Under the pieces are notes generated by a model. It had not been told where the DNA came from. It made no database searches and worked only from the letters and a program-made list of their open reading frames with translations. Positions 1 through 62,698 of a stretch of 62,698 nucleotides of DNA are shown one piece after another; within the stretch, counting starts at the first letter, position 1, and every line of letters begins with the position of its first letter. The position numbers and the translations under genes were made by a program. Source of the DNA: a virus; IMG/VR virus record IMGVR_UViG_3300025913_000005, positions 1 through 62,698 of that record. One strand, 5' to 3'.

Positions 1-122
1 CGTATGCCGAGATCGCTTCGGTATTGTTCGTATCGGTTATCAGCTGATCGTAGCGGCCAGATCCATCCTCGACCGCCGCGCGAATCGCCACTAGCGCAGA
101 ATCCTCGACAGCGATCGTATCG
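1..122. repeat. Terminal direct repeat, left copy
   Basis: These 122 bases are identical to 62577-62698. The tail gene that runs off the left edge continues in frame at the right edge when one copy is removed. This is what a circular or circularly permuted genome gives after assembly; a true short terminal repeat is the less likely alternative because it would cut a gene. Confidence 0.95.
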
Positions 123-1459
123 GCGCCGAGCGCATAGTAAGCGACGCTCAGCGTTTCTCCTACCTGAACGGGAGCAGCGAGCAGGAGCTGGTTGCTGCCG
201 CTTTGGTAAAGAATATCGTTGCCTGTATCGCCCGCACCCAAAATCCCGACGCGCAGCGCGTTCGATACTCCGTCAGTTCCGTCTGCCAGCCCGCCTGCAC
301 TCCATACAAACGTCGCGCTCGTGGTTGTCAACAGAATGCCATTGCCGCCTGTGCCTGGATTCTTGCAGCGGATTACGAAGACGTTTCCGCTAGGCAGATC
401 AGCATTGCATTGATCGTTTTCCCAGGTCGGCAGGCTGAACTTAACGCCTTTCCATATCTGCGTCGCGTTGATCGCGTGAAAGGTGTTGATCGCGGTATCG
501 TTCACTGTCGCCCCGATCAGGATCTGATTGCGCAGCGTGTTATCGAGCGACGTAACGAAGGTGTAAGGCTCCTCGCCTGAAGGCCCGATGCGGAAGGTAT
601 CCCCTGGCGAAGGCTGCGCGGGCGAGAGAGGCGAGGAAGTGCCGAAGATGCCCTGCGCTGTAGCCTGCGTGCTCGTCGTCAGGCAGGCGCTGGTGATTCT
701 GTCGACGCGCCGAAACAGGCTAACAAACCCGCTCGTGCCGTCGCCAGGGATCATCTCGTTAGACGTAGAGAAAGCAGTGAAGGCAATCTGGATCAGCTGC
801 CGGTCGCGAAAGTCGACGCGCGTTTCGTTCCAGTCGCCAGACTCCCACAGGTAGCTGCGCACAGTGAACGGCGCAGGCGTCGTCGTCTGCTCCTGAAAGA
901 AGAGCGTTTGATCGCTCATCTGCACGCCTGTAATAAACTGCGCGATCGTCGCTAGCTTCTGCGCGAGATCGTTGAACCGATCCCACCGGATAACAAAGCT
1001 GTCGATAGTCGGGCCTGCCTGAACAGTCCCGAGCGTTACAGGCACGCCCAGAGGGGCAATGTACGTATTGAACAGATCAGTTAAAATGTCGCCTGCTGTC
1101 TCGTTGAAATAAGCTGTCGGCGGGATGCGAATAACGTCTAGCGTTTGATCGAGCGATACGCAGGTGATCGAGAAGACCACATAGCCGTAATCCCCGATCC
1201 AGCGCTCGCGAAAGGAATCGATCGTACCGGCGAAGACGATCGTATCAGTAGGCGACGCATTGCCGACAAGCTCGTGAATAAAGACCTGCGTTCCTTTTGT
1301 CGGTCGATAGTCGATGCTCGACGGAATGACAAAAGAGAAATCAGCAGTGCCGCGCTGCCCTTTTATCAGGTTGAAAGTCGCCTGATCGCCATAAAATAGC
1401 CAGTCTGTGCGGTCTACCAGCCCCAGGAAAGGCTCGTCGATAAAGATTTTGATCGCCAT
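1..1459 (-). CDS. Tail-tip / baseplate hub protein, N-terminal part (continues at 62576-60712)
   Basis: The ATG at 1459 starts one base after the tape-measure stop. The frame stays open to base 1 and continues at 62576 down to 60712, giving a single 1,107-residue protein. Roughly the first 220 residues look like the hub (tail-associated) proteins that close the distal end of a siphovirus tail: a beta-rich start, then a segment about tail-fibre axis geometry and a DUF-like central region. The middle (about residues 220-700) has no family that I can name. The last 300 residues are repeats described under the right-hand part. Position directly after the tape measure is the normal place for tail-tip genes. 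Expected role: tail closure and receptor contact. Confidence 0.8.
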   Translation of the reverse strand, partial: MAIKIFIDEPFLGLVDRTDWLFYGDQATFNLIKGQRGTADFSFVIPSSIDYRPTKGTQVFIHELVGNASPTDTIVFAGTIDSFRERWIGDYGYVVFSITCVSLDQTLDVIRIPPTAYFNETAGDILTDLFNTYIAPLGVPVTLGTVQAGPTIDSFVIRWDRFNDLAQKLATIAQFITGVQMSDQTLFFQEQTTTPAPFTVRSYLWESGDWNETRVDFRDRQLIQIAFTAFSTSNEMIPGDGTSGFVSLFRRVDRITSACLTTSTQATAQGIFGTSSPLSPAQPSPGDTFRIGPSGEEPYTFVTSLDNTLRNQILIGATVNDTAINTFHAINATQIWKGVKFSLPTWENDQCNADLPSGNVFVIRCKNPGTGGNGILLTTTSATFVWSAGGLADGTDGVSNALRVGILGAGDTGNDILYQSGSNQLLLAAPVQVGETLSVAYYALGADTIAVEDSALVAIRAAVEDGSGRYDQLITDTNNTEAISAY

Positions 1460-1460
1460 T

Positions 1461-4400
1461 TTAGTTAGAGAGCTTCGCTGTTCTGCCGGTGCGCGTCTTT
1501 ACGCGCGAGGAAATCTCACGCAGCAGCTCGTCGACGTTATTCGCCTGCACGTTTACGCTATTGATGTAGACGTCGCCGCCACCCCCTTGAATGCTCGTCG
1601 GCACGCTAGGAACTGATGGGAGCGTCGGCACTGTCGGCATTTGAATACGCGCCATGATATCAGGCGGAAGGCTTATCGGCCCAGTCGCAGGTATCACCCA
1701 TTCCATGTCATGGACTTTAGCGATCTGATCGCCATGAATGCGGCCACCGACATCGAAGCTTGGCAGGTTCCAGGCCTTGCCAAGGTGATTGATCGCAGCA
1801 ACCACGCTATCAGCGACGAAATCGATATGCGGCGCCAGATCCGCGATCGTGTTCGCGATGATGTTATTGCCCCAGACAGAGCGATCAGAGATCATATCGC
1901 GCGCGCCGTTGATCGCGTCGACTTCGGTTTTCTCCCACCCCGCGATTGTCGAGAGCCAGTTATAGAGTGGCGCAGGATCGAAAGCTGCGCTCTGTCCATT
2001 CGTGCCTGCTGGTGAAACAGAGGCGCTATTCGATATGGGCGTAGGAGGCGGAGCAGTGGCCGTCTGATTGTTCATTACGGCAGAGATCAGCTGCTTTATC
2101 GAATCGACCTGCATCTGAGCTTCAGCCATTTTCTGCTTATCGCCTGAGGCTGTCGCATCTGCCAGCGCGCGTTGCGCAGCAACCAGCTGCGCGCTTAGCG
2201 CCTTCTGCTGATCTGCATTCAGCGTCGCCTTATCTGCAGCAGCAGCTGCCTGCTGCTGGCTGGCCAGCGTCGCCGAGAGCAGCTGCTGTACAGATTGCAC
2301 CTGCTGCTGCGCAAGAGCGATTTTCGATTTATCTCCAGAGGCAGTGGCGTCTGCAAGAGCCTTGTTTGCTGCGACCATTTCTGCATTGACCGTGGCGATT
2401 TTATCAGCGGCTTGGCTGGCAGAAGCGATCGCTGCAGCAGCAGAACTGGTAGCCTTAGCTGCATCCTGCATTGCCTGCGGAAGCGTAGAAGGCGTATATC
2501 CAGGAGGCGCAGCGGGGCCAGAAGTGCCGCTTATCGAAGTGCTGCCAGCCGTAGACGTGTATGTGTTCTGAGCCTGCGCTGCTGCACCCGCTCTGGCTTC
2601 TGCCTCCTGCCTGTTGACTGCTCCGACTGCATCGTAATGGCCTTGCAGCGCCTCCCACACGCTCTGGCCGGTAAGCGCAGCCGCTGCGACCGGATCAAAA
2701 TTAGCGGCGTTCGTCTCTGGCCCCTGCGCATTCTTATCGCGCGCAGTATTCGGAGCGACGGCCTGCGCTGCCGCTTTCGCTGCAGCGTTAATCTGCAGGT
2801 CAATCGAGGCTCCTGTGCCAGGAGTTCCGACAGACTGGCTCGACGTGCTGGTGCTTCCAGGCGTCGAAGTGTAGACTTCTCCCTGATCGCTAACGGGAGC
2901 TTTAGGCGTGACTTTAGGCGTCCAATCAATGTTGGGCGGCGCGAACGTTAGAGGCTTTCCGGTTACCGGGTCGACAGGCGTCGCGCCTACAGAATTGCCA
3001 CCCTTGGCACTATTAACAGCATCCGGCGATTGGCTCGGCAGTCCAGGACCGTTGCCTACTGTGCCGCCACCAGAACCGCTAGGAAGATTCGGCGATACGC
3101 CGCCTGTCGTTCCATTCAAGCCGGTGCGCGTGCCGCCACCTGCAGCGCCCCAGGCACCAGCAACCGATATCAGATTGCCCATCTGCACGGCATAGGCTGC
3201 GACAGTGGCTGCGACGCCAGCGGCAACCGTATTCGATATCTGAGACGCGCTCGACTGGACTGCTGAAACAACCGACTGCCCAGAACTGACGATATATCCG
3301 CCAACGTCGGTAAGGTGCGTCCCGAGGCTGTTGTAAATGCTGTCAGCGCTGCTCGCGATATGCTCTGTGCCGCCCATCAGCGAAGTAAGCTGCGCGCTGG
3401 TCTGCTGCGCATAGGTCGCATACTGCTGCGCGAGCGCGAAGTCACCATCTTTAATCGCCTGCGCCTGCAGATTCTGATATGCGCCGTATTCGGCGCGCAG
3501 CGCCTGCATCTGCGAGTTAGCATCGAGCGCAGCCTGATATTGCGACTGCGCCTGCGCGAGGATCGCATTCTGCCGCGCGATAATCTGCCCGTCGTCTGCG
3601 GTGCGATGGTTATCAGCGCTCGAAATCGCCTGCGCTGTCATCTGCGCAGAGTCGCCGATCGCCTGAGAAGTGGCCTGCGCAGCATCCTCGACCGCAGAGG
3701 AAATCTGCTCAGACTGGTCGCTCATTTCCTCAGATTGCGCATGCGTCCCATACGTGAGCGCTGTAACGACAGCCAGAACCGAATTGTTTATTACTGCCAG
3801 CTCGTCGTAAAGCGTATTGGTTTGGTCGACGACATTCGCTGCGGTCTGCGCTGCGTTAGCGTTGGTGTACTGCGTGTTCGCTTGAATCGCAGCCAGCATC
3901 GAAACGATAGCGGGCATATTCGCCAGCTGCTTATCTGCGTCGGCAAGGTTCGCGCTATCTGCGGGGCTAAGCCCGCCAGCTGCGATGGTGAGCTTCCCGA
4001 GCTGGTCGTAAACGCGGTTAACTGCGTTCATTACCTCGCCCAATCGAGAGTACATCTGCCCGAACTGCGACCACAGATCGGCGCGAATATTCTCAAGCTC
4101 CGCAAGGCAGCTGCGCGTGTTTACTTCAATGTGGCCGGTATCGCTCGAAATGTGCGCGAGCAGGATATCAGCAGCGACCGCAGCGCCTGCTGCGATGATT
4201 CCGGTAATAATGCTGATCGTCGAAGCGAGGTTAGAAACGGCCTGCGCTGCCTGCGTAGCCGTGGCGCCAAGGTTTTTCTGGGCGTCTGCAGCCTTCGCTG
4301 AAGCATCCGAAAAGTCCTTAATGCCCTGCGTGCTGGCATCCATCCCAGGCTTGAACTTGTCGAAAAGATTCGATTCGAGATCGAGCAGCGAGGCCTTCAA

Positions 4401-7400
4401 AGGCTTCAGCGCGCCCTCGATCATGGTCGTCAGAATCTGCTGCGCAAGCGCTTTGAATACGTTCGCCAGAGCATCTGCAGCGCTCTTGCCGTTAATGATC
4501 GCGTCGGCGAGGCCCTTCGATACAGCAGCGAAGGCGTTATTTATTTCGTTCGTCATCTCGACGTACGTATCAGCCAGCCCGTGCGTCTCGATTCGGATCT
4601 CTTCCTGCTTCAGGCGAACTGCTTCGAGGCCCATGATTGCAGCCTCTGCGCTCTTTCCTGTCTTCTCGTCGTATGCGATCTGTTCCTGGTAAACCTTCGC
4701 CTGCTGGTCGAGGATATAGCCGTATGCATCCCCGCGCGCCTTCATCGTGTCGAGGATCTGCTGATCCTTCTGCAGCTGCTGTTCCTGCGCCTTCTGGATG
4801 TCTTGAATTACTGAAGGAACCTGCTTCAGCAGGTCGATATATTTCGCCCAGGCAGCAGCAGCTCCAGGCAGATTCTCTTCCGCCATCTTCTGCAGAAGCG
4901 GCTGCAGCTTCGCTAACTGGCCTTGCACCAAATCGGTTGGCGCGCCAGCCTTAATCATTTCCTGGATTACTGCTTCGAGCTGCTTGGCTGCTTCCGGCAG
5001 ATCGGTCTTAGCCAGATTTGAGACGCGCTTATCTAAATCATCAAGGGCCTGATTAAAAGCAGACCAATCGCCGGTACTCTTCGCCTTCTCTGCCAGTTTG
5101 TCGAGATCGCCGGTTAGCTGCTCGATCGGAGTTTTCAGGTCTTCGACCGGCGTTTTGGCCTTCTGTATGACGAGGCCAAAATCCGACATCGCCTTATTCA
5201 ATGCGTCCATCGGCGCAGGCATTGTCGGCAGCAGCAGGCCCAGCTTATTCAGCGTGTCGTATGCATCTTTGAAGGCCTGCTGAACCGCTGGCGAGTGCGT
5301 CGCGAGGTTAATGTACGATGCTGCGACCTTATCGAACGCTGCCTGCGCTTTATCTGCAGCAGCTGCAGTATCGCTCAGGAACTTCATATGATCCTGAAGC
5401 GCCTGATTAAGAACAACTAGAGGAGCGTTTGTATCGCGCAGCTTCTGGATCAGAGCGTCCCAACCGCGATTAGCAGCGTCGATATCTTCTTTCCCGAGCT
5501 GCTGCAGATCCTTCTCTGCCTGCTGAAGAGCTGCCTGAATCACTCCAAGCGGTGCTTTCGCAGAGTCGAGGATTCCGATGTACTTAACCCACGCATCGGT
5601 AGCGTCTTTTAGATCGCCCTTTGCCAGCTGCTGGATTAGCTTCGACTGCTCCTGAAAAGACTGGATGAAAACTTCCATGCCAGCCTTGTTTCTGCCCTGC
5701 GCCGCCGTGTAGTCGTCGACTGCCGTTATCGCTGCAGGCAGGTCTTCCTTCGCGACGGTATTGATTGACTTCTCTGCATTTTCAAAGGCGCGCTGCAGCG
5801 CCCCGACTCCATCGGTATCGCTATTTGCGAGCGCGTCGAACTTCGCGACTGCAGCCTCTGCAGCGGCGAAGGCAGCGCCGATCTTATCGCCTGTATCCTT
5901 GCCAGCTGCGCCAGCATGATCGAGCGCAGGGATTACAGCCTCGACACTTGCCTTAGTCTGGTTCATCAAGTCGTGAACGACTTTTGTCCCAGTGGCTATA
6001 GTGCTATTCCAGTCGTTTACTGCCTGCTTCCCTAACGAAACAGCTACAGAGAAAGCATCAGAGATATCCTTGCCAGCTTGCGTAAACTGGCCTTTCATCG
6101 CATCTGACACGCCTTTTCCGAGGCCTTGAATCTCGACCCCAACTGCCACAATCTGCTGCGTAATGTCTTCGACGATCGCCTTAATGTACGTTCCTGCGTA
6201 AACAAAAGCAGCCACTAGCGTATTGACAGGCGCAGAGAGATCAGGCAGCTTTCCATTCAAGCTGCCGATGTCTTTAATAATCAGGTTCAAGTCAGAATCG
6301 AACTGCGCCGAAGCTTTATGCATCGCGCCGCTGAAAGTGTTGTTTGCGACGTCTTCTGCAAGCCCCTTCAGCTTTTCCATGTTCGTCTGGAGCACGACCA
6401 TTTTGTCGTGTTCGTCCAGACTCAGAAAGGCTTTTTTAGCAGAATCAGAGAAGTCGCCGACAGCGATTCCAAGCTCGCGCATCGTGTCTTTCAACTGATC
6501 GAAATTAGTACCAAGCGACTGCAGCTGCTTCGCGCTAACCGAGGCTGATGTAACGATGCGATCGAAGGCAGCAGAAAGAGCGTCAATGCTTTTCCCAGTG
6601 AAGGCGGAAACGTCTGCAAGCTGGCTGATAATGCCCACGACGTCTGTTCCCTCTGGAAGCAGGTTCGTCATGTTCTGCGCGGCTTGAGCCAGCCCAGGCA
6701 TCGCCAGACCGTCAGACCGCCCAATCTGATCGAGCTTTTCGATTACCTCGTCTGCTTCAGTCGCGCTGCCGGTCAGCGTCGTAAGAGCGATATGCGCTTT
6801 CGTGATAGAGTCGTAAGCTGCGCCGACATCTTCAGCGAATCCGATGAAAGCGTGAACGCTAAGCGCGATACCGACGAGGCCTAAGGCCTCATTCATCGCA
6901 TGCAGCGATTCGGTTCCAGCATCGACCTTATGCTTACTATCCTCGATTGCTGGATTCGCTGCTGCAAAAGCGCTCGCGACAGCCTGCTCAGCGCGCGCGA
7001 GTTCATTCGCTCCAGCAGTGCCTTGATCGTAAGCGGCCTGGATCTCAACTAGGACAGCCTTCGCTCGATCGAGTTCTGCAGTAGCTTTCGATTGAGCGTC
7101 TACAATCGCCTGCGCTCCATCGCTGAATGCCTTAACTGCTGCGATAGCAGGCGTAACCTCGTTAGGAATCTGCCCGATCGAATCGCCGAGCGCTGTAACG
7201 TTTCCAGCTGCTGATTTGCAGTCATCCGATACGACGACAATCGCATCTGAAAACAGGTTCAGCTGGCCGGTAGCGTCGCCGACAGGAACCTCGGCTGCTT
7301 TATCGAAAAGCGAAAGCTGCTCGCCTGCAGTCTGCGCCGAAGCGCCAACGGTCGTAATTCCATCAGAGACAGCCTGAAGATCACCTGCGCCTGCGCTCGC

Positions 7401-8123
7401 ATTCTCGTCGAGCTTCTGCAGCGCAGCAGCCAGCGCCTCTGCAAGCGTCGTCGCCTGCCCGCCTTCGAGCATTGCCTGGATTTCTGCGCCCAGGTCGTCG
7501 ACTGCCTTTCCGGTATCTGCAGCCTTCTCGTTGATCTGCTCGAAGCTTCCAGTAATGCCGGAAACATCAGGCGCAGGAATCTGCACTGCGAAGTCCTGCG
7601 CGATCGCATCAGAGGCCTGCTTCGCCGCTTCGTCAATCGCGGTAAAGCCTGCAATTATCTGGCTGTTATCAGTCGCGGGAATCGCAGCACCGCTGAACTG
7701 CTCTTTAATGTCGGTTGCAGCCTGCTGCGCAGCGTCGTCAACAGCCTGGAAGCCAGCGACAGCGCCGCTAGGGTCCATCGCCGGAATCGCAGTATTAGCG
7801 AAGGCATTGCTAACAGCAGTCGCTGTGCTGCCTGCTGCGTCGCTTATCGCCTGGAAGGATTCGATTACAGGCGAGGCGTCGAGCGATGGGAGCTGCACAT
7901 CAAGGGCCTGCTGGATAGCCTGCCCCGCCGATGTCGCCTGCTGCGTAACTTCCTGCAGCGAGCCAGCGATCGCCTGCGTATCTGGTGCTACGAAACCGGT
8001 AGCGATACCGTCTGCGATCTTCGCGCCAGCCTGCTGCGCGAGTGCCTGCGCTGCATCAAAATCAGACTGCAGGCCGCTGTAATCAGCTACTACTTCAATT
8101 CCGACTCCGCCAATAATCTCCAC
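1461..8123 (-). CDS. Tape measure protein (2,220 aa)
   Basis: Very long Ala/Gln/Asp-rich, mostly helical protein immediately after the tail assembly chaperones, as expected for the tape measure that sets tail length and is ejected with the DNA. The start is a GTG at 8123 with a GGGAG ribosome site about 8 bases upstream. N-terminal residues 40-190 hold about four copies of a 40-residue unit with the pattern I-P-A-x-D-x-S...G-F-x-A-I/V-D-E/D-A-A. The middle has repeated units ending in L-P-x-A-x-x-x-W-x-K-Y-I. Near the C terminus a unit with A-x-K/R-A-L-A-D-A-T-A-S-G-D-K is present twice in tandem. At about 0.15 nm per residue the tail would be near 330 nm. The C terminus ends one base before the next gene's ATG. 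Confidence 0.93.
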   Translation of the reverse strand: MEIIGGVGIEVVADYSGLQSDFDAAQALAQQAGAKIADGIATGFVAPDTQAIAGSLQEVTQQATSAGQAIQQALDVQLPSLDASPVIESFQAISDAAGSTATAVSNAFANTAIPAMDPSGAVAGFQAVDDAAQQAATDIKEQFSGAAIPATDNSQIIAGFTAIDEAAKQASDAIAQDFAVQIPAPDVSGITGSFEQINEKAADTGKAVDDLGAEIQAMLEGGQATTLAEALAAALQKLDENASAGAGDLQAVSDGITTVGASAQTAGEQLSLFDKAAEVPVGDATGQLNLFSDAIVVVSDDCKSAAGNVTALGDSIGQIPNEVTPAIAAVKAFSDGAQAIVDAQSKATAELDRAKAVLVEIQAAYDQGTAGANELARAEQAVASAFAAANPAIEDSKHKVDAGTESLHAMNEALGLVGIALSVHAFIGFAEDVGAAYDSITKAHIALTTLTGSATEADEVIEKLDQIGRSDGLAMPGLAQAAQNMTNLLPEGTDVVGIISQLADVSAFTGKSIDALSAAFDRIVTSASVSAKQLQSLGTNFDQLKDTMRELGIAVGDFSDSAKKAFLSLDEHDKMVVLQTNMEKLKGLAEDVANNTFSGAMHKASAQFDSDLNLIIKDIGSLNGKLPDLSAPVNTLVAAFVYAGTYIKAIVEDITQQIVAVGVEIQGLGKGVSDAMKGQFTQAGKDISDAFSVAVSLGKQAVNDWNSTIATGTKVVHDLMNQTKASVEAVIPALDHAGAAGKDTGDKIGAAFAAAEAAVAKFDALANSDTDGVGALQRAFENAEKSINTVAKEDLPAAITAVDDYTAAQGRNKAGMEVFIQSFQEQSKLIQQLAKGDLKDATDAWVKYIGILDSAKAPLGVIQAALQQAEKDLQQLGKEDIDAANRGWDALIQKLRDTNAPLVVLNQALQDHMKFLSDTAAAADKAQAAFDKVAASYINLATHSPAVQQAFKDAYDTLNKLGLLLPTMPAPMDALNKAMSDFGLVIQKAKTPVEDLKTPIEQLTGDLDKLAEKAKSTGDWSAFNQALDDLDKRVSNLAKTDLPEAAKQLEAVIQEMIKAGAPTDLVQGQLAKLQPLLQKMAEENLPGAAAAWAKYIDLLKQVPSVIQDIQKAQEQQLQKDQQILDTMKARGDAYGYILDQQAKVYQEQIAYDEKTGKSAEAAIMGLEAVRLKQEEIRIETHGLADTYVEMTNEINNAFAAVSKGLADAIINGKSAADALANVFKALAQQILTTMIEGALKPLKASLLDLESNLFDKFKPGMDASTQGIKDFSDASAKAADAQKNLGATATQAAQAVSNLASTISIITGIIAAGAAVAADILLAHISSDTGHIEVNTRSCLAELENIRADLWSQFGQMYSRLGEVMNAVNRVYDQLGKLTIAAGGLSPADSANLADADKQLANMPAIVSMLAAIQANTQYTNANAAQTAANVVDQTNTLYDELAVINNSVLAVVTALTYGTHAQSEEMSDQSEQISSAVEDAAQATSQAIGDSAQMTAQAISSADNHRTADDGQIIARQNAILAQAQSQYQAALDANSQMQALRAEYGAYQNLQAQAIKDGDFALAQQYATYAQQTSAQLTSLMGGTEHIASSADSIYNSLGTHLTDVGGYIVSSGQSVVSAVQSSASQISNTVAAGVAATVAAYAVQMGNLISVAGAWGAAGGGTRTGLNGTTGGVSPNLPSGSGGGTVGNGPGLPSQSPDAVNSAKGGNSVGATPVDPVTGKPLTFAPPNIDWTPKVTPKAPVSDQGEVYTSTPGSTSTSSQSVGTPGTGASIDLQINAAAKAAAQAVAPNTARDKNAQGPETNAANFDPVAAAALTGQSVWEALQGHYDAVGAVNRQEAEARAGAAAQAQNTYTSTAGSTSISGTSGPAAPPGYTPSTLPQAMQDAAKATSSAAAAIASASQAADKIATVNAEMVAANKALADATASGDKSKIALAQQQVQSVQQLLSATLASQQQAAAAADKATLNADQQKALSAQLVAAQRALADATASGDKQKMAEAQMQVDSIKQLISAVMNNQTATAPPPTPISNSASVSPAGTNGQSAAFDPAPLYNWLSTIAGWEKTEVDAINGARDMISDRSVWGNNIIANTIADLAPHIDFVADSVVAAINHLGKAWNLPSFDVGGRIHGDQIAKVHDMEWVIPATGPISLPPDIMARIQMPTVPTLPSVPSVPTSIQGGGGDVYINSVNVQANNVDELLREISSRVKTRTGRTAKLSN

Positions 8124-8179
8124 GATCGACGCTCCCGTGATACTCTAATGAGCGTTCGTGTAGTTTCCCGATCGCCTCA

Positions 8180-8200
8180 GGGGCCCTTCAGCAAGGCCCC
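8180..8200 (-). other. Hairpin between tail chaperone and tape measure genes
   Basis: GGGGCC (8180-8185) and GGCCCC (8195-8200) form a 6-bp stem around a 9-base loop in the 84-base gap between the frameshift product and the tape measure. There is no U-tract, so it is not a standard terminator; it could modulate processing or translation. Confidence 0.4.
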
Positions 8201-8207
8201 GAACACT

Positions 8208-9055
8208 TTAGGCGAACACCTTCCCTTTATTCACCTCTGCCGCATAAGACAACATCTGCCTTATCGACAGCTTCTGCGTCTCGACGTCCTGCGTACGCCA
8301 GGGAACAGCCCCCACGCCTGCAGGCCGCTCGTCGATATCCAGGAAGTCGTAAGCTGTTTTCGCTGGCGCGTCGCCTCGGTTGATGTTGTAATGCAGCGCC
8401 ATCGAAGCAGCCCACTGGAAGCGTTCCTGCTTCTTTGAGAGCTTCCATACTCTCTCGTAAGCCGCGAACTCGCCGAACGACATAAACCAAAACTTCTCTT
8501 CGGCTATACCTAAGCCGTGCGGCGATGTCGCGAACGCCCATAGATCGATCCAGTACTGCTCTCTTACTGCAGGGTCGGGGTCGTCTGGACTGGCTCGCTC
8601 TTCGGAAGCGCCGCCTGAGCCTTTTCCTGCCTCCGGTCGCGGGCTTCCTTTTCCTTTCCCATTGCATCGCCGATCGCGCGAATACAATCGGTCCATTCGT
8701 CCTCTTCGATGATGCTGGCCCAGTGCGCGGCGTCGGGCGGCTCCATGCCCAGGTTTTTGTAGTTGTGCGCGACGCAGGCAGCAAAGACTTCCATCGAGCG
8801 CGCAGTGTACTCTGGAGATGCCGTCCAATGCGCAGGCGTGACTACGTTGCCCTCGTCGTCTTTTACCTCAGGCGTAACGAGCTTCGGCGAGCGCATCGCC
8901 TCCAGGCACTTCTCAGCGCTGATGCCCCACGACGAGAGCACAAAGCGCGGGAAGACGCCCCATTTCACCTCAAGAGTTTGTTTTCCGATCTGGACTTTCG
9001 GCCAGGATTCGGCGGTAATTTGCGTAATGTTGTTGGGGGTGTTAATTGGTGTCAT
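8208..9055 (-). CDS. Tail assembly chaperone, -1 frameshift extended form (gpGT-like, 282 aa)
   Basis: This is the fusion made when ribosomes slip -1 at 8654-8660. It comprises 134 residues of the upstream frame and 148 residues of a frame with no start of its own that makes sense. The downstream part, residues about 155-282, is clearly protein-like (aromatic-rich, with W-x-L-S-K-K-Q-E-R-F-Q motif region) although the reading frame has no separate ribosome site. In lambda the equivalent gpGT recruits the tape measure and tail tube subunits; the gene order here (tail tube, G/GT, tape measure) is the same. The junction region is rich in G, K, E and P, typical for a flexible linker. Confidence 0.85.
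8564..9055 (-). CDS. Tail assembly chaperone, short form (gpG-like, 163 aa)
   Basis: Product of normal reading without frameshift. It ends at 8564 about 30 codons after the slippery site. The protein is small, acidic in its middle and has no known enzymatic motif, as usual for tail chaperones. The ATG at 9055 directly abuts an inverted repeat (9056-9081) and has no clear Shine-Dalgarno sequence; a TATGAT hexamer lies 8 bases upstream, so translation may start on a leaderless or hairpin-led message. Identification rests on gene order plus the lambda-type slippery heptamer. Confidence 0.82.
   Translation of the reverse strand: MTPINTPNNITQITAESWPKVQIGKQTLEVKWGVFPRFVLSSWGISAEKCLEAMRSPKLVTPEVKDDEGNVVTPAHWTASPEYTARSMEVFAACVAHNYKNLGMEPPDAAHWASIIEEDEWTDCIRAIGDAMGKEKEARDRRQEKAQAALPKSEPVQTTPTLQ
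8654..8660 (-). other. Programmed -1 frameshift site GGGAAAG
   Basis: On the minus strand the sequence reads G-GGA-AAG in the frame of the short chaperone, the same heptamer used in lambda G/T. Slipping by -1 puts ribosomes into the frame that stays open to 8208. A stop in the zero frame follows at 8564. Confidence 0.88.
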
Positions 9056-9081
9056 CAGACGGTATCATAACGCACCGTCTG
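9056..9081 (-). promoter_or_regulatory. Inverted repeat abutting the tail chaperone start
   Basis: CAGACGGT (9056-9063) and ACCGTCTG (9074-9081) form a perfect 8-bp inverted repeat with a 10-base centre. On the minus strand the centre plus the second arm contain TATGAT, 8 bases before the ATG. It may be an operator over a leaderless promoter or an RNA hairpin that controls the chaperone. Confidence 0.45.
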
Positions 9082-9307
9082 AAAATGAGGGGATTTTGCA
9101 GGATTTATCCAGGAGCAGCAGGCAATTACTGCCCCTGGAACTGATTTTACTTCTCTCGCGCCGACTCCCGAACTGCCTCGGTTACTGCACGCCTCGCGAG
9201 CGCGTCTGCTTTAGTAGGTTACTGCCGAGGCCGACTAGAATCGCCGAGTCGCAATGCTGAGGGATACTCAGCGCCAATGTAGACCCGACTGCATTCGGCC
9301 TCTGAAC

Positions 9308-9382
9308 TGGTGGCGGGTATGGGACTCGAACCCATGACCTGAAGCTTATGAGGCTTCCGAGCTACCACTGCTCCAACCCGCG
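9308..9382 (-). tRNA. tRNA with CAT anticodon, initiator-like (75 nt with encoded CCA)
   Basis: All four arms fold: acceptor 7 bp with a C1-C72 mismatch, D stem GAGC/GCTC, anticodon stem GAAGC/GCTTC with loop CTCATAA, 5-base variable loop AGGTC, T stem ATGGG/CCCAT, discriminator A and encoded CCA. The unpaired position 1-72, the A11-T24 pair and the anticodon loop match initiator tRNA-fMet; the three G-C pairs of the initiator anticodon stem are absent. It lies between the tail tube region and the tail chaperone within the late genes. It could be an elongator Met or Ile2 tRNA instead. Confidence 0.93.
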
Positions 9383-9432
9383 ATAACTTCTGAATTGTAA
9401 GGCGTCTCGCGCGCGACGTCAAGTATGATGGT

Positions 9433-9465
9433 GTGGGCAGCAAAGTTCACAGCGATGCTGCCCAC
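9433..9465. other. Strong 10-bp hairpin upstream of the HNH gene
   Basis: GTGGGCAGCA (9433-9442) pairs perfectly with TGCTGCCCAC (9456-9465), with a 13-base loop. It is followed by the HNH gene start at 9490. The T-tract of a terminator is absent. A TATGAT hexamer (9424-9429) lies just upstream on the plus strand, so the hairpin would be in the 5' leader of the HNH mRNA. Confidence 0.5.
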
Positions 9466-9489
9466 GAGACAACGTGAAAGGCGTTCACA

Positions 9490-9999
9490 TTGGCCAGACC
9501 AAGATTACCACTACTGCCGCGCTTCATGAAATACGTTCAGGTCGATCCCGTTACGGGATGCTGGCTCTGGACAAGCACTATCAGCAAACGATGGGGATAT
9601 GGCCGCTTCTGGAATGACGGCAAGCAGGTTCACGCGCACCGCATGGCCTACATGCTTTTCAAGGGACCGATACCGGAAGGATTAGACATCGATCACACCT
9701 GCCATAACGCAGACAAGGCTTGCGCTGGAGGCGCCACCTGCCCGCATCGATGCTGCGTGAATCCAGATCATTTAGAGGTCGTGACTGGAGCGGAAAACAC
9801 TCGGCGAGGTAGAAGCGCCAACAGGCGAAAGACAAGCTGCGCTCAGGGGCATCCATACACGAAGGAAAACGTCTATCTATACACGACGAAAAGCGGGGTT
9901 AAGCAAAGAATGTGCAAAGAGTGTAATCGCATCCGCTCGCGCAGCAATTGGAAGAAGAAGGCTGCTGCTGCGCGAGCGGATACGCTATTATCTATTTAG
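9490..9999 (+). CDS. HNH endonuclease (homing type, 169 aa)
   Basis: The protein has the H-N-H signature: H50-R51 in the first strand region, D66-I-D-H69, and N91-P-D-H94-L-E, with cysteine pairs around 71-90 and a second zinc knuckle (C...H...C-K-E-C) near residues 127-150. This is the organisation of free-standing phage homing endonucleases that nick DNA near their own insertion site. The start is TTG at 9490 with GAAAGG upstream. It is on the opposite strand to the surrounding tail genes and converges with the tail tube gene (ends 13 bases apart), as expected of a mobile insertion. Confidence 0.88.
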   Translation: MARPRLPLLPRFMKYVQVDPVTGCWLWTSTISKRWGYGRFWNDGKQVHAHRMAYMLFKGPIPEGLDIDHTCHNADKACAGGATCPHRCCVNPDHLEVVTGAENTRRGRSANRRKTSCAQGHPYTKENVYLYTTKSGVKQRMCKECNRIRSRSNWKKKAAAARADTLLSI

Positions 10000-10012
10000 T
10001 CCACAGCGATGC

Positions 10013-10498
10013 TCAAGCAAAGCTCGGGACACCCGTGATGGTCAGTTCGAGATCACAGGTCAATACGCCCGCAACGGGCGCCTTCTGTGAATATTTCGTA
10101 ACAAAAGCTTGGAATTCATCCGTAGTATTCAAACCATCCGGATAAATAATCTTCCAGTTATACGGCACGCCAGGAGACAGGCCGCGATTGATGAACAGGC
10201 GTCCCAGGCCAGCCGTGAAGCTGTGGCCCATGAACGTTCCGACACCGGCCGGAGCTCCGCTCGAAGGCACGTAGTAAAGCGGCAGCGTGATCGTACCGGC
10301 GTCGAGCAGCGTCGGGATCTTCTGACGCCAGGGTGCCGATACTGACGTGTGGCTCGTGACGTCGACGACGGTCGCAGACGTGCCAGGACCGGTGATATCG
10401 CCGATGTTGGCGATAGAGTTGAAAATTTCGGGCGATGCTCCGTTGCCCACCTGCAGCAAAGTGCCGATTGCAGGGATTGCGATAGGGATATTAGCCAT
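10013..10498 (-). CDS. Major tail (tube) protein (161 aa)
   Basis: The size, Gly/Thr/Pro-rich beta composition and the region with the pattern D-V-T-S-H near residue 46 match siphovirus major tail tube proteins. It lies between the tail terminator and the tail chaperones, the classical position. It would form the hexameric rings of the tail tube. No other candidate tube protein is present. Start ATG at 10498. Confidence 0.85.
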   Translation of the reverse strand: MANIPIAIPAIGTLLQVGNGASPEIFNSIANIGDITGPGTSATVVDVTSHTSVSAPWRQKIPTLLDAGTITLPLYYVPSSGAPAGVGTFMGHSFTAGLGRLFINRGLSPGVPYNWKIIYPDGLNTTDEFQAFVTKYSQKAPVAGVLTCDLELTITGVPSFA

Positions 10499-10502
10499 GC
10501 GC

Positions 10503-10952
10503 TTAGCTCTCCATGTTGTAAATTCTGAAATCGAGTGTTTCTACATATGCCGGTCCTGGTGGTTCTGGCTGCGCTTCCATACCTGATCGGCGGTTAAGTA
10601 GGAAGTTGGGGGAGTTTGGGGGAGTAGACGCAGGTGAATCAAAATCATTCGAGGCAGCGAAGGATACAGTTCCCATCCAGGCGATTACTGCATCCTTCGC
10701 TGCTACTAATCGAGTCGAATCCATATCGAGAATGTCGAACTGCATGTAAGGCTGATTCAGCGCCATCAGTCCTGCTGGCGCATTGGTGTACCCAAAAATG
10801 CTAGAAACGACCTTCATTCGCAGGCAAGTGCCAGACTTGATATATCCAGGCTCCAGGCGCTGCCGAACCCACCGGAAAGGACCGGTGCCAAAATACGAGC
10901 GCATCGTCGTATCGAGCAGCGCCAGCGTGCGAATTTTGGTGTAAATGTCCAT
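10503..10952 (-). CDS. Tail terminator / tail completion protein (149 aa)
   Basis: A 149-residue protein between an HK97 gp10-like protein and the tail tube protein. Size, position and a mixed alpha/beta start followed by a C-terminal strand (T-L-D-F-R-I-Y) fit the gpU/tail-terminator class that caps the tail tube before joining to the head. I do not see a diagnostic motif, so the call depends on order. Confidence 0.65.
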   Translation of the reverse strand: MDIYTKIRTLALLDTTMRSYFGTGPFRWVRQRLEPGYIKSGTCLRMKVVSSIFGYTNAPAGLMALNQPYMQFDILDMDSTRLVAAKDAVIAWMGTVSFAASNDFDSPASTPPNSPNFLLNRRSGMEAQPEPPGPAYVETLDFRIYNMES

Positions 10953-10956
10953 CGGT

Positions 10957-11382
10957 CTATCTCAGCGAGATCGAGAGCGAGCCTTTCATTTCTTCCTTGA
11001 CCTGCTCGCGCGTCGCGTCCATCGCTGGCCTCAGGTACGGTATCGGCTCCATTCCAGGCCAGTCCGGTTTATAAGGCCCCTTGCCAGCGTCAGGAGAGGC
11101 CTCCCCTGCTCTGCCGGTACCAAACTCGGCATAAGCTGCGTGGTCTGCGTCGAAGACGGCTAGCGCTGTCGTTTTGCCGTTCTCGGTAGTCGCCGGAACG
11201 ATCTTTCCCGAGTCGCGCAGTTCGCCAGAGCGCACATGCACGATGCTTTTCGCATAGTCGACCACTCGCTGCGCGCTTGCATTCGTTCCAGCGATCGCTC
11301 CAGGCGTCACCTTCGCTGCGATAAACTGGCCCGCACTGCTGCGAGGCGTATACTGCGCGCGCGCTTTGACAGAAAATCCCAT
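10957..11382 (-). CDS. HK97 gp10-like neck/tail component (141 aa)
   Basis: Contains the typical HK97-gp10 pattern: an N-terminal helix region with V-R-S-G-E-L near residue 52, then Y-A-E-F-G-T-G around residues 83-89, and P-Y-L-R-P-A-M-D near the C terminus. This family acts at the head-tail junction or tail completion. Its stop and the next gene's start are 4 bases apart, and its ATG overlaps the stop of the upstream gene. Confidence 0.88.
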   Translation of the reverse strand: MGFSVKARAQYTPRSSAGQFIAAKVTPGAIAGTNASAQRVVDYAKSIVHVRSGELRDSGKIVPATTENGKTTALAVFDADHAAYAEFGTGRAGEASPDAGKGPYKPDWPGMEPIPYLRPAMDATREQVKEEMKGSLSISLR

Positions 11383-11828
11383 TACAGTTCGGCTATCCTC
11401 AACTGCAGGCGCGTCATCTGCGACTGCGAATCAGACTCTGCGCCGACGAGATCCCAAACGACAGACTCGACGAAGACGCCATCAGGCGTGAAGGTTTTGA
11501 TAACGGCCTGCCAGTTATCGTCGCTATCGGGTATCTGCGGGTAAAACCCACCGAGCAGTACGTGCCGATACTGGTACGAAATGATCTCGCTTTCGCTCTT
11601 CACTTCGTTGGCCTTGATCCCGCCTTCAGGCGCTGCCATGCACGTGATATCTTGCAATCCGACGACGGGCACATAAAGCGGCTCGTGCGTAGTCGGGTCA
11701 ACCTTAGGCGTGCCGTCGTCGTTCTGCTCGCCTGATGGCTGCTGGATACTGCAGGTCGAAACGAAAAGCCCTGTTGCCAGCGCGAGCGGCATAACCTGAT
11801 CGATCAGCGACTGAATGGTGATATTCAT
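11382..11828 (-). CDS. Head closure / head-tail joining protein (148 aa)
   Basis: Lies between the connector and the gp10-like protein and overlaps both by one base. Size and beta-rich composition (with a central P-I/Y-V-P-V-V-G-L-Q-D strand) fit head closure proteins (stopper family). No motif is decisive. Confidence 0.6.
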   Translation of the reverse strand: MNITIQSLIDQVMPLALATGLFVSTCSIQQPSGEQNDDGTPKVDPTTHEPLYVPVVGLQDITCMAAPEGGIKANEVKSESEIISYQYRHVLLGGFYPQIPDSDDNWQAVIKTFTPDGVFVESVVWDLVGAESDSQSQMTRLQLRIAEL

Positions 11829-12277
11829 CAGTTCGCCTCGATTCGCAGCATCTGCGCATAGACTCGCTCGCGCGCAGAGAATTCATCGTTAACCATTTCT
11901 GCGATCGCGAATGAGCCAAGCTTCGCTTCCTGATCTCGCAGGCATTGCGCACGGTCTGCTGCTGCTCGCGCGCCAGCTGCCAGGGAAAGCTTCACATCTA
12001 AAATCTGCTCGACGCCTGCCAGCTGCGAAAGCTTCGACGCGATGATATCGAGGCCCATCGCCGCAGCGCGCCGCACAGAGTACACCTGCGGCAGCACTGT
12101 CTGGCTCGAAGCGGTCGGCGCCGCCTGCCCGCTCACGTAAAGCCCCTGAGAGGATTCCAGGTAAATGAACTGGTTAACCTCCTGGTCGGTAAACTTCCAG
12201 GGTGCCATCGTGTCAGGAATGAGCATCCGAACCTGCGAGAGGATCGGATCGGTATCGAAATTGTACGTATAGCTCAA
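11828..12277 (-). CDS. Head-tail connector protein, gp6/adaptor-like (149 aa)
   Basis: Starts with a segment of the type D-P-I-L-S-Q-V-R-M-L-I-P-D followed by F-T-D-Q-E-V-N-Q-F, the usual opening of phage adaptor proteins that attach under the portal, then several long helices. Position between capsid and head-closure genes supports this. ATG at 12277 directly follows the stop of the small exported protein. Confidence 0.78.
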   Translation of the reverse strand: MSYTYNFDTDPILSQVRMLIPDTMAPWKFTDQEVNQFIYLESSQGLYVSGQAAPTASSQTVLPQVYSVRRAAAMGLDIIASKLSQLAGVEQILDVKLSLAAGARAAADRAQCLRDQEAKLGSFAIAEMVNDEFSARERVYAQMLRIEAN

Positions 12278-12664
12278 TCAGTTAGCCCAGGTGTATTGAA
12301 CGGTATCGCCGCTTCCGATGTAGCAGTAGATCGTAGAAAGCGAGTAGTAAGCCATGCTCGTCGACCATCGCGAGTCTGTCGGCATAGGTGGAAAGAATTG
12401 CGCGCCGCCTGCTGGTATCGGAGTGCCACGCGTCGCGCTCACGTTTGAATCGCCGCACTGCACGCTTGCCGAATTGCTGGAACCAGCCGATATGCTCAGC
12501 CAGCGAGCAGTACCACTGGCTGCGACCTTTACCGCGATTCCAGATCCAGTGACCTGCGCAGGCGACGTTAGAACTACGTTTCCGCCCTGCGCTGATACCG
12601 GTGCGTGGCCTATCGTGGCAATCAGCAGCGCGACCGTCGCAAGAATCGAAATTACTCGTTTCAT
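12278..12664 (-). CDS. Exported small protein in the head module (128 aa)
   Basis: The ATG at 12664 begins with a K-R charged end, a hydrophobic stretch (residues 4-17) and an A-x-A type cleavage site near residue 27, so it looks like a Sec signal peptide. The mature part is about 100 residues, Ser/Gly/Ala-rich, with two cysteines (about residues 71 and 115) and a beta-sandwich-like composition. I do not recognise the family. It lies between the capsid gene and the connector gene, where a virion protein would be expected; a surface decoration or an exported host-interaction protein are both possible. An upstream in-frame extension of 28 codons lacks a signal and is not preferred. Confidence 0.7.
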   Translation of the reverse strand: MKRVISILATVALLIATIGHAPVSAQGGNVVLTSPAQVTGSGIAVKVAASGTARWLSISAGSSNSASVQCGDSNVSATRGTPIPAGGAQFFPPMPTDSRWSTSMAYYSLSTIYCYIGSGDTVQYTWAN

Positions 12665-12775
12665 CCAGCCCCCAAACAAAGGGGCGCAAACAGTATGGCT
12701 ACCTCCCCCGAGATTACCAACCTGCCTGCGCCCCGAATGATTCACCAATTCCGCCGACTTGCGCCGACGAAGTGT

Positions 12776-14203
12776 TTACGAACCGGTACCGTTGGAAGCT
12801 ACGGCGCAGACCGGATCGAGGAGAGTTCCGCCAAGGAAATGGCGAATCTTGTAATCGATACCGTCAGTTTCGTAGTCGCCTTCCATCGGGTTAGTGTTGC
12901 CGGTTCCAGGCATCACGCCAGCGCCAGGACCCATGCGGCCCTCGCCGACAGCGACCTGATTCGGTAAGCGCATGAAAAGCTGCGGAGCTTCGCGGCCACG
13001 AAGGAACGACTGCTGCAGAGCAGGACGCCCCATCGACGGAGCAGCGAAGAGATACCAGCCGGTGCTGCCGCTCGTGGTGTCGACGACAGGCAGGTAGTAA
13101 TTCAGCGCGCCTCGCGCAAAGCCGCGCGCCCAGTTTGCGACGCGCATTCTGATACCGGAAGTCGCTGCCGTGAAGTTGGCTGCAGGGCTTACGGTCGCTC
13201 CATAGGTCTGAATGTTGCCCCCTTCCATGTTGGCGAAAAGCTCGGTCGCGTTCAAAATGTTCTCGGCAGTCACTTTCAGCGCAGGAGGATAAACCAGCAC
13301 AGCGCCTTCGATGGCGATCGGCTCGCCGTCGAGATCGCGCTGGTTAGCGAGCACGGTTAGCGCCCACATCAGCGAGTCGACCGACAGCGGGGGGTTAGTG
13401 TAAGGGCACCCAGGTGCCACAGTCGGGTTGATAACGTTCTTATTCGCGGTAGAGAAGAACGTCGCATTCGGGCCAGTCGAGGAAGCGAAAAGCGAAGTCG
13501 CGCGCTTCTCTTCGGTTCTGCGAGCAGCGCGGCCAAAAAGAGCAGGCGTGTCTTTCAGCGCGTCGAGATCGTCGTTAACGATCGTCTCGAAAGAGAAGTC
13601 CATTCTGGCGCCGAACTTGTACAGCTGATCGGTATAGCCGGAAACGACGCGCTTGCGCATCGGGTACTCTGACACCTGCTGGATGCCCGTCGAACCGTCG
13701 CCGGTCGCGCCGTACGAGTTCGGAACCACAGGCCCATCGAGCACCGCAGCGCCACGGTCGACGCGAAACATACGCGCGAGGCGCAGGTCGTTCAGGATGG
13801 CGCGCTTGCAATACAGGTCCCAGGTGTAAGGCGTTTCCTGATAATTCGCCAGCACGCTGCGGTCGAGCACGTCGCCAAAGAGCAGCGGAAAGTCGCTGGT
13901 CGTCATGGCTTCCTGCAGATTCAGCATCGCGCGCTTGCTGCCGGAAAGAGCGCTTTCGACCATTCGCTGCGCGATGTCGAAATACTGCTGGTATGTGGGG
14001 TTCGACGTCTGCGGCGCAGCCTGAAAGCCTTGGCTCTCTTCCATGACAGCATTGCCGCGCGTATACGTACCGTCAGCGCTTCGGCTAGCCACCAATTCTG
14101 CACCCCCGCCAATGCTCGGCGAGTCAAACGTCGCACCCCGAAATCCGCTGTCGGTTTCGCTCTCGCGAAGATTGTCGATGTACTGCGCAAAGGTCTGTCT
14201 CAT
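12776..14203 (-). CDS. Major capsid protein (475 aa)
   Basis: Large protein with the composition and size of HK97-fold capsid proteins, in the correct order (protease/scaffold, cement protein, capsid, connector). Residues about 75-120 contain a helix and the F-P-L-L-F-G-D-V-L-D-R region, and the middle has an E-loop-like segment (about residues 150-190). A region like that of Mu gpT-family heads (R-A-A-R-R-T-E-E-K-R) is present near residue 225. Its start ATG at 14203 lies 5 bases after the cement protein stop. Confidence 0.85.
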   Translation of the reverse strand: MRQTFAQYIDNLRESETDSGFRGATFDSPSIGGGAELVASRSADGTYTRGNAVMEESQGFQAAPQTSNPTYQQYFDIAQRMVESALSGSKRAMLNLQEAMTTSDFPLLFGDVLDRSVLANYQETPYTWDLYCKRAILNDLRLARMFRVDRGAAVLDGPVVPNSYGATGDGSTGIQQVSEYPMRKRVVSGYTDQLYKFGARMDFSFETIVNDDLDALKDTPALFGRAARRTEEKRATSLFASSTGPNATFFSTANKNVINPTVAPGCPYTNPPLSVDSLMWALTVLANQRDLDGEPIAIEGAVLVYPPALKVTAENILNATELFANMEGGNIQTYGATVSPAANFTAATSGIRMRVANWARGFARGALNYYLPVVDTTSGSTGWYLFAAPSMGRPALQQSFLRGREAPQLFMRLPNQVAVGEGRMGPGAGVMPGTGNTNPMEGDYETDGIDYKIRHFLGGTLLDPVCAVASNGTGS

Positions 14204-14208
14204 CTTCG

Positions 14209-14652
14209 TTAGCTCCCCAACATCACGCGAATGGTAGCCGTTTGCCCAGAGGTTACGGCGTCCATTGCGCGACCGAATTTCCAGCCGGTCGAGCTGTTTT
14301 TGTTGATCGTGAAACCGTACAGAAAACCGGTCGTCGGGTCGGTCGTTCCTCCATCAGCATAGAGCTGGTCGCCAGGATTGATCGCCGAGCCAGTGCCTGG
14401 GTTAATGCTGGTCTTCGCCTGCACGCTCAGGAAGAAAGCGCCGACGCGCTTGACCGTAATCGTACCGGTCGGAGTGAGCGAGCCAGGAGGCGTATACGAG
14501 GTTTCTGCGACCATCGGCACGCCATTCGAGGGGCTATTAAACAAGCCCCACAAAAGGGGATCGCCCGAGATCGGGCCTACGCCGCTGTTAGCGGCAGCAG
14601 GAGCCGCGATAGTAAACTGATCTGCTCTTTCTAAAGCTTCGTTCGCTGCCAT
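14209..14652 (-). CDS. Capsid cement / decoration protein, DUF2190-like (147 aa)
   Basis: Contains the pattern G-D-P-L-L-W-G near residue 30, V-K-R-V-G-A-F-F-L-S-V near residue 68, and G-D-Q-L-Y-A-D near residue 94, then G-F-T-I-N-K near residue 114, which is the usual DUF2190 layout. Such proteins bind the outside of the capsid lattice and stabilise it. Position between protease and capsid agrees. Confidence 0.82.
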   Translation of the reverse strand: MAANEALERADQFTIAAPAAANSGVGPISGDPLLWGLFNSPSNGVPMVAETSYTPPGSLTPTGTITVKRVGAFFLSVQAKTSINPGTGSAINPGDQLYADGGTTDPTTGFLYGFTINKNSSTGWKFGRAMDAVTSGQTATIRVMLGS

Positions 14653-14657
14653 CGCAG

Positions 14658-16373
14658 TTAGCCCTCCATCTCAAAAGCGCCCGCTTCGACAGGCACCTGT
14701 GCGCGGCGCGTTCGCGCATTGTAATTGACATCGAAGGCGCGCCGTCCTTCGACGAGGATCTTACGGCCAGCCTTCAGCCGCTCGTCGCCAAATCCTAAGT
14801 GCGACATAAACCGGTTTCGCGCCTCGGTAGCCACAGCGACCTGCTGCGCTTTGCGCTCCTTGATTTCCTCGCGCTGCGCTTCTGTCATGGTGCCAGTTTG
14901 GGCGATGCCCATTCCGACCACCAGCGAAGGGTTCAAGCGGCCCAGGAAGGCCAGCTCGTCATTCAGTTCGGCTTCAGCGAACTGCTTAACCTTCGCGCGG
15001 TCGAGATCACCGGTATCGGTAAGCGGGATCGATCCCTCGAGGATTCGCTTAGTAACCCGACTCTTGATTTCCTGCGGCGCTCTGACGGTTCCGAGATATT
15101 CGGCAACCGCGCTGCCCGCATCCTGCACTGCCTGCCGTTCGCGCAGCTTGCGGTTATCCGCAGCAAGCGCGGTTACGCTCTCCTGGAGTTTTTGCAGCGC
15201 TGCTGCGTCCATTGGGCTTTCCTCCGTGGCTTCCGCCACTGGTTGGTTAGGGGTTTCGACGACGCGACCGCGCGCCGCCTCGAATAACTGCAGAACCTTT
15301 CCGCCTGCGCCAGCTGTCGTGACGTAATCGACGCTGTGCCCATGCGTGAGCTTTTCGATAATCTTGCCCTTGCGACCATCAGGCGCAGTACCTTCTTTCG
15401 CAATGCCATTCGCGCGAATGCTCATTCCGATATACTTCGCGAGCGAATCGACAGGCTGGCGGAAGTGCTCGACCACATTGGCGCGAGCGTAGAGGCCTGG
15501 GCCGTCAGGCCCATTCTTTTCGTAATGCGCGTCCTCGGTAAGCGTGCTCGCCAAGTCGCGCAGATCGCCTTCAGGCCGCGCAGCTTCCTCTGCTGCGGTC
15601 TGATGATTCCAGAAGTTTTTCGTGCCGTTTTTGAAGACCTGCGGCCCGTCGCGTTCCAGCATGCGCTCTGAGTAGTAGCCGCAGCTGCCCCATCCTGGCG
15701 CGATCAGCTTCAAAAGCGCCGTACCATCCTGGCCGACTGCGCCCTCGCGCAGATTGATGGCATCGCCGACGATCTCGACAGAGCTTGCTGCCTCGTCTAC
15801 GTCGCCGCCTTCTGCTTCGCCTTCAGCTTCGTTATCATCGGCAGAGGCAGGGGCCGCGCCGAGCGCGATCGCGTGATCGTGAATATTCTGGATCAGCGCC
15901 TGATCGGTCTTTGAGTGCCGCGCGCCCGCCTCGCTTTGGTCGCTCGCCTTCGGATCGGCAGCAGGTTTCACCTTCGCCTTCCCCTTGAGCAGCGATTTCA
16001 TTTTGGCCTTCAGAGCTGCAGCCTTATCTGCTTCGCCTGCGTATGCTGCTTCCTCGTCGGTTTCCGGCACGTAGGTTGTCATCTGCGCGACGTCAACAGC
16101 GTTTTCAACATCGATTTTCACGTTTACGCCAGTCGTCGACTTTGAAATCGAGTAAGGCGCTTGCATTAAATCGCCATCGCAGCAGTAAATAATCGATCCG
16201 CTTTCGCCATCGCCTATGAAATCGACGAAATAGCACCAGCAGCCAGAAGGCGTACAATCGCGCAGTGCGTCGCAGAGCCACGAGCACAGGTCTTTATGGC
16301 TCATATCGGCAGGATCTGCCGCCTCTCGCGCTAAAAGCGCTAACGCTTTAGCGGCCTGCTTTGTGAGTGCCAT
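14658..16373 (-). CDS. Prohead protease with scaffold-like C terminus (571 aa)
   Basis: The central region (about residues 190-380) has protease signatures: F-W-N-H-Q-T (likely catalytic His) and G-M-S-I-R-A-N-G (likely catalytic Ser), followed by a glycine-rich loop. This is the serine prohead protease type of HK97 and Mu. The C-terminal 200 residues are helical and charged (A-A-L-Q-K-L-Q-E-S region), resembling an internal scaffold. The N-terminal 190 residues are an extra domain with several cysteines (C-S-W-L-C, C-T-P-S-G-C-W-C) and an acidic linker, which is unusual. ATG at 16373 preferred over upstream GTG/TTG. Confidence 0.82.
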   Translation of the reverse strand: MALTKQAAKALALLAREAADPADMSHKDLCSWLCDALRDCTPSGCWCYFVDFIGDGESGSIIYCCDGDLMQAPYSISKSTTGVNVKIDVENAVDVAQMTTYVPETDEEAAYAGEADKAAALKAKMKSLLKGKAKVKPAADPKASDQSEAGARHSKTDQALIQNIHDHAIALGAAPASADDNEAEGEAEGGDVDEAASSVEIVGDAINLREGAVGQDGTALLKLIAPGWGSCGYYSERMLERDGPQVFKNGTKNFWNHQTAAEEAARPEGDLRDLASTLTEDAHYEKNGPDGPGLYARANVVEHFRQPVDSLAKYIGMSIRANGIAKEGTAPDGRKGKIIEKLTHGHSVDYVTTAGAGGKVLQLFEAARGRVVETPNQPVAEATEESPMDAAALQKLQESVTALAADNRKLRERQAVQDAGSAVAEYLGTVRAPQEIKSRVTKRILEGSIPLTDTGDLDRAKVKQFAEAELNDELAFLGRLNPSLVVGMGIAQTGTMTEAQREEIKERKAQQVAVATEARNRFMSHLGFGDERLKAGRKILVEGRRAFDVNYNARTRRAQVPVEAGAFEMEG

Positions 16374-16422
16374 CACCAATGACGGTACACTTACACCTTC
16401 AGTTGCGAAAAGTGCTTTTGTG

Positions 16423-16428
16423 TATAAT
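16423..16428 (+). promoter_or_regulatory. -10 hexamer TATAAT, leaderless type
   Basis: A perfect TATAAT ends 4 bases before the ATG at 16433, so transcription would start at or next to the start codon. No good Shine-Dalgarno sequence lies upstream. A -35 element is weak (CAGTTG at 17 bases). Confidence 0.55.
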
Positions 16429-16432
16429 TCCT

Positions 16433-16681
16433 ATGTTGACGTGCTCAAGGTGCAGCAAAAAACCTAGAATAGACGGGCAATGTTGGTGCAGGTCTTGTTT
16501 GACCGAATACCAGAGAGAGAATAGAAATGCGAGAACTGTTCGTAAAGTAAAGCAGGCGCGCATTTCCGGCGCAGAGGCCTTTCGAGAGTACGCTGCGACG
16601 AAATTCGAGCGAGACGGAAGTGTCGAATTCAGCGGGTTTGCAGTTGCCGAGCTTGTGCGTCAGCTGCGCTTGCCAGACTAA
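16433..16681 (+). CDS. Small zinc-ribbon protein (82 aa), plus-strand moron
   Basis: Starts M-L-T-C-S-R-C and has a second pair C-W-C-R-S-C, so a four-cysteine zinc site is visible in the first 25 residues; the rest is basic and helical. Function unknown. It is the first of two plus-strand genes placed between protease and a minus-strand gene. The ATG at 16433 is preferred because of the cysteine layout and the -10 hexamer just upstream. Confidence 0.7.
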   Translation: MLTCSRCSKKPRIDGQCWCRSCLTEYQRENRNARTVRKVKQARISGAEAFREYAATKFERDGSVEFSGFAVAELVRQLRLPD

Positions 16682-16710
16682 CAGCTTCAACGCTTAGCCC
16701 AAAACGTGCA

Positions 16711-16716
16711 TAGAAT
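16711..16716 (+). promoter_or_regulatory. -10 hexamer TAGAAT, leaderless type
   Basis: TAGAAT is followed by 6 bases and then the ATG of the next plus-strand gene at 16723, the same spacing seen at 19879, 32444, 38068 and 59654. Confidence 0.45.
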
Positions 16717-16722
16717 AGCGGC

Positions 16723-16887
16723 ATGCTACCTGGAATACTTCTCGTCTTCGCGTTCGTGCTCGCAATCGGTGCCAGCATCTTTCCGCCTGCTCCTGCTCCT
16801 GTCTGGGGTTGGCGTGCGCTCTGCTGGAGCTTGGCTTCCTATTTCCTGTCAGCGATTGTAGGGAACGCTAAGACGCTTTTCGGCTAA
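16723..16887 (+). CDS. Small membrane protein (54 aa)
   Basis: Frame reads from ATG 16723 to TAA 16885-16887. Residues 3-20 are strongly hydrophobic, and a second hydrophobic segment with tryptophans lies at about 29-47. It looks like a two-helix inner-membrane protein. It has its own leaderless-type -10 and overlaps the end of the convergent minus-strand gene by 4 bases. Function unknown; holin-like roles cannot be excluded. Confidence 0.6.
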   Translation: MLPGILLVFAFVLAIGASIFPPAPAPVWGWRALCWSLASYFLSAIVGNAKTLFG

Positions 16888-17171
16888 AGATAAACCCGCT
16901 TTCGGGATTCTTTATACTCTTCGATGCAGACGCAGTACGGGTGAAACTCTGGCCCGTCGTCGCCTGAAGGATAGACTTCCTCGCTGTCAATCCAACCGGC
17001 AGCGACGTTCTCGTCGCACGCTTCGCAGGGCCCCGACTGCGAGGCCCCCTCGATTACCCGTTTCAGCAGGATCTCTTCGTAATAGTACTGGCGCTTCGCT
17101 TCGTCGACCTGCACGTCTAACAGGTCGTCGATAATTCTCAGAGCTTCAGCGATCAGCGCAGGCGAAGGCAT
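16884..17171 (-). CDS. Small protein with MuF-type zinc finger (95 aa)
   Basis: Residues about 47-80 have C-E-A-C...H-P-Y-C-V-C, very like the C-terminal zinc finger of Mu F/SPP1 gp7 minor head proteins (C-x-x-C ... H-P-x-C-x-C). The N-terminal half is a single helical region, much shorter than a full MuF protein. It lies just downstream of portal, where MuF genes sit. It is probably a reduced minor head protein. Start overlaps the stop of the Tat-signal protein. Confidence 0.62.
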   Translation of the reverse strand: MPSPALIAEALRIIDDLLDVQVDEAKRQYYYEEILLKRVIEGASQSGPCEACDENVAAGWIDSEEVYPSGDDGPEFHPYCVCIEEYKESRKRVYL

Positions 17172-17623
17172 CAGATTTTCGTCGCTCGCTGAAACGCGCT
17201 GGTTTCTGTCATCACGATTCCCTGCAGCGCGAGCGCTCCATCTTCGATGTAGAACTCTCCGCTTTTCCCGTCAGGATCTGATTTCCATTTCGCCATGCTC
17301 GCACCCCAGGTCGTCAGAAAGTAGCCGGAAGGATTAACCGCCTGCAGCCATTTGACCTGCACTTGCAGCTCGCTGTCACGCAAGCGCGCATCGGTCACGA
17401 CGCCTAACGCATGCTCCAGGCTGTCATTCTCGAAGCTGGAAGAGATAATCTGCCCTTTGCATAGGCGCGCCATCTTTGCCAGCGCCTCAGGCGAGTACGA
17501 ATGCATATTCAGGTTTCGCCCAAGGTGCGCGATCGTAATCCAGCTGTCTGGCTCCTGAGCCTGAATTGCTGCAGGTGCTGCAGCTGCCGCAGCTGCTGAT
17601 ATGAGAAAATCTCGCCTATTCAC
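17171..17623 (-). CDS. Tat-signal protein in the portal region (150 aa)
   Basis: GTG start at 17623. The N terminus is M-N-R-R-D-F-L followed by a run of alanines and A-x-A before Q, which is a textbook twin-arginine leader (RRxFL). The mature 125 residues contain G-V-V-T-D-A-R-L-R-D-S-E-L-Q-V-Q-V-K-W-L, reminiscent of prohead-protease-type beta strands, but no catalytic His/Ser pair is visible. A phage head-region protein with a Tat leader is unusual. The start overlaps the end of the 56-aa gene by 8 bases. Confidence 0.72.
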   Translation of the reverse strand: MNRRDFLISAAAAAAAPAAIQAQEPDSWITIAHLGRNLNMHSYSPEALAKMARLCKGQIISSSFENDSLEHALGVVTDARLRDSELQVQVKWLQAVNPSGYFLTTWGASMAKWKSDPDGKSGEFYIEDGALALQGIVMTETSAFQRATKI

Positions 17624-17786
17624 CTTCTCCCCCTAGAACCCACTTCAGCGCGTCTAGGCGCCCAAGCTGGTAGGCGTGCTTTTCCAGAATAGTCGTCGGC
17701 GCTGCAGGCGCGCCCTTATCGGTCAGCTCTTTTACTTGCCGCTCGCACTGCAAGCGGGCAGTTTCCACGAACGCCTTATCTTTCAT
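17616..17786 (-). CDS. Small protein after portal (56 aa)
   Basis: ATG at 17786 overlaps the portal stop as ATGA and the stop at 17616 overlaps the next GTG. The peptide is helical with one cysteine (R-L-Q-C-E-R) and the pattern H-A-Y-Q-L-G-R-L-D-A-L-K-W, seen in many phage proteins that follow portals. Too short to assign a fold. Confidence 0.75.
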   Translation of the reverse strand: MKDKAFVETARLQCERQVKELTDKGAPAAPTTILEKHAYQLGRLDALKWVLGGEGE

Positions 17787-19852
17787 GCTGCTCGTCTTCC
17801 TTTCAAATTGTGGCGCGCTGCAGCCAGGATCTGTCTTACAGCGCGCTCGATTACCTTCGCGTCTCTCGATACACCCAGGGCTTCCTTCGTTGGCTTGGGC
17901 AGGTTCATAGGCTGCTCTTCGCCAGCGCGATCTGCAGCATCAGCCTGCGGCGCTGGCGCGTCAGCCTTGATCGTCGTCGGCAGCGCAGGCTCCAGCGTAC
18001 GATCGGTTTCGTACGTGTCTTCTGGAAACATCGCCTCGATAACGGCCTGCACATCCTCGACGCCAAGCTCTGAGAGAAGCAGCGCGGTACCGATGCGCTG
18101 ATCGATCCCGATAGGCTCTTTACCGTCGAGCGTCATGGCTGAAACGATCGCAGCGACGCGCTCTTTTATGTCGTGCGCGAGGATATCGGGAAACTTCACA
18201 TCGATCGTTATCGTCTGATTAGCTGCCGGATTTTCGCCTTCGCCGTCTGCCTCGCGCAGCGGGACCATGATCGAGCTATCCTGCCGCTTCGTCTCGATAA
18301 ACTTCACTGTCTTAGGGTCGAACTCTGAGGTTTCCTTGCCCTGGCGCTTAGCGAGAGCTTCGCGCAGCTTGCCTTTCGGAGCGTTCACTGATCGCCTGAG
18401 CGCATACCGCCCCTGGCGCTGGATGACTTCGCGCCAGACTTCCTGCCGCTCCAGAAACATCAGCTCAGTAGGACGCTCAAGGCTGGCAGCAGTTGCCAAG
18501 CTGCCAGTCGTCGCATCTCCGAACATGTGTTCACCGAGGCCAAAGCCAGCGCAGACCATTAGCAGAACGCGCCGCGCATTATCGGGGTTCATTGTGGCAC
18601 CAGCAGTCTGAAATGGCGTTACCTTGTTGTCTGGCCCGCTGATATAAGCGCTGCCCGTAACCGGTACCGGATTCGATTCGATCTGCGTTAGATCGTTTGC
18701 AAGCGTCGTCGCGAGCACTTGCTTAAAGGCTGCGATCGCAGGCGCGCCGCCTTCCGTCTCGACGTTCCAGGCAAAGCGCGAGAGAGCGCGCCACATCGTG
18801 CAAAGGTCTTCGAGCACGCGACGGTAAGCGCGCAGCCAATCGATGCAGGGATACATGCGCGGGCATCCGAACTTCCATCCTGGAAGGTCGCCATCCTTCA
18901 AATGCATAACCGGAATCGGTTCTTTGTGGTTGTCGAGAGCTACATCGAACCCCTGAATCTTGCGGATATCCTTGGGGAAGTTTGGCAGGTCTTCGTAATC
19001 GAGAGCGAAGTACCACGCTGTGCGCTGCTTCGTGCCTACTTCGCCGCCTTGACCTTTCGGGCCATCTGGCGTGAAGGTGGTTTCTGTCCAATCGCGGCGG
19101 TAAAACCAGGGAGTGTCGTTATCGTCAGGGTCGCAGATGATTTCGGAAATCTCGACAGCATCGATACCACGCACTTCGAGTCGCCCGTCGAGAGGATCGC
19201 TAAAGAAGGCCCAGAAGATGTTGCCGTCTGTATACGTCGCCTTCTCTTTCTTCACGAGCGCGGTATGGCTGAACTGCGAAGCATTGCGAGGGTCGTTGAA
19301 AAAGGCGTTTAATCCTTCGTTCGCTGCTTCGTCGTTGCTGCTGATAGAGAGGCCTCTGCCGAAGACGTAAAACGCGCTGGTGTCGACTCCTCGACGTGCA
19401 AGAGAGTTCTTGATCGTATACAGCCTGCAGATCAGCATTATGCTCTGAATGCCGAACCGCGAGAATTCGTACTGTGACTGCGCCAGCAGGCGCTTCCAGC
19501 CGCGATCGTCTAGCGCGATCTCAAGCTCTGCCATGCCGTAAATTGTTTCGCGCAGGGGCATAGACTGAATCGTCTTCGCAGCCTCGGTCAGCATCTTGCC
19601 TGCCGCGCTGTGGCCTTCGCCCCCAGGTATCCACGGTGCCCCATCAGCGAGCGACGCAGCCTCCTGAAGCTCGGCGAGCAGGTCGTCTCGACGCCGCTGC
19701 GCCTCTGCTTTCCATTCCTGGTTTTCTTCGGCGCGTATCTCTAAGCGCTCGATCATGTTCTCTGATTTTCGGAGCAGGCGAGGAAGGCGCGGAGCGATTC
19801 TGAAGGCCAGCGCTTCGCGCCATTTGCGTAATTGGGCAGCAGAAAAGAGCAT
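17783..19852 (-). CDS. Portal protein (689 aa)
   Basis: Large protein in the position upstream of protease and capsid genes. It shows typical portal features: a long N-terminal helix, wing with W-x-F-F-x-D-P, then F-D-x-x-x-D/N and the P-V-M-H segment near residue 320, and the helical crown region in the last 150 residues (Q-R-I-G-T-A-L-L-L-S-E-L-G). It would form the dodecameric DNA channel. The next gene downstream overlaps it by ATGA. It is separated from terminase by about 14 kb, unlike most phages. Confidence 0.88.
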   Translation of the reverse strand: MLFSAAQLRKWREALAFRIAPRLPRLLRKSENMIERLEIRAEENQEWKAEAQRRRDDLLAELQEAASLADGAPWIPGGEGHSAAGKMLTEAAKTIQSMPLRETIYGMAELEIALDDRGWKRLLAQSQYEFSRFGIQSIMLICRLYTIKNSLARRGVDTSAFYVFGRGLSISSNDEAANEGLNAFFNDPRNASQFSHTALVKKEKATYTDGNIFWAFFSDPLDGRLEVRGIDAVEISEIICDPDDNDTPWFYRRDWTETTFTPDGPKGQGGEVGTKQRTAWYFALDYEDLPNFPKDIRKIQGFDVALDNHKEPIPVMHLKDGDLPGWKFGCPRMYPCIDWLRAYRRVLEDLCTMWRALSRFAWNVETEGGAPAIAAFKQVLATTLANDLTQIESNPVPVTGSAYISGPDNKVTPFQTAGATMNPDNARRVLLMVCAGFGLGEHMFGDATTGSLATAASLERPTELMFLERQEVWREVIQRQGRYALRRSVNAPKGKLREALAKRQGKETSEFDPKTVKFIETKRQDSSIMVPLREADGEGENPAANQTITIDVKFPDILAHDIKERVAAIVSAMTLDGKEPIGIDQRIGTALLLSELGVEDVQAVIEAMFPEDTYETDRTLEPALPTTIKADAPAPQADAADRAGEEQPMNLPKPTKEALGVSRDAKVIERAVRQILAAARHNLKGRRAA

Positions 19853-19873
19853 TTCGTGCGAATGATAACACGC

Positions 19874-19879
19874 TATTAT
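19874..19879 (+). promoter_or_regulatory. -10 hexamer TATTAT, leaderless type
   Basis: TATTAT is followed by 7 bases and then the ATG at 19887. It lies in the divergent gap between the portal start (19852) and the small plus-strand gene. Confidence 0.45.
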
Positions 19880-19886
19880 TTAACGC

Positions 19887-20066
19887 ATGAATCTAATCGC
19901 CTTATGCGCCAGAACCGGAAGCGAAAACAATTTCATCAAATGCAAAGCCGTGGCTATCGGGATAGAAGGTGATCTCGACGACGCCGGGAAGCAAATTTGG
20001 TACGACGAAATGAGCACGCTCTGCGCTTTCCATCCTGAAGTAGCCGAACAGATCGCTAAGCTTTAA
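19887..20066 (+). CDS. Small plus-strand protein (59 aa)
   Basis: Frame from ATG 19887 to TAA 20064-20066. It starts M-N-L-I-A-L-C-A-R-T-G-S and has C-K-A-V-A-I and a tail with F-H-P-E-V-A-E-Q-I. Its last 11 bases overlap the end of the convergent minus-strand gene. Function unknown. Confidence 0.6.
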   Translation: MNLIALCARTGSENNFIKCKAVAIGIEGDLDDAGKQIWYDEMSTLCAFHPEVAEQIAKL

Positions 20067-20661
20067 CCTGCGCCTTTGCTGCTTCCCGGTTGGCATGGCA
20101 GACGGCCTCGCCTTTGGCAGTAAGCTCCAGCTGGTAAATTATCAGGCTCTTGTGAAAGTACGTAACTTCCAGTCGCGCTAGATCGCTGATGATAAGCGAC
20201 TCGATCTGGTTAGATTGCTCTTCGCTCTCAGCGATTCGGCAGAACGGCCTGAACTGCGCTGCGGCTCTGCCGGTATGCCCTATCCCCATTTCGAGCGTAT
20301 CCTGCCCGTACTGGCTCAGCTTTACTGCATGCGGCTCCAGGCCGGAACCCATGCAGCGCTGGCAGGTGGCGATCTTTTCGCCTTCAGTATTTCGGCAGCG
20401 CGTGCCTTTGCACTTCGAGCATAGCTCACCGTCGAGAGGGGTCGGCAGCAGCTCGCCCTTGAAGTCAGGATTTAGCTGGAAGGCGGGGCAGTCTTCGTCT
20501 TTCACATTCCCGCTTGTATACCAGCTCCTGCGGCACTTGCGCGGCGCATCCTCCCAATGGTCAGCGTGGCAATACACTGCATGGTCGTCGACTCGATTGC
20601 CGAATTTGCAGCGTTGGTCGGCAGCGCTGTCTGTAAAGGCTTCCACGATATTGAAGGCCAT
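20056..20661 (-). CDS. Multi-cysteine zinc protein (201 aa)
   Basis: Two cysteine clusters: C-x-x-H/D around residues 30-45 and a DnaJ-type pair of C-x-x-C-x-G motifs (C-S-K-C-K-G-T and C-Q-R-C-M-G-S-G) about residues 83-107. The C-terminal part is helical with a second C-H pair. Two zinc sites of the DnaJ-knuckle kind are likely. A DNA- or protein-binding role is plausible; no function is known. Convergent end overlaps the 59-aa gene by 11 bases. Confidence 0.65.
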   Translation of the reverse strand: MAFNIVEAFTDSAADQRCKFGNRVDDHAVYCHADHWEDAPRKCRRSWYTSGNVKDEDCPAFQLNPDFKGELLPTPLDGELCSKCKGTRCRNTEGEKIATCQRCMGSGLEPHAVKLSQYGQDTLEMGIGHTGRAAAQFRPFCRIAESEEQSNQIESLIISDLARLEVTYFHKSLIIYQLELTAKGEAVCHANREAAKAQVKA

Positions 20662-20663
20662 GG

Positions 20664-20924
20664 CTAAACTCTAACCCCTCTGGCTTTTCTCTTTACCAGC
20701 AGATCGAAAGCGCTTCCTACGCTCCTGGATTCGATAACCTTGCGATACGTTTCTGCTGATACCTTTTCGTATCGGTAGGTTTCAGTGTGCCCCTTTCCTC
20801 CGCAGCGCATGCAGTTCGGCGAGTCTTGAGCCTTGCACGCACTGCATATAAAGCGAGCTTCTAAGGTTTCGCCTTCGTGAGCGAGCGAGTAAACGTTAGA
20901 CGACTTAACCCTCTGATGGTTCAT
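20664..20924 (-). CDS. KTSC-domain protein with inserted zinc knuckle (86 aa)
   Basis: The halves V-K-S-S-N-V-Y-S-L...L-E-A-R-F (7-25) and T-Y-R-Y-E-K-V-S-A-E-T-Y-R-K-V...S-V-G-S-A-F (49-73) are the KTSC domain pattern. Between them is a C-x-x-C...C-x-x-C zinc knuckle (C27, C30, C38, C41, then G-G-K-G). KTSC is a small domain known from phage and plasmid proteins. The insertion is unusual. The start overlaps the stop of the next gene by ATGA. Confidence 0.72.
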   Translation of the reverse strand: MNHQRVKSSNVYSLAHEGETLEARFICSACKAQDSPNCMRCGGKGHTETYRYEKVSAETYRKVIESRSVGSAFDLLVKRKARGVRV

Positions 20925-21583
20925 TTCCGCCTGCTTTCTGCCCAGGCCTTCGCCATTCGGCGCATGCCTTCCGCTTCATCGATCCCGTTCGCCTTGCAGT
21001 ATCGAAGCAAGCGCTGGCGCGCTTCCATCATCGGGTCGAGAGGCTTGCTGCCGGTAGGCTGATAGAAGGCCTGCCAGTCCTCGCGCCTACTGCCGAACGG
21101 GATATTATCGCCGAATTTCTCGCGCAGTTTCGATTCGACCTTAACGCGCACGTACTCTTCGGCTTCTGCTCTCTTCCTTCGCTGCTCCTCGTAAGCAGCT
21201 TCGCGGCGCTGCGTTTCTTCCCATGCTTCACGCCTGCGCGCTTCGGCCTGCTCCTGCTGCCTGCGGTTGGCTTCCTCGCGCTCGCGTTTAAGAGTTTCAT
21301 TGAACGCAGCTGTACCAGCATTCGCTCTATTCGAGAACTCCATAAACCCGCTCATAACGTCGCGCATCGCCTGCTGAAATAGCGCGTCATCCATCCTGAT
21401 CGTGAAGCCGAAGTGCTCGCTAGGCCTGTACTCTTCCTTCGGCGCTTCTGTTGGCTGCTCCTTGAAAGCTTTATCCAGCCTTTCGACTGCGGCGAGCGCT
21501 GCCTTTCCTTCGCCTTCAGTTCCAGGCGATAGAGCCAGATTCATCAGCTTCTGGCGTTTCGTTCGGTATTCCTGCCCCGTCAT
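20921..21583 (-). CDS. Coiled-coil phage protein (220 aa)
   Basis: ATG 21583 overlaps the stop of the 68-aa gene and gives an N-terminal helix pair (M-T-G-Q-E-Y-R-T-K-R...), a middle helix, then a long Glu/Arg-rich coiled coil (about residues 105-165, repeated R-E-E-A-N-R-R-Q-Q-E type) and a C-terminal helix with R-Y-C-K-A-N-G-I. The upstream in-frame extension of 27 codons is unlikely. Function unknown; possibly DUF2786-like at the N terminus. Confidence 0.65.
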   Translation of the reverse strand: MTGQEYRTKRQKLMNLALSPGTEGEGKAALAAVERLDKAFKEQPTEAPKEEYRPSEHFGFTIRMDDALFQQAMRDVMSGFMEFSNRANAGTAAFNETLKREREEANRRQQEQAEARRREAWEETQRREAAYEEQRRKRAEAEEYVRVKVESKLREKFGDNIPFGSRREDWQAFYQPTGSKPLDPMMEARQRLLRYCKANGIDEAEGMRRMAKAWAESRRK

Positions 21584-21786
21584 TTTTGCCGCCTCGGTTC
21601 CTTCAGCCTCACTTCGCCAGCAGGCACGTGTGGCTCTTCCTTCACGATCGCCTGCATCCAGCAATTACCATTCGCATTCCAGACCGGCGCGCCTTGACAG
21701 ATCCAGCCCTCTGCTGCTTTCGCGTTTATCAGCATCACCAGCTGTTCTGGCGTTCGATGCTGCAGTATTTCATAGCTCACCAGCAA
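21580..21786 (-). CDS. DUF1737-like small protein (68 aa)
   Basis: Contains Y-E-I-L...L-V-M-L-I-N-A-K-A-A-E-G-W and the tail with Q-A-I-V, the pattern of the short DUF1737-type proteins common in phages. Function unknown. Overlaps both neighbours by 4 or more bases. Confidence 0.6.
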   Translation of the reverse strand: MLVSYEILQHRTPEQLVMLINAKAAEGWICQGAPVWNANGNCWMQAIVKEEPHVPAGEVRLKEPRRQK

Positions 21787-22169
21787 ACCTCACTTTCCTT
21801 TACGTCGAATAGAATGCGCCAGTATGAAATCTTTATTTTTGAAGCCTCGCCGTCGCCTTCTATTATTTCAATGTGCGGAGGGACTACAGAGACAGGCTTA
21901 TGCGTAAACTCGCTAACGATCGCTGCTGCCTCGATCGCCTTGACTACCCCGCCGTACATCGCTTTAAACCGCATAAGGTCGCGCGGGTCTGCAGTTTCAT
22001 ACTGGATATATTTGCAGTCTTCAGGCCGAATCTTCATAAACAGGCCTGCGCTCCAGTCTGCTGGCAACGGAGAGCGAAAGTCTTTCCAGCCATCAGGATA
22101 ATATCTCTGCAGGATAGGCAGCGCCTGCTCTAGGCGAGTCGCTACAGCATTGCGCTCTTCGTTCGTCAT
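21777..22169 (-). CDS. Hypothetical protein (130 aa)
   Basis: Starts M-T-N-E-E-R-N-A-V with a helical first part, and has a beta-rich second half with P-P-H-I-E-I-I-E-G-D. No family recognised. It is part of the overlapping string of minus-strand genes. Confidence 0.6.
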   Translation of the reverse strand: MTNEERNAVATRLEQALPILQRYYPDGWKDFRSPLPADWSAGLFMKIRPEDCKYIQYETADPRDLMRFKAMYGGVVKAIEAAAIVSEFTHKPVSVVPPHIEIIEGDGEASKIKISYWRILFDVKESEVCW

Positions 22170-22174
22170 GGTGC

Positions 22175-22963
22175 CTATTCCAGCACGAACTCGCAGGGGC
22201 CAGCGTGCATCAGCTTCGCGCTCACCGGGATATCGGGCACGTCACCTTGCACCATATGACGATATCGGTCTTCTGCATGGTTGTTCGGATCGATCGCGTT
22301 ATACCATGCATACTTGCGCAGCCGGTCGGCCTTGTAGTTATAGCCCAGGTGCAGAATAGGCGCGCGCTCGATTGTCGCGTGCGCGTGGTGCAGCAGCTGC
22401 TGCGGGATTGACGAGCAGTGGAAGTTTCCACCCCATGGCGTCGCCTGAAACCGGAACGCCGAATTAAACAGCCGAAAGACTGAAGGCCTCGCGAAGGTTC
22501 GATAAACACCATCGACGCGCACGCGCCTCTGTCCAGGAACGCGCAGCAGCGACATATCCGAATCCCACAGATAGCGAATAGGCAGCTTGAAAGCGTGAGC
22601 GCTGGTTGCTTCCAGCGTTGCAGCGATCGCAGCCTGACCACCTTCTGCGAGCAGTTCGTCGCCGTCGAAGTGAATCGCCCAGTAAGGCGAGCGCTCGTTT
22701 CCCCGCAAGTGAATATCAGACACGTTTTGCATAACGCGCCCCAACAGCAGATCCTTATCGCGCGTTTCGTCGAGGCCATGAAAGTCTGAACGAATGACCG
22801 TTATGCGCGGGTCTAGCTGCTCTGCCAGTTCAGGCGTACCATCCTTGGAATGGTCGTCGAGTACGAATATGCGCTCACAGATCGGTAAGTATGATCGAAG
22901 TACTTCCGCTATCCAGCGCGATTCGTCCTTGATCCTTGTCATCCCGTAAATTATCATTGGCAT
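22175..22963 (-). CDS. Glycosyltransferase, family 2-like (262 aa)
   Basis: N-terminal Rossmann-type start (M-T-R-I-K-D-E-S-R-W), D36-D37-H in F-V-L-D-D-H-S-K-D-G-T, and a D-x-D-type metal site in H-F-D-G-D-E (about residues 98-103). GT-A fold sugar transfer from a nucleotide sugar is expected. The first 89 bases overlap the end of the next gene in a different frame. It is one of four glycosyltransferase-like genes in the cassette. Acceptor unknown; DNA, capsule-like or virion glycan are possible. Confidence 0.82.
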   Translation of the reverse strand: MPMIIYGMTRIKDESRWIAEVLRSYLPICERIFVLDDHSKDGTPELAEQLDPRITVIRSDFHGLDETRDKDLLLGRVMQNVSDIHLRGNERSPYWAIHFDGDELLAEGGQAAIAATLEATSAHAFKLPIRYLWDSDMSLLRVPGQRRVRVDGVYRTFARPSVFRLFNSAFRFQATPWGGNFHCSSIPQQLLHHAHATIERAPILHLGYNYKADRLRKYAWYNAIDPNNHAEDRYRHMVQGDVPDIPVSAKLMHAGPCEFVLE

Positions 22964-23390
22964 CCTCGACTTTGATTAGAGTAAAAAGGCTGTGCGGGTC
23001 TTCATTGCCAGCCATGTCGTAAACCTCGATCACGCGTTGAAGCGTATCAGAGGGGCACATCTTGTCTTCGTAGTGGTACCGCAGATTACTGGCGCGCTCT
23101 TCGTCATCTATCGCCTTGTCTGGCTCGAAGCGATAGCCATCGACTGTAACCACGAAAGGCCCCTTAACCGCCAGCGTAACGACAGTAGGCACCTCGCGCC
23201 CGCCAGTAGGCGTGCAGTCGATTTCCTCAGGCGAGATCACATGCAGGTCGAACTCGGCGCCACACTCGCGCCTGTGGCAATACCAGCGCGTCTTCGTGCC
23301 TGCAGGAAGATGGCTAACAGAACTCTGCCCCAGGCCGCACGTGGGGCAGTGGATGTATCGCTGATCGTCGGCAAAAGGTTTCTGAATCAT
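22875..23390 (-). CDS. Zinc-ribbon protein (171 aa)
   Basis: Residues about 15-50 have C-P-T-C-G...C-H-R-R-E-C-G, a zinc-ribbon. The rest is a beta-rich module with a strongly acidic linker (E-D-A-N-D-N-L-R-D-D-K-D). Function unknown. Its end overlaps the glycosyltransferase start by 89 bases in another frame. Confidence 0.6.
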   Translation of the reverse strand: MIQKPFADDQRYIHCPTCGLGQSSVSHLPAGTKTRWYCHRRECGAEFDLHVISPEEIDCTPTGGREVPTVVTLAVKGPFVVTVDGYRFEPDKAIDDEERASNLRYHYEDKMCPSDTLQRVIEVYDMAGNEDPHSLFTLIKVEDANDNLRDDKDQGRIALDSGSTSIILTDL

Positions 23391-24304
23391 ATAATGCGAT
23401 TTCTATAAAACCCGCTGAACCGTGGAACCTTTATCAAGTCGTATTCTCGCCCGTCGATCTTCACGACTTCTGGATTAGCGTTTAGCTCAGGCATGCGCTG
23501 CTTCCAGTACTCTTCGAGGTACAGCGCGTTAGGTGGCCAGTCCTCAAAACGGGTGACGTTTGCAGAGTGATAGTTGAAATTTTTCCCGTTGAAATATCGG
23601 TTATGCTTGTTCACCCAGTTAACGACGCCTCGGTTAATGCGCTCGGTGCTCGCTGCATCGTTCGTGGCTGTCGCCTTGTGGTCGCAGCGAACCTCAGGCA
23701 CTGCCGCGCACTTCCAGCCCGCCATGCGCACGCGCTGGCATACGTCGGCTTCCTCCTGGTGGCCCAGCCGATCATCGAACACGCTAGCAGGCTGCGCCAT
23801 CCTTCCCTCGAACATCATCAGCATGCTAGGGTCTGTTCGTAAATCGGTCGCACACATCCGGTTCATGATCCAGCAGAAGCCGCAGGCCCAGAGCACTTCT
23901 TTGTACGGTCCTCGATCAACCTGATACGCGCCATCGTTCGGAAAGATGAGGCCTATTTCGTGGAAGCGGTCGAGGTAGGAGCAGAGCGTTTCGTCCCATC
24001 CTGGCGTGAGCACTTCAGCGTCGTTATCGAGGTAGGCGATATATTCGGTCATGCTGTTAGCCAAGATCACATTGCAGGCGCCAGCATACCCGACGTTTCG
24101 ATCATTCCAGACAGGCAGAAAGCGCGAATCGCGCGCGGCTATTCGACAGATTGCCTCTTTCGTAAGCTCGTCGCCCGCGCTCGGGTTGTGAACGATGTAG
24201 CATTGGAAATCTGTAACGCTGTTCTTGATGAGCGCTGCCAGCGTGCGCTCCAGCTGCTGCCAGTTCCTGCCGTAGCTGGCGATTCCGATATCTAGTCTGC
24301 GCAC
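23387..24304 (-). CDS. Glycosyltransferase, family 2-like (305 aa)
   Basis: N terminus R-L-D-I-G-I-A-S-Y-G-R-N-W, N-x-G-Y-A-G-A-C-N and A-Y-L-D-N-D-A-E-V (D93 and D95 metal site), then G-H-Q-E-E-A-D-V-C-Q-R-V-R-M-A-G-W, the usual E-D-D-like region of GT2 enzymes. Central C-G-F-C-W-I-M-N-R region is characteristic. Overlaps neighbours by a few bases. Second of the four. Confidence 0.88.
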   Translation of the reverse strand: MRRLDIGIASYGRNWQQLERTLAALIKNSVTDFQCYIVHNPSAGDELTKEAICRIAARDSRFLPVWNDRNVGYAGACNVILANSMTEYIAYLDNDAEVLTPGWDETLCSYLDRFHEIGLIFPNDGAYQVDRGPYKEVLWACGFCWIMNRMCATDLRTDPSMLMMFEGRMAQPASVFDDRLGHQEEADVCQRVRMAGWKCAAVPEVRCDHKATATNDAASTERINRGVVNWVNKHNRYFNGKNFNYHSANVTRFEDWPPNALYLEEYWKQRMPELNANPEVVKIDGREYDLIKVPRFSGFYRNRII

Positions 24305-24543
24305 GCTTCCTCCTCGACTGGCTCGCCATCGCTGCCTACCCTGACAGGATTCGGCATCGCGTCTTTCGCCAAAAGCTTTCCGCAGTGCGGCAAAAGCTCT
24401 GCCTCGTTCTCGACAGGCGCGACGATCGTTAGTAGCTCGAAGTGCGAATCCCCGCTTACCTCCGGCAGATGCAGCATGTACGTTCCGACGTGCCGCTCGC
24501 CTTCAGGCCGGTGCTTATCTACGATCGATATTCCGATAATCAT
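24292..24543 (-). CDS. Hypothetical protein (83 aa)
   Basis: Beta-rich start (M-I-I-G-I-S-I-V-D), acidic tail, no known motif. Start overlaps the stop of the next gene by ATGA; end overlaps the glycosyltransferase start. Confidence 0.55.
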   Translation of the reverse strand: MIIGISIVDKHRPEGERHVGTYMLHLPEVSGDSHFELLTIVAPVENEAELLPHCGKLLAKDAMPNPVRVGSDGEPVEEEACAD

Positions 24544-24941
24544 ATTACGGGCTCCTCGTTAACGCCCATCTTCGCGAAGAGCGCTTGCGCTTCGGCATCC
24601 CATTCGCGAGAGCTTTCTGCAGCCGCTGCTGCGTACCACTGCTTCAGCAGCCATACTTCGTGAAAGGTTAGCGAAGGAATCGCACAGATCCTTTCCTCGT
24701 CTTCCTCGCTGAAGGTGCTGGCATTTAATTCAACGCCACCTATTTCTTCCAGGCCGTCTAGCAGCTCGTCGATAAGGTCAGCGTTGGCGAAGCCCGCCCA
24801 GTAGATGCGCACAGCGTTTCCAGGCTTCCCGCTATCGATCAGGAAGCGGGTCGTGCCTGTAGGCAGCAAGCCCTTATCGGTCAGCCTTTGAACCAGACTG
24901 GTATTCATAAGCGGCATAAATTTTCTTTTGCTTTCGCTCAT
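24540..24941 (-). CDS. Hypothetical protein (133 aa)
   Basis: N-terminal V-Q-R-L-T-D-K-G-L-L and a central D-E-L-L-D-G-L-E-E-I-G region, then a tryptophan-containing helical end. No family recognised. Overlaps both neighbours. Confidence 0.55.
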   Translation of the reverse strand: MSESKRKFMPLMNTSLVQRLTDKGLLPTGTTRFLIDSGKPGNAVRIYWAGFANADLIDELLDGLEEIGGVELNASTFSEEDEERICAIPSLTFHEVWLLKQWYAAAAAESSREWDAEAQALFAKMGVNEEPVI

Positions 24942-25411
24942 TGCACTTTAGGCTTGATGCCCCTCTCTTTCCAGGTGTAGCAGTTGAGTTCAGCGACGAC
25001 GCTATAGGCGCGCCACATCCCGCCAGGAAGCGAATCGCACAGCACCAGCATAGGCTCGCTCTCTCCCGCGACTGGCGAAGGGATCAGCGCCGAGTCGTAA
25101 TAGTGCAGCGCCTGCCCAATCGCATGCAGCGCTTCGAGCACGCGCAGGTCTGATATCCCTACAGGTATCAGCTCGTGAGAGCGCAGCATGTCGATATTCT
25201 GCAGGTCGCGCCATTCAGTTACGTCGCGATAACGCGGCGGCCACTTCAGACCGCCAGCGCCGTATGGCTCGCTCAGCGTGGCGAATAGATGGTCGGTCCT
25301 CCGCGCGAATAGCCCGACTCGAAACTTCTGGCAGAAGACATGAATGTCGTTCACGCAAGCGAGCGCTTTGTCGCGATCGTCTGAAAGCGGCTTGATGACT
25401 GGGTTAGGCAT
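24938..25411 (-). CDS. Hypothetical protein (157 aa)
   Basis: ATG at 25411 preferred; it overlaps the end of the next gene by 8 bases. It contains H-V-F-C-Q-K-F-R-V-G-L-F-A-R-R, P-S-P-V-A-G-E-S-E-P and W-R-A-Y-S-V-V. No known family. Confidence 0.55.
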   Translation of the reverse strand: MPNPVIKPLSDDRDKALACVNDIHVFCQKFRVGLFARRTDHLFATLSEPYGAGGLKWPPRYRDVTEWRDLQNIDMLRSHELIPVGISDLRVLEALHAIGQALHYYDSALIPSPVAGESEPMLVLCDSLPGGMWRAYSVVAELNCYTWKERGIKPKVQ

Positions 25412-25676
25412 TTTCGACAGGCTTATGGTAGTCGCGTACGGTTTCGGTTGTGACGCCATCGATACGAACCTGCGTAGCGATCTCGATCTTATGCTTTTCG
25501 CAGTACAGATTAGCTCCGAAGCGATTCCAGCCTTCAGGAACTGCGTGGACTACGCTTAATTCGATTTGGCCGTCTGGTCGCTTAGACGAGTGAGTAATAG
25601 GATCTACATCTACAGTTGCGCCAGCGCCGCAGGCTGCGCAGATGTACCGCGCATAGTATTTAGGGGCAGCAGTCAT
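25404..25676 (-). CDS. Zinc-ribbon-like small protein (90 aa)
   Basis: ATG 25676 (overlapping the upstream gene stop) gives M-T-A-A-P-K-Y-Y-A...C-A-A-C-G-A-G-A...C-E-K-H, a small zinc ribbon. Function unknown. Confidence 0.58.
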   Translation of the reverse strand: MTAAPKYYARYICAACGAGATVDVDPITHSSKRPDGQIELSVVHAVPEGWNRFGANLYCEKHKIEIATQVRIDGVTTETVRDYHKPVENA

Positions 25677-25945
25677 CGAATCGCCTCCGTCCACAGAAAC
25701 GCTATCGACCACCAGCCCTCAGGCTTGCCGTTGTAGCAGTGATGGCGCAGTGCGTAAGATTTATTTCCAACGTCGAGGCGATTATGCAGGTCGACAATGT
25801 TCGCAACAGAATCCTGCAGCGCCGACGAGTGATTGATAACTACGCCGTACACTTGCCGCCCAGGTTGAACCATCTTGCCGCTTCGAGAGGCGTGCTGCAG
25901 CGCATCCATAAAAGCCTGCAGGCAGAAAGGCTGATCCCATTTCAT
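25673..25945 (-). CDS. Hypothetical protein (90 aa)
   Basis: ATG 25945 overlaps the methyltransferase stop (ATGA). The peptide has P-F-C-L-Q-A-F-M-D-A-L...G-V-V-I-N-H-S-S-A-L-Q and a tryptophan pair near the end. No family recognised. Confidence 0.55.
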   Translation of the reverse strand: MKWDQPFCLQAFMDALQHASRSGKMVQPGRQVYGVVINHSSALQDSVANIVDLHNRLDVGNKSYALRHHCYNGKPEGWWSIAFLWTEAIR

Positions 25946-26673
25946 GCAGGCTTGCGCCACCAGTTGCTGGTGCCCTCCTGAACGAAGCCGATATCGAGCA
26001 TCAGCGGTCCATAGTCTTTCTCGAAACGGTCGTTTCGCTCCAGGTGCATAGGCATTCCGCCATCAGGCCCGCTGCCGATCCCAAACGCATTCTGGCCCAG
26101 GAACCAGCCTCCAGGCTTTAGCGTCGTAAAGATCGCGCGCAGCCAGTCTTCGACTGCCAGAACGTGCTCAAGGAAGTCGAGCGAAACTATCGCGTCGAAA
26201 AGAGCTTCGCACTGCGCCAGCGCCTGCTTCGGCTCGTCGAACTGAAATAGGAATTCGCAGTTCCGTATTGCCATGCGCATAGTAGCGAAGTCTGCTGTGC
26301 GACTATTCGGCATGTCGTGGTAGGTCGAGGAAAATCCATCCTCGTGCAGCTTGATGTGCAGGTCGCCGATGCCATCACCCAGGCAGAGCACAGAATGCAC
26401 GCCTTTCGCGCGCAGGCCTTCGCTCACGCCTGCGATCATGCCCATATAGTTAAAGCCCCTATCCAGGTGATACGCGCTCAGCTCCCAGATGTAGGCGTCA
26501 GTCTGCCGGTACCACTGCAGAATGTCCTCGTCTGTTTGCGGGTTAACGCGCCGCCAGTCTTCGCTCACGCGCTCGTGATGAAAGCCGAAGCCCTTCGTTA
26601 GGTGATTCAGCGCGTCTGCTTCTGGCATGTCAAAATACATTGCCAGCTCTTTTGCTCGCTCTTGTGCTGTCAT
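25942..26673 (-). CDS. Class I SAM-dependent methyltransferase (243 aa)
   Basis: With ATG at 26673 (TAATG overlap) the SAM motif I is V-L-C-L-G-D-G-I-G-D-L (about 95-105) and motif IV-like F-D-A-I-V-S-L-D-F-L-E-H-V (about 159-171) is followed by L-K-P-G-G-W-F-L-G. It is the general SAM-methyltransferase fold. The substrate is not visible from the sequence; methylation of a sugar, of a base or of another glycan part are all open. It sits in the glycosyltransferase cassette. Confidence 0.85.
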   Translation of the reverse strand: MTAQERAKELAMYFDMPEADALNHLTKGFGFHHERVSEDWRRVNPQTDEDILQWYRQTDAYIWELSAYHLDRGFNYMGMIAGVSEGLRAKGVHSVLCLGDGIGDLHIKLHEDGFSSTYHDMPNSRTADFATMRMAIRNCEFLFQFDEPKQALAQCEALFDAIVSLDFLEHVLAVEDWLRAIFTTLKPGGWFLGQNAFGIGSGPDGGMPMHLERNDRFEKDYGPLMLDIGFVQEGTSNWWRKPA

Positions 26674-26885
26674 TATTCCTCGTACGGAGTGCAGAGTCTT
26701 AATACCTTCTCGCCAATCTCTGCCCATGCCTCATCTGTGCATGGGATTTCATCAGCTATTGACCACCATTCGTGCTCGTCGCCTTCCAGCTCCCCGAACA
26801 TGGGATTAGTGCCCCACCATGCGATAGTCCAGTCGCCACCGTACTCGTCTTCGTGGCGTACCCAATAGAATCCAGGCTCGCGCAT
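26673..26885 (-). CDS. Small Trp-rich protein (70 aa)
   Basis: ATG at 26885, one base after the stop of the membrane peptide. Sequence begins M-R-E-P-G-F-Y-W-V-R with several aromatic residues (W-T-I-A-W-W-G) and an acidic end. The pattern resembles small phage proteins with P-G-F-Y-W-V-R/K starts. Function unknown. Confidence 0.58.
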   Translation of the reverse strand: MREPGFYWVRHEDEYGGDWTIAWWGTNPMFGELEGDEHEWWSIADEIPCTDEAWAEIGEKVLRLCTPYEE

Positions 26886-26886
26886 T

Positions 26887-27048
26887 TCAGTTATCGCTCG
26901 CCTGCGCCGCAACGAATACAGCAGCGCATACAGCAGCGCCTCCGCAGATTCCAGCAACTACCTCCCACTCTTTGGCCGCTCCGTATCCGCAGCCGAATGC
27001 AAGCGCGAGTATGATAATCAGCCAGCCAGATATCCCCGCGAAATTCAT
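26887..27048 (-). CDS. Small membrane protein (53 aa)
   Basis: Frame from ATG 27048 (TAATG overlap with the SDR gene stop) to TGA at 26887. Residues 8-22 are hydrophobic (W-L-I-I-I-L-A-L-A-F) and a second hydrophobic run is at about 30-47 with three cysteines. Likely two transmembrane helices. Function unknown. Confidence 0.65.
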   Translation of the reverse strand: MNFAGISGWLIIILALAFGCGYGAAKEWEVVAGICGGAAVCAAVFVAAQASDN

Positions 27049-27962
27049 TAGCCGCGCGCCTCATATTCCGCTCTACAGCGCTCCAGGCTTTCGACGATAT
27101 CGGCGAAAGATCCCTCGCCTGCATACGTCGTATCGATTGGTCGAGGCGCAAGCCCCTCGAAGGAATCGTGGCTCACCGGCTCGACGTTCAAATCAGGCCG
27201 CAGGTAGCTGGCGAGAATATGCCGGTTCGTACGAAATGGTATGCCTACGTGAACTGGCGCGCACAGCGGGCCAGCAAGCACCGACTGCCAGAGAGTATGC
27301 GCGACCTGCCATGCAAACGACACGCTAAACCAGCGATCAGCAACCTGTCGCATAGCTGCGACCGTCTCGCCTTCGGCAACTACCTTGACTGGTGCCAGCA
27401 TCTGCTCGATTGGATTCTCTCGCCCAATGATGATCTTGCGCACGCCTAGAACGAAGGTCGGGCGTACGATTGTCCAATAGCCCGCTCCGCTCGTCATGAC
27501 TTCAGACTCGGCATGTAGTTTCTGCAGGCCGTACTGATTGACCGGCATGCGTGGCGACGTTGGCGAGTACGGCGCGCTGAAGGAAGCCATCATGCGCGGG
27601 TCTTTGATGCCTTCAGGCATTCCGCCGAAGACAGCCTGAGAACTCACCTGCACGAAGTGCTTTTTATTGAATCGGCAATAGTGCGCGAGGAAAGCAGGAA
27701 CCTCGACATTCACTAGCCGGTAAGCCTGCGGCGCGCGCTCGACCACATCAGGCCTGTTTTCGCCTGCAAGATTGATGATCGCATCAGGCTGCACCTTTTC
27801 GAGGCATTCGGCGAGCGCAGTACTGTCAGCCATATTCAGCGCTCGATAGCCCCAGGCCTCGTTGCCGTGCCTGCGCGTATAGACTGCCTCGATATCAGCA
27901 GGCTGCTGCGCCATCAAATGCTGCCCAATAATTCCGCCCGCTCCGATCACTAAGACCTTCAT
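27048..27962 (-). CDS. NAD-dependent epimerase/reductase, extended SDR (304 aa)
   Basis: N terminus M-K-V-L-V-I-G-A-G-G-I-I-G (G7, G9/G10, G13 nucleotide site) and catalytic Y144-x-x-x-K148 with S107/S108 upstream. This is the RmlD/dTDP-4-dehydrorhamnose reductase-like SDR type. It would act on nucleotide-linked sugars and fits with four glycosyltransferases in the same string. Product sugar is not predictable. Confidence 0.82.
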   Translation of the reverse strand: MKVLVIGAGGIIGQHLMAQQPADIEAVYTRRHGNEAWGYRALNMADSTALAECLEKVQPDAIINLAGENRPDVVERAPQAYRLVNVEVPAFLAHYCRFNKKHFVQVSSQAVFGGMPEGIKDPRMMASFSAPYSPTSPRMPVNQYGLQKLHAESEVMTSGAGYWTIVRPTFVLGVRKIIIGRENPIEQMLAPVKVVAEGETVAAMRQVADRWFSVSFAWQVAHTLWQSVLAGPLCAPVHVGIPFRTNRHILASYLRPDLNVEPVSHDSFEGLAPRPIDTTYAGEGSFADIVESLERCRAEYEARG

Positions 27963-28291
27963 AACTTATCCAGCTCCCCTTCGATCCATTCACGCTGTTT
28001 TATCAGCAACGCCTTGCGGTCAAGCCCGCGCTCTTTCAGAAGCGCTCGCCCCGCATCGGTAATGGCATATAGCGCGCAGTCGCCGGTATAGCCCATGCCT
28101 TCGTGCGTTCCTTCTTTCGTGCGCACGAGCAGGCCTTCGTCGCACATAGTCTGCAGCCAGCCTGGATCGCTGAAGGTCCATATCCAGCACCAGAGCGGCG
28201 CCAGATTCTCTGCCTCTATGCGCTCCTCGGTTTGAAGGATCATCAGCTTTCGATCTTCAGGAACCGGAGTCGGCTTAATCCGCTTGCTCAT
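27959..28291 (-). CDS. Small winged-helix-like protein (110 aa)
   Basis: A region with L-Q-T-M-C-D-E-G-L-L-V-R-T-K-E-G, Y-A-I-T-D-A-G-R-A-L-L resembles the recognition helix and wing of MarR/PadR-type or other small winged-helix proteins (D-A-G-R-A-L-L is typical). Start and end overlap neighbours by 4 bases. It could be a regulator of the cassette, but no operator is visible. Confidence 0.5.
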   Translation of the reverse strand: MSKRIKPTPVPEDRKLMILQTEERIEAENLAPLWCWIWTFSDPGWLQTMCDEGLLVRTKEGTHEGMGYTGDCALYAITDAGRALLKERGLDRKALLIKQREWIEGELDKL

Positions 28292-29097
28292 TTCAGGCGC
28301 GCCTCAATCTGCTTTCGATAGTCGGGGTCTTGCGGATTCGGAGGCATGCCCCACTTCGCGCGCAGAAGGCGGTGGTTAGGCCAGATGTCGCCTGCAGCTG
28401 TAGGCAGGCCTCGAAACGTGCTCTGCAGGCTGCTGTGGTCGACGAAGCAGCCATCGTGAACGGCAACGCGCAGGCCTGCTGCCTCGACCTGCATGCAGAA
28501 GTCGCGATCGTCAGAGCCGTATGCCGTGTATCGCTCGTCTAGGCCGTACGTAAAGCGAGGATCGAGCAGCGCCTGATTGCTCAATATCTCAAGCGTGCGG
28601 CGCGGGATGTAGACGCAGACGAAGGCGATATGCTCGACGAAGCGCAGGCCCACCGAATCATCGAACTTTGGCGACTTCAAATCTACGAAGCGGCGATGCT
28701 GCAGAGGCTGGCCTGTCAGGTCAGTAGTTGCACCAATGCAGCCTATTGTCGGCTCTTCGATGCAGACCTGCTCCAGCAGGCTGAACCCGCCAGGAGACGT
28801 TAGCAGCGCGTCGTCGTTCAGGATTACGTAGCCTGTCGGCGGTTCTCTTTTTTTATCCCATCCGCGAAACCAGACATCAGCTGCCAGGATGCCCCAGTTA
28901 ACGTTGCGCGCATAGACGAATGGCTTATGGCCGGAAACGATATTGATACGCTGGCAGAACTTCGCCTGATCGATTCCCTGCTGGTCGAGGCCATCATCTA
29001 CGATCACTATCGGGCAGGTTGGCTCGTGCTTTCGCAGCGCTGTCAGGCACGGTATCAGGTTCGATGCGGTCTTCGTCGGTATGATTACTGCGAACAT
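28288..29097 (-). CDS. Glycosyltransferase, family 2-like (269 aa)
   Basis: V-I-V-D-D-G (D34-D35) and V-I-L-N-D-D-A-L-L-T (D95-D96) followed by G-F-S-L-L-E are GT2 metal-site features; a later S-D-D-R-D-F-C-M-Q-V-E-A-A-G-L is the typical E/D-D-x-D-F region. Third glycosyltransferase of the cassette. Confidence 0.82.
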   Translation of the reverse strand: MFAVIIPTKTASNLIPCLTALRKHEPTCPIVIVDDGLDQQGIDQAKFCQRINIVSGHKPFVYARNVNWGILAADVWFRGWDKKREPPTGYVILNDDALLTSPGGFSLLEQVCIEEPTIGCIGATTDLTGQPLQHRRFVDLKSPKFDDSVGLRFVEHIAFVCVYIPRRTLEILSNQALLDPRFTYGLDERYTAYGSDDRDFCMQVEAAGLRVAVHDGCFVDHSSLQSTFRGLPTAAGDIWPNHRLLRAKWGMPPNPQDPDYRKQIEARLK

Positions 29098-29369
29098 GGC
29101 ACCTCCTGCCCAGGCTTAGAGTCTTTGAGTTTCCAGACATGCCTTCCATCTGAATGCCATGCGCCATCAAGCGATTCGGGGACTTCCTCTTGAATGCCGA
29201 ACCAAAATTCTGCGCGGGCATTCGATATCAATCTGCACATGGCTGCAATTTCGTCGACCGTTCTGGCCTTTTGCCACCAACGTGCCCGCATGAATGCTTC
29301 AAACGAATTCTCTAATCGAGTGAAGTATTCAAACCTAACAGCGCTCGCTCGCGAAAGCCTGAATTTCAT
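29085..29369 (-). CDS. Hypothetical protein (94 aa)
   Basis: Helical start rich in Arg and Phe (R-F-E-Y-F-T-R-L-E-N-S-F), then a tryptophan-rich end. Overlaps the methyltransferase stop and the glycosyltransferase start. No family recognised. Confidence 0.5.
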   Translation of the reverse strand: MKFRLSRASAVRFEYFTRLENSFEAFMRARWWQKARTVDEIAAMCRLISNARAEFWFGIQEEVPESLDGAWHSDGRHVWKLKDSKPGQEVPCSQ

Positions 29370-29923
29370 TTCACGGCCTCCAGCACTGCTCGAATCTTGT
29401 AAACCTGCTCGCGGGGGTCTTCTCCGTTAGACGGATGCTCTGTCAGCGCCAGCACCTTAAAGCGCGCCGTGATTCCGTACGCATCGCCTAAGCGCTCGCG
29501 AGCGAACGCGCCATGCTCGAAGTATTTGAACGTCGACAGGCAGTAAGGCGAAACGTGCGTAGGATCTTGGAAGTAACCGACGCCTTTCGCCGCATTCGGC
29601 GTTTCGATCGTCGCTCGCCCGCCAGGAATCAGGACGCGATGCAATTCGTTCATGAAATGGATTCGGCCTGACGTCCATCTTCGATTCATCAAAGGCCCGA
29701 GTGCCGTATTCTTTACGTGATACTCGCGAATCGCATCAGGGATATGCTCGCAGACGTCGTAAGCCAGGATATCCTCGACCATCGAATCAGACCACGGCCA
29801 CTGCTCTGAAAGGTCTACTCTGCGCGCTTCTACTGCGCCGCATACAGCGCAAGGCTGCGGTGCAATGTCGACGCAGGTGTAACCGTCTATGTGGCGATCG
29901 CTCGCGCCGAGATTTATTTTCAT
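29366..29923 (-). CDS. Class I SAM-dependent methyltransferase-like protein (185 aa)
   Basis: Starts M-K-I-N-L-G-A-S-D-R, has a D-V-C-E-H-I-P region and a late L-I-P-G-G-R-A-T-I-E-T-P, as in small phage methyltransferases of type 11. The SAM motif is shortened at the very N terminus. Together with the 25942 gene it is the second methyltransferase of the cassette. Substrate unknown. Confidence 0.75.
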   Translation of the reverse strand: MKINLGASDRHIDGYTCVDIAPQPCAVCGAVEARRVDLSEQWPWSDSMVEDILAYDVCEHIPDAIREYHVKNTALGPLMNRRWTSGRIHFMNELHRVLIPGGRATIETPNAAKGVGYFQDPTHVSPYCLSTFKYFEHGAFARERLGDAYGITARFKVLALTEHPSNGEDPREQVYKIRAVLEAVK

Positions 29924-30144
29924 ATCCCGAAGCCTCGCGTTAGGAAATCTTTCGAGACGAACTTTCCGTATACGCAGCTACCCTGCCGGTGCGCGATGCG
30001 GATATTGCGCAGCTTGATAGCGCCAGGACTGCGAGGGTGCAGCGGCTTTGGCTTAACGCGCCCTCCAAGCTCTGCCTCGGCTGGCTTACCGCACCAGCAG
30101 GTACGATCTGCCGTCAGGTGATTCTTGCTGCATAGTCTTATCAT
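29920..30144 (-). CDS. Small zinc-ribbon protein (74 aa)
   Basis: Begins with C-S-K-N-H...C-W-C-G-K, a two-cysteine-pair site, then basic tail. Function unknown. Overlaps neighbours. Confidence 0.5.
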   Translation of the reverse strand: MIRLCSKNHLTADRTCWCGKPAEAELGGRVKPKPLHPRSPGAIKLRNIRIAHRQGSCVYGKFVSKDFLTRGFGI

Positions 30145-30398
30145 TTCTTCCTTTTCGCCTTTCGCTTTTTAGCTGGGATAGAGGCTGCAGAGATACCTTT
30201 CGAGATCAGGCTGTACACATGGCTAAACCTGTGCGCATCTGCGCATCCCGCGAAGTGGCTCAGCATCGGAGGCGAGCATTTCAGCATCGCCCCCTTGCAG
30301 CAGATGCATCTCTCGTTAAACACCTCAGGCTGCAGCACTCTGTAAACTTCTTCTAGCGCCGCGCGCTCTATGCGCACCGTTCGCGATGGTAGCCTCAT
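30141..30398 (-). CDS. Small zinc-binding protein (85 aa)
   Basis: ATG at 30398 overlaps the stop of the glycosyltransferase by ATGA. The peptide has C-I-C-C-K-G...C-S-P-P-M...C-A-D-A-H, and ends with a strongly basic K-K-R-K-A-K-R-K-K. Zinc- and nucleic-acid-binding features. Function unknown. Confidence 0.55.
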   Translation of the reverse strand: MRLPSRTVRIERAALEEVYRVLQPEVFNERCICCKGAMLKCSPPMLSHFAGCADAHRFSHVYSLISKGISAASIPAKKRKAKRKK

Positions 30399-31270
30399 AG
30401 CGCCATCACTGTTTTGCAAAAGCTGTCCCATTCAGGCACGCGCCGATAAGGGCCTGCAGGATTGTGAAGGTTGATCGAATAGCCGAGCATCTGCGTATTG
30501 CCGCCGTGGATGCTGGCTACCATGCGAGCCTCGTAACCATCCTGCATCAGGTATCGCTTTAGCAGCTGCAGGCGCGCGTCGTCCCGAACGCTCGATACTG
30601 CCTTAATCTCAAGCCCGCTCTGCCAGCAGATGTCTTCGCAGGCAGATTGAGAATTGCCGACTTCGGGCAGGTGCGGGAAGGTCTTGCGCTCCCACGTCTG
30701 GCGCCAGTACATCAGCGTCGTTCCTGGAACGTTCAGGCGCGATGGGCGCGAGAACAGATAGGCCTCGTTAACGTATCCCTCGACCGACTCGCCCTGATTC
30801 GCATATGGATAGCCTGGGATTTCGAGCACCTGCGTTTCGCTGTTACGATCGCGCCTGCCAACGTACTTGCGCGAATCCCAGAAAAGCAGATCGCTGTATC
30901 CGACCGCATCAGCGCCAGAGGCCTGGAGTAGCGCGACCTGCTCAGCAATACGCTGCGGCCCGCTCCAGTCGTCATCGTCGAAGTGAACGAAGATATCGGG
31001 CTTGCCGAGCGGCGTAACATCCATCATTCCGAGCGCGAGGTTTCGCAGTTCGCCGATAGATACCTGCTCGACAGGCTTATCGTTTACCTGGAGCACGTAC
31101 CAGACGGTTTCGTTATGATCAGCGCGCAGGCCGCATGGCTGCTTTCCGCTGTCGAGGATAAATAGCACTTTGTTCTGGTACGTCTGCGACCTGAAGCTGC
31201 GCACTGCGCGCTGCAGCATTTCAGGACGGTCGCGCGTCAAGCACAACGCAGCCACTAATGGATCTTTCAT
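30395..31270 (-). CDS. Glycosyltransferase, family 2-like (291 aa)
   Basis: Opening A-A-L-C-L-T-R-D-R-P-E-M-L-Q-R, then H-F-D-D-D-D-W (97-102) as the D-x-D metal site, and C-E-D-I-C-W-Q near residue 222, as in GT2 enzymes. Fourth glycosyltransferase and the first gene of the cassette as transcribed. A ribosome site AAAGG precedes its ATG at 31270. Confidence 0.86.
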   Translation of the reverse strand: MKDPLVAALCLTRDRPEMLQRAVRSFRSQTYQNKVLFILDSGKQPCGLRADHNETVWYVLQVNDKPVEQVSIGELRNLALGMMDVTPLGKPDIFVHFDDDDWSGPQRIAEQVALLQASGADAVGYSDLLFWDSRKYVGRRDRNSETQVLEIPGYPYANQGESVEGYVNEAYLFSRPSRLNVPGTTLMYWRQTWERKTFPHLPEVGNSQSACEDICWQSGLEIKAVSSVRDDARLQLLKRYLMQDGYEARMVASIHGGNTQMLGYSINLHNPAGPYRRVPEWDSFCKTVMAL

Positions 31271-31283
31271 GATGGACCTTTCT

Positions 31284-31454
31284 TTACCAGCAGAAGCTTT
31301 TCCTGCGCTGCTCGGCTGGCTGCTCTTCCTGCAGTTGCTGCGCGCATCGCCGGTCTAGCTCTTCGTCGCTGATCTCTGGCGCGAATTCGCCGCGCTCGTT
31401 AGTTCGTGTTCTCGGCCTGCCGCGCCGCTTCTTTTGCTCTTGCTTCCCTTGCAT
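31284..31454 (-). CDS. AT-hook-like small protein (56 aa)
   Basis: Contains K-K-R-R-G-R-P-R-T-R, an AT-hook minor-groove DNA-binding motif, then an acidic helix. The ATG at 31454 is inside the end of the 31399-31710 gene (56-base overlap, different frame). A small DNA-binding regulator is plausible. Confidence 0.5.
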   Translation of the reverse strand: MQGKQEQKKRRGRPRTRTNERGEFAPEISDEELDRRCAQQLQEEQPAEQRRKSFCW

Positions 31455-31710
31455 CGATTCTTGCCCTCGCCTCATTGCGCTTTTTAATCAGAAAAGCTAT
31501 CAGCTTAATACGCAGCCTCATCAAAGCAAACTTGACTGCTACCCAGGCTAGCCCTAAAACCAGAGGCACTAAAGCAGCAGGTCCAAGGATTACAGTGAAC
31601 AGCAGAACTCCAGGCGAGCGCAGCGCCTTTTCAGGGATCGTAAGCATGAACCCTACAGCTGCGCAGCATCCGCACAGCAGCCAGATCGCCAGCTGAAGGT
31701 TAGGAGTCAC
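31399..31710 (-). CDS. Membrane protein with helical tail (103 aa)
   Basis: GTG start at 31710. A hydrophobic segment (residues 7-22) and a second (about 33-55) precede a charged, Ala-rich helix. Inner membrane location likely, function unknown. Holin-like features (short, two helices, charged tail) exist but the position is not near the endolysin. Confidence 0.55.
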   Translation of the reverse strand: MTPNLQLAIWLLCGCCAAVGFMLTIPEKALRSPGVLLFTVILGPAALVPLVLGLAWVAVKFALMRLRIKLIAFLIKKRNEARARIDAREARAKEAARQAENTN

Positions 31711-31850
31711 TTACGCCCTACGCTTTTACCTGCATGCTCCAGGAAGCAGCCGAGCGCCCACAGCGCCCAGAATGAAGCGAACCCAGGCTGCTGATAGTAG
31801 ACCGACAGTCCGCAGCAGACGCTGCAGATGAAACCGGTAACGTAGCTCAC
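31707..31850 (-). CDS. Small membrane protein (47 aa)
   Basis: Frame from GTG 31850 (GTGA overlap with the 31847 gene) to TGA at 31707. Peptide has two cysteines in C-S-V-C-C and a tryptophan-rich hydrophobic middle. Too short to class further; overlaps with its neighbours support it as a real gene. Confidence 0.55.
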   Translation of the reverse strand: MSYVTGFICSVCCGLSVYYQQPGFASFWALWALGCFLEHAGKSVGRK

Positions 31851-32044
31851 GCGCGAGGCCTCCTGCCATGCGCAAGCTGGCCGCAGTAGTCGAGCATCGC
31901 ATATGCCTCTGCCAGCGTCGGCGCAGATACTTCAATTTCGCCAAGCCTGATCGTATAAGCGCTCTGCTTCTTCCGTAATCCTCCGACGAAAGCAACGAAC
32001 GCACCGAGCGCGCCAGCATAAAACCACATCGGGATATCTCTCAC
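31847..32044 (-). CDS. Small membrane-anchored protein (65 aa)
   Basis: A hydrophobic stretch (about residues 6-22) precedes a beta-rich region (Y-T-I-R-L-G-E-I-E-V) and an Arg-rich end. Overlaps the next gene by 4 bases. Function unknown. Confidence 0.55.
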   Translation of the reverse strand: MRDIPMWFYAGALGAFVAFVGGLRKKQSAYTIRLGEIEVSAPTLAEAYAMLDYCGQLAHGRRPRA

Positions 32045-32214
32045 CTGCTCGCCACTCCATACGAAGCGACAGCCAGCATAGCCAGCGCGCCAGCCCAGGC
32101 ATTGCCAGAGGCCTGCTTCAGCAGCGCCTGCACGCCAGCATCAGAAAGAACCGCAACGGCCAGCACCACGAAAGCGCAGCCGCAAAGAATATTAGCCATT
32201 CGGTGAAAGGTCAT
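32041..32214 (-). CDS. Small two-helix membrane protein (57 aa)
   Basis: ATG 32214 preferred (M-T-F-H-R-M-A-N-I-L). Two hydrophobic segments at about 6-24 and 38-53. Part of a group of four tiny membrane proteins at 31.4-32.2 kb. Function unknown. Confidence 0.55.
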   Translation of the reverse strand: MTFHRMANILCGCAFVVLAVAVLSDAGVQALLKQASGNAWAGALAMLAVASYGVASR

Positions 32215-32277
32215 GCTTCGATGCTCGCTTGTTAGTGCTGCCATTCCTATTAGGAGTTTCCTTTACTCCAGTACCCG

Positions 32278-32412
32278 CTATCGCAGCATCGCCTGACAGC
32301 GCGGGCATTTCCTCGCGCCGCCTTCTTTTCTGGTTGCCCATTCATGCTTACAGTTTCCGCATTTGGCGAGTTCCATTTGGCCCGCTTTGCGGATCTTGAC
32401 CTTCGCGACCAT
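32278..32412 (-). CDS. Small zinc-ribbon protein (44 aa)
   Basis: Frame from ATG 32412 to TAG 32278 reads C-G-N-C-K-H-E-W...C-P-R-C-Q-A, a compact zinc ribbon. It is the first gene after a minus-strand promoter (TTGACG, 17 bases, TACGAT) and heads the genes that run left. It may bind DNA. A longer alternative frame at 32250-32450 is a shadow. Confidence 0.65.
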   Translation of the reverse strand: MVAKVKIRKAGQMELAKCGNCKHEWATRKEGGARKCPRCQAMLR

Positions 32413-32421
32413 TCGCAGGCA

Positions 32422-32450
32422 ATCGTACCGCAATACCGTACAATCGTCAA
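32422..32450 (-). promoter_or_regulatory. Minus-strand promoter TTGACG-17-TACGAT
   Basis: On the minus strand TTGACG (32450-32445) and TACGAT (32427-32422) are exactly 17 bases apart, and the ATG at 32412 is 9 bases on. The -35 overlaps the plus-strand start site of the divergent gene. Confidence 0.6.
32439..32444 (+). promoter_or_regulatory. -10 hexamer TACAAT, leaderless type
   Basis: TACAAT is followed by 6 bases and the ATG at 32451. It overlaps the -35 of the minus-strand promoter, so the two promoters interfere with or exclude each other. Confidence 0.5.
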
Positions 32451-32972
32451 ATGGTCGAACTAGAATTCTCGACGGCTGATATGCAGCGACTGCAGGTAAT
32501 GGCCTCTGCCTTCTCGAATAAGCCGAAAGAATCCAGCAATCTGGTTTGTGGCGATACTGATTACCGCTGCCAGTTTCGCGGGCTTATGGTCGAGGCTGCG
32601 CTGTCGCGATACTTTCAGGTGCCATTCAGAAAGAAAGTACTGCGTCGCGGCGATAAGCACGCGCCTGATATATGGATCTTCGGCAGGCCTTGCGAGGTAA
32701 AGAGCGTTCGATTCCTGCCTGCGATCGCCAAGCTAAACAGCGCAGACGAGCTGCCGGAAACGTCAGAGTTTCTGATCGTCGGTTACGTGAACGTGCCGAA
32801 GCGCCTCGTTAAGCTCGGATGGTTCGTGACGCGCGAGGAGTTCTTTACCGGTCACCATATGCAGAACTTCGGCAACCGACCGCAGCGTCTCTGCATGGAT
32901 CAGCAGCGTATGCGCCCTATCGAGCAATTCGAGGCTTACTGCAAGGCGTTTCCGGCTAAGGTACTGGTGTAA
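32451..32972 (+). CDS. PD-(D/E)XK-type nuclease-like protein (173 aa)
   Basis: E48 in G-L-M-V-E-A-A, D73 in A-P-D-I-W-I-F and E82-V-K84 in C-E-V-K-S are the spacing of the PD-(D/E)XK nuclease core (E...D...E-x-K). This family covers restriction-like and resolvase-like nucleases. Substrate unknown. It opens a plus-strand gene group (32.45-33.9 kb) inserted against the surrounding minus-strand genes. Confidence 0.62.
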   Translation: MVELEFSTADMQRLQVMASAFSNKPKESSNLVCGDTDYRCQFRGLMVEAALSRYFQVPFRKKVLRRGDKHAPDIWIFGRPCEVKSVRFLPAIAKLNSADELPETSEFLIVGYVNVPKRLVKLGWFVTREEFFTGHHMQNFGNRPQRLCMDQQRMRPIEQFEAYCKAFPAKVLV

Positions 32973-33053
32973 GGAATCTACCTTAATGCGCAAACTATTA
33001 GCGCGAGGTACATTTAGATCACCCGCCACCAACGGGTGAAAGAGGAAACGAAA

Positions 33054-33377
33054 ATGAAACAGACCACTACTGCGAAGGAATACTGCTTTACGCCGAAGAC
33101 GCGCTTAGCCTTCTGCGCGACCTGCAAGAATGTTTACGTATTCGAGGCTGATGCGGTGCAGGCCCATATCGAATACGTCGACGGCAAGCGTACCTGGATC
33201 ACGAACAACGGCACGCCTTTAGCGTGCTCGCTGGGGCATACAGGCTTGACGCAGACGACGCGAGTCAGCGCCGCAGACCGGCGCGAGTTGGCAACTGGCT
33301 CAATTGTCACCGATTACAGGCTTGAGTACGTTCGCAAGCGCGCAGCCGAAAAGCTGGAAAGGCAGGCGCGCGCATGA
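33054..33377 (+). CDS. Zinc-binding small protein (107 aa)
   Basis: ATG at 33054 has an AGAGGA ribosome site 7 bases upstream. The peptide has C-A-T-C-K-N...C-S-L-G-H and a basic helical tail (R-K-R-A-A-E-K-L-E-R). Function unknown. Confidence 0.65.
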   Translation: MKQTTTAKEYCFTPKTRLAFCATCKNVYVFEADAVQAHIEYVDGKRTWITNNGTPLACSLGHTGLTQTTRVSAADRRELATGSIVTDYRLEYVRKRAAEKLERQARA

Positions 33378-33556
33378 CGCGCCGACAGCAAGACATCATC
33401 GAAGGCCTTGCAGAAGCTCGACGCAAGGCCCTGGCCGCAGGCTACAATCGCGAGGCAGTCGAGGCCACGATAGAGACGGTTATCGACTCGCTCGCCGAAT
33501 CCTGCAGCATCTACGCGGCAGAGGTTAAAGACGCGATCTTTGGGGAGGATCGGTAA
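33374..33556 (+). CDS. Small helical protein (60 aa)
   Basis: Starts as ATGA overlap with the previous stop. Short helix-helix peptide (R-R-Q-Q-D-I-I-E-G-L-A-E-A). Function unknown. Confidence 0.62.
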   Translation: MTRRQQDIIEGLAEARRKALAAGYNREAVEATIETVIDSLAESCSIYAAEVKDAIFGEDR

Positions 33557-33727
33557 ATGCGCGAGTATACGATTCAGTTTTCAGTTTCTGATGCAGAGGC
33601 CTGCACGTATTTATTCGAGGTTATACGGCATCGCGAGATCATTTTTCACTCTGTAGATTGTCTGGTTCCAGGCCTCGCTGCCTGCAATGACGCCATCGCG
33701 AAGGACTTCAGCGAAGATCCGTTATGA
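33557..33727 (+). CDS. Small hypothetical protein (56 aa)
   Basis: Frame from ATG 33557, directly after the previous stop, to TGA 33725-33727, which overlaps the next ATG. Beta-start (Y-T-I-Q-F-S-V) and helical end. Function unknown. Confidence 0.6.
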   Translation: MREYTIQFSVSDAEACTYLFEVIRHREIIFHSVDCLVPGLAACNDAIAKDFSEDPL

Positions 33728-33912
33728 CAGACGAAGCGCGCAAGGCCCTGCAAGAGCGTAATCAGTTTCGCGCCATCACGTGCAGGCAGTGCAATGCTCG
33801 CAGTGTTGTCGTGGTCGATGGCGATAAGATCGGCGGCCTATCTGGCCTGCAGTATCGCTACTGTCCCGGCTGCGGGTGGAGCACTCCGGTAAAGGCTCGC
33901 CACAAAGCCTGA
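33724..33912 (+). CDS. Zinc-ribbon protein (62 aa)
   Basis: C-R-Q-C-N-A...C-P-G-C-G-W, a classical four-cysteine ribbon. Overlaps the previous gene by ATGA. Function unknown; last clear gene of the plus-strand group. Confidence 0.68.
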   Translation: MTDEARKALQERNQFRAITCRQCNARSVVVVDGDKIGGLSGLQYRYCPGCGWSTPVKARHKA

Positions 33913-33977
33913 TCGTTTCCCAGGCTGGCCGTCTGATTGGTAATCAGGGCAGCGTACGTAACCGCTGCAATTCTCTT

Positions 33978-34043
33978 ATGAAACAACGCCAACGATTACG
34001 AATGCAGCGCAAGCGTCGCGCGATGCTGCACTGCTCGAAATGA
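33978..34043 (+). CDS. Possible 21-aa Arg-rich peptide
   Basis: ATG 33978 to TGA 34041-34043 would code a very basic peptide (13-14 Arg/Lys/Gln of the first 16). No good ribosome site is seen, so it may be chance. Listed because a similar tiny basic reading frame starts with MKSQ at 52998. Confidence 0.2.
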   Translation: MKQRQRLRMQRKRRAMLHCSK

Positions 34044-34050
34044 TCGAGCA
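34032..34050. other. Hairpin between convergent gene groups
   Basis: TGCTCGA (34032-34038) pairs with TCGAGCA (34044-34050) around a 5-base loop. It lies between the end of the plus-strand group and the end of the terminase gene on the other strand, so it might act as a two-way terminator, although no T-tract follows. Confidence 0.35.
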
Positions 34051-34061
34051 CGGCAGGCGTG

Positions 34062-34763
34062 TCAGTAGGGGCTAATCTGCGGCGGTTCGCCACGGTTAGC
34101 AGCCTTGATCGCGTTCAGCACCTGCAGCGCCTGCATGCTGATGATCTGTGAAGCGGTCCATATGCCAATCGCCAGCGCGAGCACTAAATCGTCGTGATCG
34201 GCCTCGCGCCACGCCTCGAAGGATTCATGCCCGCTCGCGCTGATCTTCGCGCGAAACTTCCCCATTTCCTCAGTAAGCAGCGCTGCGTGCGGCAGGCCCT
34301 TTGCAATGCGCAGCACGCGATTCTGCACGCAGAGCTGCGCGCCTGCGACGAGATCGCGCTTTGGCACGTTGTAATCCTGCTGGCCGGTCATCTGCACGTT
34401 AGCGCCGCCTGTGATCGTTATCCCGATCGGTGTCAGCTCTTCAAAGTGCTCGATCACGCCTCGCCCGACACCGGTCTTATCGACTGCTAGGTATCGAGGC
34501 GTAGGAACCTTCAGCATGCGCAGGCGCGTCTGATGCGCAATGCCGGTATACTTCGTCTGCAGCTCGAAGCGCTCGACGTGCCGCACGTCGACCTGCGCCA
34601 GGGGCATCATCTCGACAGGACGCTTAACTGTGACCGGCAGGCCTGTCTCGTGGTCGCGCCCCTGATACGTCACCATGCGGCGCGCGCCGCTCACCTCTGC
34701 GATTATCAGCGCCGAGTGATCGTGCGCCTGCCCCAAGTCGAGAGCGCTAACGTAGATGCTCAT
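34062..34763 (-). CDS. terL: Large terminase subunit, nuclease part (233 aa)
   Basis: Starts M-S-I-Y-V-S-A-L-D-L-G-Q-A-H-D-H-S-A, the typical first strand of the RNase H-fold terminase nuclease (D9), with D95 in Y-L-A-V-D-K-T-G-V-G and D191-D192 in A-D-H-D-D-L-V-L-A-L-A. These acidic residues coordinate metal in packaging nucleases. There is no ATPase domain: it is in the upstream gene that overlaps by ATGA. Splitting lies precisely in the interdomain linker. Confidence 0.88.
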   Translation of the reverse strand: MSIYVSALDLGQAHDHSALIIAEVSGARRMVTYQGRDHETGLPVTVKRPVEMMPLAQVDVRHVERFELQTKYTGIAHQTRLRMLKVPTPRYLAVDKTGVGRGVIEHFEELTPIGITITGGANVQMTGQQDYNVPKRDLVAGAQLCVQNRVLRIAKGLPHAALLTEEMGKFRAKISASGHESFEAWREADHDDLVLALAIGIWTASQIISMQALQVLNAIKAANRGEPPQISPY

Positions 34764-35554
34764 TGAAATAGCGGCGTTACGCCGTTGTCCTCCAGTCCAG
34801 GCGTTTTGAAAAGCGGTTCAACATCTTCGCTCATTGCAGCCTGGATATCCTCGTATCGGAATACCGAGTCTAGCGTATCGCTGAATTCGCACATGTACTC
34901 CTGGCGAAAGACCGAATCAGGCAGCGAGAGCTTTTCGCCAGCGAGGAAGGCAGGCGTGATGCGCGGGCATTCAGTGGCGCGAATCATAACGCGATTCCAG
35001 CCACTTCCCTCGGTCCATTCCTTATGGAAAAACCCGCGCTTACCCCAAGGCGTCGACAGTACGCAGAGCTTACCCTTGCTAACCGAAAGCATCGGGCGAA
35101 CCGCGTTATAGAGCGAATCAGGAACGCGCGAGGCCTCGTCTATGATCGCGAGCGCCACAGATGAAAACCCGCGCACGTTCTGCTCTTTTCCTGGCAGCGC
35201 GATAATCTCAGATCCAGACGCGAAACCCATCTGCAGCGTCGAATCTGTTTCCTCGATCGCGCTGGAACCAAAGCCGAGCTTTTCCTTGATCTCTGAAACC
35301 TTCTCCAGCAAGAGCTTCGATTGCCGCTCTGAAGGCGAAAGGATCAGCGTTAGAGACGGCGCATAGTACAGAGCCTTATGCAGCGCTTTGCAGGCAATCA
35401 CGCTAGACTTCCCACCCTGGCGCGTGCAGTTTAGCAGGTGGTTGATATCGTCGCGGCGCAGTACGTCGGCTTGCCAAGGATCAGGCGCGTACCCCGCGCG
35501 CACCATCATCTGCGCAGGGTCGAGCGCGATCGCCATCTCAGCCGACAGAGGCAT
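34760..35554 (-). CDS. terL: Large terminase subunit, ATPase part (264 aa)
   Basis: Walker A in C-T-R-Q-G-G-K-S-S (43-51), Walker B in L-A-I-I-D-E-A-S (D139-E140) and the coupling motif S-T-P-W-G (about 165) identify the packaging motor ATPase. It ends after a short linker with a stop at 34760 which overlaps the next ATG. The two halves would assemble into a functional motor as separate chains. Its ATG at 35554 overlaps the small terminase by 17 bases. Confidence 0.9.
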   Translation of the reverse strand: MPLSAEMAIALDPAQMMVRAGYAPDPWQADVLRRDDINHLLNCTRQGGKSSVIACKALHKALYYAPSLTLILSPSERQSKLLLEKVSEIKEKLGFGSSAIEETDSTLQMGFASGSEIIALPGKEQNVRGFSSVALAIIDEASRVPDSLYNAVRPMLSVSKGKLCVLSTPWGKRGFFHKEWTEGSGWNRVMIRATECPRITPAFLAGEKLSLPDSVFRQEYMCEFSDTLDSVFRYEDIQAAMSEDVEPLFKTPGLEDNGVTPLFQ

Positions 35555-36041
35555 CTGTCTTTCCTGCGATCATCAGCTTTTCTGCGATCTTCAGCCGCTC
35601 TTCTGGCGGATAGTCGCCGAGCGCGAGCATAAGCGTCTGGCGCATTTCGGTTAGCTTGAGCGGCGCGCCATCGGGCCCAGAGTGCTCGATCGCTCTGCGC
35701 TCCATCCAGCCTGCCTTGCATTTCATCCAGAAGCAGATCGCGCCCAGGTCGCCTGCCTGAATTTTCGTAAGCAGCTTTCCCATCGCTATTCCGGTAATCT
35801 CGCTCTGCGTGATTGCCAGCTCGTCAGAGAATTTCTTCGCCAGCGTCTTATCGGAAACTTTGATAATGCGCGCGATCATCTTCTGCGGAACGCCAGACGC
35901 AGAAAGAGCGCGCACCTTCTGGCGCTGCTCCTCGGTTACTTCAACCTTCGGCCTGCCAGGACCGTCACGCTTCGGCGGGGGCGGTACTGGTGGCGGCGCG
36001 TTCTGAATCTTTTCCCGTATCTTGCTTCGCATCGTTCTCAA
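35538..36041 (-). CDS. terS: Small terminase subunit (167 aa)
   Basis: N-terminal proline-rich basic segment, then a helix-turn-helix like R-Q-K-V-R-A-L-S-A-S-G-V-P-Q-K-M-I-A-R-I-I (about residues 41-62) as in small terminases, and a helical oligomerisation region with G-I-A-M-G-K-L-L. It lies immediately before the large terminase. The start could also be ATG 36032. It overlaps the end of the ParB-TAGT gene by 77 bases. Confidence 0.8.
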   Translation of the reverse strand: MRTMRSKIREKIQNAPPPVPPPPKRDGPGRPKVEVTEEQRQKVRALSASGVPQKMIARIIKVSDKTLAKKFSDELAITQSEITGIAMGKLLTKIQAGDLGAICFWMKCKAGWMERRAIEHSGPDGAPLKLTEMRQTLMLALGDYPPEERLKIAEKLMIAGKTDASVG

Positions 36042-37485
36042 ACACCATGCCGTACTCGTCGACGCCTTCCGGCACTTCGCACCCAGGCTTCAGGATAAAC
36101 TTATTTGCTCGAAACGGTCGATAATCTACGTGGTGCTGCCACCTGCCCCACTTCTGCACGACGGTTGTAACGTCGGGGTGCTGCTCCTGCAGCGAGCGCG
36201 CCATCAGCAGGCGCCCGTCGCCTTGGTACAGCTCGTCAGTGTTGCCGCCTTTCATAACCATCGTAGTCATTTTGTCAGCGAGGAAAGCGTTAAACAGCAC
36301 CGTGCAGTACCCCTGCTTTAGAGCTCGGAGCGACAAGTCGGTGTCTTCGTTGTAGCGGCCACGCCAACGAAACGGTATCGCGTTATCGATCAGGATGCAG
36401 GAGTATATGCGCGTGTTCGGGACGAAAGGCGGCAGCTTCTGCTTTTGCTTCGCGAGGTACTGATAGTTCATGCCAGCGAGCGCAACGTTTGCGTACCGGT
36501 CGACGTAATCCTCGACAGCGCGAAATGTGATGCCTGTCGCCATCGGCACCTTGAAATTATTCACGAGCCGATAGAAGCGCCTGATGTTGTCGTCGAGAAT
36601 CCAGTGGCGCGCGTGGCCTTCGCTTAGCGAGTGCTCCCATACCCAATTGCGCGCAGGTATCGAGCCTTGGCCCAGATTCGAGAACGGCAGCACGAGGATC
36701 TTCGCAGGATCGATAACGCTGGCGTATTGCTCGTACTCCTGCGGCTCGATCACGATGCGATAAGGGACCTTGATATTCTCGAGGGCCTTGCTGGTCAGGC
36801 GCGACTCCCACCTGCTCTTAGAAATCACATAAACCGGATAGCGCGTATCGACTTGTTCAGTCGAAAACCGTACGCTCGTATGGTCCTGGTTTTCCTGCTT
36901 CGGGTACCAAACGTACTTCGTCTTATCGGTCAGCGTTTGCCCTAGCAGCGCGCTGAACTTATCGCGATCCTCTGCGCAGGTGAAATGCACGCGCACGGTC
37001 TGCCACGCCAGCAGATCCTCCTGGCCGAATTCTGGCATTCCATTCCAGTCTGGAGCTGCAGCCTCGCCTTCAGTCGAGAATCCCCAATCAGCGCCGAACT
37101 CGAAGGAATCGAACCCGGTAAGCTTCAGATCGAAGTTTGCCGCCTTCAGGTCCATAAACTCAGCAGACAGCGCCTCGATATCCCAGTCTGCCCAGGATAC
37201 AGACCGGTTCACCATGAGGCGAAAGGCGCGCACCTGCTCAGGCGTCCAGGAATCGCAAACGATTACAGGAACCTCCTGCAGGCCCATCTTCAGCGCAGCT
37301 TTCAGGCGCAGGTGGCCGTCGATTACCTCGCCGTCGCTCTTCGCGAGCACAGGCACGGCAAAGCCATACTCTGTAATGCTCGCGACCATCTGCGCGACTG
37401 CCTTATCGTTTTTGCGGGGGTTGCGTTCGTAAGGCTTTAGGCGATCAATCGCCCACATCTGAATCTGCAGAGCTAATGCTGTCAC
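35965..37485 (-). CDS. ParB-domain / TAGT-type glycosyltransferase fusion (506 aa)
   Basis: Residues about 10-90 are a ParB N-terminal-like (nuclease/CTPase superfamily) domain with R-N-P-R-K-N-D (21-27) and D-G-E-V-I-D-G-H-L-R-L-K (51-62). From about 215 the sequence is that of the TET/JBP-associated glycosyltransferase (TAGT) family: P-V-Y-V-I-S-K-S-R-W, S-I-P-A-R-N-W-V-W-E-H-S, W-I-L-D-D-N-I (D298-D299-N300), F-R-W-R-G-R-Y-N-E-D-T-D-L. TAGT enzymes are known to add sugars to hydroxylated bases in phage DNA; the ParB domain may bring the enzyme to DNA. No TET/JBP oxygenase or hydroxymethylase was recognised here. Acidic-to-basic tail overlaps terS. Confidence 0.82.
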   Translation of the reverse strand: MTALALQIQMWAIDRLKPYERNPRKNDKAVAQMVASITEYGFAVPVLAKSDGEVIDGHLRLKAALKMGLQEVPVIVCDSWTPEQVRAFRLMVNRSVSWADWDIEALSAEFMDLKAANFDLKLTGFDSFEFGADWGFSTEGEAAAPDWNGMPEFGQEDLLAWQTVRVHFTCAEDRDKFSALLGQTLTDKTKYVWYPKQENQDHTSVRFSTEQVDTRYPVYVISKSRWESRLTSKALENIKVPYRIVIEPQEYEQYASVIDPAKILVLPFSNLGQGSIPARNWVWEHSLSEGHARHWILDDNIRRFYRLVNNFKVPMATGITFRAVEDYVDRYANVALAGMNYQYLAKQKQKLPPFVPNTRIYSCILIDNAIPFRWRGRYNEDTDLSLRALKQGYCTVLFNAFLADKMTTMVMKGGNTDELYQGDGRLLMARSLQEQHPDVTTVVQKWGRWQHHVDYRPFRANKFILKPGCEVPEGVDEYGMVFENDAKQDTGKDSERAATSTAPAEA

Positions 37486-37976
37486 GGTATCCGTTTCTCA
37501 AGCTGGCGTTTGAATGAGTCGAGCAGCTCGACCTGCTGCTTATACAGCGCGGCAATGTCACGCGCGACTGACAGCGTAGCCGCGATGTCGTTCAGGCGAT
37601 GGTCGAAGGCCTTGCAGTCTGCCTCAGTTCGATCCTGGCGAGCAGTGATTCCTTGCAGCGACTCTTTCACGAACTGATTGTGTAGAGTCTGGCCCGCCTG
37701 CATCTGAGCTAGCGCAAGCGCAGTCGCCTTCAGCTCTGTAATAGTTTCCTTCAGAGTTCGCTTAAACTCTTCGTCGGTCTGGCTCCCGTTGTCTTTTACA
37801 GCCTTCAATTGCTCGGCGAATATCTTTAGAGCACCTTCCCTGGTAGCTGCGTCGACATCAGTCTTTTTCCAGAAAGCTAAAGCTGCGCCCACTACTCCTA
37901 CTGAACAACCAGCCAGTAAGCTCTGCAGGTCGACCATATCCGCCCCTTGATTTATCTGCCGCTTTTCGCCGCTCAT
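37482..37976 (-). CDS. Membrane-anchored coiled-coil protein (164 aa)
   Basis: A hydrophobic segment (about residues 18-34; L-L-A-G-C-S-V-G-V-V-G-A-A-L-A-F) is followed by two long amphipathic coiled-coil helices to the end. Start overlaps the next gene by 4 bases. The layout resembles a bitopic membrane protein; spanin- or envelope-protein-like, but not assignable. Confidence 0.6.
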   Translation of the reverse strand: MSGEKRQINQGADMVDLQSLLAGCSVGVVGAALAFWKKTDVDAATREGALKIFAEQLKAVKDNGSQTDEEFKRTLKETITELKATALALAQMQAGQTLHNQFVKESLQGITARQDRTEADCKAFDHRLNDIAATLSVARDIAALYKQQVELLDSFKRQLEKRIP

Positions 37977-38062
37977 GCCGGTAATTATCCATCGGTCGAA
38001 AATGCTACAGGTTAATATACCGGAATGTTGGGGCGAAAGAATACAACTGCAGAATTGTATGG

Positions 38063-38068
38063 CATAAT
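38063..38068 (+). promoter_or_regulatory. -10 hexamer CATAAT, leaderless type
   Basis: CATAAT is followed by 6 bases and the GTG at 38075. The same GCATAAT core is seen at the minus-strand starts near 45.55, 50.89 and 52.92 kb. Confidence 0.5.
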
Positions 38069-38074
38069 CCCCGC

Positions 38075-38212
38075 GTGAAGCAGAAAAACAAAAAAGGCGA
38101 TCATCCTCTGCCGCCTACGCCACCGGAACCGCCGAGTACTCCGTTAACGCCTCGTGAAGACGAGGCAAGCCCGACCACGCCGAAACCCGTCATACCACCT
38201 GATGGTGACTAA
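38075..38212 (+). CDS. Proline-rich small protein (45 aa)
   Basis: GTG 38075 to TAA 38210-38212. A lysine-rich start (M-K-Q-K-N-K-K-G) is followed by a run of P-P-T-P-P-E-P-P and T-P-K-P. Low-complexity, probably unstructured. It overlaps the start of the next gene. Function unknown. Confidence 0.5.
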   Translation: MKQKNKKGDHPLPPTPPEPPSTPLTPREDEASPTTPKPVIPPDGD

Positions 38213-38477
38213 ACTAATGCGATTCCTGAGCGCTCAGTCTGAGCTAACGATCGCGCTTGCCAGCCTAGGCGGGGCGCTTTGGGGATTACTGCGCGGCAGT
38301 AAGATCAGCTGTGTACAGCGTGACGACTTTGAGGAGCTTTTACAGCTGGAACGTCAACTAGATAGCGTGATGCGAAATGTACGCGGGATGCCACCGGAAG
38401 AGCAGGAAGCGCTTGTACGAGCACAGCGAGCGCTTGCCGCATTTCGTCTCTCTCGCGCCTCAGGAACTGCGAGTTAA
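38202..38477 (+). CDS. Small membrane protein with helical tail (91 aa)
   Basis: ATG 38202 (alternatively ATG 38217). One hydrophobic segment (about residues 12-28 of the 38202 form) and then a charged helical region with E-L-L-Q-L-E-R-Q-L-D-S-V. Antisense to the 3' end of the minus-strand membrane gene: 173 bases are shared. Holin- or regulator-type roles are possible, unproven. Confidence 0.5.
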   Translation: MVTKLMRFLSAQSELTIALASLGGALWGLLRGSKISCVQRDDFEELLQLERQLDSVMRNVRGMPPEEQEALVRAQRALAAFRLSRASGTAS

Positions 38478-39075
38478 CCACCCACCCCCCGCAGGCGACC
38501 ACGAAGAACAGCCGGAAGCTGATATTCGAGGCGCGCCAAGCCTGCCAGTCGACGATCAGCACGTGACCGATCATGAGCGCAGCGAAGATCCCCATATGCA
38601 TCCTGACAGCGCGCGGCGGGCGCTTATTCGTCAGGCTAATTACGAAGGCAATTGCCGACAATATCGCGAGGCCCAGATAAGTATTAGTGCGGAGTTCTAG
38701 GAACTGCTGGTACCAATTCCCAGATAATTCCGGCTGAATTGCAGAAACTCCCCAGAAAACGAAAGAGAGCAGGCCTGCCCAAGCTGCCCACCGGTAAACG
38801 CGAGGGATATAGTCTAGGCTTACCCAGTATGCTTCGGCCACTGCTGCGACTGTGGCGAGCGTAAGAACTATCTCGACCGGCGCAAAGATGCGCATCGCCC
38901 CTTCGATGTCGTAAGGCGATACCCACATTCGCGCTAGAATTGCGAAAAAATTCGCTATCAGGAACGCGCAAAATGCAGGCCAAGTCCGGTAGTACTTGTA
39001 CCGGGAAACCACTAGCAGACAAACGAGGTTCGCCGCTAATGTGGCTAGACTCATAAACATAGGCGGATTGTACAC
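38305..39075 (-). CDS. Polytopic membrane protein (256 aa)
   Basis: Starts with M-Y-N-P-P-M-F-M-S-L; seven hydrophobic segments over residues 8-205 (e.g. F-L-I-A-N-F-F-A-I-L-A, A-W-A-G-L-L-S-F-V-F-W) then a basic cytoplasmic tail. No known family is certain; it resembles the many seven-helix membrane proteins of Acidobacteriota. The tail overlaps the convergent plus-strand gene. Confidence 0.6.
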   Translation of the reverse strand: MYNPPMFMSLATLAANLVCLLVVSRYKYYRTWPAFCAFLIANFFAILARMWVSPYDIEGAMRIFAPVEIVLTLATVAAVAEAYWVSLDYIPRVYRWAAWAGLLSFVFWGVSAIQPELSGNWYQQFLELRTNTYLGLAILSAIAFVISLTNKRPPRAVRMHMGIFAALMIGHVLIVDWQAWRASNISFRLFFVVACGGWVVNSQFLRRERDEMRQALAVLVQALPALPVASRVHFASRYLVDVPAVKAPQSRHAVHS

Positions 39076-39082
39076 CCTTTCG

Positions 39083-39117
39083 CGGGCAGCGCAAGGTAAA
39101 AGCGCTCACGCTGCCCG
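39083..39117. other. 9-bp hairpin
   Basis: CGGGCAGCG (39083-39091) pairs with CGCTGCCCG (39109-39117), with a 17-base loop. It separates the membrane gene from the 76-aa gene. The core GGGCAGC...GCTGCCC is the same as in the hairpin at 9433-9465. Confidence 0.5.
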
Positions 39118-39134
39118 AAAGAGCTAACGAGCAA

Positions 39135-39365
39135 TCAGGCGACCGAACAGCTAAAGCCTGCGAGTTTCCTCGAAAACAGAGCGAAATGCCGATTGCTGGC
39201 TAAACGGAGCCTTTTAAGGCCTGCGACAGAATTCTCTCGTGGTATGCGACACCCTGAGCGACTTATCGCCTCCTGGCTAGGAAATTCTTTCAGCGCGCGC
39301 CATTCTAGCGGGTGCTGCAAGCGCGCTTTAGCACATTCGGCCAGCTGGTTCGTTTGCGCGCTCAC
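39135..39365 (-). CDS. Hypothetical protein (76 aa)
   Basis: GTG 39365 (GTGA overlap with the upstream stop) to TGA 39135. Contains two cysteines and a tail rich in Arg/Ser. Function unknown. The same reading frame extends upstream, but that part is a shadow of the next gene. Confidence 0.5.
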   Translation of the reverse strand: MSAQTNQLAECAKARLQHPLEWRALKEFPSQEAISRSGCRIPRENSVAGLKRLRLASNRHFALFSRKLAGFSCSVA

Positions 39366-40066
39366 TTTTGCGCCTCCCGGTACTTCGCGACGGCAGCGCG
39401 GAACTCTGAAGCTACCTTGCGCTGATGCGGAGTCAGCCGAGCGTGAACTGCCGGATGCATAAGCTCGTTGTCCAGTGCAGCGGCTTTCTCCAGCAGTTCG
39501 CGCTCGGCCTCGGCGCGGGAGGCGAGCTTTGCCGTCAACTGGCGAACCTGCTCCTCTGCGCGTTCGGCTCTTTGCGATTCGAGCGCCCGCCGATGAGCCG
39601 CAGCACGAAGTGCGTTCGATTCCGTCTGGCCCGCATCCCCCTCGGGCTTGCGATCGTCTTCGCACTCCTCCGCGCGCAGTGGAGTACCCGCTTGCCCAAT
39701 AGTCCGAAGGTATCGGTTTGCTTGTTCGATCACCTCCGCGTTTGGTTCGTACTTTCGCAGCTTTCGGTACAGCCTACGCACGAACATCGAAAGGCAATCT
39801 ATCCTGGACAGGAACTCGCCTTGCGAAATCGCCCACACTGGTGCTTCTTCCCCCTCGGGCTTCCGGGACGGCTCGTCATGTGCCGGGCAAAATTTACGCC
39901 GCGCTGACCCGCAAGTGCATACGGGGCCGACTTCAGGCTTCCGGGGCGGTTCGGGGCTCGTCTTCTTCTGCTCGCATTCTGGGCAGGTTGCCGTCGCCCG
40001 AAAGACAGTCGAGTCCGGCACGTGATTACTTACGGTCTTCGCGCAGTGCCAGCATTGCAATTGCAT
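39362..40066 (-). CDS. Zinc-ribbon coiled-coil protein with R-K-P-E-G repeats (234 aa)
   Basis: ATG 40066 (TGATG overlap) gives M-Q-L-Q-C-W-H-C-A-K...C-P-E-C-E-Q zinc ribbon, a second C-T-C-G...F-C-P-A-H cluster near residues 50-65, repeated P-x-R-K-P-E-G motifs, then a long helical Glu/Ala/Arg-rich end. An R-K-P-E-G unit also occurs in the next gene and reflects repeated DNA. Function unknown. Confidence 0.6.
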   Translation of the reverse strand: MQLQCWHCAKTVSNHVPDSTVFRATATCPECEQKKTSPEPPRKPEVGPVCTCGSARRKFCPAHDEPSRKPEGEEAPVWAISQGEFLSRIDCLSMFVRRLYRKLRKYEPNAEVIEQANRYLRTIGQAGTPLRAEECEDDRKPEGDAGQTESNALRAAAHRRALESQRAERAEEQVRQLTAKLASRAEAERELLEKAAALDNELMHPAVHARLTPHQRKVASEFRAAVAKYREAQK

Positions 40067-40195
40067 CACTCCCGTCCCTCCCGGTTCATCGCCATCGACT
40101 TTCGCTTTTCCACCAGCAAGAGCCCACACCCGCACAGCACGCATGCGAATAGTCCGTGCTCGTCCCCCTCTGGCTTCCGGGACGGTTCGGGGCGC
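39635..40195. repeat. Four dispersed copies of a CTTCCGGG-type unit
   Basis: Units of the form C-C-C-C-T-C-G-G-G-C-T-T-x-C-G-G-G are seen near 39635, 39851-39875, 39931-39960 and 40161-40195. On the minus strand they code for P-S-R-K-P-E-G in two adjacent small genes. Recombination between copies would fuse or lose genes. Confidence 0.6.
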
Positions 40196-40287
40196 ACCGG
40201 CAAGGTGTGGCACTGGCATGTGCACGCCGGAATGATCAGCCGTCCCTCCTCGCATTCGCAGCAGTAAATCGGGCTAGTTGGTGCCAT
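40066..40287 (-). CDS. Small zinc protein with R-K-P-E-G repeat (73 aa)
   Basis: ATG 40287 (TGATG overlap) reads M-A-P-T-S-P-I-Y-C-C-E-C-E-E-G...C-T-C-Q-C-H, then P-S-R-K-P-E-G and a C-V-L-C-G-C-G cluster. Two cysteine-rich zinc sites likely. Function unknown. Longer upstream in-frame extension is antisense shadow. Confidence 0.55.
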   Translation of the reverse strand: MAPTSPIYCCECEEGRLIIPACTCQCHTLPVRPEPSRKPEGDEHGLFACVLCGCGLLLVEKRKSMAMNREGRE

Positions 40288-40490
40288 CAGCGTAAGTCCT
40301 CCCGATTCGACACCCCCACCGCCCCTTCCGCTGCCTTGCGCTGGAACTCCCCGCACCAATCCTGCCCGTAGACAATCGGAAAGTTCGATTCGCCCCTCGG
40401 TGGAAACCGATGGCACGTCATTCGAGTAGTTCCAGCCGTCAGAATCTCGACGAATCGGCAATCTCTACAGCACGCCTTCGCTCCGATCAT
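40287..40490 (-). CDS. Small zinc protein (67 aa)
   Basis: Contains C-C-R-D-C-R-F, C-H-R-F-P-P and W-C-G-E-F, a pattern repeatedly seen in tiny phage proteins (C-x-x-C-R-F...C...W-C-G-E/D). Function unknown. Confidence 0.62.
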   Translation of the reverse strand: MIGAKACCRDCRFVEILTAGTTRMTCHRFPPRGESNFPIVYGQDWCGEFQRKAAEGAVGVSNREDLR

Positions 40491-40669
40491 CTCCGCCTCC
40501 CTTCAACCGCCCGCGCCACTTCCGCCGCCTCCCACTGCCCCGCAAGCTGCGAGATCCGCTCCGCCTCGGCGCGTTCTTTTCGCTGCCTTTCGGTTGGGGC
40601 CGATAGCGCGTGCTGCGTCATGCGCTGTTCAGATCGGCTAAGCATCTGAACTTTCGATTTGCTTGTCAT
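40487..40669 (-). CDS. Small helical protein (60 aa)
   Basis: Basic and glutamate-rich helix (R-K-E-R-A-E-A-E-R-I-S). ATGA overlaps on both sides. No known family. Confidence 0.5.
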   Translation of the reverse strand: MTSKSKVQMLSRSEQRMTQHALSAPTERQRKERAEAERISQLAGQWEAAEVARAVEGRRR

Positions 40670-40962
40670 AACCGCCCCTGCTCAGCGACTACTGCCGAGC
40701 GGTTCTTTTTCTTCGTGCCGCTCGACGTTCTCGCGATAACCTGCTCGCCACCTTGCGCGCGTCGGTCGTTGCTAGCGAAACCGCGCAGGCAGTGCGACAT
40801 GTTGCCTATCGGCCTGTTCCACCATTCGCCGAGCGCGAGGTATTCAGGCGCGCCCTTCACGCCGATAGGCGCAAAGGGCTTCGCAGCTTCGATCGGCGTC
40901 TCGGGCAGGTAAGGCACCCAACGCGGTTCGCGTGGCGCGTTGAATCGCTCAGGTGCGCTCAC
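40666..40962 (-). CDS. Hypothetical protein (98 aa)
   Basis: Proline-rich N terminus (R-F-N-A-P-R-E-P-R-W-V-P-Y-L-P), a G-E-W-W-N-R-P region and a basic tail K-K-K-N-R. Function unknown. Confidence 0.5.
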   Translation of the reverse strand: MSAPERFNAPREPRWVPYLPETPIEAAKPFAPIGVKGAPEYLALGEWWNRPIGNMSHCLRGFASNDRRAQGGEQVIARTSSGTKKKNRSAVVAEQGRL

Positions 40963-41927
40963 TTCTCACCTCGCAGAGCAGCGCGCAGCTCTTCGGGGTT
41001 AAAGCCGCTCGACGACCCCATCTGCGTTATCAGCATCGCGAAAGCTTTTTCCAGATTCAACACGCGAATACGGCAAGACTGGTCGCCGCTTGGCCTTTTG
41101 TCATCGGCAACCCGCATGCCAGCTTCGCCGAGCCTGATCGCTTCCCGCAGGCGGTCGCGCTCGTTTACCGCAAGCTTCAGCGCTTCCTGCAGGCGCGATT
41201 CGCTCTGCGATGGCTCTGAGAAATCAGAAGCGATCTGCACGATTCGCTCTGGCCGCTCCTGCAGCACGCGATCGAGACGCGCCTGAACTTTATCGCGCTC
41301 GCGAAACATTTCGGCGTACTGGCGCGAGGCTTGATCGCGTTCGCGCTCTAACCTGCGATTCATTTCGCGCAGCTCGTTGCGCTCGCCTTCAACTACGCTG
41401 GCTCGGCTGCATGCCTGCTGGTGCAAGCTGCTTTCGTTAGCGTACAGCTCGCCGATGCGAATCGATTCAGCCTCTGCCTTATCGAGCCGCTTCTGCAGGC
41501 TTTCAGTTTCGATCTTCAGCCGGTACCGAAAGCTATCGCGTTCGCCTTCGAGCTTCTGGTTATCCGCCTGCACCGTGCGCAGCTCTTCCTCCAGCTCGTC
41601 GACGCGCTGTGCCTTTTGATCGAAAGCGTTCCTGATGCGATCGCGCCCGCGCTCTACTTCGCGAAGACGGTCCTGCTGCGCCTCGGCCTGATACTGCAGC
41701 GCGTCGCGCTGCTTCGCCAGCGCTTCGTATCGCTCGAAGTCTCCGCTGCGGCTGTATCGCGATAGATCGCGCTCGTATCGCAGCCAGTCGATTTCATTGA
41801 GCAGCGCGTGCATGTCAGATGGGCCTACGCTCATGCGGTAGCCGCTCTCGATTTCGCGCAGTTTCTGCTCTGATGGCCGTAAGTTACGCGGTTTCTCAGG
41901 CTTAGTGTTTGGATCGTTGGTTTCCAT
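40959..41927 (-). CDS. Large coiled-coil protein (322 aa)
   Basis: Nearly all of residues 45-260 is heptad-like Glu/Arg/Gln-rich coiled coil (repeated E-R-D-R-L-R-E, R-E-R-D-Q-A-S). N-terminal and C-terminal ends are not coiled. Could be scaffolding, SMC-like or a structural spacer; nothing more can be said. Confidence 0.65.
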   Translation of the reverse strand: METNDPNTKPEKPRNLRPSEQKLREIESGYRMSVGPSDMHALLNEIDWLRYERDLSRYSRSGDFERYEALAKQRDALQYQAEAQQDRLREVERGRDRIRNAFDQKAQRVDELEEELRTVQADNQKLEGERDSFRYRLKIETESLQKRLDKAEAESIRIGELYANESSLHQQACSRASVVEGERNELREMNRRLERERDQASRQYAEMFRERDKVQARLDRVLQERPERIVQIASDFSEPSQSESRLQEALKLAVNERDRLREAIRLGEAGMRVADDKRPSGDQSCRIRVLNLEKAFAMLITQMGSSSGFNPEELRAALRGEK

Positions 41928-42005
41928 ATCGCCTCTCGTGTTATCAGCAGTTTTGAGGTTTGGCCTCGTTGCGGTTGTGCGCTTTTCAGGCGCGAAAATG
42001 TGCAG

Positions 42006-42191
42006 TTAAGATCGAATTCGCTGCCATTCGCCTTTCCAGCCGCAGCTGCAGACTGGTCTTTCGCACTCGAAATTGCAGAGTGTACGGCGCTCGACTGTGA
42101 TCGCATGACCGTCTGGAGCAGGCTTGTGCAGGCGATCGGATTCGAGTAGCTTGTCCCAGGCGATTTCTTCGGCAGATTGTTTGCGGTTCAT
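42006..42191 (-). CDS. Small zinc protein (61 aa)
   Basis: ATG 42191 overlaps the next gene stop. The peptide has C-N-F-E-C-E-R-P-V-C-S-C-G-W, four cysteines. Function unknown. Confidence 0.5.
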   Translation of the reverse strand: MNRKQSAEEIAWDKLLESDRLHKPAPDGHAITVERRTLCNFECERPVCSCGWKGEWQRIRS

Positions 42192-43234
42192 CCTCGCCTC
42201 GCATGTTCCTGTAGCCATTTTCGCGAGAACTCGCGCGCTGCAGGATCTCGATCGTTTTCAGCTTGGCTCTCGTGAGCGCGTATCAGCTCCTCGGTCGACG
42301 GAGGCTTGCGGTCTTCGTGACGCAGTACGGAAGCGCCTGCCTTTTGCCCGTTGCCGTTTGCTGGCGCCGCAGGCCAGTTGCATTCCCACTGATCGCGAAA
42401 GCAGTCTGCGAGCCAGCCTGCCTTTCCTGGCGCAGGCCCAGCGTTCGGTATTGCGCCGCGCGCCACGTCGCCAGATCGCAGGAAGCGTTCCAGGCAGGCG
42501 AAGACTTTCTGCTCGTTTTCCTTCGTGACGTACGAGCACCATGCGCTTGCTGCAGCGTCGCGGTTCGTTCGCCTGGGCCATCGCTCCCAAAACTCCTCGA
42601 AGCGTGTCGAAGGCGCTGCGGTCATGTCGGCGGCGCGAGGCGCTATCACACGCACACCGGCAGGCAGCGCCGCCGCGCTTTGTGTGTGTGTAAACAGATC
42701 TTTAGATGGAGAAGGAATAGGAGAGGGTATCGCGCACGCGCGAGGGGTCGCACTTTTGCTTGAGTTTTGGTTGACAGTGTGGTTAAGCAAATTTCCATTT
42801 TGCTTATCCAAATCAGGCGGAGGGTCGGGATTTTGGTTATCCAAACCAAGCAGGGTAGGATTGCCACCTTTAGAGCCAGCCTCCTTTCGTTTCAGTGAAA
42901 TCTCAGTATCGCGCACCATTCGGCGGTTGAAAATAACGCCGTTTTCATCTCGCGAAAAAATCCCAAACTTTTCGTGCATCTCTTTTAGAAAAATTTCCAG
43001 TTTTTTTTCGCGAATTCCTAACAAACGTGCGATGTCACCACTGGTAAAAGGTGCTCCGCTCGCATGCTCCAGGTAGCCTCGGCGGGGTGCCCAGTGCATA
43101 TGCAGGAGCATGCGAATCCATATGGCTTGTGACTCTAAGGGAAGGACGCGCAGCTCGCGTTCGAGGTCTTCGGGGTAGAGGTAGAATCCTGGCTGCCTTC
43201 CGGCAACGTCGATACCGTCACGCTTACGTTTCAA
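42188..43234 (-). CDS. Replication initiator / replisome organiser-like protein (348 aa)
   Basis: A TTG at 43234 follows a strong GGAGGGG ribosome site. N-terminal ~130 residues look like a phage winged-helix replisome organiser (D-I-A-R-L-L-G-I-R-E-K-K-L-E-I-F-L-K-E-M), then an extended linker rich in Pro/Asn, then a domain with F-E-E-F-W-E-R-W-P-R-R-T-N-R-D-A-A-A-S-A-W, typical for DUF1376/replication proteins. It is preceded by a 200-base control region. Probably binds the phage origin and loads host helicase. Confidence 0.68.
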   Translation of the reverse strand: MKRKRDGIDVAGRQPGFYLYPEDLERELRVLPLESQAIWIRMLLHMHWAPRRGYLEHASGAPFTSGDIARLLGIREKKLEIFLKEMHEKFGIFSRDENGVIFNRRMVRDTEISLKRKEAGSKGGNPTLLGLDNQNPDPPPDLDKQNGNLLNHTVNQNSSKSATPRACAIPSPIPSPSKDLFTHTQSAAALPAGVRVIAPRAADMTAAPSTRFEEFWERWPRRTNRDAAASAWCSYVTKENEQKVFACLERFLRSGDVARGAIPNAGPAPGKAGWLADCFRDQWECNWPAAPANGNGQKAGASVLRHEDRKPPSTEELIRAHESQAENDRDPAAREFSRKWLQEHARRG

Positions 43235-43432
43235 ATTTCTCCCCTCCTATGGGGTTTGCGGGGGCCAGATATAGGACTCTGGCCCGTGGCCCGCATTCTG
43301 TTCGGCCCGCGCGGTCATGACTCCGCTAGGTTCGCCCGACTCAGAAACTATAGTCCTATTCAACTGTGAAGGCAATCACAATATACAGGCGACTTTTGTT
43401 AGGTTCATACCACAAATAGGTAGTACTTCCGT
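43235..43432. other. Intergenic control region upstream of the replication gene
   Basis: About 200 bases without a gene. It contains the hairpin above and two direct copies of TTCGCCCGACT (43331-43341 and 43436-43446). A role in transcription or origin function is plausible, but no clear iteron array or DnaA box was identified. Confidence 0.35.
43262..43285 (-). promoter_or_regulatory. Hairpin in the replication leader
   Basis: GGGCCAGA (43262-43269) pairs with TCTGGCCC (43278-43285) around an 8-base loop. It lies 28 bases from the TTG start, in a control region without a gene. Confidence 0.5.
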
Positions 43433-43666
43433 TTATTCGCCCGACTTTGAGGCGCGCTCAAGAATGCTGCGCGCCTTCCAAATACGTTCCAGCTTAGGCA
43501 TGATCTCAGCGAGGCCAGCAGGCGTCTCTTCCTGCGCTAATCGCTCGACCTGCTGGAATAGCCACTCTGCGTGCTCTGCGTGCCTTTTATCGAGCTTCGC
43601 GCCTCGGTTGATAGTTTGCGCCGCCTGCAGCGCAGCGCGCGTGATTGAGAGCTGAATCGCGTTCAT
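43433..43666 (-). CDS. Small helical protein (77 aa)
   Basis: Amphipathic helices with several Ala and Arg residues, e.g. H-A-E-H-A-E-W-L-F-Q-Q-V-E-R-L-A. No cysteine motif. Function unknown. The stop is inside the repeat TTCGCCCGACT. Confidence 0.55.
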   Translation of the reverse strand: MNAIQLSITRAALQAAQTINRGAKLDKRHAEHAEWLFQQVERLAQEETPAGLAEIMPKLERIWKARSILERASKSGE

Positions 43667-43881
43667 TTGCCCTCGAGCTGCGCATCTCTAGATAGCGCGT
43701 TCGGCCCCTTCTTAGGCAGAGGCGCTGCTGGCTCCAGGATCAGCCGCACGCGCTCGCGCAGCCATTGCCTGATGCGATCGCTGGCTGCATGCATTTCGTC
43801 GCCTTCTGCCGCGCTCTCGTGCGTAATCAGGCACCGCGAGCAGGTGCTGTCGCGCAGTAGTGGCTTCCAGTTATTCGGCAC
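43663..43881 (-). CDS. Small protein with one cysteine pair (72 aa)
   Basis: C-S-R-C-L-I-T-H near residue 14 with a helical remainder. Part of the minus-strand string. Function unknown. Confidence 0.52.
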   Translation of the reverse strand: MPNNWKPLLRDSTCSRCLITHESAAEGDEMHAASDRIRQWLRERVRLILEPAAPLPKKGPNALSRDAQLEGK

Positions 43882-44050
43882 TGACGCGCGCCTTCTCTGC
43901 CGGTCGGTTCTTGCATTCGCGGAAATGCTCGCGCACCTCGCCTGCTGTCAGCTTGGCGCCGCACTTCCAGCCGCACGGCATTTCGACACCGCGCGGCCTT
44001 CCGCCCCATCCTGGATGGCCCTTTGCGGGGCCCGTACGTTTTTTTTTCAA
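43871..44050 (-). CDS. Small zinc-finger protein (59 aa)
   Basis: TTG 44050 is favoured because AAGGAG lies 6 bases upstream. The sequence starts K-K-K-R-T-G-P and has C-G-W-K-C-G-A...H-F-R-E-C (C-x3-C...H-x3-C). Basic start and zinc site suggest nucleic-acid binding. Confidence 0.55.
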   Translation of the reverse strand: MKKKRTGPAKGHPGWGGRPRGVEMPCGWKCGAKLTAGEVREHFRECKNRPAEKARVSAE

Positions 44051-44060
44051 TTGACTCTCC

Positions 44061-45545
44061 TTATGCAATCGACTGCTGTAAGGCAGCAGTGTATTCTTTG
44101 CAGGCTGAGCAGTAGCAATGGCCGTAAACGCTGGCGTGCTCCTCGCGCAGCTTCTGCGCTTTGAAATCCTTGACCGACAGGCCCGCAGCTTTCGCAGCCT
44201 GTTTCAGCTCTTTCGCAGCGACCTTCGCTGCTTCCTTCGCCTGCGCCTCTGCAGCTGCATCGTACTCGGCGACGCGGGTAAGCAGCGTCTGCTTCGAGCT
44301 TTTGTACTCCTCGTGCGACTTAACGGTCGCTTTGACGATTACGGGCACGTCGAGCGGCAGCGGGCACTCGCCAGAGCAGAACCACTTCGCGCGGTTGCCG
44401 TTCGCATCGCGAAACATCACGAGCGTCGACTGGCCGAAGTCGCTCTCAATGTCGCGCGTGCCGATAACCGTAAGCGTGAAAACCTCGCGCTCGCCGACAG
44501 TACCGAAATACTCGCTCGGGTGATCGCGTTCGTATTTCTTCGCCAGCTCCTGCTCCAAGTGGCGGTTATAGGCAGAAATGATCGAGCCAGCCAGACCCGC
44601 CTCGCGATAGCTGATCTGCTCGCGATGCGAGACTACGCGGATATTCCAGAGGTAGTCGTTAGCGACGTCGGCAGGCAGCGCCTGTGCCCATTCGATTGCG
44701 CCAGCAGCCCGCGTGCGATCGTCGTCGGTCGGGGTGAGCTTTTCCTGATCTTTCTTTGATAGCTTTGCCCAGTCTTTGCTGTCGAAGCAGATCAGCGCGC
44801 TGTCGACCGTGGCCTGCTTCGGGTTGAATGAATTGCGAGCCTCGCCGCGCGAGCACCAGCCATCTGCACGAATGCAGCAAGCTACCTGCGTCAGCAGCGC
44901 AGCCATCGAGATATAGCGCTGGCCGCGCGCGCCACCTTCGCCCATCTCTTCGTACTCGCTCATTTCGTCGTCGAGGCAGGCGAGCATTTCGGCGTATTCA
45001 GCGAGGCCTGAGGCGTTTTCTGTGCGCAGGAAGTCTGCAAGGCAATTGCGCCCTACCTGCTTCCAGGCGCCAGCTTCAGACTGCAGCACGTACGTATCGG
45101 TGCGCTTGCGGTTCGTGCCGCAATGATCGCAGGCAGTGGTCGCAGTGCGGTAGACGACAGGCAGGTTAGCCTCGAATCCTGGAACCGTGCGCAGGATGTT
45201 TCCGCCGTCCTCATGCTGAATCGTCGCTGCCATCGCCCAACCGTTCACGCGCGGGCAGTTGCCGGTCAGCGTCACGTGGATAATGCGAACCAGGAATGTA
45301 ACAACCTTCGTGCCGACGCGCATATCGTACTCGCCGTCAGGATCATTAGCGCTCTGGCGCTTGCACTCGACAAACGACTCGCCGACTTCAGTCAACACCA
45401 GCGCAGGCATTTTCAGCTTCGCCGCGCGCTTATTCATCTTCTCGATGCGCTTGAGCAGGTTCTGATAGTTCGCCTCAGGAATGCGATAGATCGCGTTTCC
45501 GCTTGCGTCTGTTTCGCGCGTGTTCTGTTCGTGTTCAGCAGCCAT
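44061..45545 (-). CDS. Zinc-finger / OB-fold ssDNA-binding-like protein (494 aa)
   Basis: A zinc finger is visible at about residues 138-147 (C-D-H-C-G-T-N-R-K-R-T) and in C-Y-C-S-A-C near the C terminus. Residues about 360-440 have an OB-fold-like stretch with F-T-L-T-V-I-G-T-R and V-P-V-I-V-K-A-T-V-K-S. Related large phage and plasmid proteins occur next to recombination genes. ATG at 45545 is 6 bases from a promoter -10. Role probably in DNA recombination or repair. Confidence 0.65.
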   Translation of the reverse strand: MAAEHEQNTRETDASGNAIYRIPEANYQNLLKRIEKMNKRAAKLKMPALVLTEVGESFVECKRQSANDPDGEYDMRVGTKVVTFLVRIIHVTLTGNCPRVNGWAMAATIQHEDGGNILRTVPGFEANLPVVYRTATTACDHCGTNRKRTDTYVLQSEAGAWKQVGRNCLADFLRTENASGLAEYAEMLACLDDEMSEYEEMGEGGARGQRYISMAALLTQVACCIRADGWCSRGEARNSFNPKQATVDSALICFDSKDWAKLSKKDQEKLTPTDDDRTRAAGAIEWAQALPADVANDYLWNIRVVSHREQISYREAGLAGSIISAYNRHLEQELAKKYERDHPSEYFGTVGEREVFTLTVIGTRDIESDFGQSTLVMFRDANGNRAKWFCSGECPLPLDVPVIVKATVKSHEEYKSSKQTLLTRVAEYDAAAEAQAKEAAKVAAKELKQAAKAAGLSVKDFKAQKLREEHASVYGHCYCSACKEYTAALQQSIA

Positions 45546-45551
45546 AAATAG

Positions 45552-45580
45552 ATTATGCGCAATCCAGATCGTTTATGCAA
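45552..45580 (-). promoter_or_regulatory. Minus-strand promoter TTGCAT-17-CATAAT, leaderless
   Basis: On the minus strand TTGCAT (45580-45575), a 17-base spacer, and CATAAT (45557-45552), with the ATG 6 bases on at 45545. No Shine-Dalgarno is seen. This is the best-formed of the leaderless-type promoters. Confidence 0.65.
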
Positions 45581-45602
45581 GAACTATTCGCATAGACGAA
45601 GG

Positions 45603-45806
45603 TTAGCTATCTGAAGGTAGCCATAAGCCGACGCGCTCAGACTCGCTCGCAGGCCCAGGCCCAGGATGCGAGGCCAGCTGCCCAGACGAGTAAACCGCTA
45701 CCTCGAAACCGGCTGCGCATTTCTCGCGCGCCCAGGCGTCGACGCGCTCGCGGTCTGTATCGCGCGCTCTGCTGCCATCTGATGCGACTGCTGCGTATCT
45801 GATCAT
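45603..45806 (-). CDS. Small hypothetical protein (67 aa)
   Basis: ATG 45806 overlaps the next stop (ATGA). Ser/Pro-rich tail with S-H-P-G-P-G-P and a single cysteine. Function unknown. Confidence 0.5.
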   Translation of the reverse strand: MIRYAAVASDGSRARDTDRERVDAWAREKCAAGFEVAVYSSGQLASHPGPGPASESERVGLWLPSDS

Positions 45807-45973
45807 TTACTTTCCTCGTGATTACAGGAATCGCCATCCTGACATGGGCGGAAGGCATCGCCGCATCGCGACTTAATCGGATTGCCGTCGATGATCTGGC
45901 CGGTTTCTTGATCGAGCAGCTTGCGCACAGTATCGGTTGGCGCGGTTACGTCGATGTATCTGACGTACGGCAT
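45803..45973 (-). CDS. Small zinc-like protein (56 aa)
   Basis: Frame from ATG 45973 (TAATG overlap) to TGA 45803. It has R-K-L-L-D-Q-E-T-G-Q-I-I-D and C-G-D-A-F-R-P-C...C-N-H near the end, which could bind zinc. Function unknown. Confidence 0.58.
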   Translation of the reverse strand: MPYVRYIDVTAPTDTVRKLLDQETGQIIDGNPIKSRCGDAFRPCQDGDSCNHEESK

Positions 45974-46170
45974 TAGCGCCCCTCTGCTTTCGCGATCGCG
46001 CGGCGTATCTCTTCCCAGTCAATACACCAGTTTTCCTCAAATGCTTTCAGCGCCAGCTTGCACGCTGCCAGCAGTTCAGGCGCGGCTGCTCTAATCCGCT
46101 CTGATGCCTTCGCTTCCTCCTGCAGCTTCGCCGTATGCTTCTGAATGCTTCGCCGCATTGATTCCGTCAT
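45973..46170 (-). CDS. Small helical protein (65 aa)
   Basis: Two amphipathic helices (R-I-R-A-A-A-P-E-L-L-A-A-C-K and L-K-A-F-E-E-N-W). Found often in phages as a short hypothetical protein with L-L-A-A-C-K. Function unknown. Confidence 0.62.
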   Translation of the reverse strand: MTESMRRSIQKHTAKLQEEAKASERIRAAAPELLAACKLALKAFEENWCIDWEEIRRAIAKAEGR

Positions 46171-46604
46171 TACGTTTGCTCCTCGAATAAACTCGCCTGC
46201 GGTTTATGGATTACAGGCCGGTCGCGATGCAGCCAGCCGAAGACCTTTTCGTACTCGTCTGCGAACCTGTCAATATTCGACGTCACCAGCACGAACGCGC
46301 CCCGCTGCCGCTCTCGCTCCTGCCAGCGCGTCTGCCTGCACTGCTTGCACACCTTCTTATCGCCTGCTCGACATTCGCAGCGCCGCTTATCGTTAGGCGA
46401 TTTCACCTCGACCCATGCAGCGAGGCAGCGTGCGGGCGCCGCCTCTGCTGGCATGTATCGCAAGAAAAGATAGTCGGCCATTCCTGGCTCACCGGTAGAA
46501 AACATTCCAGGCGTAGCAGCGAACTGCGTGCGCACTGCACGCCAGCCGCGAAGCTCCAGAAAATCTTTCACCTGCTTAACGACATCCTTTTCGAGCAGGC
46601 CCAT
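46170..46604 (-). CDS. VRR-NUC-type nuclease (144 aa)
   Basis: Core with G-M-A-D-Y-L-F (D44) and W-V-E-V-K-S-P-N (E66-V-K68) is the PD-(D/E)XK arrangement of VRR-NUC domains. A four-cysteine insertion C-E-C...C-K-Q-C lies about residues 75-90. VRR-NUC proteins cut branched DNA. Located with recombination genes. Confidence 0.8.
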   Translation of the reverse strand: MGLLEKDVVKQVKDFLELRGWRAVRTQFAATPGMFSTGEPGMADYLFLRYMPAEAAPARCLAAWVEVKSPNDKRRCECRAGDKKVCKQCRQTRWQERERQRGAFVLVTSNIDRFADEYEKVFGWLHRDRPVIHKPQASLFEEQT

Positions 46605-46605
46605 A

Positions 46606-47127
46606 TCAGTTCGCTCGCGCGCCTCGCTTCGTTTCTGGCTCGATCTCCATCGCAGCCTTGCGCTGCTCGTCGGTCGCAGTCGGCTCTTCCTCGTTAAGCT
46701 CCATCTCTTGCTGCTCGTGATACGTTACCGAGAGCGCAGCAGGCGCGCCGCCTACGGAGTAGAGCCAGTTTTCCATCCATTGAATCGCGCCGCGCTGCTC
46801 GACGAGCGCGGTAAACCGCAGGCGTGTAATTACCTTTTCGTCTTCAGTCTTGCGCGTGACTTTGAAGTCTTCAATGCGCGAGCAGTTGATCTCGATCTCA
46901 TGATCCTTTAATTTTTTGTCGTTCGGTTCCAGGATCATCTTGTCTGTCGTTAGGAAGCCTTCGAGCTTGGCGCTATCGACGCAGGAAGGAATTTCGTCCC
47001 ATTCCATCGCCTTCTGAACTGGCCCCGACAGGTCGCTCGACATATGCACGCGAACGAAGACCGAGGCCTCTTTGCGGCGCAGGTCTGCGTGATCCAGCGT
47101 TACGCCTCGAAACACTAATTTGCTCAT
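46606..47127 (-). CDS. Hypothetical protein of the recombination group (173 aa)
   Basis: ATG 47127 gives M-S-K-L-V-F-R-G-V-T-L-D-H-A-D-L, a beta-rich protein with acidic tail (E-L-N-E-E-E). It lies between VRR-NUC and Sak4-like genes, where single-strand annealing partners or ssDNA-binding proteins often sit. A longer in-frame version to 47268 is unlikely. Function not established. Confidence 0.58.
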   Translation of the reverse strand: MSKLVFRGVTLDHADLRRKEASVFVRVHMSSDLSGPVQKAMEWDEIPSCVDSAKLEGFLTTDKMILEPNDKKLKDHEIEINCSRIEDFKVTRKTEDEKVITRLRFTALVEQRGAIQWMENWLYSVGGAPAALSVTYHEQQEMELNEEEPTATDEQRKAAMEIEPETKRGARAN

Positions 47128-47272
47128 TCGTTTTTGACTCTCCCTTGCTTGGTGTTTCCCAACTACAAACGTACTGGCGCTGGCACCTGTCGCACGTATA
47201 GGCACCATGTATCGGCCAGTGAATTTTAGGATGGAAGTGGCGACAGTGCCAGCGCGCGATCGCTTCAAACAC
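46973..47272 (-). CDS. Possible zinc-finger protein in an overlapping frame (99 aa)
   Basis: GTG 47272 overlaps the Sak4-like stop. Residues 8-32 have R-W-H-C-R-H-F-H-P...Y-T-C-D-R-C-Q-R-Q-Y-V-C-S-W, a convincing zinc-finger-like core. The last 50 residues lie in a different frame over the start of the 46606 gene (155 bases) and look less protein-like. Either a short real gene or a truncated one. Confidence 0.45.
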   Translation of the reverse strand: MFEAIARWHCRHFHPKIHWPIHGAYTCDRCQRQYVCSWETPSKGESKTNEQISVSRRNAGSRRPAPQRGLGLRSRAYVERPVGASSEGDGMGRNSFLRR

Positions 47273-48332
47273 TCTTCACCTCATCCCACATGTACCCATC
47301 CTTCGGGTCGTCGATTACGACCCAGACTTTTCCATCCCATCGCACGCGCGTACCTAATACCAACTCGACAGCATCAGGCCGCATGTCGACTTCTGGTATC
47401 GTATCCAGGTCTTCGCGATCTGCTTCAGTCGCAATGGCCTTCAACGCCTCGTGGTCGAGCTTCTTCTTATCAGCAGGCGAGAGCGAGGTAAAGAAGGCTT
47501 TGTAAGCCTGCATGCCATCGTGCGCCGCAGTAGTCGCACGCTTGCGCAGGTGCTCGACGTCTTCGATTGTTTTACCGCTCTTGCTCCAGCGCGCGAGCGC
47601 AGCGCCGTCTTCTTTCGTAAGCAGCTTGCCAGGAGGAAAGAGCGGCAGCAGCGGCTCTGGGACCTTGATCGGTACCACGTGGTGCGTTCCTTCGTCGAGC
47701 TGCAGCCTGACCGTCATCTCAAACTGAAAATTCTTTTCGCATACCGGCTGCATGCCGATGCTGAGCACAGTTTCTTTCTCGGCGATCGGTACATCGGGGT
47801 CGACGTTGGCAAAGCTCGTGCGCATCGGCTGGCCCTTCGCAATCATCTTGACCTTATCGCGAGCGCGCAGGCAGAAGATCAGATGCAGCTTGCTCGACAG
47901 GATGTGATAGACGAAGCGCTTATGCTCGCGCTTCGCCTTCGCCCAGTTGTCGCGCTGCCCGAGCTTGTTTTTCTCGGCGATTTCGCAGCAGCCGCCGATT
48001 CCTTCCCACTCGTGCGAGGCTGAATCGATGATAACGACAGTCGCGCCAGCCTGCTCTGCTGCCGTGATGTAGTCGATATACCGCTGCGGAGAATACGGAG
48101 GATCGAGGCGCGAGTACAGATACCCTCTCGGAAGCGCCTTCATAATCCCAGGCGAGTCTGCGTACATCGAACCGCGCCCGTTCTCTGCATCGATCAGCGC
48201 CACGATTCCAGGGCCCGCGATACCAGAAGCCAGCACCAGCGCGCTATATGTCTTGCCGCCTCCAGACACGCTCGATAGTTCAATCAGAAGCGGCGAGGCC
48301 TGCCGCTGTGCGAGTACGAATTCGATAGGCAT
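47265..48332 (-). CDS. Sak4-like RecA-family ATPase (355 aa)
   Basis: Walker A S-V-S-G-G-G-K-T (G24-T28) and Walker B with V-V-I-I-D-S-A-S-H-E-W (D103), the arrangement of phage Sak4-type recombinases. Such proteins work with ssDNA-binding proteins and exonucleases in single-strand annealing. The next gene upstream is a RecE-like exonuclease, which supports this. Confidence 0.82.
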   Translation of the reverse strand: MPIEFVLAQRQASPLLIELSSVSGGGKTYSALVLASGIAGPGIVALIDAENGRGSMYADSPGIMKALPRGYLYSRLDPPYSPQRYIDYITAAEQAGATVVIIDSASHEWEGIGGCCEIAEKNKLGQRDNWAKAKREHKRFVYHILSSKLHLIFCLRARDKVKMIAKGQPMRTSFANVDPDVPIAEKETVLSIGMQPVCEKNFQFEMTVRLQLDEGTHHVVPIKVPEPLLPLFPPGKLLTKEDGAALARWSKSGKTIEDVEHLRKRATTAAHDGMQAYKAFFTSLSPADKKKLDHEALKAIATEADREDLDTIPEVDMRPDAVELVLGTRVRWDGKVWVVIDDPKDGYMWDEVKSV

Positions 48333-48336
48333 AGGT

Positions 48337-49281
48337 TTAGGAGTAAGCCAACTGAGAGATTTCCTCGTCTTCGAGCACTTCGATTTTGCAATCCTCGCGC
48401 CAGGGGGCCGCGCCGAAGCGATCAGAATAGTACTTGTACTTGGCGATCAGGTCGCGCGTTTCGAGAAGCGCGCGCTGCCAGTAGAGCGTAGCTTGCCCGC
48501 CTGACTTCGGCTGAAAGGATCGAATCCGCACCTCGTGCGGCGGTACCGACTCGACGAAGGCCATAACTGCCTCGCCTTTCCATTCAGGCCAGCCCTTCAG
48601 CTTTGCGTAAAAGTACATCTGCCGGTAGTACGCCTCGTAGAAAATGGCGTTCGTAACGGTCTTGTCGATGCTCGCGCTGCTCTTCTGCTGAAAGGTTTTG
48701 ATATCGAGAAAGCCCCCAGGCCATACCCAGTCGAGGCACCCTTTGAGCAGTACACCGTTCTCTTCCGTCGTGATCGAAAGCTCTGCGAAGGCATGCTCTG
48801 CTTCGAGGATCGGCCTTAGCTGTGGCTCCTCGCGCAGCGCGCCAGCGCAGACCATAGCGCGATCACGATCAAACTTGCTTAGAACGACCTTGCCCTCATT
48901 CGCCCGCGCAGCACGCGCCAGCTCAATATCGAGAATCGGCATGCTGGAATCGATCGAATGCGCCTGGATGATGAGATCAGCCTTTAGCGTTCCTTTCGGC
49001 TTGTGGCCCTTGCTCGTGATGAATTCGCGAATGTCGGCGATCGTCACGAGGCACTTTTCGTAATCGCTCGCCTCGCATTCGACTGCATAGCGCGACTCGA
49101 ATTGCTCAGGCTCCAAAACTGCGCAGTGTACCGCGTTTCCGAACTGCTGCTCTGCACTCGGCTTGTCTTCAGGCCGGTCTGGATTGATATGCAGAAACCA
49201 GTACCGCAGAGGCGATACCGCCAGATCCTTCATTCCTGACTGAGACAAGCCAGGAAGCGCAAAATATTCAGCCTTCGTCAT
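48337..49281 (-). CDS. RecE-like exonuclease (314 aa)
   Basis: G-L-S-Q-S-G-M-K-D-L...G-N-A-V-H at 40-52 and a catalytic region with G-C-L-D-W-V-W...F-L-D-I-K-T-F (D...D-x-K) match the PF12684-type (RecE-like) PD-(D/E)XK exonuclease. It would resect double-stranded ends for Sak4-type annealing. Confidence 0.82.
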   Translation of the reverse strand: MTKAEYFALPGLSQSGMKDLAVSPLRYWFLHINPDRPEDKPSAEQQFGNAVHCAVLEPEQFESRYAVECEASDYEKCLVTIADIREFITSKGHKPKGTLKADLIIQAHSIDSSMPILDIELARAARANEGKVVLSKFDRDRAMVCAGALREEPQLRPILEAEHAFAELSITTEENGVLLKGCLDWVWPGGFLDIKTFQQKSSASIDKTVTNAIFYEAYYRQMYFYAKLKGWPEWKGEAVMAFVESVPPHEVRIRSFQPKSGGQATLYWQRALLETRDLIAKYKYYSDRFGAAPWREDCKIEVLEDEEISQLAYS

Positions 49282-49871
49282 AGTTTCCCTTCCGCCTTTC
49301 TGATCGCTCGCGCGACGCCTGCAGACAACCTTACATCGGCGAGCGCGTCGTGCGCGCCGTCTGAAGATATGCCAAAGTACTCAGCCAGTACTGACAGCTT
49401 CAGCGAGGCAGGCCGTACCAGCTCTGGATTCTCGTCGAAGTACCAGAGCGCGCGCTGCAGCGTGTCTTTCGTGTGATAGCTGAACGGAAAGAAGGTGCTG
49501 CCGTACATCGCCCGCAGCCGCGCCAGATCGAAGTTTGCAACGTTGTGGCCTGCGAGCGCGCCGACGTAGTAAGGCTTTGGGGGCGTGCTGCGCGTCGACA
49601 TCATCTGGATTGAGCGGTAAGGCTCGACCCATTCGCTAAAGGCCTGGACGGCAGCGCGCTCTTTGATAGCATCCTTCCAGGCCTCGCGCGAATAATGGTT
49701 AATCTTCAGCGCTTCCGGGTCTGCATCTGCTTCATTGAACCAGATTTTCTGCTCAAAGGAAGCGACTTCTGCCCAGGCCTGATCGATCACAATCGCAGCA
49801 AGTTGGATGTTTGGGTGGTGCGGCTGCAAGCCACCCGTTTCGAGATCGAAATAGATCGTAAAGGATGGCAT
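49278..49871 (-). CDS. DnaQ-like 3'-5' exonuclease (197 aa)
   Basis: D9-L-E11-T-G-G at the N terminus, N-V-A-N-F-D-L-A-R near residue 113, and H-D-A-L-A-D near residue 172 are the D-E-D-D-h motifs. Free-standing exonuclease. Likely repair or replication proofreading. Overlaps the RecE-like gene by 4 bases. Confidence 0.83.
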   Translation of the reverse strand: MPSFTIYFDLETGGLQPHHPNIQLAAIVIDQAWAEVASFEQKIWFNEADADPEALKINHYSREAWKDAIKERAAVQAFSEWVEPYRSIQMMSTRSTPPKPYYVGALAGHNVANFDLARLRAMYGSTFFPFSYHTKDTLQRALWYFDENPELVRPASLKLSVLAEYFGISSDGAHDALADVRLSAGVARAIRKAEGKL

Positions 49872-50237
49872 TTACCAATCCATCCCATCCGCAGCGCGCG
49901 CTAAGCATTTAGCCGCAGCGAGCAGGCCACGCGCGCTTTGCGATCTTCCATTCCAGTCGATAAGCAGGCCGCTGATCGCTGCTTCCAAGTCTTGACCGTA
50001 CGCCTTCGCGATGATTGATTTCTTCGGCCCGTCGTATCGCGCAAAGGAAGCGTAAAACGACTTCTTATCCTCGATCCATGACAGCACTAAACCGGGTCGC
50101 GTGCTGTCGTCAGCATAAAGCTCTGCGATTCCCTTCAGGACTAAAGGCAGTTGCTCGACTGCCGTCTTTTTAACGATTACAACCTTAGGCCTTGCAGCCT
50201 GCTTCGATACTGCCTTCCTTGCTCTCTTCGTCGCCAT
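49872..50237 (-). CDS. Hypothetical protein (121 aa)
   Basis: ATG 50237 gives a basic N terminus (T-K-R-A-R-K-A-V-S-K-Q) and a beta/alpha region with W-I-E-D-K-K-S-F-Y-A-S-F. No known family. It ends directly before the exonuclease start. Confidence 0.55.
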   Translation of the reverse strand: MATKRARKAVSKQAARPKVVIVKKTAVEQLPLVLKGIAELYADDSTRPGLVLSWIEDKKSFYASFARYDGPKKSIIAKAYGQDLEAAISGLLIDWNGRSQSARGLLAAAKCLARAADGMDW

Positions 50238-50242
50238 CGTGT

Positions 50243-50398
50243 TTACCCTTTCGCCCACAAGATTAGAAATACGAAAACTGCCAGCACGCTAGCCAGCGAT
50301 AGCGCGCATACCAGCCATGCAATCCGCACTCTGCGCACCGACCGACGCCTGCGCGCGAATCGGTGCGAAACAAAGATGCGATTGCCTAGCGCGTTCAC
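50243..50398 (-). CDS. Small membrane protein with basic N terminus (51 aa)
   Basis: Frame from GTG 50398 (GTGA overlap) to TAA 50243. A stretch of arginines (R-F-A-R-R-R-R-S-V-R-R-V-R) precedes a single hydrophobic helix (W-L-V-C-A-L-S-L-A-S-V-L-A-V-F-V-F-L-I). Positive-inside membrane anchor. Function unknown. Confidence 0.6.
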   Translation of the reverse strand: MNALGNRIFVSHRFARRRRSVRRVRIAWLVCALSLASVLAVFVFLILWAKG

Positions 50399-50595
50399 TT
50401 GCCTGTTTCCTCCACAGCGCGCTTGCCCAGGTCTGCAGCCGCCTCCTCTTCGTCAGGCTCTGCCGCCTTGCTGCCTAAAGCGCGCTCTGCGCCGCGCAGC
50501 GCCGCCATCGCGAAAGCCCGCTCGCCTGGATCGAGAGCGAGAAAGGCGTCAACGAAACTATCTACTGCCGTTTTACGTCGTCGTGGTAGTGCCAT
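50395..50595 (-). CDS. Small Ala/Glu-rich protein (66 aa)
   Basis: ATG 50595 gives M-A-L-P-R-R-R-K-T and D-P-G-E-R-A-F-A-M-A-A-L-R-G-A-E-R-A-L. It overlaps the 50573 gene by 23 bases in another frame. Function unknown. Confidence 0.5.
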   Translation of the reverse strand: MALPRRRKTAVDSFVDAFLALDPGERAFAMAALRGAERALGSKAAEPDEEEAAADLGKRAVEETGK

Positions 50596-50875
50596 GATTG
50601 ATTCTCCTGGCGGGCATCGGTCGCTTTGCTCGCACCGTGCGCGCCTGTCTGATTTGTACTTCCTGCACCGCTCGCTCGAAAGATTCCAGCAGGAAGGCGA
50701 TGGCTTCGCGACATTCAGCGCTAGGCGATTCCGCATAGCGCATTGATACCGCGATCGCCAGCCAGAACTGCTCTGTAATTTCTGGCAGCTTTTGGGATGA
50801 AACGCCGCTCGCGAACAGTTTCGCTGCGATATTCGTCGCCTTGCACCATCTGTTATTCTCGTGCGATTGGTTCAT
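50573..50875 (-). CDS. Small protein at head of the early string (100 aa)
   Basis: ATG 50875 lies 9 bases after a CATAAT -10 and just beyond the operator-like palindrome. The peptide has C-K-A-T-N-I-A-A-K-L-F and a helix with F-L-L-E-S-F-E-R. First gene of the minus-strand string at this divergent control region. Function unknown. Confidence 0.58.
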   Translation of the reverse strand: MNQSHENNRWCKATNIAAKLFASGVSSQKLPEITEQFWLAIAVSMRYAESPSAECREAIAFLLESFERAVQEVQIRQARTVRAKRPMPARRINHGTTTTT

Positions 50876-50884
50876 GCGAATACT

Positions 50885-50941
50885 ATTATGCAAGACTTTT
50901 GCAGCAAAAGCACTATAATTCTGCAAAAACTATTGTATGAT
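50885..50941. promoter_or_regulatory. Divergent control region with operator-like palindrome
   Basis: It holds CATAAT on the minus strand (50890-50885), a perfect inverted repeat CTTTTGC-A-GCAAAAG (50896-50910), TATAAT (50914-50919) and TATGAT (50936-50941) on the plus strand. The palindrome lies in the spacer of both opposing promoters, where a repressor would block both. Confidence 0.65.
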
Positions 50942-50951
50942 CTTTGGTGAT

Positions 50952-51065
50952 ATGCCTAAAGCAAAGATGGGAAGGCCGCGCACGGTCGCGCACATCCCTA
51001 AGTATCCGCAATGCTCCTGCACGCCATGCCGAAAGAAGCGAGCGGCAAAGAGGGCGCGGGCATGA
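50952..51065 (+). CDS. Tiny AT-hook/zinc peptide (37 aa)
   Basis: Frame from ATG 50952 to TGA 51063-51065, which overlaps the radical SAM ATG (51062). It has K-M-G-R-P-R-T (AT-hook-like), C-S-C-T-P-C and a basic tail K-K-R-A-A-K-R. A DNA-binding regulatory peptide is plausible. Confidence 0.55.
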   Translation: MPKAKMGRPRTVAHIPKYPQCSCTPCRKKRAAKRARA

Positions 51066-52030
51066 ATGTCTTGCTCGTGCAGCTGGACGGCAAGCTGCCA
51101 AATATCGCTCTAATGCGAATCGCAGCGCATCATAGAGCGCTCGGCGATTCGGTCACGCTGAAGCATGGTGGCGAGCGCGGCCTATGGGATGCAGAATGGG
51201 ACCGTGTTTATGGAAGCGCGATCTTCCTGAAGACTCGCCCTGCAGTCGAGCGCTTGCGGCGAGAATACCCGAATGCGATTATCGGCGGCACTGGCGTTGA
51301 TCTGTCGATTACGGTCGAGCAGCACGGTATCACTACGAAGGCGCAGGATTACAGCATCTATCCGAGCTTTGCGCCGTCTATCGGATTCACGCAGCGCGGC
51401 TGCAGGCTTAAGTGCTCTTTCTGCGTAGTGCCGCAGAAGGAAGGTGCTATCCGCGAAGAGCAGAGCATTTACGATCTATGGCGAGGCGAGCCGCACCCGC
51501 GCGAGCTGCACCTGCTCGATAACGATTTCTTCGGGCAGGCTCACTGGCGCGAACGTATCGCAGAGATTCGCGATGGAGGCTTTAAGGTAGCCTTCAGCCA
51601 GGGGATTAACGCGCGATGCTTAACGGAGGAAGCTGCTGACGCTATCGCCTCGGTAGACTATCGGGCAGACAATATGAAGACGCGCACGATTTACACTGCT
51701 TGGGACAATCGCGCAGACGAAGCGCAACTGTTTAACGGCCTGAAGCGATTGGTAAAGTACGGCGTAAAGCCAGACCACATCATGGTCTATATTCTCGTCG
51801 GATATTGGCCTGGAGAAACGCACAAGGACCGCGACTATCGCCGCCAACGATTGCGGGACTTCGGCGCGCGGCCCTATCCGATGCCGTTCGTTCGCACTCC
51901 TGAGCTGATCGGATTTCAGCGATGGGTTATCGGCGCTTACGATAAAACGATTCCTTGGAAGGTGTTTACTGCGGCTCGATACGAACCGCGCAATATCAAG
52001 CCAGCGGCAGAGTTCCCTCTATTCCAATGA
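51062..52030 (+). CDS. Radical SAM protein (322 aa)
   Basis: C114-R-L-K-C118-S-F-C121 is the CX3CX2C [4Fe-4S]/SAM motif; the first 95 residues look like a B12-binding-like region (M-N-V-L-L-V-Q-L-D-G-K...I-I-G-G-T-G). It could modify a base, sugar or protein; the substrate is not known. It is on the plus strand in a three-gene group behind a controllable divergent promoter. Radical SAM enzymes are often found among phage DNA-modification genes, which makes it a candidate partner for the ParB-TAGT enzyme. Confidence 0.82.
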   Translation: MNVLLVQLDGKLPNIALMRIAAHHRALGDSVTLKHGGERGLWDAEWDRVYGSAIFLKTRPAVERLRREYPNAIIGGTGVDLSITVEQHGITTKAQDYSIYPSFAPSIGFTQRGCRLKCSFCVVPQKEGAIREEQSIYDLWRGEPHPRELHLLDNDFFGQAHWRERIAEIRDGGFKVAFSQGINARCLTEEAADAIASVDYRADNMKTRTIYTAWDNRADEAQLFNGLKRLVKYGVKPDHIMVYILVGYWPGETHKDRDYRRQRLRDFGARPYPMPFVRTPELIGFQRWVIGAYDKTIPWKVFTAARYEPRNIKPAAEFPLFQ

Positions 52031-52296
52031 GCGCATACCCCTCGCTCGATCGCGCCAAGCTGATCGAGGCGATTATTCAGAAGTTTCGCGACGATCGCTT
52101 TTACCGGCGTTTGACTGTCGATATCGTTCGCCTGCTCGGTTCGGAGTCGATACCGGCAGAACTGCTGGCGGAAATGGAAAAGGCTGGCATCGTTGCGACG
52201 CCAGCCGATGATAGACACGGTGGGTGGGATTTGAGGAAAGCTGGCGAGGAAGCGCGAGGCCAGCTGCAGCTGCCTAGTTTACGCTCCCCAGACTAG
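52027..52296 (+). CDS. Small helical protein (89 aa)
   Basis: Start overlaps the radical SAM stop by ATGA. Helical, with F-R-D-D-R-F-Y-R-R-L-T-V-D-I-V-R-L-L and an acidic E-E-A-R-G-Q-L end. It shares 23 bases at its end with the convergent minus-strand gene. Function unknown. Confidence 0.58.
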   Translation: MSAYPSLDRAKLIEAIIQKFRDDRFYRRLTVDIVRLLGSESIPAELLAEMEKAGIVATPADDRHGGWDLRKAGEEARGQLQLPSLRSPD

Positions 52297-52522
52297 CCAT
52301 CCAGCGGTTGTAGGCAGCAGCACGCGCGCTAGTAGCGATTCCCTTCTCAGCGCGCAGAAGCTCGACTGTCTCGCGAAATCCCATGCCAGCCTGCTGCAGC
52401 GCCCAAATTCCAGCGCCGCCATCTGCATCCATAGCGAAAGGCTCTCCAGGAGCGTAGACGCCTTCGCCTTCAGCGATCGCCACTGCGACCTGATCCGCTA
52501 AAACTACGTCGTTCGTTTCCAT
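52274..52522 (-). CDS. Hypothetical protein (82 aa)
   Basis: ATG 52522 (a ribosome site AGGGG lies upstream) starts M-E-T-N-D-V-V-L-A-D-Q. No cysteine motif; possibly helical with A-A-A-Y-N-R-W. Function unknown. Confidence 0.52.
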   Translation of the reverse strand: METNDVVLADQVAVAIAEGEGVYAPGEPFAMDADGGAGIWALQQAGMGFRETVELLRAEKGIATSARAAAYNRWMASLGSVN

Positions 52523-52526
52523 CGTT

Positions 52527-52709
52527 TCACCCCTGCGCGTCAAGCTGACGCGCTTTCATCTGATCTTTCGTTTCGCCGCACTTGTAGCAGGTGCCCCGCA
52601 GGTCGCGCTGCTGGTGCGGGCAGTTCTTTTTATTCTCGCGGTACTGCTCTAAGAGCGATCTGCCGCCGACTTTGGCGTAAATCCCGTTTGCGATGCGTGC
52701 GTATTTCAT
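52527..52709 (-). CDS. Small zinc-ribbon protein (60 aa)
   Basis: ATG 52709 (TAATG overlap) gives M-K-Y-A-R-I-A-N-G...C-P-H-Q-Q...C-Y-K-C-G-E, a zinc-ribbon at the end. Function unknown. Confidence 0.58.
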   Translation of the reverse strand: MKYARIANGIYAKVGGRSLLEQYRENKKNCPHQQRDLRGTCYKCGETKDQMKARQLDAQG

Positions 52710-52894
52710 TAGAACGGGCACTCCTCATCTACGCCGACGCGCTCGACCTTCGGCAGATTCAAGTAGGCGATTGAATAGCAAGGCGCATAAACCCAAGATT
52801 TACGCTCTTCCTGCTGCGGCTCTTCCTGCTCCTGCTCGCTCGGATTCAGAAACTCTTGATAATCGCGATCGCTCGGTGCATCCATCATTGTCAT
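52709..52894 (-). CDS. Hypothetical Glu-rich protein (61 aa)
   Basis: Starts M-T-M-M-D-A-P-S-D-R and has a Glu/Gln-rich helix (P-S-E-Q-E-Q-E-E-P-Q-Q-E-E), then A-P-C-Y-S-I-A-Y-L. Function unknown. First gene after the control region at 52.92 kb. Confidence 0.55.
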   Translation of the reverse strand: MTMMDAPSDRDYQEFLNPSEQEQEEPQQEERKSWVYAPCYSIAYLNLPKVERVGVDEECPF

Positions 52895-52920
52895 GTCGTT
52901 TACTCAGCCTCTATAAATAG

Positions 52921-52957
52921 ATTATGCGAAAACGGCGCTCGATACAATAGTTTTCGC
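52921..52957. promoter_or_regulatory. -10 CATAAT and inverted repeat GCGAAAAC
   Basis: CATAAT on the minus strand (52926-52921) starts the 52709 gene group. GCGAAAAC (52926-52933) and GTTTTCGC (52950-52957) form an 8-bp inverted repeat 16 bases apart over the -35/-10 region, like a repressor site. The 16-mer at 52913-52928 is identical to 45544-45559. Confidence 0.5.
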
Positions 52958-52997
52958 GAGAAATATTCTGCTGCCTTTGGTTAGCACTACCGCAGCG

Positions 52998-53051
52998 ATG
53001 AAATCGCAGCGTAAAAGGCGTATGCAACCGATGAAAGGCAGAAGGCGTTAG
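52998..53051 (+). CDS. Possible 17-aa Arg/Lys-rich peptide
   Basis: ATG 52998 to TAG 53049-53051 codes a peptide starting M-K-S-Q-R-K-R-R-M-Q-P. No clear ribosome site, so it is weak evidence. A similar peptide starts at 33978. Confidence 0.15.
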   Translation: MKSQRKRRMQPMKGRRR

Positions 53052-53101
53052 CGAAGGCGCGTAAGGTCATGAGCAGAGGATAGTGCAGCGAGCAGGCGCG
53101 A

Positions 53102-53350
53102 TCAATACTGCTTTTGGTTAAAGCCATCCGATTCTGCCAGATCGCTCTGCGCTATTGACGGAACCCACTGCCCGCCGAACGCTTCGTAATTTTTCCATGT
53201 CTGGCAATTCAGTACGAATTGAGGCCCAAATATTGAAATCTGCTTTGTCCAGGCGCGCGAGCGGGAAAACTCGTGGCGGCGCATTTCTCTCATATAGGCT
53301 GCGTGGCAGGGCTTACATTTGCAGTGGGTTAAGTCGCTGCGGTGCCTCAT
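53102..53350 (-). CDS. Small zinc-like protein (82 aa)
   Basis: C-K-C-K-P-C-H near residue 10, then R-E-M-R-R-H-E-F-S. Beta/aromatic second half with W-V-P-S-I. Function unknown. Start 9 bases from the malectin-like gene stop. Confidence 0.55.
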   Translation of the reverse strand: MRHRSDLTHCKCKPCHAAYMREMRRHEFSRSRAWTKQISIFGPQFVLNCQTWKNYEAFGGQWVPSIAQSDLAESDGFNQKQY

Positions 53351-53359
53351 GTCTCAAGC

Positions 53360-54286
53360 TCATTTAGGGGTATAGTCGCAGATTATCGCACCGCCTGCTG
53401 CCAACGCAGTACCGGCAATAGGCGCGAAGGTCGAGCCATCATATGTGTAGTCTACGTTCGGCGTCAGCCGAATCCCGTTCAGGTAGCAGGCCAGCGCAGA
53501 AGCTGAAACGGTAAACGTCGTGGTGCCTGGAAGGAAGCCGATTACAGGAGGCGCAGCCCAGGCTGTCTTATAGCAAGGCGGTTTGATTGTGGGATCAGCG
53601 TTAGCGCAGGTATCCAGCCCGACGATCTTTAGGAATCTTCCGGTTGGGTCGCTGTTATCTGGGAACAGATAGGTAAGGCCATTAGCTGCGAGCGTCCCGA
53701 CGTATTGAGAGTTATAACCAGATGTGAAACCGCCAGGACATGCAATCCCTCCATCGAGAGGAACACATGGCGCGAACGGATTCGCGTTTACCGGAGCAGG
53801 AATAACCTCAATCGCGCTCACGACAGCATTGCGTACGATCGTCGTGAAGATCATCGATATGCCAGCGCCTGCTGCTGCAGCTACCGTGAAGGTGCGATCA
53901 ATCGGCGTATTGAGCGGCGCCACTGCTGCCAGATCGATCGAGGGGATTACCGGCAGGCCGTTGATCGAGACGCTGAAGACACGCTGGCCTGGAGCTGTGA
54001 CCGCAGTGCTGTTTTCGATGAAATGCAGAACCACGGTATAGGTCCCATCGCTTACCGGGAACCGGTACCCGAACGATGATGCATTCGTCGCAGGATAGCG
54101 CTCGTCGCGCAGGTAGTCAGCGCCGCCTGCAGGAAGCGCGAGCGGGCTTACATAGACCTGCCCGCCGATGTAGAGCTGGTCTGCGAGATAAAGCCCCGTG
54201 GCGCTGCCACCTGCATTGATCCTGATCTGCGCTGCGAGCGGCAGCGCGCTAATTAGCAAGAATAATTCGAGTAGGCGATAGGCCAT
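53360..54286 (-). CDS. Exported malectin-like protein (308 aa)
   Basis: Hydrophobic leader (L-F-L-L-I-S-A-L-P-L-A-A-Q) with a cleavage-like A-x-A end. The mature start R-I-N-A-G-G and the series Y-I-G-G, Y-R-F-P-V-S-D-G-T-Y-T-V-V-L-H-F-I-E, V-F-S-V-S-I-N-G-L-P-V fit the malectin carbohydrate-binding domain. The second half has cysteines and no known family. Expected in periplasm or outside the cell, binding glycans. Overlaps the propeller gene by 38 bases. A host origin is likely. Confidence 0.75.
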   Translation of the reverse strand: MAYRLLELFLLISALPLAAQIRINAGGSATGLYLADQLYIGGQVYVSPLALPAGGADYLRDERYPATNASSFGYRFPVSDGTYTVVLHFIENSTAVTAPGQRVFSVSINGLPVIPSIDLAAVAPLNTPIDRTFTVAAAAGAGISMIFTTIVRNAVVSAIEVIPAPVNANPFAPCVPLDGGIACPGGFTSGYNSQYVGTLAANGLTYLFPDNSDPTGRFLKIVGLDTCANADPTIKPPCYKTAWAAPPVIGFLPGTTTFTVSASALACYLNGIRLTPNVDYTYDGSTFAPIAGTALAAGGAIICDYTPK

Positions 54287-55808
54287 AAGACACGACTGAA
54301 TTGTCGAGAGTACCGACGTAAACTTTTCCGTTAGCGACAGTCGGTATCGTCAGTTTCGCTAGAGTACCAACTGCATCTGTAGTGCGCGTGGTGCTGCTCC
54401 AGTACTCGGTGAGATCAGACGGATTCAGCGCGACGAGCTTCGCCTGCTGCGCTGTAAACTGCCCGCCTGCAGCTAATGGCGCTGTCGCCCAGACGATACA
54501 GTTAGTCGAGCCGTTGCAGCTTGCTGTCATCTGCGCGCCAGGAAATTCATAGTTTGCGCTGCTGATAACTGAGGGAGTAGTGTTCCAGGTCGAGCCGGTT
54601 AAAGTGAAGGCATAAATGTGGCGCGAGGTATTAGGAAAGAAACCGACATGCAGGCCTGGAACGTAGAGGCATCCATAAATTCCGTCGTGCGTAGTTGTGA
54701 TGCCCCCCTGTGTGATGAAAACCTGCGGAGCAGTGCAACCGTTCTGGGTGCCTCCAATGTTTCCTAGGCAGGATGAATGCACAGAGTAAACGTTGAAATC
54801 CTTCGCCCCAAAAACCACCAGATCAGTCCCTGGAATCAGCATAGGTCGACCGGATGCCAGATCCTGATCGTTAGTATTCATGTTTGCGTAATCAGACGGC
54901 GCGTACCAGTCCAAGACGTTCAGCGACGTATCGAGTTTCAGCAGGCACATAGTGTAATTTCCTGCTCCAGGCGTGCTGCTGCCGTTGCCGGTGATCGCAT
55001 AGATATTGCCGCTGGCGTCGACCGACAGGCCACCTCCAGCCTGCCATACGCCACCTCCGCCTGAGGCATTCGAGCAGGTCGTGCAGAGCACTGCAGTCTG
55101 CGACATATCGCCTGTCGAATAGGCGAATATCCAGCCGTACCAGTTGCCGTGGTTGGTCTGATCGTTCATCGACCCGAAGCTTACGTATACGTGGCCTTGC
55201 GTGATTGTGACGCCTGCAGAGTTCTGCTGGCAGAGAGGGCAGAAGGTAACTGCGTTAACAGTACCGGTGATTGTGATCGATGAGTTTCCAGGCGAAGGCG
55301 GCACTGGATAATCCTGGCCGCTTACGAGCGCGACGCGACGCAGAACCCAAGTCGTAGCAGTCGAGCAGACGAAGTACACAACGTTCGTTGTCGTGTCGAC
55401 TGCAGGCGTCCCCTTGCACCCAAGCTGGCGATTGTAGATCAGGCCTCCGAGCGTGCCGGGGTAAGAGCTTGCTGCCTGCACTGCGCCGAAGTTTCGCGTC
55501 CAGATCGCAGCTCCGCAGGCGTCAGCGTTGAAAGCGTAGACGCTCCCGTTCATAGTCGAAACGACGAGCAGGTTAACGGGCCCGCTCTGGCCGGTCACGC
55601 CTGATACTGCCGGTATGTAGAGCGGCTGCGAGTACACTGCGCCATCGGTCGTATACGAGCAGAGCTTGCCGAAGTTTGACGAGAAGGAAGTCGGCGTTAG
55701 CGAAGTCTCGGTGCTATTGGTGCCAAGCCTCAACAGGCTATAGTGATCTGTCGCGACTACGATCGCGAGCAGGCAGGGGGCGATTAGGTACAGCACCAGT
55801 TTTTTCAT
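54249..55808 (-). CDS. Exported quinoprotein-like beta-propeller (519 aa)
   Basis: Signal peptide (M-K-K-L-V-L-Y-L-I-A-P-C-L-L-A-I) then repeated beta-propeller strands: G-S-V-Y-A-F-N-A-D, G-A-A-I-W-T-R-N-F-G, G-W-I-F-A-Y-S-T-G, G-L-S-V-D-A-S-G-N-I-Y-A-I. These are PQQ/BamB-type propeller repeats, common in Acidobacteriota exported proteins. No co-factor residues could be verified. Role unknown; possibly an adhesion or scaffold domain. Confidence 0.72.
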   Translation of the reverse strand: MKKLVLYLIAPCLLAIVVATDHYSLLRLGTNSTETSLTPTSFSSNFGKLCSYTTDGAVYSQPLYIPAVSGVTGQSGPVNLLVVSTMNGSVYAFNADACGAAIWTRNFGAVQAASSYPGTLGGLIYNRQLGCKGTPAVDTTTNVVYFVCSTATTWVLRRVALVSGQDYPVPPSPGNSSITITGTVNAVTFCPLCQQNSAGVTITQGHVYVSFGSMNDQTNHGNWYGWIFAYSTGDMSQTAVLCTTCSNASGGGGVWQAGGGLSVDASGNIYAITGNGSSTPGAGNYTMCLLKLDTSLNVLDWYAPSDYANMNTNDQDLASGRPMLIPGTDLVVFGAKDFNVYSVHSSCLGNIGGTQNGCTAPQVFITQGGITTTHDGIYGCLYVPGLHVGFFPNTSRHIYAFTLTGSTWNTTPSVISSANYEFPGAQMTASCNGSTNCIVWATAPLAAGGQFTAQQAKLVALNPSDLTEYWSSTTRTTDAVGTLAKLTIPTVANGKVYVGTLDNSVVSYGLSPTRIILAN

Positions 55809-57340
55809 GGGTTGGTCATTTTGAAGCTAACGACAGAAAACAGGCCAGCAGTAGAGGCGTTAGTTTCCATGCAGGCACCGAACATTGTCTCTGTCAGAAA
55901 ATCATCTTTCGATACCGAGGCTGAAGTCGACTGCAAAACCCAATTGACGCCATCTGCTGAAAGCTTCATAGTGCGGGTCGCGCCGCTCTGCTGAAACTGT
56001 ATCCAGAAGAGAGAGCTTGGATAGCCCATATTGGAAGCTGCGTAATAGTTCCCAGAGAACGACGTCGTAGAGTTCCACTTCTGAAAGACTGTCTGCACGT
56101 TCGGCTGGTTGTAAACGAGGATGACTTTCGTCCCGTCAGAAATGCCAGCCCCCATCGCATTCTGATTGCCCATCAGCGCTATCTGAGCCGTATAGTCTGC
56201 GCCTGCTGCCCCAGGAATCGCCTGCATGTAGCAGGTCAAATGGTCAGTGCCAGAAGTGTTTACGATGCTCAGCACCTGCGAGTTGTTCGGCGTGGTCACA
56301 GAGCTGCCGTTCTGATTGAGCCACGTAAACGACCCGCTCGGAGGCGTTAAGGCGAAGATCGGCCCGTACGGTACGCTGCTGATCGTCAGGTAAGGCGGCG
56401 CTGGCGTGCCGCCACCGCCACCGCTCGACGTTCCAGCCTGCGCGTTGATAACGAAAACTGGAGTGCTGCTGATCGTTCCTGTAAAGACCGCCTTTACGTC
56501 GAGCGTATCGCCTGCAGCTGTCGTGAAGGCGTGGCCGCTGGTCGTGTCTGAGCAGGTCAAGGAAGGCGCGGTAACGGTGCAGGTCAGCGAAGTATCCGAG
56601 CCATTCTTTCGTACCGTAAAGACGCCAGTATTAGTGCCTCCGAGCGAGACAGACATGTCGATTCCTAAATTGCTGATGCTCGAAGCGCTCTGCACGTGGC
56701 TCTGCACGTTCGCCTCGGTTGCGCTCGCACCGCTCCCCCCGCCGAAAGGAAAGTAAACGGTCGAGCTCGTCAGCGTTATGCCCGCTAGCCCAGAGTAGAC
56801 GGTAATGCCTGATCCTCCTGGCGTGCCTGCTGCGCCAGCTGCGCCGCCTGAACAGAAGTAGTTCGTGCCATCAGTCCAGCACATTACCTCGCCAGCCGTC
56901 GAGCCAGAGCGCGCCGGAATGCTGTAATCGGAGGCGTCGCCGTTGATCGTAAGGCCATTTCGCGAGATCGTCAGCGCAGATCCGGTCGAAAGGTTCTGAA
57001 TCGCAAACTGGCAGGTGCTCGATATCGGCGGCGAAGGCAGCGTGAAGGTAAGGCTGCTGCCGCTCATTGTGGCCCAGTTTCCGCAGTCGCCAGCGCCGCC
57101 CGTATGGTCAGCGACATAGGCATTAACCGTGCCGCCACCGCTAGAAGACCCGCTGTAGAGCGTCCAGACTCCCCCGCTGCAGGTGTAAATCTGCGCGCTG
57201 GTATTGAGATACCCGATAGAGGGCGCAGCAGAGCAGGAAGCGCCTGCCCCGCCAGGGGGCGAGCCTTTCAGAATAGCCGAAGGTGGCGGAAACGATTGCC
57301 CCAAAAGCACAGCAGGCAAGAGCAGCAGCAACAATTTCAT
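55805..57340 (-). CDS. Exported fibre-like protein (511 aa)
   Basis: ATG 57340 gives M-K-L-L-L-L-L-L-P-A-V-L-L-G-Q-S, a short signal peptide. The mature part is Ser/Gly/Thr-rich with repeated beta-sandwich-like strands, a collagen-like G-A-A-G-T-P-G-G-S-G stretch and G-T-N-Y-F-C-S-G motifs, then a C-terminal domain with F-L-T-E-T-M-F-G-A-C. It resembles a fibre or adhesin. Phage tail fibres normally have no leader, so the exported form is unusual. Confidence 0.66.
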   Translation of the reverse strand: MKLLLLLLPAVLLGQSFPPPSAILKGSPPGGAGASCSAAPSIGYLNTSAQIYTCSGGVWTLYSGSSSGGGTVNAYVADHTGGAGDCGNWATMSGSSLTFTLPSPPISSTCQFAIQNLSTGSALTISRNGLTINGDASDYSIPARSGSTAGEVMCWTDGTNYFCSGGAAGAAGTPGGSGITVYSGLAGITLTSSTVYFPFGGGSGASATEANVQSHVQSASSISNLGIDMSVSLGGTNTGVFTVRKNGSDTSLTCTVTAPSLTCSDTTSGHAFTTAAGDTLDVKAVFTGTISSTPVFVINAQAGTSSGGGGGTPAPPYLTISSVPYGPIFALTPPSGSFTWLNQNGSSVTTPNNSQVLSIVNTSGTDHLTCYMQAIPGAAGADYTAQIALMGNQNAMGAGISDGTKVILVYNQPNVQTVFQKWNSTTSFSGNYYAASNMGYPSSLFWIQFQQSGATRTMKLSADGVNWVLQSTSASVSKDDFLTETMFGACMETNASTAGLFSVVSFKMTNP

Positions 57341-57381
57341 GCCGCTATTATAATTCGGATTGTGAAGAATCCCACACGTTT

Positions 57382-57642
57382 CTACCGGTGGAACAGCCTC
57401 CCAATCCGGTGAAAGAACGATGCGCGCGCAGGCCTCGCCATCGGCAGAGAGCTGCAAAGGCCATTGTCGAGACACTGATTATAAGCCTCGTCGTAAACCT
57501 CGTCATACTCGCCGTCACTGCATCCACCCTGATACTTGCAGAAACCGGCAGCTGCATTGCTGGCCCATTGCGAGCAGCAAGGCCTGTAACCTCCCGCCTG
57601 CAGAGCGACAGCGATAAATAGGACTGCTAGTAGTTTTTTCAT
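57382..57642 (-). CDS. Exported cysteine-rich small protein (86 aa)
   Basis: Leader M-K-K-L-L-A-V-L-F-I-A-V-A-L-Q-A-G-G, then C-C-S-Q-W and several further cysteines (C-K, C-S-D, C-L-D, C-S-S). Disulphide-bonded exported peptide likely. First gene of the exported run of four. Function unknown. Confidence 0.62.
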   Translation of the reverse strand: MKKLLAVLFIAVALQAGGYRPCCSQWASNAAAGFCKYQGGCSDGEYDEVYDEAYNQCLDNGLCSSLPMARPARASFFHRIGRLFHR

Positions 57643-57643
57643 C

Positions 57644-57672
57644 CTGTCAGGATATCGCGATCAGAGTAAAAT
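57644..57672 (+). promoter_or_regulatory. Plus-strand promoter CTGTCA-17-TAAAAT
   Basis: CTGTCA (57644-57649), a 17-base spacer, and TAAAAT (57667-57672) precede the 57698 gene, which has an AAGGAG ribosome site. This promoter is of the normal, leadered type. Confidence 0.55.
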
Positions 57673-57697
57673 AGTTCGACTCAAAGGAGAGTCGATC

Positions 57698-58105
57698 ATG
57701 GGAACATCGAAACGAATTGGGATCATCTTTTCTATGCTGATGCTCGCAGCTGTAGCAGCTGGCGGATATCGCTTAACTCACCCAGTGAAAGCTCACGTGC
57801 AATCATCCAGCTGCCCTGGGTGTATTGGTACAGATCCGTCGTGCGGGAACTGTCACGTATTTTTGTATGTCAGGGATTACATCGGGTCTGGCGCATTGTG
57901 CGATCAGTGCGACGATAGTTTCCCCCCTCCACCAAACGGCATGTCGTCGGCGCGACCGATCGATCTGTTAACTAAAAATGGGATTGCCCTTAAGATGGCC
58001 GCCGATTATCGCCAGAAGCGATTGCCACCCGGTCACGCTGAACTTTCGGCAGAACTGATTAAAAAGTCCTGCTGGCAGCGACTGAAGGAAATCTCTACCG
58101 AGTAG
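57698..58105 (+). CDS. Exported cysteine-rich protein (135 aa)
   Basis: Leader or anchor G-I-I-F-S-M-L-M-L-A-A-V-A-A-G-G, then C-P-G-C-I-G-T-D-P-S-C-G-N-C-H and C-D-Q-C-D, a cluster of cysteines and a C-terminal helix. Disulphide- or zinc-linked exported protein; function unknown. Confidence 0.62.
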   Translation: MGTSKRIGIIFSMLMLAAVAAGGYRLTHPVKAHVQSSSCPGCIGTDPSCGNCHVFLYVRDYIGSGALCDQCDDSFPPPPNGMSSARPIDLLTKNGIALKMAADYRQKRLPPGHAELSAELIKKSCWQRLKEISTE

Positions 58106-58179
58106 TACGATTGTATCGGCGCGGGTACGGTGCAGACTCCCATCGGCATTGGCTCGCATCGGGCCAGCCCGCGCCTTCG

Positions 58180-58188
58180 TGGTAAAAT
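58180..58188 (+). promoter_or_regulatory. Extended -10 TGGTAAAAT
   Basis: TGgTAAAAT lies just upstream of the ribosome site (AGGAG) of the 58209 gene. The spacing to the start is 20 bases, so this is a leadered promoter. Confidence 0.4.
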
Positions 58189-58208
58189 CCGCCCAGGAGT
58201 CAAACGAT

Positions 58209-58697
58209 ATGGGCATCGCCCCTTCTGCAGATCAAACCACTCTAACTGCTGCGCAGGCCAACATTCTGGCAAGCTCGAAAGCAAACTGCGCATTACTCAA
58301 TAACAACGAAATCAAGACTTACATCAGCGCGTATAACGACTACTGCCTCGCTATGGGCAGCGGGTCTTTTGTGCCCGTCGAGCGCCGCACGCCTCCCGCC
58401 CCGCCGTTTGCCTGGGTGCTGGCACCTGCTGATGCAAACGGGTTCGTGTTCTACATACAGAGCACGACAGAAACAGTATGCGCGCAGCTGCCACCCGTGA
58501 CATACGTCGGCGGAATTACAGCCCCTGTTTACCCGCCTGACGTCGTTGCTATCGGGCATCAGATCATTCCTGGCTGGTTCTCGGTACTGCCGAACGATAC
58601 ATGGCCCGCTGGCAAGGAAACCGAGGCGCAGCCCGACGGCCACGTCTACGTTAAGCAACTAACCATCGGTGGCGCGTGGTACCACCAAATCAGCTAA
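58209..58697 (+). CDS. Hypothetical protein of the plus-strand group (162 aa)
   Basis: ATG 58209 with AGGAG upstream. N-terminal 50 residues helical with two cysteines; then a Pro/Phe-rich middle (P-P-A-P-P-F-A-W) and a beta-rich end. No signal peptide. No family recognised; fibre-associated or capsid-associated roles are conceivable. Confidence 0.58.
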   Translation: MGIAPSADQTTLTAAQANILASSKANCALLNNNEIKTYISAYNDYCLAMGSGSFVPVERRTPPAPPFAWVLAPADANGFVFYIQSTTETVCAQLPPVTYVGGITAPVYPPDVVAIGHQIIPGWFSVLPNDTWPAGKETEAQPDGHVYVKQLTIGGAWYHQIS

Positions 58698-58710
58698 GGG
58701 GGAAGCGACG

Positions 58711-59091
58711 ATGCTAGACCTGAAAGCAATCGACGATCAGTATAAGCCTCTCGAAGACCTGGAGCCGCAGCTGAAGTCTGCGCGCAAAGCATGGGCGATG
58801 GCCGTTAATGCGCTCGACGCAGCGAAGACTCAACTGCAGGCCGATAAGCGAGCGCTTGCTGCGATTCTGCCGAAGATCCAAGTCGGCGTATTTTCCACTT
58901 CCGACACGAACGATATTGCAACATTCCTGGCGGATCAGATGGCCGTTAACAGCGATGATGCGAAGCTGCCTGCGCTGGAGGCTGCTGTCTCTGATTCCTT
59001 CAACGCCTGGAACAGCCTTTACCTGAAATGGCAAGCTGCCAATTCTGTTCTTACGCAGAATCCTGGGCAGGTCGAGCAGGTGCAGCAGTGA
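58711..59091 (+). CDS. Helical protein of the plus-strand group (126 aa)
   Basis: ATG 58711 with GGGGGAAG upstream. Long amphipathic helices (Q-L-K-S-A-R-K-A-W-A-M-A-V-N-A-L-D-A-A), no cysteines. Function unknown. Confidence 0.58.
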   Translation: MLDLKAIDDQYKPLEDLEPQLKSARKAWAMAVNALDAAKTQLQADKRALAAILPKIQVGVFSTSDTNDIATFLADQMAVNSDDAKLPALEAAVSDSFNAWNSLYLKWQAANSVLTQNPGQVEQVQQ

Positions 59092-59507
59092 GCATCGGCT
59101 CTTTCTTTGGATCGATCGGCCATGTCTTAGGCGGCGCTTTCACGTCTGCCGTTCCTAAGATCGCCACTACCGCGAATATCGCCAGCGTCGTCGTAGGTGC
59201 CTTTAATCCGCCTCTCGGCGCTGTTCTCGCCAAACTTGGCGGAATCGTCGCAGCGATGGAAACCGCCTACACTACAGCGAAAGCTGGCGTGCAGAAGAGA
59301 CAGACTGCCGCGCAGATCGCTGTCGCAGAAATCCCCCAGCTTGAGGAAGTCGTTAGCGCATTCGGCGCGAACGTCGCAATTCCGCAGGCTGAGCTCGGCG
59401 AAGCAATCGATGCGGTTGTGAATGCCAATAACAAGGTGCAGGCACTCGTGCAGGCGATCGAGGCTGCAAATAAGAAGCCTGCGGTTATCGCGGCGCCAGC
59501 AAAATAA
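59088..59507 (+). CDS. Gly/Ala-rich amphipathic protein (139 aa)
   Basis: GTG 59088 overlaps the previous stop. The first 65 residues are glycine- and alanine-rich and hydrophobic (G-S-F-F-G-S-I-G-H-V-L-G-G-A-F), then helical. It could insert in membranes (holin-like) or be a virion protein; no family is certain. Confidence 0.52.
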   Translation: MSIGSFFGSIGHVLGGAFTSAVPKIATTANIASVVVGAFNPPLGAVLAKLGGIVAAMETAYTTAKAGVQKRQTAAQIAVAEIPQLEEVVSAFGANVAIPQAELGEAIDAVVNANNKVQALVQAIEAANKKPAVIAAPAK

Positions 59508-59542
59508 ATAGCGCTTTATAAGCTAAAGTACGGAGTAAAAAA

Positions 59543-59574
59543 AGAGACAGTGCATATATAATCGCACTGTCTCT
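59543..59574 (-). terminator. Rho-independent terminator, minus strand
   Basis: AGAGACAGTGC (59543-59553) pairs with GCACTGTCTCT (59564-59574), an 11-bp perfect stem with a 10-base loop, flanked by seven A on the plus strand, i.e. a T-run on the minus strand. It would end the late minus-strand transcript after the endolysin-like gene. Confidence 0.85.
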
Positions 59575-59596
59575 AATAATCCTCCGAAAGTCTTCT

Positions 59597-59631
59597 CCCC
59601 TGGTGGGTTGCCACCTGCCAGGGGATTTTTT
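59597..59631 (+). terminator. Rho-independent terminator, plus strand
   Basis: CCCCTGG (59597-59603) pairs with CCAGGGG (59618-59624), followed by ATTTTTT. It ends the plus-strand group 57698-59507. Confidence 0.8.
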
Positions 59632-59648
59632 ACGCTTCAGCGCTGGCT

Positions 59649-59654
59649 TATACT
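59649..59654 (+). promoter_or_regulatory. -10 hexamer TATACT, leaderless type
   Basis: TATACT is followed by 6 bases and the ATG at 59661, directly after the terminator. Same spacing as other plus-strand morons. Confidence 0.45.
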
Positions 59655-59660
59655 ATCACA

Positions 59661-59942
59661 ATGAAAACTTTAGCCACTCTGTTTCTATTACTCCTCTGCT
59701 GCTCGATAGTCGCGAGTGCAGAGTGCCCGATGGGATCTCACAGAGAAGATACAGGCGATATCGTCTGCACTCAGAACCCAGACGGTACCTTTAACTGCTA
59801 CGATCGCGGCGAATGCGTTCCTAACCAGGGATGCTTCGACCCGACCGAAGGACTTTGCGCGCCGCCTATCTGGTTGCCGCAGGCTGTCGCCGACAACCGG
59901 GTGCGCCTTCCTCAGTTCAGCCTGCCACCTAAGAAGCGATAA
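59661..59942 (+). CDS. Exported cysteine-rich protein (93 aa)
   Basis: Leader M-K-T-L-A-T-L-F-L-L-L-L-C-C-S-I-V-A-S-A, then C-P-M-G-S-H...C-T-Q...C-Y...C-V-P...C-F-D...C-A-P, six cysteines in the mature peptide. Disulphide-rich exported protein. It converges with the endolysin-like gene (14-base overlap). Function unknown. Confidence 0.62.
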   Translation: MKTLATLFLLLLCCSIVASAECPMGSHREDTGDIVCTQNPDGTFNCYDRGECVPNQGCFDPTEGLCAPPIWLPQAVADNRVRLPQFSLPPKKR

Positions 59943-60282
59943 CCTTCAGAACCTCGCGCATGGGGCTATCAGGCCCCATGCCTAACCCCTTGCATACGAA
60001 ATCCAGATAATGCGCAGTGTTGTTCTCATTCGGCGGCGCGAATTGCCAGACAGCCTGCCGCAGCGTCATCCCGCGCGCAGCGTAAAGCTGTAGCTGTCTT
60101 TCGAGATCCTGCCAGCCGTGAGCGTCGGTATCGATCGTGCCGATATCTTCAAGTTTCCTTGGGTCTGGGTGCTGCGAGTGCGGGGAGTGCCTTAGATCGC
60201 CAGGGTTATGCCGCAGAGTAGGCACGACTCCCGGCTTCCCGAATCCTTCCATTTGCGCGATCAGCGCAGCAAGCTTCGTCAT
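59929..60282 (-). CDS. Endolysin-like lysozyme / structural lytic protein (117 aa)
   Basis: E12 in A-Q-M-E-G-F-G, N-P-G-D-L around residues 26-30, and repeated Q-L-x-L-Y-A-A-R-G-M-T-L-R-Q-A, then W-Q-F-A-P and N-N-T-A-H-Y-L. This is the pattern of the small phage structural-lytic / lysozyme-like domain (N-x-P-G-x-L and G-M-T-L types). A cell-wall cutting role is likely. No holin is adjacent that can be named. Confidence 0.68.
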   Translation of the reverse strand: MTKLAALIAQMEGFGKPGVVPTLRHNPGDLRHSPHSQHPDPRKLEDIGTIDTDAHGWQDLERQLQLYAARGMTLRQAVWQFAPPNENNTAHYLDFVCKGLGMGPDSPMREVLKVIAS

Positions 60283-60389
60283 TCGTCAAATGCTACCCCT
60301 AAAAAGCGACTGGCGCTAGTCGGGACTAACCGACTGCGCCAGATGGGATAGTAAGCGACAGAGAAAACGAAGGAAGCGCCGAGGCCTGC

Positions 60390-60698
60390 TTAGGCAGCGG
60401 GCGGTACCGGCTGGTCCGGGTTTTGCCCCAGAGCCTGCAGGTTAGCAATCTCGGTGTTGAAGGCAGCGAGATCATCGGCGGAAAGGTTGCCCTGACCGGC
60501 GACGAGGGCCTGAATACGGGCAGCGATCGCGTTGGTTGCTTGGTTGAACTGCTCGATAAGAGCAGCTACTTGCGGAGAAACGGCCATGTTTTTTGACTCC
60601 TTTCTAAAGTCGTATAGATCGAGCGCCTGCTTTGCAGCCAGCAGATTAGCTTCGATCTGCTGAAGTTTAGCGAAGGCTTCCGAATCGGTCACCCCCAC
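60390..60698 (-). CDS. Small helical protein between tail tip and endolysin (102 aa)
   Basis: GTG 60698 starts it; a second start, ATG 60587 with AGGAG, lies inside and may give a short 65-aa form. Helical, Ala/Gln-rich (E-Q-F-N-Q-A-T-N-A-I-A-A-R-I-Q-A-L), with Pro-rich end. Function unknown; could be a tail-associated protein. Confidence 0.6.
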   Translation of the reverse strand: MGVTDSEAFAKLQQIEANLLAAKQALDLYDFRKESKNMAVSPQVAALIEQFNQATNAIAARIQALVAGQGNLSADDLAAFNTEIANLQALGQNPDQPVPPAA

Positions 60699-60711
60699 AG
60701 GATATCAGAAG

Positions 60712-62698
60712 CTAGCCGAAAGTCACCCCCTTACAGAATCCTGCGCTCGGTGTCGTTTGCGTGGTCCAGGTAATACCGTCTGGCGAAGTCATAACAGCCA
60801 GGGTAGTACTGGAGCTCTGATTCGCCACTGCGACGTATAGGCTATTTCCATAGCCGACTGCCTGCCAATTTCTGGTTGATGGTGTCGTTTGCGTGCTCCA
60901 GGTAACTCCATCGTTCGACGTCATGGCCTGCGGGCTTGAGCCGTGCGTCGTCACGGCAACGAACTGCGAGCCTCCGAAGACGACGCCATTCCAGATGCGC
61001 GTGTCGCCTGCGGGGTCGGCCTGCGACGTCCAGGTGATACCGTCAGGAGAAGTGTGCAAGTGAATGCCGGAACCTCCCACGCCGCCAAGAGCTGCGAAGA
61101 CGCCAGCGCCAAAAGCGACGCAGGTAAACTGCGGTGTTACGGCGACAGATCGATTCGTCCAGGTCACAGCGTCTGGCGAACTCATAATAGAAGTCGTCGA
61201 GCTTCCATTTCCGACAGCCACGTAAACGCCTGCCCCATACGCTAAATCAGCCCATGCTGTGCCTGTGCTCGTGATCGTTTGAGCAGTCCAGGTAACGCCG
61301 TCAGGCGACGTCATTACGCCGTTTGTGCTGCCGACTTTATAGAGAGCGACGAACTGGCTATTTGCAAAAATGATTTTATTAACGTGGCCGTTATCAGCAG
61401 GAGAGCTTTGCAGCGTCCAGGTAACGCCATCTGGAGAAGTCGCGATCTGCTCAGTAGTCGACGTGAAGTCTGCGCCTAGAACATAGACGCCAGCGCCGAA
61501 GGCGACTGTCTTTCCAGAATCTGGCAGAGGCGTATTCTGCGACGTCCAGGTAGATCCATCAGGCGAAGTCATGACGATATCGCCAGCGCTTGCGCCGTCG
61601 TCGTGAGCGACTAAGAATAGGCTGGCCGATACAGGCGGTGCCTCTGGGCCCTCTGGCGCCTTAACGATTCCATTCGGGAAATACGTCGCGATAAAGACAT
61701 CGCCACCAGAAGCAGGTACCGCAAGCTGAATCTGGTTTTTGTTGATAATCAGATAGTCGCCGCCACCTTCGACGTATCCGACTTCAGTGGGGTCGAAAGG
61801 CGAAAGCTCCAGGCCGTTTTTCTCCAAAATAACGATCTGGTTTCCGGTATAGGCAGAGGCCAGAGGCACCCAGGAAAGCGCGAGCAGTCCAGGCGAGCGC
61901 AATTCCCATTCACCATGCGTCGTGCTAACTGCTGCAGGCGAACCGCTAAGCGTGGCGATCACTCCGACGACTGCGCTGATGGTATAGGTTCCAGTAGTCC
62001 ACCCTGCGCCGCCTGTGACGATCACGTAGCTGCCGACGTCGCCTGCGACGAATGGGCGCGAGGCAGACGTTACCTTAGTATCGTCGGCAGCGTCGACGAC
62101 TAAATCCTTCGCCTTCCAGATCCGATACATTCCAGGAGCTTCCTGAACCCACTGCTGGCCTGCAGGCTGCGAGGGCGTGCCTGATACCGGCGCGCCTGCT
62201 GGCGCTGTCGTGGGGTCCTTCAGTGTCGGCGTCGCTACCTGGATAGTGGTTCCGTTGCTGGCAGTCTGCGAACCGGCAGGAGTAACGATAGCCAGATTCT
62301 GAAAGAAATCAACGAAGGTGCCGACGACGGGCACGTTAATTACGGTGATCTTGTAGCGGAAATGGCCGAACGGTTCCGGTAGCGACTCCATTCCAGGAAT
62401 CAGCGTGGCCTGAATTTCCTGCACGAGCCATGTGCCATTCAGCAGGACTGGTGCCTTCGCAGGCGAAACGATTGATATCGTGAGCAGCTGCCCAGGAGCG
62501 AGCAAGGCCTGATCGATCGAAAAGGAAAAGCTCGATGGTAGCGTCTTGTAAGCTGTCAGCGCGTTTACAGCTTCGACGTATGCCGAGATCGCTTCGGTAT
62601 TGTTCGTATCGGTTATCAGCTGATCGTAGCGGCCAGATCCATCCTCGACCGCCGCGCGAATCGCCACTAGCGCAGAATCCTCGACAGCGATCGTATCG
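60712..62698 (-). CDS. Tail-tip protein, C-terminal part with 7-repeat propeller
   Basis: Continuation of the gene that begins at 1459; bases 62577-62698 repeat 1-122. The last ~310 residues (60712-61600) contain seven repeats with the core S-P-D-G-[VI]-T-W-T spaced by about 40 residues, each followed by a strand ending in V-A-F/Y-G-x-G/S-x-F/Y-V-A. This is a sialidase/Asp-box-like beta-propeller of seven blades, expected at the tip for receptor binding. The upstream stretch has beta-sandwich linkers. The C terminus ends in G-V-T-F-G. Confidence 0.8.
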   Translation of the reverse strand, partial: DTIAVEDSALVAIRAAVEDGSGRYDQLITDTNNTEAISAYVEAVNALTAYKTLPSSFSFSIDQALLAPGQLLTISIVSPAKAPVLLNGTWLVQEIQATLIPGMESLPEPFGHFRYKITVINVPVVGTFVDFFQNLAIVTPAGSQTASNGTTIQVATPTLKDPTTAPAGAPVSGTPSQPAGQQWVQEAPGMYRIWKAKDLVVDAADDTKVTSASRPFVAGDVGSYVIVTGGAGWTTGTYTISAVVGVIATLSGSPAAVSTTHGEWELRSPGLLALSWVPLASAYTGNQIVILEKNGLELSPFDPTEVGYVEGGGDYLIINKNQIQLAVPASGGDVFIATYFPNGIVKAPEGPEAPPVSASLFLVAHDDGASAGDIVMTSPDGSTWTSQNTPLPDSGKTVAFGAGVYVLGADFTSTTEQIATSPDGVTWTLQSSPADNGHVNKIIFANSQFVALYKVGSTNGVMTSPDGVTWTAQTITSTGTAWADLAYGAGVYVAVGNGSSTTSIMSSPDAVTWTNRSVAVTPQFTCVAFGAGVFAALGGVGGSGIHLHTSPDGITWTSQADPAGDTRIWNGVVFGGSQFVAVTTHGSSPQAMTSNDGVTWSTQTTPSTRNWQAVGYGNSLYVAVANQSSSTTLAVMTSPDGITWTTQTTPSAGFCKGVTFG
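62577..62698. repeat. Terminal direct repeat, right copy
   Basis: Exact copy of 1-122. See left copy. Confidence 0.95.

Follow-up and report, generated by a model that had tools for sequence, protein, structure and literature searches.

The window analysed here is a linear IMG/VR contig of 62.7 kb (62,698 nucleotides in full), and on its minus strand a single gene encodes a protein that joins three parts: a ParB/Srx-type N-terminal domain, a stretch of ~70 conserved residues that we refer to as MID, and a TET/JBP-associated glycosyltransferase (TAGT) domain. The main features of the locus are listed in Table 1. The frame is open over 506 codons, compared to a longest open run of 240 codons among 500 base shuffles, and its GC content is 0.71 at third codon positions versus 0.40 at position 2. 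A chance or overlapping-frame artefact was ruled out because relatives of the fusion keep 60–75% identity in unrelated contigs. The AlphaFold2 model of the whole protein has a mean pLDDT of 87.8 and, when searched against the PDB, matches both ParB N-domains (2.7e-6) and GT-A glycosyltransferases (1e-5).

Table 1. Features of the ParB–MID–TAGT locus, given as positions in the window.
Feature	Position	Strand	Remarks
ParB-MID-TAGT fusion protein	35965..37485	-	506 aa; GTG start overlaps the stop of the preceding ORF
ParB/Srx-type N-domain	37096..37470	-	aa 6-130; DGHLR where partition ParBs have GERR; no ParB HTH
MID domain	36850..37062	-	about aa 142-212, MPEF...KTKYVWYP; conserved with TAGT, fused or separate
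TAGT glycosyltransferase domain	36046..36849	-	aa 213-480; GT-A fold
DDN, putative DxD-type nucleotide-sugar/metal motif	36586..36594	-	aa 298-300; invariant in 16 relatives
NEDTDL motif	36334..36351	-	aa 379-384; invariant in 16 relatives
Terminase small subunit-like (TerS)	35538..36041	-	phrog_309, 2.7e-11; start codon uncertain; ORF overlaps fusion gene
Terminase large subunit (TerL), ATPase part	34760..35554	-	PF03237, 1.4e-10; phrog_7579, 1.5e-58
Probable terminase nuclease part, separate overlapping gene	34062..34763	-	phrog_27743, 7.6e-38; PF17289, 0.019, below cut-off
GT2-type glycosyltransferase	30395..31270	-	PF00535, 2.8e-5; family also downstream of terL in L005, L007, L015
GT2-like protein of cluster	28288..29097	-	conserved in L005, L015
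RmlD-like nucleotide-sugar reductase/epimerase	27048..27962	-	PF04321, 6.8e-26; homologue fused to next methyltransferase in L005, L015
SAM methyltransferase of cluster	25942..26727	-	PF13489, 1.5e-7; 51% identity in L005, L015
GT2 glycosyltransferase of cluster	23387..24304	-	PF00535, 2e-12; 54% identical in L005

The initial annotation had read a ParB N-terminal-like domain from the motifs RNPRKND (residues 21–27) and DGHLRLK (residues 56–62), and both are confirmed. The match to phrog_620, a ParB-like PHROGs family (2e-41), and the fold match to ParB N-domains together place this part in the ParB/Srx superfamily; the Pfam profile ParB_N (PF02195) fell just short, with 26.0 bits (E = 9.7e-6) against a curated cut-off of 26.3. 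Partition ParBs are CTPase clamps with a GERRxR CTP motif and a central HTH DNA-binding domain. The fusion has DGHLRLK instead, and among 53 ParB relatives the position of the Glu in GERR is occupied by His in 36, by Asn in 15, and by Glu in a single one. The Pfam scan detected no ParB HTH family in the fusion protein, where MID and TAGT come after the N-domain. Lacking the HTH domain and the GERR motif, the domain is therefore not a partition ParB.

MID matched no Pfam family in scans of the fusion and its relatives; modelled alone it reached a pTM of 0.48 (AlphaFold2), and the PDB fold search returned no match. It is fused to the TAGT in phages of Aeromonas, Tenacibaculum, and Pectobacterium, in most ParB-bearing relatives it is joined to ParB in a gene separate from the TAGT, and elsewhere it is free-standing. 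The TAGT-like domain first suggested behind ParB is supported by a clear match to PF20691 (E = 4.7e-41, 141.4 bits versus a cut-off of 27.5), with residues 216–414 covering the complete profile (1–205 of 205), and the invariant acidic motifs DDN and NEDTDL lie at the residues originally assigned to them, in keeping with a GT-A enzyme of this family. In PHROGs the C-terminal part corresponds to phrog_842 (9e-41), annotated as beta-glucosyl-HMC-alpha-glucosyltransferase.

The fusion gene had also been described as a neighbour of terS, and the TerS-like gene is indeed next to it, followed by the TerL ATPase gene. TerL (34062–35554, minus strand) apparently comes as two genes that overlap by 4 bases, one for the ATPase and one for the nuclease, each with its own PHROGs family. 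This second TerL piece, MID, and the glycosylation cluster at 22–31 kb were additions to the first reading of the sequence. Elsewhere in the window we found a 2220-aa protein with no PHROGs match (1461–8123, minus strand) and a protein with a malectin carbohydrate-binding domain (53360–54286, minus strand; PF11721, 2.9e-12).

Relatives are encoded in 283 viral contig stretches, the best 80 of which were examined. They show three architectures: the fused ParB–MID–TAGT; ParB–MID and TAGT in adjacent genes with an overlap, frequently of 11 bases; and MID plus TAGT without ParB. In one locus (L070:7890-10007) a gene for an NAD-dependent nucleotide-sugar epimerase/dehydratase lies between those for MID and TAGT, which may hint that the donor sugar is a special one. 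Genome collections were scanned with an alignment of TAGTs only, since the mixed alignment A1 proved too divergent for this purpose. Among GTDB genomes there were 29 loci, mostly in MAGs, with the isolates Erwinia sp. OLFS4 and Pantoea stewartii also represented; the loci of these two adjoin terminase and other late phage genes, and a plasmid search revealed no plasmid copy of the Pantoea TAGT. At least 80% of the fusion was present in none of 50,697 phage-collection records, 24 of which contain the TAGT domain (tblastn, E ≤ 1e-3), and neither megablast of 8 kb nor a search with the full-length protein found a close relative among named phages.

The proximity to the packaging genes is not a coincidence of one record but a general property of ParB-bearing TAGTs. 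Considering 72 non-redundant loci with enough flanking sequence, and counting terL when located within 1.6 kb downstream of the TAGT, it was found beside 38 of the 39 ParB-bearing TAGTs versus 2 of the 33 ParB-less ones (Fisher p = 7e-17); the terL profiles were derived from the counted loci themselves, so weak terL genes may escape. The only ParB-bearing locus without a terL match (L063) has an adjoining TerS-like gene. Both ParB-less exceptions (L051 and L053) are short contigs with the TAGT near their upstream end, where a ParB gene may have been cut off. At least 11 changes of the ParB label are needed on the TAGT tree, with well supported branches forcing at least five of them, and an independent-pairs test on this tree gave four pairs for, none against, and one tie, too few for significance.

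Many ParB-less TAGTs adjoin genes for sliding clamps, clamp loaders, and radical-SAM proteins. Fusions also occur, to DNA polymerase A (L024, L031, and L032) or to uracil-DNA glycosylase (UDG; L013, L016, and L032), and this replication context together with the fusions points to DNA as what they act on. The polymerase fusions run in one frame (L032:7030-10218, with the UDG in between, L031:5450-8725, and L024:7929-11573). TAGTs fall in two contexts: those with ParB belong to the packaging module, those without it mostly to the replication module, and this split provides a concrete hypothesis on where and when each of them acts. The window also encodes a radical SAM protein (51011–52030, plus strand; phrog_9298, 3e-47), which was considered as a partner and discarded, having no significant match to the radical SAM family that accompanies MID-only TAGTs and only a weak one to a different protein in L052.

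The ParB of the fusion is a module shared with other effectors. Other contigs encode ParBs that share 62–70% identity with it and are fused to N6/N4 DNA methyltransferases, and on the ParB tree the TAGT, methyltransferase, and GNAT effectors are interleaved; in L002–L004 a ParB–TAGT fusion is followed by a ParB–methyltransferase whose ParB is its sister on the tree. The slot preceding the terminase is occupied in phages and prophages by ParB–methyltransferases, by ParB with an ATPase–GNAT-like protein, or by ParB with a TAGT. Pseudoalteromonas phage SL25 (L135:3977-5951), for example, has ParB, an unannotated ATPase–GNAT-like ORF, and then TerS and TerL. The arrangement of ParB, DNA modification, and terminase is already known from Paracoccus prophages as the ParB-Tls locus, a name given after Iyer et al. 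2013 as cited in PMC6536676, where ParB also appears fused to methyltransferases and has been suggested to guide the modification of DNA while it is being packaged (PMC6536676). The window has ParB and a modifying-type enzyme directly upstream of the terminase genes, precisely this position, from which a DNA-modifying role of the fusion enzyme may be inferred.

Targeting is not the sole role that ParB could have, since a ParB fused to a methylase has been reported to nick DNA (PMC5512222). The TAGT might then mark phage DNA and the ParB domain act as a nuclease nicking whatever is unmarked, as the nicking ParB–methylase Bce_0392 and the nuclease or NTPase activity of other ParB/Srx domains (PMC5512222) would suggest, together with the GHxR/GNxR motif that replaces the GERR of partition ParBs. 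However, ParB is found precisely where the packaging genes are and is absent from the TAGTs of replication modules, which speaks for location rather than for self/non-self discrimination, and the E. coli pair described below, known from its genes, is stable in chromosomes without known sugar-modified DNA. We find this alternative quite unlikely.

A ParB and TAGT pair is also present in Rac-type prophages of E. coli, where it passes as hypothetical protein. The gene order in the prophage of strain W is ParB (ynaK-like), TAGT, TerS, and TerL. Its TAGT (L133:5809-6741) is a widespread prophage protein annotated as hypothetical or as GREB1-related protein; of 5,426 complete E. coli genomes, 867 carry at least 80% of the length of its gene, and 1,590 have a match to the ParB part.

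Between terL and the portal gene the window carries a glycosylation cluster (22175–31270, minus strand) with several GT2-type proteins, an RmlD-like protein, and methyltransferases; in L005 and L015 the homologues follow a different terL, in the same order. These genes may extend or decorate the sugar added by the TAGT, or act in a virion or surface glycan pathway. If the fusion itself belonged to such a pathway, it would play no part in DNA modification, and its nearness to the terminase would reflect operon order only. The conserved order of the cluster favours this, as do the Pantoea and Erwinia prophages (L106:5184-7244 and L105), with genes for MptE-like, heptosyltransferase-like (GT9), and methyltransferase proteins directly upstream of ParB–MID and TAGT. 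Nevertheless, most ParB–TAGT loci, that of E. coli W Rac included, have no such cluster nearby, and the fusions of TAGT to ParB, polymerase, and UDG speak against a virion or surface function, which we rate as very unlikely.

The acceptor of the TAGT was approached through the enzymes known to form one. No TET/JBP oxygenase or base hydroxymethylase had been recognised initially, and this holds for the window and 48 related contigs: TET/JBP and the thymidylate-synthase-type hydroxymethylase family were each found in 0 of these 49 records, many of which are contig fragments and in any of which a new hydroxylase family would escape the search. As positive controls, thymidylate synthase was recovered in five of eight named TAGT phages and TET/JBP in Nonlabens phage P12024L. 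The window has no C5 methylase family and, among its longer ORFs, no base hydroxylase recognisable by Pfam; two Vibrio phages of ~47 kb with MID–TAGT have neither TET/JBP nor thymidylate synthase, and large phages with MID–TAGT carry thymidylate-synthase-family genes. The association with TET/JBP gave the TAGT family its name and is not required of each member. With so many fragments, and a new hydroxylase family liable to be missed, the absence of an acceptor-forming enzyme from the 49 records is only suggestive; as they stand, these records lack the step before glycosylation.

Three acceptors can be weighed. The sugar could go on bases that have first been hydroxymethylated, by a host enzyme or by one that escaped recognition, in the manner of T6 and the TET/JBP systems. 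The TAGTs with a stated DNA reaction all act on a base that is hydroxymethylated or already carries glucose (PMC13216743, PMC13390438), and the thymidylate-synthase-family genes of the large phages are also in its favour. The 0 of 49 records (many of them fragments), the two Vibrio phages, and the E. coli W Rac region, none of whose genes is annotated with this function, weigh against it. We consider it conceivable, if somewhat unlikely; being a narrower form of the reading that we prefer, it overlaps with it, and our probabilities do not sum to one. More doubtful is that, at the packaging stage, an unmodified base of the phage DNA itself receives the sugar, or some acceptor in it other than hydroxymethylpyrimidine; if true, hundreds of E. 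coli prophages would encode a DNA sugar modification that needs no prior hydroxylation. Finally, the TAGT might glycosylate the terminase, the capsid, or a host protein, ParB merely bringing it to DNA-bound complexes. GREB1, a TAGT relative, is reported as a protein O-GlcNAc transferase (PMC12645433), the E. coli homologues bear its label, and the searches recovered no acceptor-forming base enzyme. Yet the TAGT fusions to DNA polymerase A and UDG, the slot common to DNA methyltransferases and the ATPase–GNAT protein, and the TET/JBP and methyltransferase neighbours of the P12024L TAGT all favour DNA, and a protein acceptor appears unlikely.

Overall, we favour the fusion as a ParB-targeted, late-acting DNA glycosyltransferase of the ParB-Tls locus, with a probability of roughly 0.6. 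This reading is based on the TAGT and ParB folds, the coupling to terL, the polymerase and UDG fusions, the slot common with DNA methyltransferases, the E. coli Rac order of ParB, TAGT, TerS, and TerL, and the neighbours of the P12024L TAGT, as well as on the T6 TAGT reaction (PMC13216743) and the proposal of ParB-directed modification (PMC6536676). Against it weigh the missing acceptor-forming enzyme, the protein acceptor reported for GREB1, the nicking reported for a ParB–methylase, the non-significant pairs test, and the E. coli pair with its distant TAGT and no MID. The ParB N-domain would be a DNA- and nucleotide-binding targeting module that takes the enzyme to the concatemer readied for the terminase, where the GT-A domain would take a sugar from its nucleotide-bound donor and attach it to an acceptor in the phage DNA; MID may join the functions of both or aid substrate binding. 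The probable benefit would be that packaged DNA is shielded from restriction upon injection into the next host. TAGTs without partner glucosyltransferases, noted as an open question in 288 of 753 phage genomes (PMC13216743), are the background to this proposal. As far as the literature consulted shows, with Iyer et al. 2013 known through PMC6536676, the ParB–MID–TAGT architecture, the ParB–terminase coupling, the occurrence in E. coli, and the missing acceptor-forming enzyme are new.

Among known systems, the ParB-Tls methyltransferases share with the fusion a ParB N-domain fused to or beside a modifying enzyme directly upstream of terS and terL; the effector here is instead a TAGT with the extra MID, and Pfam finds no N6/N4 methyltransferase (PF01555) in the fusion protein or in the window. 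The E. coli Rac pair (WP_001291099.1 and WP_001204039.1) resembles it in ParB (41% identical), in TAGT (3.6e-34), and in the TerS and TerL that follow, but consists of two genes, lacks MID, and has a distant TAGT, with no more than ~26% identity to its closest counterpart in our set. The T6-type beta-glucosyl-HMC-alpha-glucosyltransferase, credited with glucosylating glucosyl-hmC in DNA (PMC13216743), belongs to the same PF20691 family and GT-A fold class; the fusion differs by its ParB and MID, by adjoining the terminase, and by a record without hydroxymethylase, and T6 is absent from the tblastn matches of its TAGT domain (E ≤ 1e-3). In P12024L the TAGT homologue (26% identity over 65% of the domain) sits between TET/JBP and DNA methyltransferase genes, whereas the window has no TET/JBP or C5-methylase. 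GREB1 is likened by annotation and description only, through the GREB1-related label of the E. coli homologues and its reported glycosyltransferase domain (PMC12645433), and differs in its protein acceptor and animal origin.
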